41,676 bases of DNA, taken from NCBI GenBank assembly GCA_018400435.1, contig JAGYMW010000009.1, positions 1-41,676 of the forward strand, given 5' to 3'. The position numbers were made by a program, and so were the translations under genes. The stretch is from Bacillota bacterium (lineage in GTDB: Bacteria; Bacillota; Dethiobacteria; DTU022). Shown here one piece after another: positions 1 to 41,676 of this stretch. Numbering within the stretch: the stretch's first letter is position 1; every line of letters starts with the position of its first letter. Below the pieces are notes generated by a model. It was not told the origin of the DNA and did no database searches. It saw only the letters and a list, made by a program, of their open reading frames with translations.

Positions 1-543
1 CGCCCAACAAAGCAGGTAATCTTTTCGCAAATCGATAAGATCACCTACCTGCAGCCCCAGCTCCGCCGCCAGGCCGCCCCGCAGCTCAATGGCATACTGG
101 GCCGGGCCGTTGCTGGGGTAAACCGGCAGTTCTTCGTCTGACATATTCGAAGCCGGCGGTTCCATTTCGTGAACAGTGGTAACCCTGCCTTCACTGTCGA
201 GGAATATTACATCAATGGGCATGAGGCAGTTTTTCATCCAGAAGTTGAGTTCTATGGGGTAAGGGCTGTGGGCAGGAAAAACAAAGAGCATTCCCCGGTT
301 CTCGGCCAGGTTTTCTCTCCACATCAGTCCTCTGGACCTCTCTTCAGGAGTTAAAGCCAGCTCCATCTCAAAAGGATGCCCCCGGATTTCCACATTTTCT
401 ATGAACGGCCGGCTCTCCCCATTGTTATCTGCCGGCATATTATCTACCTCTTCTTCTATGCAGCCTGAGACAAGAACTAATAAGATAAAAATTACAGCCA
501 GGCAAACCCGAGTATAAAATTTCCGTTGTCTTTTTATGCTCAT
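1..543 (-). CDS. DUF192 family lipoprotein, 3' end cut by window edge
   Basis: This frame is open from the ATG at 543 to the window edge (181 codons) and is missing from the ORF track because it has no stop in the window. The N-terminus is basic, then hydrophobic, and ends in a lipobox (LVLVSGC), so it should be an exported, lipid-anchored protein. After a short acidic linker comes the DUF192 fold: RGLMWRENL, GMLFVF, then FWMKNCLMPIDVIFLD, which is the family signature. The function of DUF192 is not firmly known. The gene is divergent from the DUF502 gene. The family call is confident; the C-terminus is unseen. Confidence 0.85.
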   Translation of the reverse strand, partial: MSIKRQRKFYTRVCLAVIFILLVLVSGCIEEEVDNMPADNNGESRPFIENVEIRGHPFEMELALTPEERSRGLMWRENLAENRGMLFVFPAHSPYPIELNFWMKNCLMPIDVIFLDSEGRVTTVHEMEPPASNMSDEELPVYPSNGPAQYAIELRGGLAAELGLQVGDLIDLRKDYLLCWA

Positions 544-682
544 CTTCCCCAAATCGCAACCTTTCAACCACATCTTATATCTTGCCTTATTGGCAGCGAC
601 AGGTCATACTATGAGTTAATGCTGGCAGACTATCATAAATCTGCCGAGAGCATTGTTCTCCCATCAACAAGGAGGTTTTTTA

Positions 683-1288
683 ATGAAACTGAAAACAATC
701 TTTGCCACCGGTTTTTTAACCATCCTGCCGCTTGCAGTCACCGTATATGTGTTCTACCTGATCTTCAGTTTTCTGGACAATCTTCTCGGCAACCTTATTG
801 AAGCAATCTTCAACTTCCGGCTACCGGGAATCGGTTTCGCCGCCGGGATCATCTTGATCCTGATTATCGGGTTCATTGCTTCTAATATAATAGGCAGGCG
901 TTTGATCGGTTTCAGTGACAGCCTTCTGCAGCGCATTCCTCTGGCCAAAAGCATTTACACCAGCGCCAGGCAGATAATAGACGCCTTTACGTTACAGGGA
1001 AAAGCCGCTTTTCAAAAAGTGGTTCTCCTTGAATATCCCCGCCGTGGTCTCTATGCCCTCGGCTTTGTTACCGGCAGCTCCAAAGGTGAAGTCCAGGATA
1101 AAACCCATAAAGAAACCCTGAACATATTTATTCCTACAACCCCAAACCCCACCTCGGGGATGCTTATCCTCGCTCCCCGCAGTGAGGTCATTGACCTCGA
1201 TATGACCGTTGAAGAGGGAATGAAAGTGATCATCTCCGGGGGTCTATTTTCCCCACCGGTCGATGCTCCGAAGGATGATACCGCGTGA
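683..1288 (+). CDS. DUF502 family membrane protein
   Basis: Predicted 201-residue integral membrane protein of the DUF502 family. I chose ATG 683 rather than the track's 653 because AAGGAGG lies just upstream at correct spacing and the protein then starts MKLKTIFATGFL, as is usual in the family. Two hydrophobic segments are seen, at about residues 8-32 and 48-72, followed by a soluble C-terminal part containing PLAKSIYTSARQ, FVTG and FIPTTPNPTSG, all typical of DUF502. The biochemical role is unknown. It converges on glpK, with a repeat-rich spacer between. Confidence 0.85.
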   Translation: MKLKTIFATGFLTILPLAVTVYVFYLIFSFLDNLLGNLIEAIFNFRLPGIGFAAGIILILIIGFIASNIIGRRLIGFSDSLLQRIPLAKSIYTSARQIIDAFTLQGKAAFQKVVLLEYPRRGLYALGFVTGSSKGEVQDKTHKETLNIFIPTTPNPTSGMLILAPRSEVIDLDMTVEEGMKVIISGGLFSPPVDAPKDDTA

Positions 1289-1290
1289 GC

Positions 1291-1350
1291 TGTAACAGGA
1301 TTACCCCTGGAACATACATTCCCCCTGTAAGAAATGTATGTCGTGTTACA
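1291..1350. repeat. nested palindrome, REP-like
   Basis: Outer arms TGTAACA (1291-1297) and TGTTACA (1344-1350) are perfect inverted copies. Inside them ACATACATT (1312-1320) and AATGTATGT (1333-1341) form a second 9-bp stem. There is no T-run, so an ordinary intrinsic terminator is unlikely. It lies between the convergent DUF502 and glpK genes and directly abuts a 30-bp tandem repeat. Confidence 0.6.
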
Positions 1351-1410
1351 TGTGCCAAACAAAACGTCCCCTTGACTTCTTGTGTCAAACAAAACGTCCC
1401 CTTGACTTCT
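1351..1410. repeat. 30-bp tandem direct repeat, two copies
   Basis: Two adjacent 30-bp units, 1351-1380 and 1381-1410, differ at one base (TGTGCC versus TGTGTC) and share the core AAACAAAACGTCCCCTTGAC. The second copy ends 2 bp before the glpK stop codon. The reverse complement contains GGGGACGTTTTGTTTGACAC. This resembles short dispersed intergenic repeats of anaerobic Firmicutes; that comparison is from memory. Copy number elsewhere in the genome cannot be judged here. Confidence 0.8.
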
Positions 1411-1411
1411 T

Positions 1412-2932
1412 TTAAACGAAGAAAGGTTTTTCTCTTTCCGCCCAGTCGAGGGATCTCTTTACCGCCTTGCGCCAGCCGCGGTATAGGAAGCGGCGGCTGT
1501 CTTCATCCATCTGCGGTTTAAAAGAGGCGCTTTCCTGCCAGAGTTCGGCGATAGCGTCGGTGTCCTTCCAGTTTCCACAGGCCAGGCCGGCCAGGTAAGC
1601 GGCGCCCAGCGCCGTTGTGTCGGCCGTGCATGCACGCCGGACAACAGTTCCCGTTATATCGGCCTGGAACTGCAGCAGCAGATCCATCACGCTGGCTCCT
1701 CCGTCCACACGCAGTTCATGGAGGGGTAGATCGGCATCGCGGCGCATTATTTCCAGAACATCCCTGGTCTGGTAAGCCATTGCTTCGATAACAGCCCGTG
1801 CAAGGTGAGCTCTTGATGTGCCGCCGGTAATGCCAATAAGCAAGCCGCGGGCATAGGGATCCCAGTGCGGCGCACCCAATCCGGCAAAGGCAGGAACGAG
1901 ATATACCCCATCATTGCTTTCCACTAGGCCGGCCAGATCCTCCAGGTCTGAGGCTTCTTTTATTAACTGAAGGCCGTCACGCAGCCATTGCACGGCGGCA
2001 CCGGTGATAAAAATACTTCCTTCGAGAGCATATGAAACTTCCCCCTTCACTCCCCAGGCGACGGTGGTCAATAATCCGTTATCAGAAGCAACGGCCTTTT
2101 CACCGGTATTCATCAGCAGGAATGAACCGGTCCCGTAAGTGTTCTTGGTCATTCCCGGCTGAAAGCAGGCCTGGCCGAACAGGGCAGCCTGCTGGTCACC
2201 GGCTATTCCACCGATGGGCACGGCAGAACCAAAAAACACGTTAGGATCAGTTTCACCGTAAAAATAGCTGCTCGGCAGTACTTCCGGCAGGACGCCAACA
2301 GGCACTTTGAAAATCTTCAGCAGTGTTTCATCCCATTCGAGATGATGAATATTAAAAAGGAGGGTTCGCGAAGCATTTGAATAATCGGTGGCAAAAACGC
2401 GGCCTCCGGTCAGGCGGTAAAGCAAATAGCTGTCCACCGTTCCGCAGGCCAGGGTTCCCTTTTCAGCAGCTTCTTTAACTTGCGGCAAATTTTCCATGGC
2501 CCAGCGCACTTTAGTGCCGGAAAAGTAGGGATCCAGCAGCAGGCCGGTCCGGCGCCTGATCCTGTCTTCCAGGCCTTCGTTCTTGAGCTGCCGGCACATT
2601 TCGGCTGTGCGGCGGCACTGCCAGACGATCGCTCTTGTCAAAGCTCTGCCGCTCTCTCGATCCCAGAACACTACTGTCTCCCGCTGATTGGTAATACCCA
2701 GTGCTGTCAGTTCGTGGGCTGATAATCCCGCTTCTTGCAAGGCCTGCTCAGTCGTCTTTAGAACGTTCCCCCAGATTTCATCAGGGTCTTGCTCCACCCA
2801 TCCAGGCTGCGGGTAATACTGCTTGTGTTCCAGGTTAACCCGGGCTTTCGAGAGCCCCTCACTGTTCCAAACAATGGCAGTCGTCCCCGTCGTCCCCTGG
2901 TCGATTGATAAGATACAGCCGCCGATCTTAAT
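1412..2932 (-). CDS. glpK: Glycerol kinase, non-canonical or lost start codon
   Basis: ATP-dependent phosphorylation of glycerol to glycerol 3-phosphate, FGGY kinase family. The ORF track begins at a GTG inside the conserved GWVEQDPDEIW stretch, but the same frame continues upstream with a real GlpK N-terminus: ILSIDQGTTGTTAIVW and then YYPQPGWVEQDP. Extended to the ATT at 2932 the product is about 506 residues, the normal family length. Further support: GITNQRETVVFWD, GTKVRWAMEN, GIAGDQQAALFGQ, GTGSFLLMNTG and DGGASVMDLLLQFQADI. No ATG, GTG or TTG occurs in frame between the upstream TGA (near 3010) and residue about 46. Candidate starts are ATT 2932 or ATC 2926, the latter 8 nt after GGGGAGG. 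It follows the MBL hydrolase by about 90 bp and probably belongs to the same leftward transcript. Confidence 0.85.
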   Translation of the reverse strand: MKIGGCILSIDQGTTGTTAIVWNSEGLSKARVNLEHKQYYPQPGWVEQDPDEIWGNVLKTTEQALQEAGLSAHELTALGITNQRETVVFWDRESGRALTRAIVWQCRRTAEMCRQLKNEGLEDRIRRRTGLLLDPYFSGTKVRWAMENLPQVKEAAEKGTLACGTVDSYLLYRLTGGRVFATDYSNASRTLLFNIHHLEWDETLLKIFKVPVGVLPEVLPSSYFYGETDPNVFFGSAVPIGGIAGDQQAALFGQACFQPGMTKNTYGTGSFLLMNTGEKAVASDNGLLTTVAWGVKGEVSYALEGSIFITGAAVQWLRDGLQLIKEASDLEDLAGLVESNDGVYLVPAFAGLGAPHWDPYARGLLIGITGGTSRAHLARAVIEAMAYQTRDVLEIMRRDADLPLHELRVDGGASVMDLLLQFQADITGTVVRRACTADTTALGAAYLAGLACGNWKDTDAIAELWQESASFKPQMDEDSRRFLYRGWRKAVKRSLDWAEREKPFFV

Positions 2933-3023
2933 CGCCTCCCCGTAAGTTTTACCGAAAACAACACTGATCCCGTTCCAACCCTCTGATGTAAAACCCTCCG
3001 AGCCGGATCAAATCCGCTGGTCC

Positions 3024-4010
3024 TCAATCAGCAAGCTTAAAAACAAGTTTTTTCCCCTGTTCTTCTCGCCTGATTTTCCCTTCATACTCAAGATGGCGGA
3101 TGTGGGCAAGGGCTTCACCCGTAGCAAACCATTTCTGCATCAGGGGAAAATCATCCCAGCCCTCGGCCACCAGATCCCAGGTCATCCGGGATGCAACATC
3201 AAAAGCGCTGACCGGGCCTGCTTCCCGCAGAATGGCCATTACCTCCTCCAGCCTCTGGTGATGATGTTCTTTAAGCTCTTCAATTCTTTTACGGCAATCA
3301 GTAAAAATGCGGCGATGCCCGGGTAACACGAGCTTAACCGACATCGTCCAAACACGATCCAGGCTCCTGAAGTAGTCACCAAGGGGATCACTTTCATCAA
3401 GCCAGGTTGTAATATTAGGGGTAATATCACAAAGAATATGATCGCCGGAAAAAAGCAACTTTTGTTCCGGTTCATAGAGACAGGTATGCCCGGGTGAATG
3501 ACCGGGGGTCATTATACAGTGAAGTTCATAGCAACCATACCGAATAATATCACCATCTTCAACCAGGGTGAAATCCTCCGGCTTCTTCGGCTCATAATGC
3601 TTTCCGGGGTGTGAACCGACGGCCATTTTCACCATTTCCGCCGGGAATCCATGCCGTTCGGTCATCGCCAGGATCATCCCCCAGATATTCTTGTGGTTCA
3701 AGATTTCGGCATCGGGCCGGTTGAAATAAACGACAGAACTACTTGCTACAAATTCGTCCACCAGACCAATGTGATCTATATGCATGTGCGTAACAAAAAA
3801 GTCCGTTTTTTCAGGATCAAGCGCCAGCTGCTCAAAAACATCTCTCATCGCTTCCCGACAGGCACTGCGCTTCATCCCTGTATCAATGACCAGGTTGCGT
3901 TTTTCATCTTTGATGATATAAGAATTGGTCGCCTTAAGCGGATTGCCGGGTAGAGGTATTTCTGCGCGATAAAGGGCCGGTTTTATTTCTTCAATGATTG
4001 TTGCTGCCAC
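3024..4010 (-). CDS. MBL-fold metallo-hydrolase with C-terminal helical domain
   Basis: 328-residue metallo-beta-lactamase-fold hydrolase. Metal-binding motif THMHIDHIG is near residue 75, with further ligands in PGHSPGHTCLY, SGDHILCD and VLPGHRR. The C-terminal ~80 residues (RIEELKEHHHQRLEEV onward) resemble the winged-helix tail of LACTB2/glyoxalase II-like proteins. The substrate cannot be told from sequence; thioester or phosphoester hydrolysis are common in this group. The start is a GTG with a modest GGGAAG site upstream. It lies between the M20 amidohydrolase and glpK on the same strand. Confidence 0.8.
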   Translation of the reverse strand: MAATIIEEIKPALYRAEIPLPGNPLKATNSYIIKDEKRNLVIDTGMKRSACREAMRDVFEQLALDPEKTDFFVTHMHIDHIGLVDEFVASSSVVYFNRPDAEILNHKNIWGMILAMTERHGFPAEMVKMAVGSHPGKHYEPKKPEDFTLVEDGDIIRYGCYELHCIMTPGHSPGHTCLYEPEQKLLFSGDHILCDITPNITTWLDESDPLGDYFRSLDRVWTMSVKLVLPGHRRIFTDCRKRIEELKEHHHQRLEEVMAILREAGPVSAFDVASRMTWDLVAEGWDDFPLMQKWFATGEALAHIRHLEYEGKIRREEQGKKLVFKLAD

Positions 4011-4070
4011 TTTTCCACTTCCCTTTATCTTGATCTTTATTCATTCATATATGCAATTATGCTATGCTTT

Positions 4071-5273
4071 TTAATTCTGCTTCAAGTTTGAAAACTCCTC
4101 TTTAATTTTCTCCTGCAGTACCGGACTGTCAAACACTTTTAACCCGGTAATAGCCATAGCCCTGCCGGCAGCAAGCATCACATCATAGGCCTTTTCTGTA
4201 TTGCAAAGGGCTGCAAATTCAGGGGTATGCCGCGGCACCCATTGATCAGTCAGGGCAAGGAGCGGATATATGGAGGGGGTAACCCGGCTGACATTGCCCA
4301 TATCGATGGAGCCAACTTCCCCCGTCTGGGCCGACTGAACGGTATAACCGGCCTGGGGCAGGCTTTCGGCAAAAACATCGGCCAATACATTATTGCTGCA
4401 CATCGCTTCATAGGGATAATCGGATTGCTCAATTTCAAGGGTGGTACCGGTGGCCGTTGCCGCTCCCCGGGCACAGGCGGTTACCTTTTCTACCGCTTCT
4501 TCCAGGCCAACACTGTCACGAGCCCTGACCAGGAATTCAGCGACAGACCGGTCGGGGATAACGTTGGTGGCCAGCCCTCCTTCAGTAATAATTCCGTGAA
4601 CTCGGACATCTTCTTTGAGATGCTGCCGCAGGGCATTAATACCATTAAAGGTCTGAATCACGGCATCAAGGGCATTGCGCCCTTCCCACGGCTCGATGGC
4701 AGCATGAGCATTTTTCCCGTGAAAAATAAACCGGTAATCACAGCAGGCCAGGGAGGTAACATTGATCCGTGTTGAACAACTGGGATGAAACATCATTGCG
4801 GCATTGATATCGTCAAATACTCCCGTCCGCACCAGATCTACTTTTCCGCCATGGTCCTCTTCATCCGGCGTGCCGATTACCGATACCCGGCCCGGCCGTC
4901 CTTCCAGGGCGGCAGCCAGGGCTACCCCGGCAGCAACGGCGGCGATGGCTATCAGGTTATGACCGCAGCCGTGGCCGATCTCAGGTAAAGCGTCATACTC
5001 GGAGCAGAATCCTATATGATATCCCTCTTCCCCATAAGTAGCCATGAAGGCAGTTTTTAAGCCTCCTACGCCGCGCCAAACCTTAAATCCCATTTCTTTC
5101 AGATAAGCGGTAATCAGGTCTGAAGCAAAATATTCTTCACCCCCTACTTCCGGATGGCCATGAATGTCCCGGGACATCTTAATTAGTCTGTCCAGCTCCT
5201 CCTCTATTTTGCTGTGAATAGTCCGGTAACCGCTCATACTCTTAATCACCGTCTTTCCTGAATTTTTGCCCAT
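4071..5273 (-). CDS. M20 family metallo-amidohydrolase (AbgB-like)
   Basis: Zinc-dependent amidohydrolase/peptidase of the M20 family, closest in motif to AbgB-type aminoacyl amidohydrolases. Visible motifs: RDIHGHPEVGGEEYFAS near the N-terminus, GFCSEYDALPEIGHGCGHN (metal-binding His and Asp), GTPDEEDHGGK (catalytic glutamates), MMFHPS, and GGLATNVIPDRSVAEF (dimerisation-domain junction). The track start (TTG 5348) overlaps the preceding gene and adds an unlike tail, so I prefer ATG 5273 (400 aa). ATG 5237 (388 aa), preceded by GGTG, is equally possible. It follows the solute-binding protein gene closely, so the transported ligand may be its substrate; this is inference. Confidence 0.82.
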   Translation of the reverse strand: MGKNSGKTVIKSMSGYRTIHSKIEEELDRLIKMSRDIHGHPEVGGEEYFASDLITAYLKEMGFKVWRGVGGLKTAFMATYGEEGYHIGFCSEYDALPEIGHGCGHNLIAIAAVAAGVALAAALEGRPGRVSVIGTPDEEDHGGKVDLVRTGVFDDINAAMMFHPSCSTRINVTSLACCDYRFIFHGKNAHAAIEPWEGRNALDAVIQTFNGINALRQHLKEDVRVHGIITEGGLATNVIPDRSVAEFLVRARDSVGLEEAVEKVTACARGAATATGTTLEIEQSDYPYEAMCSNNVLADVFAESLPQAGYTVQSAQTGEVGSIDMGNVSRVTPSIYPLLALTDQWVPRHTPEFAALCNTEKAYDVMLAAGRAMAITGLKVFDSPVLQEKIKEEFSNLKQN

Positions 5274-5340
5274 TATAACTGTTTTTGCTCTCTTTGCCCA
5301 GCACAGTATGGCCGGCAGGCAGGAATAGAGCAAATTTTTT

Positions 5341-6966
5341 CTATTCAACAGGACGCAGCTGTTCGTAGGTGTCGACTACATAGGTAAAGATGACCGGCCC
5401 GGTCCGAGGGTTGCGAGTCCAGCCCTCGTAGGGATCGTTCCGGTATGCCTGCAGCTCGGGGTCATAGGAAAGGACAATATAGGCTGCATCGTCATAGAAT
5501 ATGCTCTGCATTTCATGAATGATCTGACGTCTTTCATCACGGTCCATTGTCCTCTGCTGGCGGAGATGCAGTTCGTCATACTGCGGGTTGGAGTAGAAAC
5601 AATCGCTCCAGGACATGATTTCGTCGGTGGTAACCACTTTCAAGATCGAGGTGGGATCGACATCGACAAACCAGCCCCAGATAAACATATCAAAATCGCC
5701 TTCATAGATCCGGTCAGTGAGGGTTCCTTCATCGATCACACTTACCGTCAGGGCAATACCAACCTCCTCCAGCATGTCCTTAATCATGGTGCCCGCTTTC
5801 TGGTTGTCAGACGATTCGGAACGGACGAGCAGGGTGAAATCAAGGGGCTCACCATCGGGACTAACCCTGATTCCGTCAGAGTCGGGAGTATAACCGGCTT
5901 CCTCCAAAATCTCCTTCGCTTTTTCGGGATCGTAAAAACGAAAATCGTCGACCGGGTCGTAGTGCCAGTATTCAAAGAAAGGTGGGACAATAGTCGAACC
6001 GATTGTTCCATAACCCAGATAGGTAACATCAATAATCTCCTGCCGATCGATGGCATACTCGACAGCTACCCGGATATTTTTGTCAAGTAACAGGGGATTG
6101 CCGAGAGAATCAGGATCTTCCCAGACGTTAAAAGAGAGCTCTGTAAATGATGGCGAATCAGCAGCTATGGCAACGATGTCCGGATCAGCGGCTTCTTCAA
6201 GCTCTTTAAACTGTGCTCCCGGAACGGAGGTGATTATATCAAGCTCGCCCTGTTGCAGCGCTTCGATCATCAGGCCGGTGTTGGCATATATAATGAAAAT
6301 AACTTCATCAAGCGCCGGTGCTCCTTTGAAGTAATCCTTGTTGGCAGCCATTCTGGTAAATTCGCCTTTGCGGTGCTCGATAACCTGGAACGGACCGGTC
6401 CCGATAGGATCATCATTGGCAAATTCACCCTCGGCATCAGCGGGATCTATTTCCGACCAGATGTGTTCGGGCAGAATGGGAACAAGGATCTGGGGCATCC
6501 AGGCGATAGGCTCATCCGTCTTGATGGTCAGGGTATTTTCATCGATCACTTCTATTTCTTCCATCGGAGCCACGTAATCATAGAAATACCCGAGCTCGTT
6601 GTCACGGATATATTCAAACGTGAATTTGACATCATCGGCACTGAACGGTTCGCCGTCATGCCAGGTAACCTCCTCCTGGAGACTGAAGGTCCAGACCAGT
6701 CCCTCATCATCTACCGACCATTCGCGGGCCAGATCTGGTATAACATCCAAATCTTCGTCCCAGCTAACCAGCATTTTGTAATTGAGGTACATGATCTCGT
6801 AAGCCTGGTAAGACCAGATCAGCATGGGGTTGAGGCTCTCAATCTCCCGCAGGAAACCGACCCTCAGGACATGACTCTCTTCCTCTGTCTCAACACAGCC
6901 GGGTAAAAAGAAGGCCATCATGAACAGGACAACCATAACCAGAGTTAACAACTTTTTATTACCCAA
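5341..6966 (-). CDS. ABC transporter family 5 substrate-binding lipoprotein
   Basis: 541-residue extracytoplasmic solute-binding protein of the SBP_bac_5 (DppA/OppA/NikA) class. The TTG start at 6966 is backed by GGAGGG 8 nt upstream. The signal sequence ends in a lipobox (FFLPGCVE). Family hallmarks include LNPMLIWSYQAYEIMYLNY, LAREWSVDDEGLVWTFSLQ, WHDGEPFSADDVKFTFEY, NKDYFKGAPALDEVIF, RVAVEYAIDRQEII and PYEGWTRNPRTGP. Oligopeptides or related amides are likely ligands. No permease or ATPase genes adjoin it, which makes it an orphan component. It heads the leftward group with M20, MBL and glpK. Confidence 0.9.
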   Translation of the reverse strand: MGNKKLLTLVMVVLFMMAFFLPGCVETEEESHVLRVGFLREIESLNPMLIWSYQAYEIMYLNYKMLVSWDEDLDVIPDLAREWSVDDEGLVWTFSLQEEVTWHDGEPFSADDVKFTFEYIRDNELGYFYDYVAPMEEIEVIDENTLTIKTDEPIAWMPQILVPILPEHIWSEIDPADAEGEFANDDPIGTGPFQVIEHRKGEFTRMAANKDYFKGAPALDEVIFIIYANTGLMIEALQQGELDIITSVPGAQFKELEEAADPDIVAIAADSPSFTELSFNVWEDPDSLGNPLLLDKNIRVAVEYAIDRQEIIDVTYLGYGTIGSTIVPPFFEYWHYDPVDDFRFYDPEKAKEILEEAGYTPDSDGIRVSPDGEPLDFTLLVRSESSDNQKAGTMIKDMLEEVGIALTVSVIDEGTLTDRIYEGDFDMFIWGWFVDVDPTSILKVVTTDEIMSWSDCFYSNPQYDELHLRQQRTMDRDERRQIIHEMQSIFYDDAAYIVLSYDPELQAYRNDPYEGWTRNPRTGPVIFTYVVDTYEQLRPVE

Positions 6967-7052
6967 AAGCGGTACCCTCCATCTTCCATTTTTTATTTCA
7001 ACAGCTCACACTTATTTTCAATGTAATCAGCTATCCGGACGTAAATACCTAT

Positions 7053-7094
7053 TTATGTAATATATTACATAATTATTATTGTCATAATTATACC
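7053..7094 (-). promoter_or_regulatory. 20-bp perfect palindrome next to an extended -10 element
   Basis: TTATGTAATATATTACATAA (7053-7072) is a perfect 20-bp palindrome. On the minus strand a TGGTATAAT extended -10 (7094-7086) lies just upstream, so the palindrome would fall at roughly +8 to +27 of a transcript leading to the solute-binding protein gene. That is a normal place for a repressor operator. The regulator is unknown. The rest of the 400-bp gap 6967-7367 is AT-rich with no other gene seen. Confidence 0.45.
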
Positions 7095-7311
7095 AGATTT
7101 AACGCATTAAGACTATAACGCTATAAGTTTAGGCCCTTTATATAATTAACCGATCAAAGGATAATTCCCTCTCCGGATCAAACTAATGATCAAACTCGTT
7201 TAAAACCATAAAAGATCTTGTCCGAAGTTTGAGTAATATATTAGCGGGAGGATATTAGGAAAAGTTTTTTTACATGCAGGAAAAGAGAGATCTCGTTTCA
7301 GAATGCGATAT

Positions 7312-7320
7312 GATATAATA
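7312..7320 (+). promoter_or_regulatory. extended -10 promoter element
   Basis: TGATATAAT, a TGn-TATAAT extended -10 hexamer, lies 48 bp before the lipoprotein start at 7368. No good -35 is seen at 17-18 bp, as is common with extended -10 promoters. Confidence 0.4.
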
Positions 7321-7367
7321 TGAAAAAGGATTATCTCTTTATTTAAACGAAGACAGGGGTTGATCTG

Positions 7368-7880
7368 ATGCTAACCAGATCCAGAATTATGCTGCTCTTG
7401 GTAGTGGCCTTATTCCTGCCACTTACAGGCGGATGCAGTGTGCTTATGCCTTTTAAATCTGTAACAGACTCCGCCGGTGAACCTTTTGAAGTTGTGATCA
7501 CAGAAATGGAACCCTCAGAGAATTTTACGGACACAGATACCACCATGGAAGAAGAAGCAGCGGCAGAAGTGGTTGTTCCACCCGATAAAAGCGACCGCCT
7601 TCCAGGCAGCCTGAACCGGGACAGCATCGAACTCTATGCCGCCGGAAATGACTTTTTCCGCGAAGGTGGTTTAAAGACAGAAGGGTTCAGCGGAAAGAAA
7701 ACTGAAACCGCGCAATCTGATGAAGACGACCCGGCGGAAACCGGTGTTGCACCGGAAGATACAGAAGGAGATCCTCCCATTTACGTGACTACGGAGGAAG
7801 ATACTGCCGACTGGGGAGTACCGATCATAGGAGACGATGATGGTGATGATGATGATGATGATTGGTATAACCTTGACTGA
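7368..7880 (+). CDS. Acidic lipoprotein of unknown function
   Basis: 170-residue protein that I do not recognise. ATG 7368 is preceded by AGGGG at 8 nt. The N-terminus is a lipoprotein signal (MLLLVVALFLPLTGGCS) with Cys as the likely lipidated residue. The mature part is low-complexity and rich in Glu, Asp and Thr, and it ends in an Asp run (GDDDGDDDDDDWYNLD). No enzymatic motif is visible. A second short acidic lipoprotein gene follows after about 55 bp on the same strand, suggesting a two-gene transcript of surface-anchored acidic proteins. Cation binding is possible but unproven. Confidence 0.75.
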   Translation: MLTRSRIMLLLVVALFLPLTGGCSVLMPFKSVTDSAGEPFEVVITEMEPSENFTDTDTTMEEEAAAEVVVPPDKSDRLPGSLNRDSIELYAAGNDFFREGGLKTEGFSGKKTETAQSDEDDPAETGVAPEDTEGDPPIYVTTEEDTADWGVPIIGDDDGDDDDDDWYNLD

Positions 7881-7936
7881 TATGAATGGGTAAATAATCC
7901 GTTTAGCCGAATAATCAGTTCTGGAGGTGATTGCAG

Positions 7937-8272
7937 ATGGACATCAAGAAAATTGTCCTGACCGGGTTTCTCGTTCTCCTGCTCGGCGCGGTAATCTGTG
8001 GCTGCGGGGAAGAAACCGCCAACCCGGAAGAAGATACTGTCGACCAGGAAGAAGAAATTGAACCAACCGCAGTCCCGGATAATGAAACGGCAGAAGATGA
8101 AACCGGGGAAAACGAAGAAACAGCTGAAGAATCCCCGGCAGTTAAAAGTGATAACGGTGAAAAGTCCGGAGCCGACGCCTATCCGGGAACTGTTTTCAAG
8201 CATGACGTAAAGATGAATATAGACGGAGTGGTAGAAAAGGATCTAGACGAAGGATGGTGGGAAGAGCCCTGA
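7937..8272 (+). CDS. Short acidic lipoprotein of unknown function
   Basis: 111-residue lipoprotein. The track start (TTG 7931) touches the ribosome binding site GGAGGTGA (7923-7930), so ATG 7937 (6-nt spacing) is preferred. Signal segment KKIVLTGFLVLLLGAVICGC ends in the lipobox Cys. The mature chain is dominated by Glu, Asp, Asn and Thr, with a short terminal motif DLDEGWWEEP. No known domain is recognised. It pairs with the preceding acidic lipoprotein and converges on larE with 7 bp between stop codons. Confidence 0.75.
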   Translation: MDIKKIVLTGFLVLLLGAVICGCGEETANPEEDTVDQEEEIEPTAVPDNETAEDETGENEETAEESPAVKSDNGEKSGADAYPGTVFKHDVKMNIDGVVEKDLDEGWWEEP

Positions 8273-8279
8273 TAGCTCA

Positions 8280-9101
8280 TTACTGCCGATCCATGCTTCC
8301 CGAGGAAAACCCCTCCAGGTCTAAAGTTACATAGAGATAACCGAGGTTGCGGAAATAGTTAACAATGTCTCTTCGCCTGGAAAGAACAGCATAAAAATCT
8401 GTAATATTTACTTCAATGCGGGCCAGTTGTCCGTGACAGCGAACCCGAATTTCATTTTCCAGCCCCATGCGCCTCAGAAATGCTTCTGCTTCTGCCACTT
8501 TCCAGATTTTCTCTGTAGTCAGCAAATCCCCATATGGAAACCGCGAAGCAAAACAGGCTTCCGCCGGTTTATTCCAGGTAGGCAAACCGCTTTCCCGGGA
8601 AAGAGCCCTGATCTCCTGTTTGTCCAAAGTTGCTTCCTGCAGGGGGCGGCGGATGTTCAAATCCGTGAGGGCGCGCATTCCGGGCCGCTCCTCAAACCGA
8701 TCGCCGGCATGGGAACCGTCCAGAAGAGCAGGCCGGCCACGTTTAGCTCCGGCAGCGAGCATCCCCGCATACATTGCCTTTTTGCAGTAATAGCAGCGGT
8801 TTCGTTCATTGTTCCCGATAGCGGGAACCGATAGAAGATGGAGTTCCAAAACCTGGTGTTCCACACCCAGTTTTTCCGCCAGGGCAGCCGCTCCTTCCAC
8901 TGCCACCTGACCTGTTAGCTCCGATTTGATCGTCATAGCCAGTACATTCTCCCTGCCGAGGACAGTAAATGCCCTGAACAGCAGATAGGTACTGTCCATT
9001 CCACCGGAAAAGGCCACTGCCACCCGGTCAAATCCGCCCAAAATTGAATCGAGCCGCTTTCCCTTTTCTCCAATTACCGGTTGTTCACGTTCATTATCCA
9101 T
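8280..9101 (-). CDS. larE: LarE-type ATP-dependent sacrificial sulfur transferase
   Basis: 273-residue PP-loop ATPase. The P-loop VAVAFSGGMDSTYLLF is near residue 30. RCYYCKKAMY, GSHAGDRFEERPGMRALTDL, RRPLQEATLDKQEIR and WNKPAEACFASRFPYG match LarE. In LarE the protein gives up a cysteine sulfur, in the A-C-x-A-S-R motif (here about Cys183), to the pyridinium dicarboxylate precursor of the nickel-pincer cofactor of lactate racemase. That Cys is present. larA, larB and larC are not in the window, so a different PP-loop sulfur-transfer role cannot be excluded. It is transcribed leftward, alone. Confidence 0.8.
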   Translation of the reverse strand: MDNEREQPVIGEKGKRLDSILGGFDRVAVAFSGGMDSTYLLFRAFTVLGRENVLAMTIKSELTGQVAVEGAAALAEKLGVEHQVLELHLLSVPAIGNNERNRCYYCKKAMYAGMLAAGAKRGRPALLDGSHAGDRFEERPGMRALTDLNIRRPLQEATLDKQEIRALSRESGLPTWNKPAEACFASRFPYGDLLTTEKIWKVAEAEAFLRRMGLENEIRVRCHGQLARIEVNITDFYAVLSRRRDIVNYFRNLGYLYVTLDLEGFSSGSMDRQ

Positions 9102-9131
9102 CTTAATCGCCGCACCTCGTTGATTGATTAA

Positions 9132-9166
9132 AGGCGGGGAGCTCCTGTCCGAGCACTTCCCCGCCT
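9132..9166 (-). terminator. hairpin after the symporter gene
   Basis: AGGCGGGGA and TCCCCGCCT form a perfect 9-bp stem enclosing a GCTC/GAGC inner stem. Read leftward it is followed only by TTTAAT, a weak U-tract. It sits between the end of the symporter operon and larE. Confidence 0.5.
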
Positions 9167-9221
9167 AATATCACTGTTCTGTTTATTCCTATATCATGTT
9201 CTAATTACTACTGCTATCTCT

Positions 9222-10709
9222 TTAAATAATTTTCTTTCTTCCTAACTCTTCATGCAAATAGCCGATGAACTCTGCCGCTTTCTTCTCCGGCGGGCGGGTA
9301 AAGAAACTGACACCAATGAAGAGGACAGTGGCAATGAGACCACTCCAAACCCCCGGCCAGTAACCGAGAGGCTTTAAGCCGCTATATTGAAGAAAAGTAG
9401 CTGCCAGCCCGCCGACAACAACGCTGGCCAGTACAGCCGGGGCAGTCCCCCGTTTCCAGAAAAAGGCCCCGATCAAAGCAGGGACCATGACCAGCAGGCC
9501 GGCCGAAGAGGCCACAGAAAGGGCGGCGATCAAATCCAGTCGAATGGTAGCAAAAGCAACGATAACAACCGTGAAAAGAGGCACAAATATTTTTCCTACT
9601 AGCAATTCCCGTTTTTCATCGTTCGGTCTGCGGGAACTCTTAAAAACATCGCGGCAGATCATGGAGGAAAGAGTTAATATAATTGAATTAACCGTAGAAA
9701 CAGCCGCTGCACAGATTCCAAGCATGACCAGCAGGGCAACCCCTGCCGGAACAATATTTAAGCCCAGCAGGACCGGGGTAGCATTATCAGCAACGGCCAG
9801 TTCGGGGATGAGCAGGCGGGCGGAAAAACCCCACAGGATGGAAACCAGGGTATAGATAAAACCGAAGACCAGAAACCCCATCACCATGATGCGCATCTGG
9901 CCCAGTGAGCGGGGCACGAAAAGCCTCTGGCTGACCTGGGGATTGGAAAGGGAGAAGAAAAACCAGGGCAGGGTCAATCCGACAAATGTGTTGATATTGA
10001 AAAAGCCTGGACCCGGCACGGTCAGCCACGCCGGGTATTCTGCTTCCAGCCCGGCAAACAGCCCGCCAAAACCGCCAAAACCGCGGTAAGCAATGAGAAT
10101 AACCGAAAGCACGGCCACAACCAGCATGACCGCCGCCTGCAAAGAATCGGTCCAGGCCACCGCCTTTAATCCACCGGTCCAGGTCCAGTAAACGGCAATG
10201 AAAGCGGCGATGCTCACTCCCGCCAGATAAGGAATGGCCCCGCCGGAAATACCCTCCAGCAGGGCGCCGATGCCGATAAGCTGAACCGCACTATAGGGAA
10301 TGAGAAAAATTACAGCGGCCACAGCAGAAACAGCAGCTACTGCTTTGCTTCCGTAACGATCACCGAGCATTTCGGTGGGGGTGAGATAGTTATAACGCTG
10401 TCCCACCAGCCAGAAGCGCGGTCCGAAAAAAGCTACCAGCACAAGCCCGGAAAGATAAATCAGCTCAAAACCCAGGGCCCCGACCCCGCCGATATAGGTA
10501 AAACCGGCCAGACCGACCAGCATAAACGCGCTGTAAGTAGTAGCGCTGTAAGTAAGGGCGGAAACAATTCCACCCAGAGACCGGCCGGCCAGAAAAAATT
10601 CGTTCACTCCGCCACCCAGTTTGCGGCTGGCCTGACGGGCTATAACACTGCCTAGAATAAAATAAACAAAGAGAGCAATATAAACGGTATTAGCGCTCAT
10701 CTCGATCAT
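9222..10709 (-). CDS. Sodium:solute symporter (SSS family)
   Basis: 495-residue secondary transporter of the SSS (SLC5-like) family with about 13 hydrophobic helices. Family features: the first helix IALFVYFILGSVIARQA, EFFLAGRSLGGIVSALTYSATTYSAFMLVG in the TM1-2 region, LTPTEMLGDRYGSKAV, and YWTWTGGLKAVAWTDSLQA, the classic sodium-symporter signature. Substrate (carboxylate, proline or pantothenate types) cannot be fixed from sequence. The start ATG 10709 lies inside the end of the small upstream gene; ATG 10700 is an alternative with GGAAGG upstream. The overlap implies translational coupling. Confidence 0.88.
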   Translation of the reverse strand: MIEMSANTVYIALFVYFILGSVIARQASRKLGGGVNEFFLAGRSLGGIVSALTYSATTYSAFMLVGLAGFTYIGGVGALGFELIYLSGLVLVAFFGPRFWLVGQRYNYLTPTEMLGDRYGSKAVAAVSAVAAVIFLIPYSAVQLIGIGALLEGISGGAIPYLAGVSIAAFIAVYWTWTGGLKAVAWTDSLQAAVMLVVAVLSVILIAYRGFGGFGGLFAGLEAEYPAWLTVPGPGFFNINTFVGLTLPWFFFSLSNPQVSQRLFVPRSLGQMRIMVMGFLVFGFIYTLVSILWGFSARLLIPELAVADNATPVLLGLNIVPAGVALLVMLGICAAAVSTVNSIILTLSSMICRDVFKSSRRPNDEKRELLVGKIFVPLFTVVIVAFATIRLDLIAALSVASSAGLLVMVPALIGAFFWKRGTAPAVLASVVVGGLAATFLQYSGLKPLGYWPGVWSGLIATVLFIGVSFFTRPPEKKAAEFIGYLHEELGRKKII

Positions 10710-10896
10710 CCTTCCACCTGGCGGTAATCATACCCAGGAATACAATAACAACCAGGGCAAAAATACTCCAAAACAGAAAGGCACCGTAAAATTTGGTCAT
10801 GTTGCTCATAAAGGAAATAAAAGGAACAATAAAGGCAGAAAGAACAACAACAAGAAATACAATAATCCATAAGAGACGTTGTCGTTCAAGGGACAT
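10690..10896 (-). CDS. Small two-helix membrane protein paired with the symporter
   Basis: 68 residues, two predicted membrane helices (IIVFLVVVLSAFIVPFISF and FLFWSIFALVVIVFLGMI) and a charged C-terminus (ARWKDDRDER). ATG 10896 has GAGG 8 nt upstream. It overlaps the symporter start by 20 bp. Small helper proteins of the DUF3311/DUF997 kind are commonly encoded just before SSS symporters, and this fits by size, topology and position, though I cannot assign the family firmly. Confidence 0.7.
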   Translation of the reverse strand: MSLERQRLLWIIVFLVVVLSAFIVPFISFMSNMTKFYGAFLFWSIFALVVIVFLGMITARWKDDRDER

Positions 10897-10996
10897 TAAA
10901 ATTACCTCTTTTCTGTGGTGATATCACTTACTGGGCATTATAACATATTCTGTCCGATAATTAACCATTAAAATACATTTATATTGTATGCACAAC

Positions 10997-11025
10997 TTGA
11001 CTTTGATGTAAAATAATGTTATAAT
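10997..11025 (+). promoter_or_regulatory. near-consensus sigma-70 type promoter
   Basis: TTGACT (10997-11002), a 17-bp spacer and TATAAT (11020-11025). Transcription should start near 11031, at or next to the ATG at 11030 of the dockerin-like frame. The transcript would be nearly leaderless for that frame, and it would continue to the MORN-protein gene. Confidence 0.65.
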
Positions 11026-11029
11026 ATGG

Positions 11030-11242
11030 ATGTTTGAAAACACTGCCATTCGTAAAGATCTTAACGGGGACGGCATGATAGATGTAGTCGACGTAACACT
11101 CGTTTTTCAGCATACCCTGGATTTAATCAAACTGGAGTAAAGCATACAGAGACAGGCAGATTTAAACGGAAACAACCTTGTCAATGTCCTTGATACAGCC
11201 ATGCTCATGCGTTATGCCCTCGATATGAGCGAAACACTTTAA
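11030..11242 (+). pseudogene. Dockerin type I-like module, interrupted
   Basis: One frame encodes two calcium-loop repeats typical of a type I dockerin: KDLNGDGMIDVVDVTLVFQ and QADLNGNNLVNVLDTAMLMR, each followed by the helix end (TLDL, YALDM). An in-frame TAA (11138-11140) splits them in the linker, and the second repeat ends at TAA 11242. No longer upstream domain is attached: the frame opens with ATG 11030 right after a promoter. The first repeat has ideal ligands D-N-D; the second has drifted (D-N-N). Likely the decayed 3' end of a larger secreted protein, or two tiny ORFs. It lies directly upstream of the MORN gene on the same strand. Confidence 0.65.
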
Positions 11243-11330
11243 TCTCCTTGTAAAAAAAGACAAAATTATCATGTATAATATTACGGGTTTATTTTTGAGA
11301 AAAATTGGTTAAAGCGGGGAAAAGTAAAAG

Positions 11331-12635
11331 ATGGAGAAAAAAACCCATACTTTCAAAGACAGATCCGTTTATGAAGGAGAATGGCGGAACGGCAGGCGGC
11401 ATGGTCAGGGCACCTGGTCCAGGCCGGATGGTTGCCTCTTTACAGGTGAATGGGCTGACGATAAACCAAACGGCCTGGGAATACTAATCCTGCCGGGAGG
11501 GAAAAAATATATCGGCGAATGGAAGAATGGCCGCAGGCACGGTCTGGGCATTGAAATTCAAGCCGATGGTACGAAACTGACGGGTAGATGGTCAGAAGGA
11601 CAGTTAGTCTCCAAAACTTCACAGCCTGAAGAAAAAAAACCAGCTGAAGATACTGAGAAAGAAAAAGTACCTCTACCGCCAGAACCGGCACTGGAAGAAA
11701 CGGTTGAACCTGAAAAAGAATCCAATACAAAAGAATCGACCGAACCAAAAGCAGGAGTGGGAAGACAGGAACCGGAAGAACTTGATGAGCAAGCGGCGGT
11801 GGAAAAAGAAAAAGCCTATCCTTTACCTGGTTTGACCGAAGATGAAGAACCGGGAAAATATGAATATGGAGAACCGGAAAGTTACAAAGAAGAACTGGAA
11901 GACTATTATGATGAAACACCCGGGGAAGATGAACGCAAACCGTTCTGGAAAAAATGGTGGCTTTGGGCTATCATAATTCTTCTCGCCGTGCTGGCGGCTT
12001 TGTTGTTTTTTCTCTCTTCCCTGAACGATAATGGGAGCGCCGATCCGGACCCTGATCAGACTGAGGAACAAGGTAATACCGTGGATCCTGATCTGATCCC
12101 GGAAGAAGAGCCTACAGTTGAGGAACAGGCCGAAGGGGACAGCAAAGAAGAAGATCCTCCAACCATCGAAGCAGGAACTTATGTGGTCAATGAGGATATC
12201 GAACCGGGGCTCTACCGCTCTGAAGGAGGGATCACTTACTTTGAACGTCTCTCCGGCCTCAGCAGTGAACGAAAAGATGTAATCGCCAACGGAGCTGTTC
12301 CGAACGGGCCTGTAGTTGTGGAAGTCAAGGAATCTGATGTCGCCTTTCGAAGCGAAGGAAGCGGAACCTGGTACAGGCTTGACGATTCATATCAGCCGGA
12401 ACTTAAAAGTACGATCGACGACGGATGCTGGATTGTCGGCGTCGATATCGAGGCAGGTACTTACCGGACTGACGACGAAATCGATTATTGGGCCCGCCTG
12501 TCAAACTTCAGCCATGAAGTTGACGCGGTAATTGCCAATGACGCCATGGTGACCGGCGGAACGGCAGTGGAAATAAAAAGTTCCGATGCCGGATTCATCA
12601 GCCAGGGCCGGGCTATCTGGACCAAAGTTGATTAA
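11331..12635 (+). CDS. MORN-repeat membrane protein with duplicated C-terminal domain
   Basis: 434 residues in four parts. (1) Residues 14-93: three full 23-residue MORN repeats (YEGEWRNGRRHGQGTW, FTGEWADDKPNGLGI, YIGEWKNGRRHGLGIE) and a partial fourth. (2) About 95-203: a Glu/Pro/Lys-rich, probably disordered linker. (3) About 206-230: one transmembrane helix (WWLWAIIILLAVLAALLFFL). (4) After an acidic spacer, two tandem ~75-residue copies of a domain with pattern G-T/C-Y/W-V-x5-DIE-G-YR ... ERLS/ARLS ... VIAN ... SD-F, ending GTWYRLD and AIWTKVD. The MORN part should be cytoplasmic and the repeats outside. MORN modules bind lipids or proteins; the function here is unknown. A terminator follows. 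Confidence 0.85.
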   Translation: MEKKTHTFKDRSVYEGEWRNGRRHGQGTWSRPDGCLFTGEWADDKPNGLGILILPGGKKYIGEWKNGRRHGLGIEIQADGTKLTGRWSEGQLVSKTSQPEEKKPAEDTEKEKVPLPPEPALEETVEPEKESNTKESTEPKAGVGRQEPEELDEQAAVEKEKAYPLPGLTEDEEPGKYEYGEPESYKEELEDYYDETPGEDERKPFWKKWWLWAIIILLAVLAALLFFLSSLNDNGSADPDPDQTEEQGNTVDPDLIPEEEPTVEEQAEGDSKEEDPPTIEAGTYVVNEDIEPGLYRSEGGITYFERLSGLSSERKDVIANGAVPNGPVVVEVKESDVAFRSEGSGTWYRLDDSYQPELKSTIDDGCWIVGVDIEAGTYRTDDEIDYWARLSNFSHEVDAVIANDAMVTGGTAVEIKSSDAGFISQGRAIWTKVD

Positions 12636-12721
12636 GAAGAATCCGGCCACTGCAGACCAAGGCAGGCGGCCGGTCCCGGGTTTTCAAGAAGCTAAATTTT
12701 TTTCAAGAACATGGACATATT

Positions 12722-12745
12722 CCCTCCCCGAGTGGAGGGCTTTTT
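12722..12745 (+). terminator. intrinsic terminator after the MORN gene
   Basis: CCCTCC and GGAGGG pair around a 6-nt loop (CCGAGT), followed by CTTTTTC. It is correctly placed and oriented to end the MORN-protein transcript. Confidence 0.7.
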
Positions 12746-12750
12746 CTATC

Positions 12751-12762
12751 GCTGGCGCCAGC
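12751..12762. repeat. 12-bp palindrome in the gap before the first usp gene
   Basis: GCTGGCGCCAGC is a perfect palindrome just after the terminator. The remainder of 12636-12999 contains no convincing gene. A TTG-started frame (12788) runs into the usp gene but lacks any recognisable protein. Confidence 0.4.
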
Positions 12763-12999
12763 TGACGTTATTGCGGGGGGAAAAGGATTGAACCTGTTCC
12801 TCAACCCTGGCATCTTGCGTATCTTCATGCTTTATCATAACAGCAAGTCATACATCGTTCGCAAATTACCTGAAGATAAAAGATTACAAAACCCTGTTTG
12901 GCATGATAAAATAGATAATGGAAAGATAAGAAAAGATTCAAATGCAACGTGTCAATTCTGCAGCCATAACCATATATTTTCAAACAGGGGGCATGGAAC

Positions 13000-13467
13000 A
13001 TGAAAATGCTGATTTGTGTAGACGGTTCGGAACAAAGCCAAAAAGCACTTGAAAAGGCTGCTTTAATCGCTGCCGGTCCTCATATTGATGAGGTAACGGT
13101 AATTCATATCTTCGAAGGCAAGATGGATCCCTCCTCTTCTGCCATTGCCTGGGGCGGAGAAGGATACGCCATCACCGAAGCAGATATCGAACACTTTAAA
13201 GAACGCTACGAAATGGAAAAGAAAAAGGGTGTAGCAATCTTACAGGAAGCCAAAAGTTTCCTGGCGGGAAAAAATATTGAAGCGGAAACAATCCTGAAAG
13301 ATGGACATCCATCGCATACAATTATCGAAGCAGCGCAGGAAAATGATTTTGACATAATCGTTGTAGGGAGCAGGGGACTGGGTGGTTTTAAAAAATTACT
13401 TCTGGGCAGTGTAAGCAACGCCATCGCCCAGGAAGCGAAAAATTGCTGTGTCCTGATCGTTAAATAA
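13000..13467 (+). CDS. Universal stress protein UspA family
   Basis: 155-residue single Usp domain, ATP-binding type. N-terminal MKMLICVDGSEQSQKALEKA gives the first strand and nucleotide loop. The C-terminal motif GSRGLGGFKKLLLGSVSN matches the G-2X-G-9X-G-(S/T) ATP signature. ATG 13000 follows an AGGGGG site. Usp proteins respond to starvation, energy or redox stress. Its last 13 codons recur almost identically at 16381-16419. It is one of three paralogues in the window (also 19346 and 20370). Confidence 0.92.
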   Translation: MKMLICVDGSEQSQKALEKAALIAAGPHIDEVTVIHIFEGKMDPSSSAIAWGGEGYAITEADIEHFKERYEMEKKKGVAILQEAKSFLAGKNIEAETILKDGHPSHTIIEAAQENDFDIIVVGSRGLGGFKKLLLGSVSNAIAQEAKNCCVLIVK

Positions 13468-13523
13468 ATCAACACTGCAAAGAGATCATTGAACTTACAG
13501 GATAAAAAAACATCCAAAGAAAA

Positions 13524-13594
13524 ACCCCGCCGTGAGCGGTTATCAGTAACAACCGGCCTGCCGGTTGTTACTGCCGCCTATTGCACTGCGGGGT
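13524..13594. terminator. large nested hairpin, bidirectional terminator
   Basis: The outer stem is ACCCCGC/GCGGGGT (13524-13530 and 13588-13594). A middle GCGG/CCGC pair encloses a perfect 14-bp inner stem, CAGTAACAACCGGC and GCCGGTTGTTACTG, with a 2-nt centre (13544-13573). Reading right there is TATTTTC after it; reading left there is TTTTTC. It lies between the convergent usp and molybdate ATPase genes, so it can end both transcripts. Confidence 0.75.
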
Positions 13595-13625
13595 ATTTTC
13601 TAGTGGAAATAAACAAGATTCAGAT

Positions 13626-14339
13626 TCAATTGACATTGAGTGCAGCAATCCCCGAAAGCACCGTTTCATTCAGGTAGCTGTCTTTGATCGCCTCGAACGC
13701 CTCTGCTGCAGAGGCCACATTAACTATCTGACCCTTTACCATCGCTGCAAAAGTATCACCAATCAACTCCGCTTCATGCAGATCATGAGTGACATAAATC
13801 GATGGGATACCATTGTTTTTAAGGGTACGGCGGAATTCAGGCCACAGCTTCTCTTTAGTCGAAGCATCAATGTCACTCAGCGGTTCATCAAGCAGCATAA
13901 CCTCGGGATCGGAGGTCAGCGCACGGGCCAGTGAAACCCGGCTTCGATACCCTCCGCTAAGTTCCAGCGGTTTTTTATTCAGCACATCCTGCAGCCCGAG
14001 CATTTCAACCATTAGCTTCCCGGTTTCAGCAAATCCCCGTCCATTCCTTGAAGCATAGATAATATTATCCCAGGCTGTAAGGTGATTGAACAGGGCCGGG
14101 TGCTGGGGGACATAGCCGAGATTCCTTTCTTCCGGAGGCAAAACCGTTACATCACGGCTGTTAATAAACACTTTTCCGTTGTCACCGCTGATGATGCCGG
14201 CAATTATCTTCAGAAGGGTAGTTTTTCCGCTCCCATTTATGCCGATGATCACCTTAATGCCAGATTCCATTTTCATGGAAACACCGCAGAGCACCTGCTG
14301 GTCACCATAACATTTTTTGATATTTTTAAATTCAAGCAT
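13626..14339 (-). CDS. Molybdate/tungstate ABC transporter ATPase
   Basis: 237-residue ABC ATPase that powers import by the adjoining permease. Walker A GINGSGKTTLLKII is near residue 35. The Q-loop is in YVPQHPALFNHLT, the signature is LSGGYRSRVSLARAL, Walker B is VMLLDEPLSDID, and the switch His is in YVTHDLHEA. It lacks the long C-terminal molybdopterin-binding (TOBE) domain of classical ModC, so it is closer in length to TupC/WtpC-type ATPases. It overlaps the permease stop by 8 bp. Molybdate versus tungstate cannot be decided from sequence. Confidence 0.85.
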   Translation of the reverse strand: MLEFKNIKKCYGDQQVLCGVSMKMESGIKVIIGINGSGKTTLLKIIAGIISGDNGKVFINSRDVTVLPPEERNLGYVPQHPALFNHLTAWDNIIYASRNGRGFAETGKLMVEMLGLQDVLNKKPLELSGGYRSRVSLARALTSDPEVMLLDEPLSDIDASTKEKLWPEFRRTLKNNGIPSIYVTHDLHEAELIGDTFAAMVKGQIVNVASAAEAFEAIKDSYLNETVLSGIAALNVN

Positions 14340-15114
14340 CTTTAACCCTCCGATAATTCATGAAACTCAGGGTGGCAACAAGCAGAGCCGAAATGGCGAT
14401 ACATACTGCACTGGCAGTAATGGCCATCCCCAGCTCCCCTTCCTCCACCTTGCTGAAAACATAGGAGGCCAGCACCTGAGTAGTACCGGGAACATTGCCC
14501 CCGAACATCGCCACTGCCGCAAATTCGCTCAGCGAACGGGCATAACTTAAAACAAACCCGGAAAAAAGTGCCTCGCTGAGGGCTGGAATTACCACCCGGA
14601 GGTACGCTTTATAGGGGATATCACCGAGCGAGCGGGCTACGGCCACAATTTCCGGATCAATTTGATCCACACCCGAAGAGATGGTTCTGGCAGCCAGCGG
14701 ATATGAAACAAAGAACATGGCCATGACCACCGCCACCAGGGTAAATGCCAGGCCGGTCGGGCCGATGAATCCAAAGGCATTGCGGCCGAAAGCAAGAAGC
14801 AGGGCCAGCCCGGCCACCGTATGCGGGATGGCTATAGGCAGATCGTTCATCGTGTTGGCAATTTTATATATAATTGTATTCCTGTTAAACAGGTGGTAAT
14901 AACCAAAACCCAGAGCCAGCAGCAAACTCAGCAGGGCAGCAGCCAGAGCTGCAATGAGCGTATTCTTGAAACTCTGCCAGAAATATATGTCCTGAAAGGT
15001 CTCACTTATCCCCCCACCGGTCAGGCGCCCCAGCAGGGCTACCAGGGGGTAAATAACCAGCAATAGAAACAGGGGGATGAAGAGTACATCAATGATATTT
15101 TTCCTGCTCATCAT
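14332..15114 (-). CDS. Molybdate/tungstate ABC transporter permease
   Basis: About 260-residue inner-membrane permease with 6 predicted helices. The cytoplasmic EAA loop that contacts the ATPase is visible as VAVARSLGDIPYKAYLRVVIP, and SLSEFAAVAMFGGN follows, similar to ModB/WtpB. The track starts at GTG 15129; I prefer ATG 15114, which overlaps the upstream TGA as ATGA and gives MMSRKNIIDVLFIPLFLLL. It lies between the binding protein and ATPase genes, with overlaps at both ends. Confidence 0.85.
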   Translation of the reverse strand: MMSRKNIIDVLFIPLFLLLVIYPLVALLGRLTGGGISETFQDIYFWQSFKNTLIAALAAALLSLLLALGFGYYHLFNRNTIIYKIANTMNDLPIAIPHTVAGLALLLAFGRNAFGFIGPTGLAFTLVAVVMAMFFVSYPLAARTISSGVDQIDPEIVAVARSLGDIPYKAYLRVVIPALSEALFSGFVLSYARSLSEFAAVAMFGGNVPGTTQVLASYVFSKVEEGELGMAITASAVCIAISALLVATLSFMNYRRVKDA

Positions 15115-15878
15115 TCGCACGGCTGCCACCCGTAAATAGTGAATTCATCGTTATGTTCAAAAGCCGTCTCCAGGAATTTCTGAGCCAGCTCTTCATCGCC
15201 ACCTTTTAAAATCGCCGCCCCGAAAATAATATCTCCCGTGTATTCGAGCGGTATTTCTTCAATATATTCCTGGCCGTTGAGCTTGGTTACGCTGCTGTAA
15301 TTTAAACCGGCATCCAGTTCGTTTTCTTCAATCATCAGGGCCAGCTGATTAACCGTTGAAGGACGGGCTTTCAGGTTGCCGGAAGCAACCAGCTCATCCC
15401 AAAGTCCCATGTTTTTGAGGGCCGATTCTGCATAGAAACCGCCCGGCGCCGTCGGCTCGCAGATACCGACTACCACATCTGGTTTAAGCAGATCTTCTAC
15501 GCAAGACACCTTATCGCGCCCCGATTCCGAAACAACCAGCACTTCATGGTCAAGAAGGAATTTTTTACTTTCTGCTACCATTTCGACATCTTCCAGCTTT
15601 TCTATATAAACCCAGTCTGCCGAGAAATAAAGATCACAGGGTTGATCTTCTTCAATCTGGGTATAGAGCCCGCCGGACGGACCGTAATTGGGGATTACCT
15701 CGATACCGGTTTCCTCCTGGAAAATGGCGATTACTTCATCCATCGGTTTTTTAAGTCCTGCCGCAACAAAAAGATCAAGCTGTTCCGCCTGAGATCCGCA
15801 GCCACCGCCAATGATAACCAGGGCCAAAGCTGTTACAATGATTACAACCGTCAACACTTTAAATAATTTTGCAGTCAT
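15111..15878 (-). CDS. modA: Molybdate/tungstate-binding protein, ModA-like lipoprotein
   Basis: 255-residue periplasmic-type oxyanion-binding protein. The signal peptide ends in a lipobox (ALVIIGGGCGS), so it is membrane-anchored. ModA landmarks: LDLFVAAGLKKPMDEV, IPNYGPSGGLYTQIEEDQPCDLYFSA, EVLVVSESG, GICEPTAPGGFYAE, LNYSSV and IFGAAIL. First gene of the leftward three-gene transporter operon; ATG 15878 follows AGGGTG. A 385-nt leader with a probable Moco riboswitch and terminator precedes it. The related tungstate proteins TupA and WtpA are alternatives. Confidence 0.82.
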   Translation of the reverse strand: MTAKLFKVLTVVIIVTALALVIIGGGCGSQAEQLDLFVAAGLKKPMDEVIAIFQEETGIEVIPNYGPSGGLYTQIEEDQPCDLYFSADWVYIEKLEDVEMVAESKKFLLDHEVLVVSESGRDKVSCVEDLLKPDVVVGICEPTAPGGFYAESALKNMGLWDELVASGNLKARPSTVNQLALMIEENELDAGLNYSSVTKLNGQEYIEEIPLEYTGDIIFGAAILKGGDEELAQKFLETAFEHNDEFTIYGWQPCE

Positions 15879-15972
15879 TTTTCACCCTTCTTTTTGAATT
15901 ATTCATTTTAAGATCAAGTAATGGTCAATGCTCTTAAACTGTAAATAATGCCTGTGTTGAATAATCCAGAAT

Positions 15973-16001
15973 AAAAAAAACGTCTTTCGAAAGAAGACGT
16001 T
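15973..16001 (-). terminator. riboswitch expression-platform terminator
   Basis: Read leftward, AACGTCTT and AAGACGTT form an 8-bp stem with a 7-nt loop, directly followed by a run of T (8 in a row including the stem end). It lies about 95 nt before the modA start and just after the structured aptamer region, as in transcription-attenuating riboswitches. Confidence 0.8.
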
Positions 16002-16035
16002 CCCCGTAAAAGATCCAAAGTCAAATTTTTGCTTA

Positions 16036-16155
16036 TATACTTTCGGATCATCTCCTTTCCACTATCGGGAGGCAACACCGTTTCCCGTGTTACCCTGTCG
16101 GTTTGCCCCCTTGGGTATACATACCGGTAGGAAGACAAACTCGGAGTCAATTGTT
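16036..16155 (-). promoter_or_regulatory. Probable Moco-type riboswitch aptamer upstream of modA
   Basis: Leader RNA segment with ordered elements: GACTCCGAG at the 5' side, an arm GTTTG/CAAAC capped by GGTATGTATACC, then GACAGGG, a stem GTAACAC/GTGTTGC with a GGGAAACG loop, and CCTCCC ... GTGGAAAGGAG. This order, the purine-rich GGAAAGGAG end and the downstream molybdate transporter fit the Moco RNA motif, known to control molybdenum/tungsten cofactor and transport genes. The assignment is from memory of the consensus and not from a covariance search. A strong terminator follows. Two further hairpins (AGGTAA-AGGG-TTACCT and GGTTGA-GATA-TCAACC) lie 5' of it, at 16160-16245. Confidence 0.65.
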
Positions 16156-16270
16156 ATTTCAGGCTCATTCGGCAGGTTGATATCTCAACCCGCTTATTTC
16201 ACCTCCAATCCAGCTACTGTTCAGATAGGTAACCCTTTACCTTGAGGCATTTTCAAGAAATACTACCAAA

Positions 16271-16299
16271 ATAGTATCATTATGAATCTATATCCACAA
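16271..16299 (-). promoter_or_regulatory. promoter of the molybdate transporter operon
   Basis: On the minus strand, TTGTGG (16299-16294), a 17-bp spacer and TACTAT (16276-16271). Transcription starting near 16264 would include the whole structured leader. Confidence 0.5.
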
Positions 16300-16378
16300 T
16301 TATTTTATAATATAATATATCCCCATGTGAAAGTCAAATAATTAAAGCTGCCCATCTTTGAAACTATCCCTGTCAATA

Positions 16379-16419
16379 GCCAGGAAGCGAAAAATTGCTG
16401 CGTCCTGATTGTTAAATAA
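16379..16419 (+). pseudogene. remnant of a usp gene 3' end
   Basis: GCCAGGAAGCGAAAAATTGC and the bases after it through TAAATAAAT repeat the end of the usp gene at 13427-13469 with only a few differences. In frame it still reads QEAKNCCVLIVK and stops at TAA 16417-16419. Upstream the similarity fades after a one-base shift, so no full gene is left. It lies between the modA promoter and the citrate synthase gene, in line with decay or deletion of a fourth usp copy. Confidence 0.75.
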
Positions 16420-16525
16420 ATATAAATCTATAAGGATAGCTTTCAAACACCCTTCAGTAGCCCTAAAATGAAATAAATGATATAATTACAGGGATAAAAA
16501 AGAGAAGAAAGGTATAATTTAATTT

Positions 16526-17911
16526 ATGAGCAATCCTTATTCCCGGGTCACACCCGAGCTTGAAAAATTAGCTACAATGTGCAGGAAAAGCAGTACAATC
16601 GACACTTCCCTCTTCGAAAAATACAACGTCAAAAGAGGCCTGCGTAACCTTGAAGGAAAGGGCGTGCTGGCCGGACTAACTGAAATATCTGACATCTACG
16701 CCACTAAAGTTGTCGACGGAAAAGAAGGGCCCTGTGAAGGTAAACTTTATTACCGGGGCATCGATGTAGAAAAAATTGTGGAAGGGCTGATTGAGGAAGA
16801 TCGTTTTGGGTATGAAGAAGTGACCTATCTTCTTCTTTTCGGCAAACTTCCCAATGCTGAAGAACTGGCCAGCTTTACCGAGATGCTGGCCAATTACCGG
16901 ACTTTACCTACATCTTTTGTCCGCGATATTATTATGAAAGCACCAAGCAAGGACATGATGAATGCCCTGGCCCGCAGTGTTTTAACTATGTACTATTATG
17001 ACGATCGAGCCAGTGATATCTCACTGCCCAATGTCCTGCGGCAGTGCCTGCAGCTGATCGCCCTTTTCCCCCTCCTGGCTGTATACGGCTACCAGGCTTT
17101 CTGTCATTACCACGATAACCAGAGTCTTTTTATCCATTCCCCCCAGCCATACCTCTCTGCAGCAGAAAACATTCTTTATATCCTGCGGCCGGATAGTAAG
17201 TACACTCCGCTGGAAGCTAAAATACTCGATATGGCCCTTATTCTGCATGCCGAACATGGTGGAGGCAACAACTCTACTTTCACCACACATGTGGTGACTT
17301 CCACCGGAACTGATACTTATTCGGCCATCGCGGCAGCTCTCGGTTCCCTGAAAGGGCCGCGGCACGGCGGAGCCAACATCAAGGTCGTAGAAATGTTCGA
17401 GGATCTGAAAACCAGTGTTAAGGACTGGACAGATGAAGATGAAGTGGAAGACTACCTGGTAAAATTGCTTAACAAAAAAGCATTCGACCAAGCCGGGCTA
17501 ATTTACGGCATTGGCCATGCTGTCTATTCTATATCAGATCCACGAGCCGGCGTTTTAAAACACTTCGTCGAGAGTCTTTCCCAAGAAAAAGGACGCACTG
17601 AAGAATTTGAACTGCACGCCCTGGTCGAAAGATTGGCCCCCAGGGTTATCACCGGAAAAAGGCGCATGTATAAGGGAGTCAGTGCAAATGTGGATTTCTA
17701 CAGCGGGCTTGTCTACAACCTTCTTGATCTGCCCCTGGAACTCTACACGCCGCTCTTTGCCATCGCCCGCATAGCGGGCTGGTCAGCCCACCGGCTGGAA
17801 GAGATGATCAACGTCAATAAAATTATCCGCCCTGCCTACAAGGCAGTCTGTGAAAAACATGAATACTTGCCGTTGAAAAAACGCGGAAAAGAAACAGCAA
17901 AACAGTTATAA
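16526..17911 (+). CDS. gltA: Citrate synthase (Si-type family)
   Basis: 461-residue citrate/2-methylcitrate synthase family protein, which condenses acetyl-CoA with oxaloacetate. The three catalytic positions are visible: His in ILHAEHGGGNNSTFT, His in GIGHAVYSISDPR and Asp in SANVDFYSGLVY. The CoA-site region GSLKGPRHGGAN is intact. The ~60-residue N-terminal extension before GVLAGLTEISDI is common in clostridial forms. The ribosome site (AAAGG, ~13 nt) is weak; a TATAAT lies at 16481-16486. A beta-CASP gene follows 38 bp on. A 2-methylcitrate synthase role cannot be ruled out. Confidence 0.92.
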   Translation: MSNPYSRVTPELEKLATMCRKSSTIDTSLFEKYNVKRGLRNLEGKGVLAGLTEISDIYATKVVDGKEGPCEGKLYYRGIDVEKIVEGLIEEDRFGYEEVTYLLLFGKLPNAEELASFTEMLANYRTLPTSFVRDIIMKAPSKDMMNALARSVLTMYYYDDRASDISLPNVLRQCLQLIALFPLLAVYGYQAFCHYHDNQSLFIHSPQPYLSAAENILYILRPDSKYTPLEAKILDMALILHAEHGGGNNSTFTTHVVTSTGTDTYSAIAAALGSLKGPRHGGANIKVVEMFEDLKTSVKDWTDEDEVEDYLVKLLNKKAFDQAGLIYGIGHAVYSISDPRAGVLKHFVESLSQEKGRTEEFELHALVERLAPRVITGKRRMYKGVSANVDFYSGLVYNLLDLPLELYTPLFAIARIAGWSAHRLEEMINVNKIIRPAYKAVCEKHEYLPLKKRGKETAKQL

Positions 17912-17949
17912 TTACTGAACCAGATTAATCGATAACAGGAGGCCGGTTC

Positions 17950-19353
17950 ATGCAAATTAATTTTTTGGGCGCTGCCCGAACAGTGACAGGTTCTTTTTAC
18001 ATCGTTGAAAGCGAAAAAGCAACTTTTGTTGTTGACTGCGGTATGTTTCAGGGTTCAGAATCGATTGTGGAGCGCAACAAAGCGGATTATCCCATTAACC
18101 CGGAATCCATCGATTTTTTTATATTGACTCATGCTCATATTGACCATTCCGGCCTTATTCCCAGATTATGTAAAAATGGTTTTAAAGGTAAGATCTATTG
18201 CAGTTCGGCAACAAAAGATCTTTGTTCCGTCATGTTGCCAGACTCCGGCCACATCCAGGAATGGGAAGCCGAAAGGATAAACAGAAATTTAAAAGACACT
18301 GATCAACCGGCAGTAGAGCCGCTGTACACACCCCGCGATGCAGATAATGCCCTCGACCAGTTTACCATTCTTGAACTGGACGAAATTCACCGTCCGGTAG
18401 AGGGCATAGAAATGAACTTTCGCGAAGCCGGCCATATCCTTGGCTCCTGTATTGTTGAACTGTGGATTGAAGAAGGTGGAAGGAAAACAAAAGTTGTCTT
18501 CAGCGGAGACCTGGGCCGTCCCAAACAACCATTTGTCAGGGATCCTGCATTCATAGAAGAAGCAGATTACCTGATCCTCGAATCAACATACGGCGATCGA
18601 CTGCACCCGGAGATGCCGGATCGCCCGGCAGAATTGAAAAAAATCATCGATGAGACGCTGAAGGCAGGCGGTAACCTGATCATTCCTTCCTTTGCAGTGG
18701 AAAGAACCCAGGACCTGCTCTATGATTTAAGCATTTTACAGAGCGAAAAACAGCTTGCCCCTGATATTGCCGTCTACATAGACAGTCCTCTGGCCATTGC
18801 TGCCACGGAAATTTTTAAACGCAACTTTGAATTTTATGACCGGGAAACCAACCACCTGATCAGAGAAGGACACCATCCGTTGCAAATGCCGAATATGAAA
18901 TACTCCCACACCAAAGACGAATCTATGGCCATAAACAAGATCAAAAGCGGAGCAATCATCATATCGGCAAGCGGCATGTGCGATGCAGGAAGAATCCAGT
19001 ACCACCTGCTGCATAACCTCTGGCGTCCTGAATGCACAATCATGTTTGTCGGTTACCAGGCAGAGGGAACCCTGGGCAGGCAGATTGTCAGTGGAGAAAA
19101 AACGGTGGAGCTTTTCGGGAAAGAGATATCCGTTGAAGCCCGCATAGAAGATAACCAGGCTTACTCGGCCCATGCCGATCAAAAAGATATTTTAAACTGG
19201 CTGGATCACTTCAAGAAAAAACCGAAAACTCTATTTATCGTGCACGGTGAAGAAGACGCCCAGGAAACCCTTGCCCACCTCATCCAGAAAAAACTGGCCA
19301 TCGAAACATTCATACCGGACTGGCGCGACAGGGTAGAACTTAAGCCTATTTAA
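17950..19353 (+). CDS. Beta-CASP family metallo-beta-lactamase ribonuclease
   Basis: 467-residue MBL/beta-CASP/RMMBL protein of the bacterial CPSF-like group (as in TTHA0252). The MBL core: INFLGAARTVTGSFY, LTHAHIDHSGLIPRL (HxHxDH), REAGHILGS and FSGDLGRP. The beta-CASP insert: SFAVERTQDLLYDL, YIDSPLAIAATEIF and ISASGMCDAGRIQYHL. The C-terminal RMMBL: GYQAEGTLGRQI, YSAHADQKDILNW and FIVHGEEDAQ. Likely cytoplasmic endo/exoribonuclease acting in RNA turnover. AGGAGG precedes ATG 17950. Its end overlaps the convergent usp gene by 8 bp. Confidence 0.9.
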   Translation: MQINFLGAARTVTGSFYIVESEKATFVVDCGMFQGSESIVERNKADYPINPESIDFFILTHAHIDHSGLIPRLCKNGFKGKIYCSSATKDLCSVMLPDSGHIQEWEAERINRNLKDTDQPAVEPLYTPRDADNALDQFTILELDEIHRPVEGIEMNFREAGHILGSCIVELWIEEGGRKTKVVFSGDLGRPKQPFVRDPAFIEEADYLILESTYGDRLHPEMPDRPAELKKIIDETLKAGGNLIIPSFAVERTQDLLYDLSILQSEKQLAPDIAVYIDSPLAIAATEIFKRNFEFYDRETNHLIREGHHPLQMPNMKYSHTKDESMAINKIKSGAIIISASGMCDAGRIQYHLLHNLWRPECTIMFVGYQAEGTLGRQIVSGEKTVELFGKEISVEARIEDNQAYSAHADQKDILNWLDHFKKKPKTLFIVHGEEDAQETLAHLIQKKLAIETFIPDWRDRVELKPI

Positions 19354-19801
19354 CAACAACCACCATGCAATTCTCCGCTTCCTGAACCACGGCATTGCTC
19401 ACGCTGCCGAGCAAAATCTTTTTCAAACCGCCAAATCCCCGGCTGCCGAGGACAATCATCTCAAAACCTTCTTCAGCAGCTGTTTTTACAATGGTATCAG
19501 CGAGATGCCCTTGTTTAATAACAGTCCGGACTTCGAGCCCGCGCCGATCAAATATTTTTTTCGCTTCATGTAAGATTTTCTCTCCGGTTGCCTTTTCCAT
19601 GTCCTGCAGTTTCTTTAAACGAGCTGTATCCTGCTTTGTACGCGGGCGCACTTCATAGAAAGAAGAAGCAGGATCAAATCTGTCTTCATAAACATAAATG
19701 ATCGCTGTTTCTGTATATTCCATTCCTTCGGCAATATCTGCAGCCCTTTCAACAGCTCTGAGACTGGGCTGTGAGCCGTCAGTGCAGACCAGTATTTTCA
19801 T
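19346..19801 (-). CDS. Universal stress protein UspA family
   Basis: 151-residue single Usp domain with MKILVCTDGSQPSLRAVERA at the N-terminus and the ATP-binding motif GSRGFGGLKKILLGSVSNA at the C-terminus. It is closer in sequence to the copy at 20370 (shared IKQGH/LKQGH and MIVLGSRGFGGLKKILLG) than to the copy at 13000. The stop lies inside the end of the beta-CASP gene. ATG 19801 is preceded by GGGGAGCGGATGAG. Confidence 0.92.
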   Translation of the reverse strand: MKILVCTDGSQPSLRAVERAADIAEGMEYTETAIIYVYEDRFDPASSFYEVRPRTKQDTARLKKLQDMEKATGEKILHEAKKIFDRRGLEVRTVIKQGHLADTIVKTAAEEGFEMIVLGSRGFGGLKKILLGSVSNAVVQEAENCMVVVVK

Positions 19802-20004
19802 CTCATCCGCTCCCCTTTTATTAAGCTCAAATGCCGTTCAAGTTAAAATGAATAAAAACTGCCGGAATCAATTATAGCACAGGAACAAACTATTCCGGAT
19901 TAGCCCGCTGAATTGCCGGGGAACAACATTTTTCTACTTTATATTCCATTTTGTTTAAGCTGGTATTCGGTATATACTATTAAAAAAGAAGTAGATTTTA
20001 TACT

Positions 20005-20277
20005 GTGGATTTAAAAAAATTAGGCAAAATGGCCGGGAACCTGGCCAAAAATGTCGACCTGGATAACCTGGACCTTGAAGAAGTCATTACCGATCAGTTT
20101 ATTAACAAAAACACGAAACTTGATTCAGTAAAATCTTTTATTGAAAAAAGCGGTTTCGATATTTCAAAAATCACCGACTTTACCAATTTGCCTGCCGAGA
20201 AGCTGGATTCTTATGTAAAAAGTATCAGTTCCTTTGGTTCCTGGAAAGAGATGCTGATAAAAGCAGTAATGAAATAA
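20005..20277 (+). CDS. Small conserved-looking protein of unknown function
   Basis: 90-residue soluble, mostly helical, charged protein that I do not recognise. It starts at GTG 20005 (reading MDLKKLGKMAGNLAKNVDL) with only a weak AAGAAG site. No membrane segment, Cys motif or enzyme signature is seen. A clear terminator follows 28 bp after the stop, which supports a real transcript. It lies between two leftward usp genes. Confidence 0.6.
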   Translation: MDLKKLGKMAGNLAKNVDLDNLDLEEVITDQFINKNTKLDSVKSFIEKSGFDISKITDFTNLPAEKLDSYVKSISSFGSWKEMLIKAVMK

Positions 20278-20305
20278 TTATTTTGACGCTTAAAAATATT
20301 TCGCA

Positions 20306-20346
20306 AAAGCCCCGCTTCCCTTAACCAGGGCAGCGGGGCTTTCTTT
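20306..20346. terminator. bidirectional intrinsic terminator
   Basis: AAAGCCCCGCT and AGCGGGGCTTT form a perfect 11-bp stem, with a TCCC/AGGG extension in the loop. T-rich on the right (CTTTCTTTG) and AAAA on the left, so it can end the convergent small ORF (20005) and usp (20370) transcripts. Confidence 0.9.
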
Positions 20347-20369
20347 GTCAGATAATCATGGTTTTAGGC

Positions 20370-20843
20370 TTACTTTACTGTTAGCACGCTGCATTTTTTT
20401 GCTTCCTGCAACACAGCATTGCTGACGCTGCCGAGCAAGATCTTTTTCAAACCACCAAATCCCCGGCTACCGAGGACAATCATGTCAAAATTATTTTCGG
20501 CTGCAACATCGACAATTGTTTCGGCAGGATGCCCCTGCTTAAGAATGGCTTTCGCTTTAATTCCTTTCTGATCAAAAATCTCCAGGGCATCATCAAGAAT
20601 CTTATTCCTCTGGGCATCCAGCTCATCTCTTAACTGCTGCATCTTTTCAACATCTTCCTTGGTTACAGAATCCTTTGTAATTGATCCGAGTTCAAACATA
20701 GGGAATGCCGAAATATCGAGAGTATCTTCGTAAACATAAATCACAGCTACTTCATCCGCCCGGCACCCGGAAGCAATCTCAGCCGCTTTTACAAGAGCTT
20801 TCCTGCTGTGTTCGGAACCATCGGTACAGGCCAGGATTTTCAT
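20370..20843 (-). CDS. Universal stress protein UspA family
   Basis: 157-residue single Usp domain. The track's GTG 20852 lies within the ribosome-site region; ATG 20843 with AGGGAG 8 nt upstream is the better start (MKILACTDGSEHSRKALVKAAE). The C-terminal motif GSRGFGGLKKILLGSVSNA binds ATP in this family. The chain between residues about 45 and 85 is longer and more charged than in its neighbours. A 16-bp palindrome lies about 30 bp upstream. Confidence 0.92.
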   Translation of the reverse strand: MKILACTDGSEHSRKALVKAAEIASGCRADEVAVIYVYEDTLDISAFPMFELGSITKDSVTKEDVEKMQQLRDELDAQRNKILDDALEIFDQKGIKAKAILKQGHPAETIVDVAAENNFDMIVLGSRGFGGLKKILLGSVSNAVLQEAKKCSVLTVK

Positions 20844-20874
20844 TACCCTCACTCCCTCTCACTTAATTGTATCA

Positions 20875-20890
20875 ATAATCTTAAGATTAT
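20875..20890. promoter_or_regulatory. 16-bp palindrome upstream of usp
   Basis: ATAATCTTAAGATTAT is a perfect palindrome 31 bp before the usp ATG at 20843 and could be an operator. The rest of the 300-bp gap 20844-21150 holds no gene that I can see. Confidence 0.35.
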
Positions 20891-21111
20891 CCCTTTAAAT
20901 TATACCACAATCCGCTATGCCCGAAACATTAAAAAATGGAAGCTGTATGCTCAGTTCGCAATGCAATAACTGATACAATTAACACTCTCGGCATGGCAGC
21001 ATAAAAAATTCTGTTACCCTTCAGATATGGTTGGGGACAACAAGCAAAATCTATCACCTCTATTTGAGAGACCGGAAAATTAAAAACCATTCCAGCCTCT
21101 TTCTTTCCCTG

Positions 21112-21140
21112 TTTGTTTAAATGCTGCTAATTTAAACAAA
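21112..21140. repeat. inverted repeat downstream of fabZ
   Basis: TTTGTTTAAA (21112-21121) and TTTAAACAAA (21131-21140) form a perfect 10-bp A/T-rich stem with a 9-nt loop, 11 bp after the fabZ stop. Possibly a weak terminator or 3' stabiliser. Confidence 0.4.
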
Positions 21141-21150
21141 TTACTCTGGC

Positions 21151-21585
21151 TTAACTTTCACTTTCAAGAGCAAAGCTCAGTTCCGCTTCGCAAACCAGTT
21201 TGTCGCCGACATAAGCTCTCGCTGACCCTATTCCCAAAGGCCCCCGTGAGCTTTTTATCTCCACTGCCAAACGCAAAACGTCTCCGGGAATCACTTTTTG
21301 TCGGAAACGGGCTTTCTTGATCCCGGCGAAGTAAGCGATTTTACCACGATTCTCTGCAAGAGCTAGTATGGCCACTGCCCCGGTCTGGGCCAGGGCTTCG
21401 ATGATCAACACCCCGGGCATGACATGCTCTTCAGGGAAATGTCCCATGAAATGCATTTCGTTAGCCGAAACGGCTTTTTCCCCCACGGCGCTTAATCCGG
21501 GCTCAAGTTCAATAATCCTGTCCACCATTAAGAAGGGATAACGATGGGGTATGATTTTCTGAATTTCATTGCTGTTCAACAGCAT
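21151..21585 (-). CDS. fabZ: 3-hydroxyacyl-ACP dehydratase
   Basis: 144-residue hot-dog-fold enzyme that dehydrates 3-hydroxyacyl-ACP to trans-2-enoyl-ACP in type II fatty acid synthesis. [20 protein letters not shown] and [20 protein letters not shown] carry the active-site His and Glu. ATG 21585 has GGGAGG 8 nt upstream. It lies 28 bp downstream of fabK in a two-gene leftward operon, divergent from fabH-D-G-F. Confidence 0.95.
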
Positions 21586-21613
21586 AACCGGTTCCTCCCC
21601 GAATAAAAAACTG

Positions 21614-22546
21614 TTAAAGGATTCTCAGGTTACGGCGGTACTCTTCCACCGGATCAAAAAGTGATTTGATAATTTCCTGGACCGGCCGTACCGATCTGAC
21701 CATGCCGGCTACCTGGCCGGCCATGAAAGATCCAGTGTCAAGATCCCCCTCCAGAACTGCTCGTTTCAATGATCCCAGGGTCATTTTCTCCAGTTCTTCC
21801 AGGGGCGCTCCGCCGGCAGCCAGTTTATTATAGCGGCGCGCCATTTTATTCTTCAGTACGCGAACCGGCGCCCCTGTCTGCCTGCCCGTCACAGTTGTAT
21901 CGGTATCTTTCGCCTTGATCACAAACTGTTTATAGTTGTCATGCACCGGGCATTCTTCAGCTGTCAGAAAAACGGTCCCGGCCTGGATTCCTTTTGCCCC
22001 GAGAACAAAAACAGCCAGCACCTGGCGGTAATCGGCAACACCCCCTGCAGCAATAACCGGGATAGAGACTGCATCGACAACCTGAGGTACCAGAGCCAAG
22101 GTGGTCTGTTCACCAATATGTCCCCCGGCTTCGGTGCCCTCGACAATCACTGCGTCTGCTCCCGCACGCTCCACGCGCAGGGCAAAAGCAACACTGGGAA
22201 TGACCGGGATTACCGTTATCCCAGCCTCTTTCCAGGCCGCAATATAACGGCCAGGATTGCCGGCTCCGGTTGTGATGACACTGATTTTTTCTTCTACAAC
22301 GAGCCGGGCAATATCAGGAGTATGAGGACTCATGAGCATTATATTTACTCCGAAGGAAGCATCGGTCAGCTCTCGGCAGAGGCGAATCTCTTCACGCACC
22401 CTTTCCGGTTCTTCACCACCGGCGGCAATCATTCCCAAAGCTCCGGCATTGCTCACAGATGAAGCAAGACGGTGATCGGCAATGTTAGCCATGCCACCCT
22501 GAATCAGGGGATAGTTGGTTTTGATCAGTTCACAGATATTGAGCAA
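21614..22546 (-). CDS. fabK: Enoyl-ACP reductase II (FMN-dependent)
   Basis: 310-residue TIM-barrel flavoprotein of the FabK/nitronate monooxygenase family, reducing enoyl-ACP in the last step of each elongation cycle. Motifs: [51 protein letters not shown] and [14 protein letters not shown]. The company of fabZ, fabH and fabD favours FabK over nitronate monooxygenase. The start is TTG 22546, with GGAG 8 nt upstream. FabK replaces triclosan-sensitive FabI in many Firmicutes. Confidence 0.9.
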
Positions 22547-22562
22547 AAAATCATCTCCTTCG

Positions 22563-22599
22563 AATTCCGATTGACAATCGAAATTGGCCTATGTATAAT
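22563..22599 (+). promoter_or_regulatory. consensus promoter overlapped by a palindromic operator
   Basis: TTGACA (22571-22576), a 17-bp spacer and TATAAT (22594-22599) form a perfect sigma-70 type promoter for fabHDGF. Its -35 lies inside the perfect palindrome CGATTGACAATCG (22568-22580), which extends to a 23-bp imperfect one with a single mismatched pair (22563-22585). The position suits a repressor of both divergent fab operons. Confidence 0.75.
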
Positions 22600-22703
22600 C
22601 TACCTATTGGTCAGGAGTTGCCGCACAAATCACTAAATTGATAGGAGATGTCATTAAAAACAACTATGATTATACCACATCAGGAAGAGAAAAAATACCG
22701 CTG

Positions 22704-23696
22704 ATGATAGAACAGAAAAACCGGGCTATAATCGTTGGAACCGGCATGGCTACTCCGAAGCGAATCCTTACAAATTCGGAACTGGAAAAGATCGTCGATA
22801 CAAGCAACCAGTGGATATTATCACGTACCGGGATCCGGGAAAGAAGAATCCTTGAAGATGATCATGGCTGTTCGGATCTGGCAGTTGAAGCCGCCATGGT
22901 AGCCCTGCGTGAAGCCGGCCTGGAGGTCTCCGAACTTGAACTGATTATCGTTTCCACTGTCACTCCTGATTACCCTACCCCCTCAACGGCCTGCCTGGTT
23001 CAGGACAAGCTGGGGGCCCGCAACGCTGCCGCTTTCGACCTGTCAGCCGGTTGCACCGGTTTCGTTTATGCCATGGCCTCTGCCCAGGGTTTTATCAGCA
23101 GCGGTGTGTACAGCAACGCCCTGGTGATCGGAGCTGAAGTTTTGAGCCGGGTCACCAACTGGAACGACCGTTCAACCTGTGTCCTCTTCGGCGACGGGGC
23201 CGGGGCTGTAGTGCTGCAAAAAGGTGATAGCGGCAGAGGAATCATTGATTTCTCCCTAAAAAGCGACGGAGGAGGCGCCGAGCTCCTTTACATTCCAGCC
23301 GGCGGCAGCAGAAAACCGGCCAGTGAAGAAAGTGTAGCCAAACATCTCCATTCTGTAAGGATGAATGGCAATGAAATTTTTAAGTTTGCCGTACGTGTGG
23401 TCGATAATGTCCTGGAAGAACTGTTGACACGGCAGGGCATTAAGGCTGAGATGCTGGACTATCTTTTCCTGCACCAGGCCAACGAACGCATTATCGAACA
23501 TATCCGCAAAAGCATCCACCTTACACCAGAAAAGGTGCCCATCAATCTCGACCGCTACGGCAATACTTCATCGGCATCGGTTCCCATGATCATGCATGAA
23601 GAAGCGGCGGCCGGACGCCTGAAAAAGAACGACCTGGTAGCCCTGGTGGCTTTCGGAGCCGGCCTTACCTGGGGCGGAGTACTGCTAAGATGGTAA
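22704..23696 (+). CDS. fabH: 3-oxoacyl-ACP synthase III
   Basis: Initiating condensing enzyme that joins an acyl-CoA primer to malonyl-ACP. The catalytic triad is visible: Cys in DLSAGCTGFVYAMA, His in YLFLHQANERI and Asn in YGNTSSASVPM. GLTWGGVLLRW closes the protein. The track's TTG 22638 adds a poorly matching 22-residue lead; ATG 22704 gives 330 residues starting MIEQKNRAIIVGTG, the normal family N-terminus, though its ribosome site is weak. First gene of the rightward fab operon, overlapping fabD by 7 bp. Confidence 0.93.
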   Translation: MIEQKNRAIIVGTGMATPKRILTNSELEKIVDTSNQWILSRTGIRERRILEDDHGCSDLAVEAAMVALREAGLEVSELELIIVSTVTPDYPTPSTACLVQDKLGARNAAAFDLSAGCTGFVYAMASAQGFISSGVYSNALVIGAEVLSRVTNWNDRSTCVLFGDGAGAVVLQKGDSGRGIIDFSLKSDGGGAELLYIPAGGSRKPASEESVAKHLHSVRMNGNEIFKFAVRVVDNVLEELLTRQGIKAEMLDYLFLHQANERIIEHIRKSIHLTPEKVPINLDRYGNTSSASVPMIMHEEAAAGRLKKNDLVALVAFGAGLTWGGVLLRW

Positions 23697-24688
23697 AAGA
23701 AATAACCAGGCATACCGGAATTGAAACCAGGGATAGAAACGGCAGTGAACAATCCCCGAAAAAGACCGCCTTTTTGTTTCCCGGCCAGGGGGCCCAGTAC
23801 CCCGGAATGGGGCTTGATATTTACCGGCGCTTTGCCGAAGCGAGGCAGGTTTTTGAAGAAGCTGAAGCAGTCCTTGGACCCGGCTTTATCAACATCATTT
23901 TTGAAGGACCTGCGGAAAAATTAACAGACACAGCAATCGCCCAGCCGGCCATCCTGACCGTAAGCACAGCCATCAGCCGGGTTCTCACTTCGCACGGAAT
24001 TAAAGCAGAAGGCCTGGCGGGCTTGAGCCTGGGAGAATACAGCGCCCTGGTAACTGCGGATGCCATCGCTTTCAGAGACGCCCTTCCTCTGGTTGCAAAA
24101 CGCGGCCAGCTGATGCAGGAGGCTACTCCACCTGAGACGGGTGGAATGATTGCCATTATGGGGCTCAGCCCTGAGGACGTGTTCGAAATCTGCGAAAGAG
24201 CGCGGGAAAGCGGAGTTGTAGCAGCAGCCAATTTCAATTGCCCCGGACAGATTGTCATCTCCGGGGAAAAGGCAGCCCTGGAGCATGCCCATCAACTGGC
24301 CAGCATAGCCGGGGCAAAGAAAATCACACCCCTCAAGGTCAGCGCTCCCTTTCACAGCCTTCTCCTGCAACCCATCGAAGAAGAACTGGCCAAAATCCTG
24401 GAGACAATTTCTTTCAACCAACCTGAAATACCGGTTGTCTTTAATATTGATGCCGCCTGCTGCAGCAAACCGCGTAAAATCAAAGAAAACCTGGTTCTCC
24501 AGGTCAGCCACCCCATCCTGTGGGAACAATCAGTGCATACCCTTCTTTCCCGCAGCATCAACCGGTTTATCGGCACAGGGCCGGGCACTTCACCGGCCAG
24601 GCTGATGAAAAGGATTTCACCTGAATCAGAAACCGTAGCGCTTGACAGCGCCGCGGCAATTGAAAAGTTTTTGGGAGGGATAAATTAA
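23690..24688 (+). CDS. fabD: Malonyl-CoA:ACP transacylase
   Basis: 332 residues. Transfers malonyl from CoA to acyl carrier protein. FLFPGQGAQYPGMG (oxyanion motif), GLSLGEYSALV with the nucleophilic Ser, and SAPFHSLLL with the catalytic His are all present; GTGPGTSPARL lies near the end. The N-terminal ~24 residues (before KKTAFLFPGQG) are longer than usual. ATG 23690 overlaps the fabH stop, and its own stop shares a base with the fabG start (TAATG), so the three genes are translationally coupled. Confidence 0.93.
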   Translation: MVKEITRHTGIETRDRNGSEQSPKKTAFLFPGQGAQYPGMGLDIYRRFAEARQVFEEAEAVLGPGFINIIFEGPAEKLTDTAIAQPAILTVSTAISRVLTSHGIKAEGLAGLSLGEYSALVTADAIAFRDALPLVAKRGQLMQEATPPETGGMIAIMGLSPEDVFEICERARESGVVAAANFNCPGQIVISGEKAALEHAHQLASIAGAKKITPLKVSAPFHSLLLQPIEEELAKILETISFNQPEIPVVFNIDAACCSKPRKIKENLVLQVSHPILWEQSVHTLLSRSINRFIGTGPGTSPARLMKRISPESETVALDSAAAIEKFLGGIN

Positions 24689-25431
24689 TGATCCTTGCAG
24701 GTAAAACCGCTGTAGTAACGGGAGCATCACGCGGCATAGGGCGCGCTATCTCGCTTAGCCTGGCCCGGGCAGGAGCAAAAGTAGTGGTAAACTACGGAAG
24801 CAACCGGGCAGCAGCTGAAAAAACCTGCCGCCTCATTGAGAATGAAGGTTCGGAAGCTCTGCCCTTTCGGGCTGATGTAAAAATCTATGACGAGGCGGAA
24901 AAACTGGTCAGGTTCTGCATTGACAGCTTCGGTCACCTAGATATCCTGGTTAACAATGCCGGAGTAACCCGTGACAACCTGCTTGCCCTGATGAAAAAGG
25001 AAGAATGGCAGGCGGTAATTGACACCAATCTAACCGGCGTTTTCAACTGCTGCAGGGCCGCCCTGCGTCCCTTACTGAAAAGAAAGCAGGGCGGCAGAAT
25101 AATCAACATCGCTTCGGTGGCCGGAATTTACGGCAACAGCGGCCAGACCAATTATGCCGCTTCGAAAGGCGGAGTAATCGCTTTTACCCGCAGCCTGGCC
25201 AAAGAATTGGGTTCACGCGGCATCACTGTCAACGCCGTGGCACCCGGATTTATCGAAACGGATATGACCGCCAGACTCGATCCGGCCAGGATCAAGGCCG
25301 CTCTTGAGAGGATTCCCCTGGGCCGGCTTGGCTCGGTGGAAGATGTAGCGGAGACGGTCCTCTTTCTTGCTTCAAAAGCGGGCTATATTACCGGCCAGGT
25401 GATTGGAGTGGACGGCGGCCTGATTATTTAA
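24688..25431 (+). CDS. fabG: 3-oxoacyl-ACP reductase
   Basis: 247-residue short-chain dehydrogenase that reduces 3-oxoacyl-ACP with NADPH. The cofactor motif TGASRGIGRAI is near residue 11. NNAGVTRDNLLALM, the catalytic Ser in IINIASVAGIYGN and Y-x3-K in NYAASKGGVIAF are intact, and the chain ends GYITGQVIGVDGGLII. GGGAGG lies before the TAATG junction. The acpP gene that usually follows fabG is absent. Confidence 0.94.
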   Translation: MILAGKTAVVTGASRGIGRAISLSLARAGAKVVVNYGSNRAAAEKTCRLIENEGSEALPFRADVKIYDEAEKLVRFCIDSFGHLDILVNNAGVTRDNLLALMKKEEWQAVIDTNLTGVFNCCRAALRPLLKRKQGGRIINIASVAGIYGNSGQTNYAASKGGVIAFTRSLAKELGSRGITVNAVAPGFIETDMTARLDPARIKAALERIPLGRLGSVEDVAETVLFLASKAGYITGQVIGVDGGLII

Positions 25432-25449
25432 GAGAATTGAGGTGTGAAG

Positions 25450-26691
25450 ATGCACAGAGTGGTTGTTACCGGAATTGGAGCAGTTACCCCGCTGGGTCTG
25501 AATAAGGATTTGCTGTGGGAAAACCTGGTTGCCGGCAGGAGCGGAATTTCCAGGGTCGAAAGCATTGATGTTTCAGCTTACCCTTCGCAGATCGGCGGAG
25601 AAATAAAGGATTTCGATCCACATGTGTGGCTGGATAAACGGGAAGCCAAAAAAATCGACCGCTTTACCCAGCTGGGGGTGGCGGCAGCCCGCCAGGCCTG
25701 GCAGGACGCCGGCCTTGACCGGGCTGAACCGGATCATGATCGGGCTGGTGTGCTGGTAGGTTCAGGTATCGGCGGTATCCGCACCATGGAAACACAGCTG
25801 CAGGTTCTTTTTGAAAAGGGACCCAGGCGGGTCAGCCCCTTTCTTATCCCAGCCCTGATCGCCAATATGGGATCCGGATATGTCTCCATGGTTCTCGGCC
25901 TCCGCGGTCCCAATTCAACGACAGTCACCGCCTGCGCTTCGGGAAGCCATGCCATTGGAGATGCCTGGAACATAATTCGCCGCGGCGATGCCGACATCAT
26001 GGTGGCCGGTGGAGCCGAAGCGGCGATCAGCCATCTTGCCTATGCCGGTTTCTGTGCTGCCCGGGCTTTATCGACCCGTAACAATGCCCCGGAACAGTCA
26101 TCAAGACCCTTCGACCGCGAACGCGACGGTTTTATCATCAGCGAGGGAGCCGGAATTGTAATCCTGGAAACCCTCGAAGGGGCCCTTGAACGCGGGGCTC
26201 ATATTTACGGTGAAATTACCGGTTACGGTATGTCTGGCGATGCTTATCACTTTACCGCTCCTGACCCGGAAGGCACAGGGGCTTTCCTGAGCATGAAACG
26301 GGCGGTGGAAAATGCGGGATTGAAACCGGAAGATATTGACTACATCAACGCCCACGGAACCTCTACCGAATATAACGACAGGATCGAAACCCTGGCCATT
26401 AAAAAGTTCTTTGGCGATCACGCATACAGGGTACCCATCAGCTCAACCAAGTCGATGACCGGGCATCTGCTTGGCGCAGCAGGGGCTGTTGAACTTATCG
26501 CCTGTCTTCTTTCCTTCAAGGAGGAAATGCTGCACCCAACGATAAATTTTGAAAACCGGGATCCAGACTGTGATCTCGACTACGTGCCAAACAAAGCTCG
26601 CCGGGCACATATTGCCACGGCATTATCCAATTCCTTCGGTTTCGGGGGAACAAATGCCAGCCTGATAGTCCGCCGATACAGTGGGGCCTGA
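25450..26691 (+). CDS. fabF: 3-oxoacyl-ACP synthase II
   Basis: 413-residue elongating condensing enzyme. Cys-His-His active site: TTVTACASGSHAIG, INAHGTSTEYNDR and SMTGHLLGAAGAVE. The N-terminus HRVVVTGIGAVTPLG and C-terminal NSFGFGGTNASLI are standard. ATG 25450, with GAGGTG just upstream, is preferred to the track's GTG 25444. Last gene of the operon, 18 bp after fabG. Downstream (26760-26780) is a GGGAGAG/CTCTCCC hairpin without a U-tract. Confidence 0.95.
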   Translation: MHRVVVTGIGAVTPLGLNKDLLWENLVAGRSGISRVESIDVSAYPSQIGGEIKDFDPHVWLDKREAKKIDRFTQLGVAAARQAWQDAGLDRAEPDHDRAGVLVGSGIGGIRTMETQLQVLFEKGPRRVSPFLIPALIANMGSGYVSMVLGLRGPNSTTVTACASGSHAIGDAWNIIRRGDADIMVAGGAEAAISHLAYAGFCAARALSTRNNAPEQSSRPFDRERDGFIISEGAGIVILETLEGALERGAHIYGEITGYGMSGDAYHFTAPDPEGTGAFLSMKRAVENAGLKPEDIDYINAHGTSTEYNDRIETLAIKKFFGDHAYRVPISSTKSMTGHLLGAAGAVELIACLLSFKEEMLHPTINFENRDPDCDLDYVPNKARRAHIATALSNSFGFGGTNASLIVRRYSGA

Positions 26692-26872
26692 AAAACCGCC
26701 TCCATTTCACCCGCAAATAGATAGTAAAAAAGATTACCCGGCTCGCCAATATAATCAGAGGGAGAGAGATTTGCTCTCCCCCCTGGTATGACAAAAGATC
26801 GCAGGTGTCTGTGAGACGTCTTCCCCCACTCGAAATACATACTACAGTCAACAATTATGAATAAATATCTCG

Positions 26873-27298
26873 TTAGACAGTTTTCTGGTAATCCAGGGAA
26901 CTGTCCAGGGTCTTGCTTTTCATAAACTGCAGGAACTGTTTGTTTAGTAACATTATCGTTCCATCAAATATGCATTTACTGAAAGGGCATTTCGTCTGTC
27001 CTACCGGACAACCTTCCAGATCAATATTGCCTTCAACAGCCTCATAAATATCCAGAAATGAAATATCAGCAGCATTTCTTTTCAGTAAAAAACCGCCTTT
27101 CGGGCCCCGAAGCGACTGCAACAGACCTGCTTTTACCAGGTGCTGCATGACCTTGGCCAGGTGATTTATTGAATAGCCAGTTTCCCGGGCAATATCTTTT
27201 ACACTTACCACTCCGCCGCCGTTGTTGGCTATTAAAACCATGCTGTGCAGGGCCAGTGAGAGCATTTCAGATATATTTATTGCAGAGTTTACCTTCAT
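26873..27298 (-). CDS. Rrf2 family Fe-S regulator (NsrR/IscR-like)
   Basis: 141-residue winged-helix repressor of the Rrf2 family. The N-terminal helix-turn-helix covers VSVKDIARETGYSINHLAKVMQHL and the wing SLRGPKGGFLL. Three cysteines, C-x6-C-x4-C in GCPVGQTKCPFSKC near residue 100, are placed like the cluster ligands of NsrR. Such proteins sense nitric oxide or iron-sulfur status. It follows hcp on the same strand (120-bp gap), and NsrR commonly controls hcp, so NsrR is the best guess. ATG 27298 has AAAGGTG 8 nt upstream. Confidence 0.88.
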   Translation of the reverse strand: MKVNSAINISEMLSLALHSMVLIANNGGGVVSVKDIARETGYSINHLAKVMQHLVKAGLLQSLRGPKGGFLLKRNAADISFLDIYEAVEGNIDLEGCPVGQTKCPFSKCIFDGTIMLLNKQFLQFMKSKTLDSSLDYQKTV

Positions 27299-27417
27299 TA
27301 TCCATTCACCTTTAAGGAGATTAAAGAAAGAGCGGCATTTATGCCCCCTGCCGTTCCCCCTTCAATTATTTTCTGTCACATCATACAAAGTGCTCTTGGG
27401 TCTTCATGCTAAACAGT

Positions 27418-29043
27418 TTAAACCAGCTCTTTTACATCTTCATCCACTGTCGAAATGCCGGAAAGGCCAAATTTTTCAACCAGCACATCCGTCACGTTGG
27501 GCGATAAAAAAGCAGGCAGGGTGGGCCCCAGGTGGATATTTTTGACACCCAGGTAAAGGAGGGCCAGCAGAACAATAACCGCTTTCTGCTCGTACCAGGC
27601 AATGTTATAGGAAATGGGCAGCTCATTGATGTCATTCATTTCAAACACTTCTTTTAATTTCAAGGCTATCACTGCCAGGGAGTAGGAATCGTTGCACTGT
27701 CCTGCGTCCAATACCCGCGGTATTCCACCAATTTCACCCAGATCAAGCTTATTGTACCTGTATTTTGCACAACCCGCTGTCAAAATAACGACATCATCAG
27801 GCAGTTTTTTGGCAAACTCAGTGTAGTATTCCCTCGTTTTAGCCCTTCCGTCACAACCGGCCATCACCATGAACTTTCTGATAGCCCCTGACTTTACAGC
27901 TTCCACTACTTTATCGGCCAGTCCTAAAACGGTACCGTGAGCAAAGCCGCCGACAATTTCTCCCGTTTCAATTTCTTGAGGCGGATCGCACTTTTTGGCA
28001 TGTTCAATGATGGGAGAAAAATCTTTTACTTTACCGGTCTCCCGGTCGGGAATATGGGTTAAACCGCTAAAACCAACTGTTCCCGTAATATAGACCCTGT
28101 CTATGTAAGAATCATTTGGCGGCACCAGGCAGTTAGTGGTTAACAGGACAGGCCCTTTGAAAGACTCGAATTCGTCTTTTTGTTTCCACCAGGCATTGCC
28201 GTAATTACCGACGAAGTGATCATATTTCTTGAAGAAAGGATAGCAATGAGCTGGCAACATTTCACCGTGGGTGTAAACATCAACCCCTGTTCCCTTAGTT
28301 TGTTCCAGCAGTTCTTCCAGGTCTTTTAAGTCGTGACCGCTGATCAGGATACCGGGATTATCTTTAACCCCAATATTTACTTTCGTTATTTCGGGGGCGC
28401 CGTATGTCGACGTGTTCGCCTTATCAAGCAGAGCCATGACATTTACGCCGTACTGCCCTGTTTCCAGAGTCAGTGAAATGAGGTCATCTGCAGAAAGAGA
28501 ATCATCCAGGGTTGCCGCCAGAGCTTTTTTGATAAAGCCGAAGATATCATCATCGGAATAGCCAAGGATAAAAGCATGGTCCGCATATGCGGCAAGTCCT
28601 TTTAAACCATAGGTTATCAATTCGCGCAGCGAGCGAATATCTTCATTTTCCGTAACCAGTACTCCTACTTTTCCTGCTTTCTCTTTAATATCGGCATCAT
28701 ATTGCGGTGACCAGATCTGAGCATCATGCATTTCGTTTCTGTTTTCTCCTGTTTTTTCAACTATTTCATCCCTTAAAGCAAGGGCTTCTTTGATTTTGTT
28801 CCTGAAGTAATCTGAATCGAAGTTTACGTTAGTGATGGTAGAAAAAAGCCCTTCGACGATAAACTTGTTGACTTTAGTCTGGTCAATTCCTTTTTCATCA
28901 GCTTTCAGGCTACTTATGGAAATTCCTTTGAGCAGATAAATCAACAGATCCTGCAGTTTTGCCACTTTCGGTGATTTTCCGCAAACACCTTTAATGGTAC
29001 ATCCTTCATTTTTGGCCGTTTCCTGGCACTGAAAACAAAACAT
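27418..29043 (-). CDS. hcp: Hydroxylamine reductase / hybrid cluster protein
   Basis: 541-residue hybrid-cluster protein, implicated in nitric oxide and nitrosative stress and able to reduce hydroxylamine. N-terminal cysteines C3, C6, C15 and C21 ([20 protein letters not shown]) bind the cubane. Hybrid-cluster ligands are seen in the conserved segments [31 protein letters not shown] and [13 protein letters not shown]. Full length for the family. Cytoplasmic. A promoter with an overlapping palindrome precedes it, and an NsrR-like gene follows on the same strand. Confidence 0.95.
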
Positions 29044-29083
29044 CCTGTCACCAAACTCCTCTCAATGTGATTTACCTTTATTC

Positions 29084-29116
29084 GGTATTATAATACCTAA
29101 ATGCCTATTTATGCAA
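29084..29116 (-). promoter_or_regulatory. hcp promoter with overlapping 14-bp palindrome
   Basis: Minus strand: TTGCAT (29116-29111), an 18-bp spacer and TATAAT (29092-29087). The -10 is the centre of the perfect palindrome GGTATTATAATACC (29084-29097), which extends with TT/AA flanks. Occupation by a dimeric repressor such as the neighbouring Rrf2 protein would block the promoter. Confidence 0.6.
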
Positions 29117-29165
29117 TTACTTTTTATTAAAAAATGCTAGTTTCTGTCCTCTAATCCTTTTACCA

Positions 29166-29185
29166 CCGGTATAAATACTGCCGGC
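29166..29185. repeat. hairpin copy 1 in the sirC leader region
   Basis: CCGGTATAAATACTGCCGGC: GTAT/ATAC inner stem with CCGG ends. The same flanks (CCGGTATAAA and CTGCCGGC) recur about 170 bp downstream. Confidence 0.45.
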
Positions 29186-29337
29186 ATCCATCTACCCTTC
29201 GCTCGAGCGTAACCCCAGGACAATCAATGCCGCCAGAGTTTATCCCCCAATTTCAGACGGCAGGCCAGTATATAGCCACTCTGATGCAATTCGCAGCTTA
29301 GACAAAAAAGTAGTTTCATGCTACGATATAAAATGTC

Positions 29338-29373
29338 GCCGGTATAAAAAGAAAGAACTTTCTTTCTGCCGGC
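29338..29373. repeat. hairpin copy 2 just before sirC
   Basis: GCCGG ... CCGGC outer arms enclose a perfect AAAGAAAG/CTTTCTTT stem with a 2-nt loop. It ends 29 bp before the sirC ATG. No U-tract follows, so it looks like a leader structure or mRNA 5' element more than a terminator. Apart from these hairpins and a CGCTCGAGCG palindrome (29200-29209), I see no gene in 29117-29402. Confidence 0.5.
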
Positions 29374-29402
29374 GGTTTGATCTTCATCAGAAAGGTTTTG
29401 CA

Positions 29403-30080
29403 ATGGATACATTTTGCCCGCTGCAGATCAATTTAAAGAACAAAAAATGCCTTGTTGTAGGTGGCGGTACTGTTGCTGAAAGGAAAGTTACAGTTTTACT
29501 CGCTCATAAAACCGATATCCAGGTGGTCAGTCCATCACTTACCTCAACTCTTAAAAAAATGGTGACCGGTAATGAGATTACCTATCTTTCAGATAGGTAT
29601 CACCCCGTTTACCTTAATAATAAATTCCTGGTGATCGCAGCAACTAACAATCGTGAAGTAAACCGTCAAATTGCAGAGGACTGTATTGCCAGGAATATTT
29701 TGGTTAATTCTGCAAGCGGAACCGAGCAGTGTACCTTTTTTTTACCCGCAATACTGAGAAAAAATTGCTTAACTATTGCTGTTTCAACTTCTGGAGTCAG
29801 CCCTGCTCTTGCCTCCAGAATTAGGGATAAAGTTGATGATTTCCTCGGGGAAGATTACAATGAGTTTCTCTCTTTCTTATCTTTTGCCAGAATGCAGATT
29901 ATCGAACAAATCGAAGAACAACAAAACAGAAAAAAAATACTGGAGCATCTTGCCAGCGATGAATTCTTCTCAGTTTTTAAATTTCTCCCCGCATCCGAAC
30001 GCGAGAAAAAGCTATTACAAATAATCAGCACGGAAAAAGGGAAAATTAAAGATAGCGGAGGAGGAAAACAATCGGATTGA
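29403..30080 (+). CDS. sirC: Precorrin-2 dehydrogenase (siroheme synthase N-domain)
   Basis: 225 residues. NAD-dependent oxidation of precorrin-2 to sirohydrochlorin, with or without iron insertion (Met8p/SirC/CysG-B type). N-terminal PLQINLKNKKCLVVGGGTVAERKV is the Rossmann nucleotide site; VIAATNNREVNRQIAEDC and TEQCTFFLPAILRK follow, then the conserved STSGVSPALASRIRDKV. A dedicated chelatase (cbiX) sits at the other end of the cluster, so the dehydrogenase role is most likely. First gene of the tetrapyrrole cluster; AAAGG 7 nt before ATG. Confidence 0.92.
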   Translation: MDTFCPLQINLKNKKCLVVGGGTVAERKVTVLLAHKTDIQVVSPSLTSTLKKMVTGNEITYLSDRYHPVYLNNKFLVIAATNNREVNRQIAEDCIARNILVNSASGTEQCTFFLPAILRKNCLTIAVSTSGVSPALASRIRDKVDDFLGEDYNEFLSFLSFARMQIIEQIEEQQNRKKILEHLASDEFFSVFKFLPASEREKKLLQIISTEKGKIKDSGGGKQSD

Positions 30081-31009
30081 AAAAATTGAGAATTGGCACA
30101 CGCAACAGCAAACTGGCCTTAATTCAAACCTCCCTGGTAATTGATATTTTAAAAAGGCAGCACCCAGGAATTTCTTGCGAAATAGTTAAAATAAAAACAA
30201 CTGGGGATATTATAAACAATATCCCGTTAGAAAATATTGGCAGCAGCGGGTTATTTATAAAAGAAATTGAATCAGCTTTGCTTAATCATGAAATCGATCT
30301 GGCTGTCCATAGCATGAAAGATGTGCCCACTGCTCTGCCGGATGGGCTTAAAATCGGAGCAATTTTAAGCCGAGAACAACCCTGGGATGTGGTTATCGGC
30401 CGTCATCCAGGCTTAAAACTATCAACCTTAAATAAAGGGGCAGTAATTGGCAGCAGCAGCCAACGCCGTAAAGCCCAGCTTTTGTATAATTATCCTCACC
30501 TCAATATCCAATCGATCCGCGGCAATCTTGACACCCGCTTAAAAAAAGTGCAGAAAGGTAATGTTGATGCAATTATTCTGGCATATGCAGGAGTTAAAAG
30601 GATGGGCTGGGATAATTTGATCACCGAGATAATTGACATTAATATCTGTCTGCCGGCAGTGGGGCAGGGAGCAATCGGGATCGAACTTAGGGAAAACGAT
30701 CATAAAACAGCAGATTTAATTACCATATTAAATAACACACCGACAGAAACAGCAGTCGAGGCAGAACGTTCTTTTCTAAAACGGCTTGAAGGTGGATGCC
30801 AGGTTCCTATCGGTGCTCTGGCCGTGATAAGTAGTGAAAATCTTATTTTACAGGGAATGGTTGCTTCACCGGATGGGAAAACGATGTTTCGCGGTACTAA
30901 GAAGGGAAAACTAAACAGGGCGGAGAAAATTGGTATGGCCCTTGCCGAAGAACTCTTACAGCAAGGTTGTGGAAAAATTTTAGAACTGATCGAGCGGGAG
31001 TGTTATTAA
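30077..31009 (+). CDS. hemC: Porphobilinogen deaminase
   Basis: 310 residues. Polymerises four porphobilinogen units to hydroxymethylbilane. KLRIGTRNSKLALIQTSLV, VHSMKDVPTALPDGL, GSSSQRRKAQL and IRGNLDTRLKKV are present, and the dipyrromethane-cofactor Cys is in RLEGGCQVPIGA. The start is TTG 30077, overlapping the sirC TGA by 4 bp, with GGAGGAGG upstream. cobA-hemD begins 2 bp after its stop. Confidence 0.95.
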   Translation: MKKLRIGTRNSKLALIQTSLVIDILKRQHPGISCEIVKIKTTGDIINNIPLENIGSSGLFIKEIESALLNHEIDLAVHSMKDVPTALPDGLKIGAILSREQPWDVVIGRHPGLKLSTLNKGAVIGSSSQRRKAQLLYNYPHLNIQSIRGNLDTRLKKVQKGNVDAIILAYAGVKRMGWDNLITEIIDINICLPAVGQGAIGIELRENDHKTADLITILNNTPTETAVEAERSFLKRLEGGCQVPIGALAVISSENLILQGMVASPDGKTMFRGTKKGKLNRAEKIGMALAEELLQQGCGKILELIERECY

Positions 31010-31011
31010 AA

Positions 31012-32568
31012 ATGGATAAAAAGCGCAAATGGGTCGGGACAGTCTTCCTGGTCGGAGCGGGACCAGGTGACCCGCAGCTTATTACTATCAAAGGATTAAA
31101 TAAGATCAAAAAAGCAGATGTTATTATCTACGACCGTCTGGTTCCTGACCGCTTGCTGCATTATGCATCCGAAAAAGCTGAATTTATTTATGTCGGCAAA
31201 CTGCCGGATCGTCATACAATGATTCAGGGAGAAATCAATGCTCTTCTCGCTGAAAAAGCCGAACAGGGCTTAACGGTTGTCCGCCTCAAAGGCGGAGATC
31301 CCTTCGTTTTTGGTCGTGGAGGCGAGGAAGCGATCTATCTCGCAGAGAGAAAAATCCCTTTTGAAATAGTACCCGGGATCACATCCGCTGTTGCCGTCCC
31401 TACTTACGCCGGAATTCCCGTAACCCATCGGGGGCTTGCTTCATGTGTTACCATAGCTACAGGCCACGAGGAACCGGCCAAGTCGGTATCTGATTTAGAC
31501 TGGCCAGCACTGGCCAGAAATCCAGGAACCAATGTAATTTTAATGGGCATGGCCAATCTTCCCTTGATTGTTGAACGCCTTACAGCCGAGGGGATGCCAT
31601 CTTCAACCCCCGTTGCTTTAATTAATCGTGGAACAAAGGCTGGGCAGCAAACAATTACCGGCACTTTGAGTAATATTGAGGAGAAAACGCAGGAAGCCGG
31701 TTTAAAAAACCCTTTGATTATAGTAACCGGTAAAGTTGTTGAAATGAGAAAAAAAATAAAATGGTTTGAGCAGAAGCCCCTGTTTGGGAAGCGGATCATT
31801 ATTACCCGGGCCCGTGAACAGACCGGCCCCCTGACAGAAAAATTGGAGGAATTGGGTGCCGACATATTTGAAATTCCAATGATTAAAATTGTTCCTCCGC
31901 TTGATTTCGGACCGTTTGACCGAACCATAGCACAATTGGAAAACTACAGGTGGGTTATTTTTACCAGTAAAAATGGTGTTGAGAGCTTTTTCACCCGTCT
32001 TCGGGAAATAAACAGTGACATTCGGAAATTAAAAAATGCAAAAATATGTGCAATCGGTCCCGCGACGAAAGAAGCCCTTGAAATAAGGGGATTAAGAGTA
32101 GATATTATGCCCTCTGAATATCGGGCTGAAGCACTTCTAACCCAGCTGAAAAGCGAAATAATAAATGGTGACCGGGTGCTTCTTCCGCGTTCAGATATAG
32201 CCAGGGTTATCCTTCCCGAAACACTGAAAGAAATGGGTGCTTTTGTAGATGAAGTTGTAGCATATCGGACTGTTCCAGGGGAAACAGAAAAAGCTTTGCT
32301 CATGAATATCCTAACAGAAGAAAAAATCGACATGATTATATTTACCAGCTCTTCCACAATCAGAAATTTTGTCGCCCTACTCGATAAGAACAAAGATTTT
32401 CAGATATTGGAAAATGTTCGATTGGTCAGCATTGGCCCTGTAACTTCTAAAACAGCCCTGGAATTGGGCCTTTCTATAGATCTGGAAGCTGAAAAATATT
32501 CGGTAGAAGGTCTTGTCGATTTGTTGCTGGCAGATTCGACACAGGACAAAGAAAGAGAGAACAAATAA
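31012..32568 (+). CDS. cobA-hemD: Uroporphyrinogen-III methyltransferase/synthase fusion
   Basis: 518-residue bifunctional enzyme. Residues 10-250 are CobA (SAM-dependent C2/C7 methylation of uroporphyrinogen III to precorrin-2): FLVGAGPGDPQLITIKG, VRLKGGDPFVFGRGGEEA, GITSAVAVPTYAGIPVTHRG and NVILMGMANL. From about residue 257 it is HemD (ring closure of hydroxymethylbilane): GKRIIITRAREQTGPL, WVIFTSKNGVESFF, AIGPATKEAL and FTSSSTIRNF. The track start at 30967 overlaps hemC and adds unlike residues; ATG 31012 is preferred. This fusion is common in Firmicutes. Confidence 0.94.
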   Translation: MDKKRKWVGTVFLVGAGPGDPQLITIKGLNKIKKADVIIYDRLVPDRLLHYASEKAEFIYVGKLPDRHTMIQGEINALLAEKAEQGLTVVRLKGGDPFVFGRGGEEAIYLAERKIPFEIVPGITSAVAVPTYAGIPVTHRGLASCVTIATGHEEPAKSVSDLDWPALARNPGTNVILMGMANLPLIVERLTAEGMPSSTPVALINRGTKAGQQTITGTLSNIEEKTQEAGLKNPLIIVTGKVVEMRKKIKWFEQKPLFGKRIIITRAREQTGPLTEKLEELGADIFEIPMIKIVPPLDFGPFDRTIAQLENYRWVIFTSKNGVESFFTRLREINSDIRKLKNAKICAIGPATKEALEIRGLRVDIMPSEYRAEALLTQLKSEIINGDRVLLPRSDIARVILPETLKEMGAFVDEVVAYRTVPGETEKALLMNILTEEKIDMIIFTSSSTIRNFVALLDKNKDFQILENVRLVSIGPVTSKTALELGLSIDLEAEKYSVEGLVDLLLADSTQDKERENK

Positions 32569-32570
32569 CG

Positions 32571-33761
32571 ATGATCAATATGACAAAACTGTTATGCGGT
32601 CTTGAACATTACGGCGATTCTTTGCGCTACGGTGAAGGTGTCAGCAAGGCCAAATATGGAACAACAGGAAGCCTCGGTCCGGTGGTAGTATGGAACTGTA
32701 CCCGAACCTGTAACCTGAAATGCAGACACTGCTATATGGCATCCGACGGAAAGAATTACGAAAATGAACTTTCAACAAAGGAAGCCAAAATTTTTATTAA
32801 AGGACTGGCTGCTTTTAAAGTTCCCGTTCTTTTACTTTCCGGCGGTGAACCATTGATGCGGCCCGATTTTTTCGAACTGGTCGAATACACAATTAAATGC
32901 GGAATAAGGGTTACCGTTTCAACAAACGGTACTGTTATCGATAAAAATATCGCCCGCAGCCTGAAAAAAATGGGAGTAAGTTATGTCGGCATCAGCATTG
33001 ACGGAATCGGTGAGAAGAACGACCTTTTCAGGGGCAAAAAAGGTGCTTTTGATGCCGCTCTGCAGGGAATTCGCAACTGTCTGGAAGTCAATCAACGGGT
33101 AGGATTGCGTTTTACCATCACCCGTTACAACTATGAGGATCTGGAAGATATTTTCAGGCTTATCGAAGAAGAAAAAATACCCCGGGCCTGCTTTTACCAT
33201 CTGGTTTATTCGGGAAGAGGTTCGAAGATGATAAAAGAAGATGTCAGCCGCCAGGAAAGCAGGCTGGCTGTGGATTTAATTATGGCGAAAACCGTTGATT
33301 TCTATCAGAGAGGCCTGGAAAAGGAAATATTAACGGTTGATAACCATGCCGATGGGGCGTATATATACATGCGGGTGAAAGAAAAAGATCCTGCACTCGC
33401 CGATAAAATCTGGTCTTTGCTAAAAATAAACGGCGGTAACCGCTCGGGAATAGCCATTGGGCAAGTTGACAATCAGGGTTTTGTTCATGCTGATCAATTT
33501 AGTCAGAATCATGTTTTCGGCAATATCAGGGAAAAAAGTTTCGCTGATATCTGGACCAGTACCGATCAGCCCATATTGAACGGCTTGCGAAATCGTAAAT
33601 CACTTTTAAAAGGGCGCTGTGCCAACTGCAAGTGGCTGACAATTTGTAACGGTAATTTTCGGCCCAGAGCTGAAGCCGTTTATGATGATTTTTGGCAATC
33701 AGACCCCGCCTGCTATTTAACTGATCAGGAAATCGTCCCGGATTCAAATTCCTCGCGTTAA
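32571..33761 (+). CDS. ahbC: 12,18-didecarboxysiroheme deacetylase (radical SAM, NirJ1-like)
   Basis: 396-residue radical SAM enzyme. In the siroheme-dependent route it removes the two acetate side chains of 12,18-didecarboxysiroheme to give Fe-coproporphyrin III. The cluster motif C-x3-C-x2-C (CNLKCRHC, residues 47-54) is followed by LLLSGGEPLMRPDF and STNGTVIDK. The C-terminus has a second, SPASM-like cysteine set in GRCANCKWLTICNGNFRP and DPACYL. The N-terminal ~40 residues before VVVWNCTRTC fit NirJ1/AhbC rather than AhbD. ATG 32571 (or 32580) lacks a strong ribosome site; spacing from cobA-hemD is 2 bp. Confidence 0.88.
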   Translation: MINMTKLLCGLEHYGDSLRYGEGVSKAKYGTTGSLGPVVVWNCTRTCNLKCRHCYMASDGKNYENELSTKEAKIFIKGLAAFKVPVLLLSGGEPLMRPDFFELVEYTIKCGIRVTVSTNGTVIDKNIARSLKKMGVSYVGISIDGIGEKNDLFRGKKGAFDAALQGIRNCLEVNQRVGLRFTITRYNYEDLEDIFRLIEEEKIPRACFYHLVYSGRGSKMIKEDVSRQESRLAVDLIMAKTVDFYQRGLEKEILTVDNHADGAYIYMRVKEKDPALADKIWSLLKINGGNRSGIAIGQVDNQGFVHADQFSQNHVFGNIREKSFADIWTSTDQPILNGLRNRKSLLKGRCANCKWLTICNGNFRPRAEAVYDDFWQSDPACYLTDQEIVPDSNSSR

Positions 33762-33848
33762 ATGGGGAATATAAGTATTTAAATAACTGATAAACTACTG
33801 TTTCAAGTTGGAGGATCCTTTCCTGAACAATATGAAGGAGTGTTGAAG

Positions 33849-34829
33849 ATGTATTTCCCAAAGTTGCGCCCACGAAGATTACGCCAAACAGAGACACTGC
33901 GGAAAATGGTTCGAGAAACTTCCCTGGCTGTTTGTGACATGATTTATCCCATGTTTGTCAGTCATGGCCGTGGAGTAAAAACTCCGGTGCCTTCAATGCC
34001 CGGAGTCTTCCAGTTTTCTGTTGATGTAGCAGTTCAAGAAGCTGTTGAATGTGCATCACTGGGGTTACCCGGAATTATTCTTTTTGGCCTGCCGGCATAT
34101 AAAGACGAAACAGGTTCATCCGCTTATGACCCTGAAGAAGCGGTCCAACAGGCTGTAAAAGCAATAAAAAAAGCTGTGCCGGAATTAATTATAATTACCG
34201 ATACCTGTCTCTGTGAATATACCAGTCATGGCCATTGCGGTTTACTAGATGGAAATATAGTCCAGAATGATGCTACACTGGAGGTGCTGGCCCGGGTAGC
34301 CCTTTCCCACGCCCGGGCAGGAGCGGATGTGGTTGCTCCATCAGATATGATGGACGGTCGAGTAGGAGCTATTCGGAAAGCTCTTGATGAAAATGGATTT
34401 GAACAGGTTGCCATTCTTTCTTATGCTGTCAAGTATGCCTCCGCTTTTTATGGCCCCTTCCGTGATGCAGCAGATTCGGCCCCGATGTTCGGTGATCGCC
34501 GTTCTTACCAGATGGATCCAGCCAATATCCGGGAAGCAATTAAAGAAGTCCAACAAGATCTGGCCGAAGGAGCAGACATAGTAATGGTCAAACCAGCCCT
34601 TGCTTACCTGGATGTAATCCGGGCTGTCAAAGAAATGACCACTATACCTGTGGCTACTTACAATGTATCCGGTGAATATGCCATGGTTAAAGCAGCGGCC
34701 AATAACGGGTGGCTAAATGAAAAAGATATTGTGATGGAAATGCTGCTGAGTATGAAAAGGGCCGGAGCCGATCTGATTCTGACGTATTTTGCAAAGGATG
34801 TAGCTCGCTGGTTAAAGGAGACCGACTAA
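33849..34829 (+). CDS. hemB: 5-aminolevulinic acid dehydratase (porphobilinogen synthase)
   Basis: 326 residues. Condenses two 5-aminolevulinates to porphobilinogen. The zinc site [15 protein letters not shown] has the three cysteines of the zinc-dependent class. Schiff-base lysines lie in [18 protein letters not shown] and [30 protein letters not shown] opens the protein. ATG 33849 has AAGGAG at 8 nt, better than the track's GTG 33840. It is set between the two radical SAM genes; the stop shares a base with ahbD (TAATG). Confidence 0.95.
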
Positions 34830-35830
34830 TGATCATTTCATGGAACACAACCCGGCAATGTCACTTAAAATGCAAACATTGTTATCGAGATGCCGGGGAA
34901 AAAGAAAAAAACGAACTATCAACTGAAGAAGGAAAAACACTGATAGAAGAAATCGCCAATTCCGGTTTTAAAATACTTGTTCTTTCCGGTGGCGAGCCGT
35001 TACTGCGGGATGACATTTTTGATTTAACTTCCCACGCTGCCGCATGCGGCCTGCGGCCCGTTTTTGGCACAACCGGTACTACTATTACCCCTCCGGTAGC
35101 CCGTAAATTAAAACAGTCGGGTGCAGCCAGGATCGGGATTTCTTTAGACAGCATTAATCCTGAAGAACATGATCAGTTTCGGGGTGTACCCGGTGCCTGG
35201 GAACAGGCTATCCGAGGAATGAAATATTGCTTCGATGCCGACTTGCCTTTCCAGATCCATACAACGGTAGTTGAACATAATTACCATGAAGTAGAAGCGA
35301 TTACCGATCTTGCTGTTTCCCTGGGAGCAGCGGCTCATCACGTTTTTTTCCTGGTGCCGACTGGACGGGCTAAAGATATTGAAGCAGAAGCGCTGCGCGA
35401 AAAACAATATGAGCATCTGTTGCATCGCATTCTCAAAAAACAACAGGAAGTGTCAATTGAATTAAAGCCGACCTGCGCACCCCAGTTTATGAGAATTGCA
35501 AAACAGATGGGCATGGAAATGCGCTTTACAAAAGGCTGTCTGGCAGGAACTGCTTACTGCTGTATCCTTCCGGCCGGGGATGTTCATCCTTGCCCATATC
35601 TTCCTGTAAAAGTCGGCAACGTAAGGGAACAGCCCTTTTCAGATATCTGGCGGGAAGCGGAAATCTTTAAACAACTTCGCAGTGAAAAATTCGGGGGAAA
35701 ATGCGGAACCTGCGATTATAAAGATATTTGCAGCGGTTGCCGGGCGCGAGCCTATTATTACACAAACGGTGATTACATGGCCGAAGATCCCTGGTGCCTG
35801 TACAGGAGGGGCATATCGGTTGATCAATAA
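34829..35830 (+). CDS. ahbD: AhbD heme synthase (radical SAM, NirJ2-like)
   Basis: 333-residue radical SAM enzyme that oxidatively decarboxylates two propionates of Fe-coproporphyrin III to the vinyl groups of heme b. C-x3-C-x2-C is at residues 11-18 (CHLKCKHC), right at the N-terminus as in AhbD. LVLSGGEPLLRDDIF and GISLDSINPEEHDQFRG follow. The auxiliary-cluster region KGCLAGTAYCCILPAGDVHP, CPYLPVKVGNVRE and CGTCDYKDICSGCRARAYY is characteristic. TAATG junction with hemB; its end overlaps the ahbA start by 11 bp. Confidence 0.9.
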   Translation: MIISWNTTRQCHLKCKHCYRDAGEKEKNELSTEEGKTLIEEIANSGFKILVLSGGEPLLRDDIFDLTSHAAACGLRPVFGTTGTTITPPVARKLKQSGAARIGISLDSINPEEHDQFRGVPGAWEQAIRGMKYCFDADLPFQIHTTVVEHNYHEVEAITDLAVSLGAAAHHVFFLVPTGRAKDIEAEALREKQYEHLLHRILKKQQEVSIELKPTCAPQFMRIAKQMGMEMRFTKGCLAGTAYCCILPAGDVHPCPYLPVKVGNVREQPFSDIWREAEIFKQLRSEKFGGKCGTCDYKDICSGCRARAYYYTNGDYMAEDPWCLYRRGISVDQ

Positions 35831-36311
35831 TAATGCAAGTAGTAAAATCAACAAGAGAGAAAGGCAGTTGCTGGATTTACTCCAGACCGGTTTTTCAGTT
35901 TCATCCCGGCCTTACCTGACTGCTGCTGAAGAAATGAATATGACAGAAGATGATGTAGTCGAAATGGTAAAAAACTTGCGGTCTAAGGGAGTTATACGCC
36001 GCATCGGCGGTCTTTTTAGCGCGAGGAAACTCGGTTTTACTTCCACCCTGGTTGCCCTGCAGGTAGAAAAACAGTGGATAGAAAAAGTGGCTCATGCAAT
36101 ATGCTCTTATCCCGGGGTAACCCACTGTTACGAGAGAAATCATTTCTTTAACCTGTGGTTTACACTAACCAGTAGTGATCGAAACACTGAAAAGAAGATT
36201 CTTACTGAAATTGATGCTTTGCCAGGTGTAGAAAAACTAAGAAATTTTCCTGCCCTAAAAAAATTTAAGCTCAAGGTCAATTTTTCCTTCTCGGAGGACT
36301 CGACTGATTAA
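35820..36311 (+). CDS. ahbA: Siroheme decarboxylase subunit A
   Basis: 163-residue Lrp/AsnC-like protein. Together with AhbB it decarboxylates the C12 and C18 acetates of siroheme. The track start (35682) runs through ahbD; TTG 35820 is exactly 8 nt after AGGAGGGG and gives MINNNASSKINKRERQLLDL. The N-terminal helix-turn-helix-like part ends in RSKGVIRRIGGLFSARKLGF, and the conserved PGVTHCYERNHFFNLWFTL holds the residues used by this family for substrate. It is a catalytic paralogue of a transcription factor, not a regulator. TAATG junction with ahbB. Confidence 0.88.
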   Translation: MINNNASSKINKRERQLLDLLQTGFSVSSRPYLTAAEEMNMTEDDVVEMVKNLRSKGVIRRIGGLFSARKLGFTSTLVALQVEKQWIEKVAHAICSYPGVTHCYERNHFFNLWFTLTSSDRNTEKKILTEIDALPGVEKLRNFPALKKFKLKVNFSFSEDSTD

Positions 36312-36778
36312 TGAAATTAGATGAACTAGACAAAAGAATTATCGCTTGCTTGCAGGGGGATCTTCCTTTAACAAAAACACCTTTTGCCGATTTGGCCGCC
36401 GATTTAGGCATTACGGAAAAAGAACTGCTGCATAAAATTTCTGTCTATCTTGAATCGGACATTATGCGCCGTTTTGGAGCAGTGTTGCACCATCAAGAAG
36501 CTGGTTTTTCGGCCAACGCCATGTGCTGCTGGGTTGTTCCTGAAGAATTGATAGAACATACGGGAAAGATCATGGCTTCATTCAGCGAAGCTTCACATGT
36601 TTTCCAACGTCCTTGTTACCCTGACTGGCCTTATAACCTTTACACTATGATTCATGCCCGGTCAAGAAAAATATTACATAGCGTAGTAAAACAAATGTCC
36701 CTGCAGACCGGCATTGATAGTTACAGGCTACTTTTTAGCAAACGGGAATTTAAAAAAACCAGCATGAAGTACTTTTAA
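36311..36778 (+). CDS. ahbB: Siroheme decarboxylase subunit B
   Basis: 155-residue Lrp/AsnC-like partner of AhbA. LDELDKRIIACLQGDLPLTK opens the chain. SDIMRRFGAVLHHQEAGFSA and ANAMCCWVVPEE, then SHVFQRPCYPDWPYNLYTMIH, are AhbB hallmarks including His and Tyr positions near the siroheme site. It forms a heterodimer in known systems. A terminator-like hairpin begins at its stop codon. Confidence 0.9.
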   Translation: MKLDELDKRIIACLQGDLPLTKTPFADLAADLGITEKELLHKISVYLESDIMRRFGAVLHHQEAGFSANAMCCWVVPEELIEHTGKIMASFSEASHVFQRPCYPDWPYNLYTMIHARSRKILHSVVKQMSLQTGIDSYRLLFSKREFKKTSMKYF

Positions 36779-36835
36779 CCACAGGAATATTTTCTACCGT
36801 TTAATTAATTAAAAACCTGTGGTTATTATTTTTTC
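36777..36835 (+). terminator. long-loop hairpin with U-tract after ahbB
   Basis: AACCACAGG (36777-36785) and CCTGTGGTT (36816-36824) pair perfectly around a 30-nt AT-rich loop, followed by ATTATTTTTTC. It overlaps the ahbB stop. It may terminate or attenuate before hemL. Confidence 0.55.
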
Positions 36836-36893
36836 GCCGGTTTTCTAAAAACAGGAGTACTCATCAATAATAATATTTACAAGGAGCTTTAAT

Positions 36894-38219
36894 ATGTTTA
36901 CACTATCTCAAAAAATGTTCTCCAAAGCCAGGGAAGTAATGCCAGGTGGAGTAAACAGCCCGGTAAGAGCTTTCAAAGCAGTAGAAATGGATCCAATATT
37001 TATCGATCGGGGTACAGGTGCAAAACTCTATGATGTAGATGGAAACAGCTATATCGATTATGTTGGTTCATGGGGTCCTCTAATTCTTGGCCACGCCCAT
37101 CCTCATATTGTTGAAACAATCAACAAAATTGCCCGGAAAGGGACCAGTTTTGGAGCCCCGACAGCTCTTGAGACAGAGATGGCACGCATGGTTATTGAGG
37201 CAATGCCATCTATTGAGCTTATACGAATGGTCAATTCCGGCACCGAAGCAGTAATGAGTGCTCTCCGCCTGGCCAGGGGATACACAGGCCGATCAAAGAT
37301 AATCAAGTTTGCCGGCTGCTATCACGGCCACTGCGATAGTTTTTTAATCAAGGCCGGCTCCGGTGCTGCTACCTTTGGTCATCCTGACAGTCCCGGAGTA
37401 ACAGAAGGAGCAGCTCGCGATACAATTATCATTCAATACAATGATCTTCCTGCTGTTAAAAATGCCTTTGCCACCCACGGTGAAAACATTGCTGCCGTAG
37501 TAGTAGAACCAGTAGCAGCCAATATGGGCCTGATTTTGCCACAGGACAGTTTTTTGGAAGGCTTGCGCAAATTAAGCCGGGATTACGGAGCCTTGCTCAT
37601 TTTTGATGAGGTTATCACCGGTTTTCGCGTCGGATACGGGGGGGCCCAGGAATACTATAATATTCAACCCGATTTAACGACCCTTGGCAAGGTTATCGGC
37701 GGTGGAATGCCGATTGGCGCATACGGTGGAAAACGGGAAATCATGGAACAGGTTGCACCCAGTGGACCGGTTTACCAGGCCGGTACTCTGTCGGGGAATC
37801 CTCTTGCAATGGCCGTCGGGATTGAAACTCTGAAAATATTACAAACAAATAGATTCTACGAAAACCTGGTTGTTAAACGTGAAAAACTAACTTCCGGCCT
37901 GGCCACTGCTGCTCACCGGCACGGCGTAAAGATTTACCAGAGTTCTATTGGTTCAATGTTCGGAACTTTTTTTAGTGCCGATCCGGTTTTTAATTTTAAA
38001 GATGCTCTTAAGTCGGATTCAGAGGCTTTTAAAATATTTTTCCGGACCATGCTGAAAGAAGGAGTTTATCTAGCTCCATCACCTTTCGAAACCGGATTTA
38101 TTTCATCGGCCCACAGCGAAGAAGATATAACCTTCACCATTGAAGCCGCCGATAAAGCTTTTGAAGCAGTGAAAAAATATTTTAGTGAAAAAGATAATTC
38201 GCCAAAACTTGCTCAGTAA
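36894..38219 (+). CDS. hemL: Glutamate-1-semialdehyde 2,1-aminomutase
   Basis: 441-residue PLP enzyme that converts glutamate-1-semialdehyde to 5-aminolevulinate. [71 protein letters not shown] and [14 protein letters not shown] are standard. The PLP-binding Lys is in [17 protein letters not shown] near residue 266. AAGGAG precedes the ATG. It begins the second block of the cluster, after the hairpin. Confidence 0.96.
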
Positions 38220-38287
38220 AATTCATTAAGTGAAACAAAATTCTATCGTTGTGAAATTTCAATATTTATACTAATGGGGTTTGAAAA

Positions 38288-39691
38288 ATGCACATATTGG
38301 TTCTGGGAATCAACCATAAAACCGCAACCTTGGAAATCAGAGAAAAAATTGCTTTCGCCGAGAATCACATCAGGCAAGCCTACGATACTTTAAAAAAGGT
38401 TCATTCCGTAACCCAATGCATAATTTTGTCGACCTGCAACCGAACTGAAATTTACGCTGTAGTTGAAGATCTCGTTGAGGGTAAGAATATTTTGCTTTCA
38501 ATGCTTCAAGAAGTTAAAGGAATCAATCCAACGGAAATCGAGACAAACCTGTATTATTATTTCAACCGTGAAGCAGTATCTCACCTTTTTCAAGTCACAG
38601 CCGGCCTTGATTCGATGATTCTCGGTGAAACCCAAATCCTTGGCCAGGTAAAAAATGCTTACGAAAAAGCCATAGAAAACGGTATGGTGAACAAGATCCT
38701 GCATGGCTTATTTCAACGCACAGTCAGCTGTGCAAAAAAAGTGCAAACGGAAACAGAGATTAACTGCAATTCTCTTTCTATAAGTTACACAGCCCTTGAT
38801 ATGATCAGGAAAAAGCTGGACCATTTTGAAGAAATGCGGGTCCTTGTGATCGGCGCCGGCAAAATGTCACGCCTTACTTTACAACAACTGCACTCGTGGG
38901 GAGTAAAAAATATTAAGGTAACCAGCCGCACCTACCAGCGAGCAAAAAAATTAGCTGAGCTCTTTGATGCAATCACTATAGACTTTAAAAATTTGAAAGA
39001 TCTGCTTACAGGTGTGGATTTAATAGTAAGCTCTACCGGGGCACCCCACCTCCTGATCCATAAAGAAGAAATGGCCACAGTGATGAAAGAGCGCAATCAA
39101 AGACCAATATTTATCGTTGATATCGCTGTTCCCAGGGACATTGATCCGGAAGTTGCAGTTTTAGATAATGTCTTTCTCTATGATATGGACACCCTCCAAG
39201 AGGTTATCAATACAAATCAGAAAGAAAGAAAAAAAGAAGCGGCAATGGCCAGAAATATGATTATTGCCGAAACAGAACAATTTCAGGCCTGGTTTAAAAC
39301 GCTTGAAGTCGCCCCCGTGATTAAAGCTCTTCGTCATAAAACCGACTTAATCAGGCAAGAAAAAACAGACAGCTACATAAAAAACAAACTGGGTCAATTA
39401 AATAAGAAAGAAAAAGAAGCAGTCGATAATTTAACTAAATCCATTGTCAACGCCATTTTAAAAGAACCGATTTTAAAGATGAAAAATACCTCATCACAAG
39501 AAGAAGCGAAAATTTTCATTGATTCTCTGCGCTTTCTGTTTGATTTACACAAGGATATATTTAATGAAGAAGGTTCTCTCGAAATCATTGAGAATAAAAA
39601 ACAGGGACCTGTTATAGAGAAAGGAGAATACTGGAGTGAAAACCGGCCTGATTATCTTGGGACACGGAAGTCGAATACAGGAAGCAGCTGA
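38288..39691 (+). CDS. hemA: Glutamyl-tRNA reductase
   Basis: 467 residues. NADPH-dependent reduction of glutamyl-tRNA to glutamate-1-semialdehyde, the entry step of C5-pathway tetrapyrrole synthesis. The catalytic Cys50 is in ILSTCNRTEIYAV; GLDSMILGETQILGQVKNAY, VLVIGAGKMSRLTLQQL and FIVDIAVPRDIDPEV follow, with a C-terminal dimerisation domain. The last ~19 codons are a polar tail and overlap cbiX by 56 bp. GGGG lies 8 nt before the ATG. Confidence 0.96.
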   Translation: MHILVLGINHKTATLEIREKIAFAENHIRQAYDTLKKVHSVTQCIILSTCNRTEIYAVVEDLVEGKNILLSMLQEVKGINPTEIETNLYYYFNREAVSHLFQVTAGLDSMILGETQILGQVKNAYEKAIENGMVNKILHGLFQRTVSCAKKVQTETEINCNSLSISYTALDMIRKKLDHFEEMRVLVIGAGKMSRLTLQQLHSWGVKNIKVTSRTYQRAKKLAELFDAITIDFKNLKDLLTGVDLIVSSTGAPHLLIHKEEMATVMKERNQRPIFIVDIAVPRDIDPEVAVLDNVFLYDMDTLQEVINTNQKERKKEAAMARNMIIAETEQFQAWFKTLEVAPVIKALRHKTDLIRQEKTDSYIKNKLGQLNKKEKEAVDNLTKSIVNAILKEPILKMKNTSSQEEAKIFIDSLRFLFDLHKDIFNEEGSLEIIENKKQGPVIEKGEYWSENRPDYLGTRKSNTGSS

Positions 39692-40010
39692 AACTCTGGC
39701 AGACATTACTGCTACGGTCAAAAAAATGGTTCCTTACGAAGAAGTCGAATATGCCTTTTTCCAGTTTTCAAAACCGGATCTTTCAGAAGCAACAAACAAA
39801 TTGATCCGTTCAGGTATAAATCGCATTTTTATTATACCGGCGCTATTTGCCAGTGGCAAACACCTGACAGTCGACATACCACAAATAATTGATAAATTAA
39901 AAGTAAAGAACCCCGGAGTTAAAATGTATATAGGAGAACCTCTCGGAGCCGATTTACGCATTGTCGAGATTCTGTTAGACCGAATTCGCGAACTCGAAAC
40001 TTCAATCTGA
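39636..40010 (+). CDS. cbiX: Sirohydrochlorin chelatase, short CbiX type
   Basis: 124-residue single-domain class II chelatase. LIILGHGSRIQEAAETLADI and PALFASGKHLTVDIPQII carry the two metal-binding histidines. Short CbiX/SirB proteins insert Co or Fe into sirohydrochlorin; next to sirC and ahbA-D the iron (siroheme) role is the better inference. The start is GTG 39636 with AAGGAG 9 nt upstream, inside the 3' end of hemA. Last gene of the cluster. Confidence 0.9.
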   Translation: MKTGLIILGHGSRIQEAAETLADITATVKKMVPYEEVEYAFFQFSKPDLSEATNKLIRSGINRIFIIPALFASGKHLTVDIPQIIDKLKVKNPGVKMYIGEPLGADLRIVEILLDRIRELETSI

Positions 40011-40106
40011 GTGATTTAATCCTTTGATTACCTCTTTGGCAAATAACTGGCAGAACAACTGACTGCTATGCTATTATTCAAGTTTGCACATTATCGTGAT
40101 ACAGAC

Positions 40107-40156
40107 ATCCATCTACCATGTTTTAACCATGAAGCAGATGGATTTCCTTATTTTTT
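40107..40156 (+). terminator. terminator-like hairpin after cbiX
   Basis: ATCCATCT (40107-40114) and AGATGGAT (40136-40143) form a perfect 8-bp stem with an inner CATG/CATG pairing, followed by TTCCTTATTTTTT. Suited to end the tetrapyrrole transcript. Confidence 0.6.
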
Positions 40157-40202
40157 ATACCATTCAGCACCGTTACGTTTATTAAAAACTCTCCAGAAAA
40201 AT

Positions 40203-40976
40203 TTAATGAGATACTTTCACTGCTTTTTTAATAACATATTCACTGAGCTCAGTTATTCCACAGGCCAAAGAAATCTTTTTAAATAATTCTTTTTTGTATT
40301 CCTTTTTCCACCATGAACCTGCAAGAATCGTTACAGGAGTATCCAGGAATGCCTCCGGATACATGGGGGTCGATGCACCGATCATGATTATCTCCCTGGC
40401 TTTTTCACACATTGATATAATCTCTTCTGCCGAACCGTTAATAATACTGGTCCCGCTCAGCATCACAATATCGGCATGAGGCAATATACGGGGCTGCTCT
40501 TTCATAAGCACAACTTCCCCTTTAAATCCGCCGCATTTCGATATGCCTTCATCAAAAATATACAACTTTTTCACTCTTGAACTGAACATCTGGACGAGGG
40601 GCGCAATAAAACCGATCATAGCCATTGTATCGGTTTTCTTCAAGTCAACGCCGAACGGGCGATCGGGGGTTTCGACATCTTCCATGTCCTGGGCTCTTGA
40701 TGCTGCAGCCAGGACTGCTGTCCCTATGCCCCGCTGAACATTGTCCCGGCCCGATTCAGCCCACCCGGCAATAGAAGAGGCTTCTTCCCCAATTACCTTT
40801 TGCCCGTACGGGAATATGGAACAGCCGGACTTCAGACCTTCCCTGAGGACATAAGATACCCCCAGGAAACCGTTGTCCAATTCAACTGCCATAAGGGATA
40901 TACCAATTACCAGGTCGCGCACCTTTCTACCTGTTAAAAAAGGCTGTGCCGTTTTTAGAATTGATTTAATGAGCAT
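40203..40976 (-). CDS. DUF4213/DUF364 family protein, putative metal chelation
   Basis: 257-residue protein resembling the DUF4213 plus DUF364 pair annotated as putative heavy-metal chelation proteins. The N-terminal half (IGISLMAVELDNGFLGVSYVL, AGWAESGRDNVQRGIGTAVLAA) fits DUF4213. From about residue 115 on, IGFIAPLVQM, ILPHADIVMLSGTSIINGS and MIGASTPMYPEAFL fit DUF364. It may act in metal or cofactor handling; there is no direct evidence. ATG 40976 has AGGAGGT at 8 nt. It converges on the tetrapyrrole cluster. Confidence 0.8.
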   Translation of the reverse strand: MLIKSILKTAQPFLTGRKVRDLVIGISLMAVELDNGFLGVSYVLREGLKSGCSIFPYGQKVIGEEASSIAGWAESGRDNVQRGIGTAVLAAASRAQDMEDVETPDRPFGVDLKKTDTMAMIGFIAPLVQMFSSRVKKLYIFDEGISKCGGFKGEVVLMKEQPRILPHADIVMLSGTSIINGSAEEIISMCEKAREIIMIGASTPMYPEAFLDTPVTILAGSWWKKEYKKELFKKISLACGITELSEYVIKKAVKVSH

Positions 40977-41188
40977 TGAATATTACCTCCTGAGCATGTC
41001 TTTGGAAACGCTAAAACTTGAAACCCTTATTTGCCTGATCTATTTTTGCTCTTATGTATTACAATCTCGATTTTGATTACCAGGTTCAAATCGATTTTCT
41101 AAGATGGAACGACCGGAGCCTGGCCATGAAATAGCCCGGGGAAAAATGAAAAATACTAAGTGCTTGCAATGGCACAATTGATCCTAAT

Positions 41189-41611
41189 TTACTGCTCATT
41201 TTCTTTGATAAGTTTCTCAATATATTGTTTATCTCTTTCACTGATGCTACACCTGGCAACTACTCCTACAGCGAATCTGTTACCTTTTATTTTTACCGAT
41301 TCGGAGAGAATTTCGTTAACCAGGGCGTTCAGGCTTTTCCCTTCTGCTTTAGCTTCTATTGCAATGCTTTTATGAAGCTCAGGATTAGTACGTACCACAA
41401 ATCTGCCGGAATACGGTTTAACCGGATCTTCGCCCCTTTCAGCGCAAAAATCGAGATAATCATCTATAGAATCCTGGAAAGCCTGCTTTAGTTCGTCCAC
41501 AGATGTTCCCTCAAATGTAACAACGTCGCTGATATTTATTACTTCACCATGAAAGATATTTGACTCTTCATCAAACTCTATCTTAGCATAATAACCCTTA
41601 TATTCCATCAT
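41189..41611 (-). CDS. HicB-family antitoxin-like protein
   Basis: 140 residues. The N-terminal HicB/UPF0150-like fold is MEYKGYYAKIEFDEESNIFHGEVI and VTFEGTSVDELKQAFQDSIDDYL. A ribbon-helix-helix DNA-binding tail follows (SGRFVVRTNPELHKSIAIEA, KSLNALVNEIL), and then a basic/charged end. This two-domain form is the DNA-binding antitoxin of HicAB systems, and also occurs alone. Two consecutive ATG codons (41611, 41608) follow GAGGTGGGAG. The partner would lie upstream, where the window ends. Confidence 0.82.
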   Translation of the reverse strand: MMEYKGYYAKIEFDEESNIFHGEVINISDVVTFEGTSVDELKQAFQDSIDDYLDFCAERGEDPVKPYSGRFVVRTNPELHKSIAIEAKAEGKSLNALVNEILSESVKIKGNRFAVGVVARCSISERDKQYIEKLIKENEQ

Positions 41612-41676
41612 TATTCACTCCCACCTCTAAAAGAAATCTACGTACAGAACGAACAGTGGTCTTATTAACAAACGGC
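41598..41676 (-). CDS. 3' end of an upstream ORF, possible HicA partner
   Basis: A frame open to the window edge reads 25 residues (PFVNKTTVRSVRRFLLEVGV, then NNDGI) and stops at 41598, overlapping the HicB start by 14 bp. The overlap and the helix-like tail would suit a HicA toxin C-terminus, which precedes hicB in many operons, but too little is visible to name it. Confidence 0.35.
   Translation of the reverse strand, partial: PFVNKTTVRSVRRFLLEVGVNNDGI

What the first reader, a model, noticed from the sequence alone, without database searches (positions are those of the whole stretch)
11331..12635. MORN - acidic linker - membrane helix - tandem repeat architecture
Seen: cytoplasmic-side MORN repeats joined through an EPK-rich linker and one membrane helix to two ~75-residue extracellular copies of a domain patterned G-T-Y-x-DIE-G-YR / RLS / VIAN / SD-F / W. 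The MORN part suggests membrane or protein binding inside; the paired outer domains look like a binding or sensing unit. I do not know a described system with this arrangement.
Basis: partly seen in the sequence, partly recalled or inferred. Interest (0 to 1): 0.6.

Follow-up and report, generated by a model that had tools for sequence, protein, structure and literature searches.

The report
MORN-tagged membrane protein with paired ectodomains
A bacterial membrane protein in which a lineage-specific inside-the-cell docking tag (MORN repeats, also seen on light receptors and transporters in its relatives) has been joined to a known type of two-copy surface domain that elsewhere is often carried by mycobacteria and by phages; an unusual recombination of known parts rather than a new kind of system.

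Summary
Window 11331-12635 (+) encodes a 434-aa protein: three MORN repeats, a 112-residue acidic linker, one membrane helix with a strong positive-inside signature, a second acidic linker, and two ~75-residue copies of one domain. The paired domain is not unknown: it is NCBIfam NF053833 (Rv1352/Rv1906c). AlphaFold predicts it with high confidence as a small all-beta domain (pLDDT 93-95). Tandem pairs behind a membrane helix or lipobox occur in Natronobacillus, Salirhabdus, Saccharibacillus and phages. The MORN part is also not isolated: the same ~95-residue N-terminal cassette, aligned from residue 1, heads heliorhodopsins and DUF4282 proteins in the same GTDB family. MORN-heliorhodopsins, and unnamed further MORN fusions, of haloalkaliphilic Dethiobacteria were published in 2021. 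What appears new is this combination. I found it in 1 of 98 genomes of its class and in none of the NF053833 proteins read elsewhere. Best reading: a MORN docking cassette was fused to a ready-made Bacillota surface protein, so the pair binds something outside while MORN anchors or clusters it inside. An unexpected lead: in phages the domain sits in the lysogeny module, once in the slot held by the superinfection-exclusion lipoprotein gene ltp. Function is unproven.

The parts
11331..12635 (+). Whole gene, 434 aa: MORN cassette - acidic linker - membrane helix - acidic linker - two Rv1352/Rv1906c domains
11331..11606 (+). N-terminal MORN cassette (residues 1-92; three MORN motifs at residues 14-27, 37-50, 60-73 plus a degenerate end)
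   Evidence: PF02493 6e-21; aligns from residue 1 with the N-termini of MORN-heliorhodopsin and MORN-DUF4282 proteins of the same family, 43-56% identity; same supported clade, 93/95
11607..11942 (+). Cytoplasmic acidic E/P/K-rich linker (residues 93-204), predicted disordered by composition
   Evidence: Charge count; inference
11955..12014 (+). Single membrane helix (about residues 209-228), preceded by ERKPFWKK (positive-inside)
   Evidence: Hydropathy; same KKWWFW-type helix in homologues L037, L038 and L045
12015..12161 (+). Outer acidic linker (residues 229-277)
   Evidence: a similar acidic linker lies at this place in L037 and L038
12168..12377 (+). Ectodomain copy 1, NF053833
   Evidence: 60.2 bits, E 3.9e-16; AlphaFold of the pair pLDDT 92.8
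12414..12629 (+). Ectodomain copy 2, NF053833
   Evidence: 64.7 bits, E 1.6e-17; AlphaFold of the single domain pLDDT 95.0, seven strands
12722..12739 (+). Terminator-like hairpin followed by CTTTTT, suggesting a single-gene transcript
   Evidence: Consensus match only
10997..11025 (+). Sigma-70-like promoter match TTGACT-17-TATAAT about 300 bp upstream
   Evidence: Consensus match, 11 of 12; function not shown, and a dockerin remnant lies between it and the gene

Best explanation
A single-pass membrane protein (N inside, C outside) that arose when the MORN docking cassette used on several membrane proteins of this bacterial family was joined to a complete, already existing Bacillota-type surface protein (membrane helix - acidic spacer - two Rv1352/Rv1906c beta domains). 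Outside, the paired beta domains act as a bivalent binding unit for some envelope or environmental ligand, held off the membrane by an acidic spacer. Inside, the MORN cassette makes protein-protein contacts with itself or other MORN proteins of the cell and so anchors or clusters the surface module. Shown by sequence: the architecture, both domain families, the shared cassette, and MORN-free full-length counterparts of residues ~200-434. Supported but inferred: topology and origin by fusion. Inferred only: binding outside, docking by MORN inside.
For: Domain families: MORN and NF053833 twice. Residues ~200-434 align end to end with the whole proteins of Natronobacillus azotifigens (L037) and Salirhabdus euzebyi (L038), helix motif and acidic spacer included, at 43-44% identity. 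The N-terminal ~95 residues align from residue 1 with MORN-heliorhodopsin (PF18761, 6.6e-100) and MORN-DUF4282 proteins of the same GTDB family, and fall with them in one supported clade of 22 proteins (93/95) separate from MORN-ABC ATPases. Among 80 MORN proteins read, 13 carry ABC_tran, 11 heliorhodopsin, 7 DUF4282, 3 Big_2, 2 PASTA, 2 GYF_2 and 1 DUF4389, so MORN is attached to many different membrane proteins here. Only the window's genome has NF053833 among 98 genomes of the class, which fits late acquisition. MORN as a dimerising protein-protein module rather than a membrane binder: TbMORN1 study PMC7725318. Ectodomain fold confident and all-beta.
Against: No ligand, partner or expression data. 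The combination is known from a single metagenome-assembled genome (87% complete). The KKWWFW helix motif is, to my knowledge, common in Firmicutes, so it adds little to the fusion argument. MORN also occurs on proteins predicted to be secreted or lipid-anchored in this family (L007, L002), so MORN is not always an inside module. No solved structure matches the ectodomain significantly, so a binding function rests on general form and on position in relatives.
Confidence: 0.5

Rival explanations
1. Transmembrane sensor: ligand binding by the outer pair changes the state of the inner MORN cassette, which signals to partner proteins, in the way proposed for MORN-heliorhodopsins.
For: Same cassette as MORN-heliorhodopsins, for which a sensory role through MORN partners has been proposed (PMC8612252). 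Other MORN proteins exist in the same genome.
Against: One helix flanked on both sides by long acidic low-complexity linkers is a poor rigid transmitter. No kinase, cyclase or other output domain lies in the protein or among the neighbours tested: SSF symporter, Usp, substrate-binding ABC importer, citrate synthase. The heliorhodopsin model itself was not found in this genome.
Confidence: 0.2
2. Domesticated phage-type surface protein: the ectodomain pair descends from prophage superinfection-exclusion or lysogenic-conversion proteins, and the cell now uses it, tethered by MORN, to block phage DNA entry or to alter its surface.
For: The closest sequence found (L044, 55% identity to the pair) is a lipoprotein in a prophage lysogeny module: HTH repressor - ImmA/IrrE peptidase - this gene - tyrosine integrase. 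The prototype exclusion phage TP-J34 has int - ltp - metalloproteinase in the same relative order (PMC3952083). Mycobacterium phage Sparky has gp46 (this domain) between immunity repressor gp47 and integrase gp45, and Farewell carries a match to it in the same interval. L046 and L055 lie directly next to an integrase, and L052 and L056 near a regulator or antirepressor. Fold matches in viral proteins include lipoproteins of actinophages (TM 0.82).
Against: The window gene is not in a prophage. The domain is also chromosomal in bacteria, and the NCBIfam model takes its name from two M. tuberculosis genes. Gene position shows expression in lysogeny at most, not exclusion. Ltp's own domain was not compared.
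Confidence: 0.17
3. Membrane tether: MORN repeats bind phospholipid of the inner membrane leaflet and the protein shapes or stiffens the envelope, as junctophilins do in animals.
For: MORN repeats were first described in junctophilins and have been reported to bind phospholipids (references cited in PMC8612252). Tail-anchored MORN proteins exist in the same family (L033, L068, L071, L076, L081, L104).
Against: The one careful re-test found no vesicle or membrane binding and redefined MORN as a dimerising protein-protein module (PMC7725318). The cassette is only weakly basic (+4 in 92 residues) and is tied to a linker of charge -22.
Confidence: 0.1

Closest known systems
MORN-heliorhodopsins of haloalkaliphilic Dethiobacteria (PMC8612252; PF02493 + PF18761)
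   Same: Same ~95-residue N-terminal MORN cassette, aligned from residue 1 (up to 56% identity) and in the same cassette clade; fused to a membrane protein, MORN inside
   Different: No heliorhodopsin domain; a single helix and a paired ectodomain instead
Rv1352/Rv1906c domain proteins (NCBIfam NF053833)
   Same: Both C-terminal copies score well above the family cut-off; tandem pair after a membrane helix or lipobox, as in L037-L040, L044 and L045
   Different: No MORN in any relative read; the Cys pair (CYW ... CGTW) of the mainly actinobacterial-type and phage members is absent from both window copies, as in the Bacillota members
Natronobacillus azotifigens (L037) and Salirhabdus euzebyi (L038) 243-250 aa proteins
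   Same: Membrane helix - acidic spacer - tandem pair, aligned with window residues ~200-434
   Different: Lack the MORN cassette and inner linker
Ltp superinfection-exclusion lipoprotein of Streptococcus thermophilus phage TP-J34 (PMC3952083)
   Same: A phage relative of the window ectodomain (L044) holds the same lysogeny-module position
   Different: The window gene is chromosomal and helix-anchored; homology of the two ectodomains was not tested; no activity known

Membership tests
MORN repeat proteins (PF02493) | Score above the Pfam cut-off, several repeats | tested here: met
   73.5 bits against 22.5, three repeats
NF053833 Rv1352/Rv1906c domain | Score above the NCBIfam cut-off | tested here: met
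   116.8 bits against 25; two copies, 64.7 and 60.2 bits
NF053833 Rv1352/Rv1906c domain | Extracytoplasmic placement | tested here: inconclusive
   Positive-inside pattern and lipobox or helix upstream in homologues point outside; no experiment
MORN-heliorhodopsin family | N-terminal MORN cassette of this lineage | tested here: met
MORN-heliorhodopsin family | Heliorhodopsin domain PF18761 | tested here: not met
   Not in the protein; model not found in the genome
Ltp-type superinfection exclusion proteins | Encoded in a prophage lysogeny module | tested here: not met
   Neighbours of the window gene are ordinary chromosomal genes
Ltp-type superinfection exclusion proteins | Lipid anchor | tested here: not met
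   Window protein has a mid-protein membrane helix and no N-terminal lipobox
Ltp-type superinfection exclusion proteins | Blocks phage DNA entry | not testable with these tools
   Needs an infection assay
Junctophilin-like tethers | MORN block with a C-terminal tail anchor and no ectodomain | tested here: not met
   The helix lies mid-protein and is followed by about 206 residues

The most novel reading that the evidence does not exclude
In this lineage MORN cassettes are a general cytoplasmic address tag that wires different membrane proteins (light receptor, transporter, surface binder) into one inner scaffold, and the window protein connects a phage-type exclusion ectodomain to that scaffold, giving the cell a surface detector or blocker of phage attack.
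Probability: 0.1. Interest if true: 0.75.

Novelty: new variant of a known kind. Interest (0 to 1): 0.36.

Why it matters
It extends the published MORN-heliorhodopsin fusions to a surface-binding protein and shows that one N-terminal cassette clade is shared by heliorhodopsin, DUF4282 and Rv1352-type partners in one bacterial family, which makes a common inner docking partner a testable idea. It also points to a concrete, cheap test for the function of the uncharacterised Rv1352/Rv1906c domain: in phages it sits in lysogeny modules, in one case in the slot of the exclusion gene ltp.

Tried and rejected
The pair against PDB sequences gave nothing. The pair and the single domain against PDB folds gave no match at E <= 0.001; the top pair hits (CUB tandem, collagen-binding tandem) have TM <= 0.35, so I draw no fold-based function from them. 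Considered and rejected: chance repeat (shuffles); a frameshift or gene-fusion artefact (one open frame with balanced composition; cassette placed in its own family's clade, which also argues against a mis-binned contig). Foreign DNA by composition: the pair segment has 52% G+C against 47% for the window, and neighbouring genes reach 52-53%, so no clear signal. Neighbourhood as a clue to function: a single-gene unit between a divergent symporter gene and a Usp gene, uninformative. A search over Actinomycetota genomes was not possible because the centre must be a genome handle.

Full report
Observation. The ORF at 11331-12635 (+) encodes 434 residues. MORN repeats are certain (PF02493, 6e-21). 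One strongly hydrophobic segment lies at about residues 209-228, preceded by ERKPFWKKWW and followed by an acidic stretch, so the N-terminus is predicted inside and the C-terminus outside. The two C-terminal copies are far more alike than shuffles allow (159 against a best of 45 in 500).

What the outer domain is. Pfam has no model for it, but NCBIfam does: NF053833, the Rv1352/Rv1906c domain, 116.8 bits for the two copies. AlphaFold with 13 and 21 related sequences gives confident all-beta models of the pair (pLDDT 92.8) and of one domain (pLDDT 95.0). No solved structure matches at E <= 0.001. Among viral predicted structures, proteins of Rhodococcus phage ChewyVIII and Mycobacterium phage Aggie (annotated lipoprotein) match at E 4e-4 and 8e-4. 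Tandem pairs without MORN occur in Natronobacillus azotifigens, Salirhabdus euzebyi and Saccharibacillus species and in phage contigs; the domain is in 8 of 250 genomes of one Bacillota order, all of one genus, with 1-2 copies each. The whole Natronobacillus and Salirhabdus proteins, helix and acidic spacer included, align with window residues ~200-434. In the relatives read here the domain follows an N-terminal helix or a lipobox, which supports an outside location.

What the MORN part is. The genome has 39 MORN matches on six contigs. In relatives of the same GTDB family, the best matches to the window's first ~95 residues are the first ~95 residues of heliorhodopsins (PF18761, 6.6e-100) and DUF4282 membrane proteins. 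In a tree of 37 short N-terminal MORN blocks, the window falls in a clade of 22 with the heliorhodopsin and DUF4282 fusions (support 93/95), apart from the MORN-ABC ATPases (99/97); its exact sister is unresolved. Of 80 MORN proteins read, partners were ABC ATPase (13), heliorhodopsin (11), DUF4282 (7), Big_2 (3), PASTA (2), GYF_2 (2) and DUF4389 (1). L093 has the same layout as the window (MORN - linker - helix - outer tail) but a different, short tail. MORN-heliorhodopsins restricted to haloalkaliphilic Dethiobacteria, and unspecified further MORN fusions in those genomes, are published (PMC8612252). From this I infer, but have not shown by name, that the window comes from such a bacterium.

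How rare the combination is. NF053833 occurs in 1 of 98 genomes of the class, the window's own, in 4 of 399 sampled across the phylum and in 8 of 250 of a Bacillota order. No MORN was seen in any other NF053833 protein that I read. The combination therefore rests on one genome, although cassette phylogeny and composition argue against an artefact.

Mechanism. Best supported: a docking cassette was added to a ready-made surface protein, with binding outside and MORN-MORN or MORN-partner contacts inside. The anatomy and the two homologies are shown; fusion origin and topology are inferred; binding and docking are hypotheses. The lipid-binding idea for MORN is weakened by the TbMORN1 structures and assays (PMC7725318). 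A sensor role is possible but no output domain is present and the linkers look flexible.

An unexpected lead. The closest sequence to the window pair (L044, 55%) is a lipoprotein in a prophage: HTH repressor - ImmA/IrrE peptidase - lipoprotein - tyrosine integrase. TP-J34, the prototype of lipoprotein-mediated superinfection exclusion, has int - ltp - metalloproteinase at the same place (PMC3952083). Mycobacterium phage Sparky has the domain (gp46) between immunity repressor and integrase, and Farewell carries a match to it in the same interval. L046 and L055 lie beside integrases; L052 and L056 lie near a regulator or antirepressor. Such positions are typical of genes expressed from the prophage. 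That suggests, but does not show, an exclusion or surface-conversion role for the phage copies. The window copy is not in a prophage.

Verdict. Real, correctly described, and made of two known families in a combination I have not seen described. New variant of a known kind; moderate interest, mainly for the shared cassette and the phage lead.

Noticed in passing
L044:2105-4768; L123 (Mycobacterium phage Sparky gp45-gp47); L046, L052, L055, L056: Rv1352/Rv1906c-type domains recur in phage lysogeny modules next to repressor and integrase genes, once in the ltp position: candidate superinfection-exclusion or lysogenic-conversion proteins.
   Followed up: partly
window 11054-11215 (+): Remnant of a type I dockerin domain with an in-frame TAA directly upstream of the MORN gene (PF00404); two other dockerin matches in the genome (C8, C113).
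   Followed up: partly
L033, L068, L071, L076, L081, L104: Bacterial MORN proteins with a C-terminal membrane tail anchor, a junctophilin-like topology, in the same family.
   Followed up: no
L005 (own genome C47), L070, L075, L077, L086, L088, L089, L094, L100, L105, L116: ABC transporter ATPases with an N-terminal MORN block, conserved across the family as one clade (99/97); in L005 an ABC-2-like permease gene follows.
   Followed up: partly
L110, L115: Reversed order: N-terminal domain (GYF_2 found in 2 of the 80 proteins scanned, apparently these), one helix, then MORN repeats, which would place MORN outside.
   Followed up: no
L003, L036 and similar ~510-aa proteins: Long MORN-only proteins of about 510 aa conserved in the family; in the window's genome the gene lies beside tatC.
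   Followed up: no

Follow-up and report, generated by a model that had tools for sequence, protein, structure and literature searches.

Anaerobic synthesis of heme b from siroheme by the Ahb enzymes has been studied biochemically in Desulfovibrio and Methanosarcina barkeri. For the Desulfovibrio siroheme decarboxylase, the active-site residues of AhbA and AhbB have been named, and the position of AhbB Tyr100 has been discussed as a helper in decarboxylation (PMC4145669). AhbD of methanogens and sulfate reducers carries a full SPASM motif with two auxiliary clusters (PMC10452713), and in Dehalobacter the siroheme-to-heme route has been assigned by identity (PMC4751268). Homologous radical SAM and AsnC-like proteins, also concerned with siroheme-derived macrocycles, are encoded in the nir operons of denitrifiers such as Ruegeria and Pseudomonas.

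Here we describe a gene cluster in a window of DNA (the whole 41,676-nucleotide stretch analyzed) from an anaerobic, uncultured member of the Bacillota that we interpret, with a probability of roughly 0.92, as a predicted operon for anaerobic heme b synthesis via siroheme, which would be the only heme route visible in this organism. The pathway is already known and the gene order is common to many related bacteria; the find is real but ordinary.

Gene content and order of the cluster

The cluster comprises eleven adjacent genes spanning 10.6 kb of the plus strand (29403–40010) in the order sirC-hemC-cobA/hemD-ahbC-hemB-ahbD-ahbA-ahbB-hemL-hemA-cbiX. We scored ten of the eleven against NCBIfam models and several against Pfam, using curated cut-offs, and found scores that were mostly far above them, which bears out the names that the earlier note had given these genes; their positions and strand are also as it stated.

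All genes of the route are present, and we infer the activity of each enzyme. HemA (glutamyl-tRNA reductase, 38288–39691; TIGR01035, 445 bits) and HemL (glutamate-1-semialdehyde 2,1-aminomutase, 36894–38219; TIGR00713, 635 bits) would produce 5-aminolevulinate. HemB (porphobilinogen synthase, 33840–34829; NF006762, 521 bits), HemC (hydroxymethylbilane synthase, 30077–31009; TIGR00212, 361 bits; TTG start) and HemD would then yield uroporphyrinogen III. The last of these is fused to CobA in a single gene for uroporphyrinogen-III C-methyltransferase and uroporphyrinogen-III synthase (31012–32568; TIGR01469, 297 bits; PF02602 (HEM4/HemD), 240 bits), and its CobA part would methylate uroporphyrinogen III to precorrin-2. 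SirC (precorrin-2 dehydrogenase, 29403–30080; TIGR01470, 137 bits against a cut-off of 62; PF13241) would oxidize precorrin-2 to sirohydrochlorin, into which CbiX would insert iron to give siroheme. The siroheme-making set, namely CobA, SirC and the candidate iron chelatase CbiX, thus lies entirely inside the run, with iron as the presumed metal of CbiX. From siroheme, AhbA and AhbB would remove two acetate carboxyls, AhbC would take off the other two acetates and AhbD would convert two propionates to vinyls, giving heme b.

Neighboring genes overlap (for example, by 4 bp between sirC and hemC and 56 bp between hemA and cbiX) or are separated by gaps of 2–115 bp, and most starts in the run are preceded by a sequence resembling a ribosome-binding site; this spacing and these sequences suggest that the eleven genes are likely to form a single operon. 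For ahbA, a TTG at 35820 behind CAGGAGGGG was preferred over the start at 35682, which it most likely replaces as the true start. Promoter and terminator scans of the operon gave no more signal than shuffled sequence, and an Rfam search revealed no riboswitch upstream of it. The cluster is flanked by two genes on the opposite strand, an unrelated hybrid-cluster protein gene upstream (27418–29043) and a DUF364 gene downstream (40203–40976).

Elsewhere in the window, the sole Rfam match was a Moco/tungsten riboswitch (16036–16158, minus strand; RF01055, 68.9 bits) immediately upstream of a set of ABC transporter genes (13626–15878). The window also encodes a 434-residue protein with MORN repeats (11331–12635) and a HicB-family antitoxin-like protein (41189–41611, minus strand).

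The earlier note had called the order unusual for its mixing of early and late steps, a view that does not hold up: the core order cobA/hemD-ahbC-hemB-ahbD-ahbA-ahbB-hemL recurs in 15 of 80 named loci around ahbC, most of which carry sirC-hemA-hemC immediately upstream. Operons of Peptococcaceae and relatives (Desulforamulus, Pelotomaculum and Acididesulfobacillus; L040–L049) share both this core, with sirC, hemA and hemC upstream, and the Firmicutes-type AhbC and AhbD, but they place hemA between sirC and hemC and lack cbiX, whereas in the window hemA follows hemL and overlaps cbiX. Only this position of hemA, after hemL and joined to cbiX, is particular to the window. The closest relatives are Dethiobacter-type clusters (L038 and L059; AhbC 69% and AhbD 79% identity), which have the same core order and a CcsB/HemX-like gene after hemA; the nearest named relatives by these genes are Dethiobacter metagenome bins. 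At these two loci the ahb cluster sits between ccmB/C/E/ccsB genes and multiheme cytochromes, whereas in the present genome a different contig carries the ccm genes. As a separate observation, at 10001–13208 of plasmid pSb31l of Paenibacillus polymyxa the set is limited to ahbC, ahbD and a single AsnC-type gene that matches AhbA as well as AhbB, and the annotation of the surroundings lists no further heme genes.

The chelatase and the use of siroheme

CbiX (39636–40010; PF01903, 96 bits) is a short, CfbA-like sirohydrochlorin chelatase of the CbiX/SirB kind. Its 124 residues retain His10 and His76 when aligned with SirB and CfbA structures, and we take these to be the metal-site positions of CfbA/SirB-type chelatases. 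The metal is not readable from the sequence, given that the best NCBIfam match is the nickel-chelatase model CfbA (91 bits, below cut-off); to our knowledge, F430 is not to be expected in a bacterium. No candidate other than CbiX was seen for the obligatory insertion of iron, and this protein is most likely a sirohydrochlorin iron chelatase, because no cobalamin ring methyltransferases were found and iron insertion would otherwise be without an enzyme in the operon. Among the 80 named loci, cbiX was found inside the cluster elsewhere only in Alkaliphilus transvaalensis, again beside hemA, and the chelatase of the other loci is presumably encoded elsewhere. The cbiX gene in the run would provide a step absent from most sister operons.

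CobA, SirC and CbiX are also common to the pathways for siroheme and vitamin B12, and among the CbiX families are chelatases for cobalt and for nickel. The cluster might thus serve mainly to supply siroheme to a sulfite or nitrite reductase, with a cobalt branch to vitamin B12 and heme as a side product. This is very unlikely: we found neither a NIR_SIR domain, as in siroheme-type sulfite and nitrite reductases, nor the cobalamin ring methyltransferases CbiL, CbiH and CbiF in the draft genome (1.97 Mb in 137 contigs and 87% complete, so that absences are not proof), whose PF00590 matches were CobA and YabN only, and AhbA–D would be useless to those branches. The cobalt branch, which the earlier note had considered as a possible role for CbiX, is not supported, given the lack of ring methyltransferases in the draft, and CbiX is better read as the sole candidate for iron insertion.

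An outlet for heme b is suggested by contig 49, where CcmA, CcmB, CcmC, CcmE and CcmF adjoin a rhodanese-fused cytochrome with ten CXXCH motifs; this Ccm system, encoded apart from the window, would attach the heme to c-type cytochromes. Here siroheme most likely serves only as a precursor of the heme of such cytochromes, because a Ccm operon and a multiheme cytochrome are present and the draft shows no siroheme-type reductase, d1-domain protein or cobalamin ring methyltransferase. A fuller proposal, that siroheme serves no separate purpose in this lineage and that the operon has taken in the short CfbA-like protein as a dedicated sirohydrochlorin iron chelatase, is tentative, with odds a little short of even. 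No NapC/NrfH-type cytochrome was found in the draft genome. The gene for the cytochrome with ten CXXCH motifs and two rhodanese domains (contig 49, 4251–6450, minus strand) contains one in-frame TGA after the N-terminal membrane and CXXCH part; this codon is possibly selenocysteine, and the strength of the hairpin that follows it does not exceed what shuffled sequence gives.

Siroheme decarboxylase and the two radical SAM proteins

AhbA (siroheme decarboxylase alpha, 35820–36311; NF040708, 153 bits) and AhbB (beta, 36311–36778; NF040707, 183 bits) both exceed their curated cut-offs of 140 and 125 bits. We aligned them to the Desulfovibrio enzyme structure 4czd and matched the published residue numbering by counting along the alignment. 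H101 and R105 of AhbA (numbered from 35823) align with the iron-binding His115 and the catalytic Arg119 of Desulfovibrio and are invariant in 40 of 40 aligned relatives. AhbB retains H96, R100 and K149, equivalent to Desulfovibrio His98, Arg102 and Lys152, with the histidine and arginine unchanged across all 39–40 aligned relatives. AhbB has Phe98 where the Desulfovibrio protein has Tyr100, a position occupied by tyrosine in 37 of 39 relatives. The window thus shares the active-site histidine and arginine of AhbA and AhbB and the AhbD SPASM motif with the studied pathways of Desulfovibrio and M. barkeri, but differs from them in this phenylalanine and in having AhbC and AhbD of a sister, Firmicutes type.

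AhbC (32571–33761) and AhbD (34829–35830) are predicted to be the radical SAM 12,18-didecarboxysiroheme deacetylase and heme synthase, respectively. AhbC contains CX3CX2C and a C-terminal CX2CX5CX21C, and AhbD contains CX3CX2C and the full eight-cysteine SPASM motif CX20CX17CX36CX2CX5CX2CX18C, whose spacing equals that of the published AhbD motif (PMC10452713). AhbC scores 686 bits on TIGR04054 (NirJ1), above its cut-off, and 512 on the NCBI AhbC model, below the cut-off of 650; AhbD scores 551 bits on TIGR04055 (NirJ2), above its cut-off, and 389 on the NCBI AhbD model, below the cut-off of 500. Likewise, the proteins tested from Dethiobacter-type loci, Desulforamulus and Pelotomaculum passed the NirJ1 and NirJ2 cut-offs and fell under those of AhbC and AhbD, whereas the proteins of Desulfobacteraceae and Methanosalsum matched the AhbC and AhbD models. 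A search of the PDB by sequence returned no structure near AhbC, only distant radical SAM enzymes, and in the literature within reach we found no assay of AhbC or AhbD of the Firmicutes type.

NCBI describes NirJ1 and NirJ2 as putative heme d1 biosynthesis proteins, and since both window proteins exceed these cut-offs, the pair could in principle be NirJ-type and the cluster could make heme d1 rather than heme b. We consider this extremely improbable. A maximum-likelihood tree built from 66 proteins by a quick search, with SH-aLRT support, unites all AhbC-type proteins, including those of the window, Methanosalsum and Desulfobacteraceae, in one group (SH-aLRT 95) with NirJ outside it; NirJ forms its own group (100) and the AhbD-type proteins a third (100). 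The earlier note had singled out the phylogeny of the radical SAM genes as a point on which its reading might fall, and the tree places them outside the NirJ d1 clade. True NirJ, which is found beside nitrite reductase genes, also has another best model: a Ruegeria nir-operon protein matches the NirJ equivalog TIGR04051 with 610 bits, whereas the window protein reaches about 402, below the cut-off of 515. Unlike the window, the nir operons of denitrifiers carry cytochrome-d1-domain genes alongside, and the draft genome has no match to that domain (PF02239; NirS, NirF and NirN). The Desulforamulus and Pelotomaculum loci score as NirJ1 and NirJ2 too, and a 2024 review gives these as other names of AhbC and AhbD (PMC10991733). 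We therefore reject synthesis of heme d1 on the basis of the tree, the model scores and the lack of a d1-domain protein in the draft. The NCBI labels are misleading for this clade, because its genes are found within operons for heme b and no d1 protein is seen in the present genome.

Heme routes in the genome and its relatives

The earlier note had proposed siroheme as the only route to heme, and searches of the draft genome agree: we found no match to HemE, no member of the ferrochelatase HemH/CpfC family (PF00762) and no HemN over cut-off. Although the genome is just 87% complete, a second, classical or coproporphyrin route hidden in its unassembled part has only the slightest chance of being real, with all three families absent from the draft and HemE over cut-off in 0 of 40 genomes of the order, this one included. 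A weak HemN-like match on contig 115 is instead PylB of pyrrolysine synthesis (3908–5056, minus strand; 510 bits), so that pyrrolysine may be produced in this organism and inserted at some of its TAG codons.

AhbB and AhbD occur together in 4 of the 40 genomes, namely the present genome, a second from its family and two others from its order. Five relatives (G005, G008, G014, G015 and G023) encode cytochrome c assembly proteins but have no AhbB, no HemE over cut-off and no strong AhbD match, which points either to heme uptake or to gaps in their drafts.

Together, these results describe a clean and complete siroheme route, as predicted from sequence, in an apparently Dethiobacter-like member of the Firmicutes, most of whose sampled relatives are seemingly without heme synthesis. 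If the inferences on the chelatase and on the end use of the heme are true, siroheme would be a mere stepping stone here, and the organism would be a convenient one in which to assay the Firmicutes-type AhbC and AhbD.
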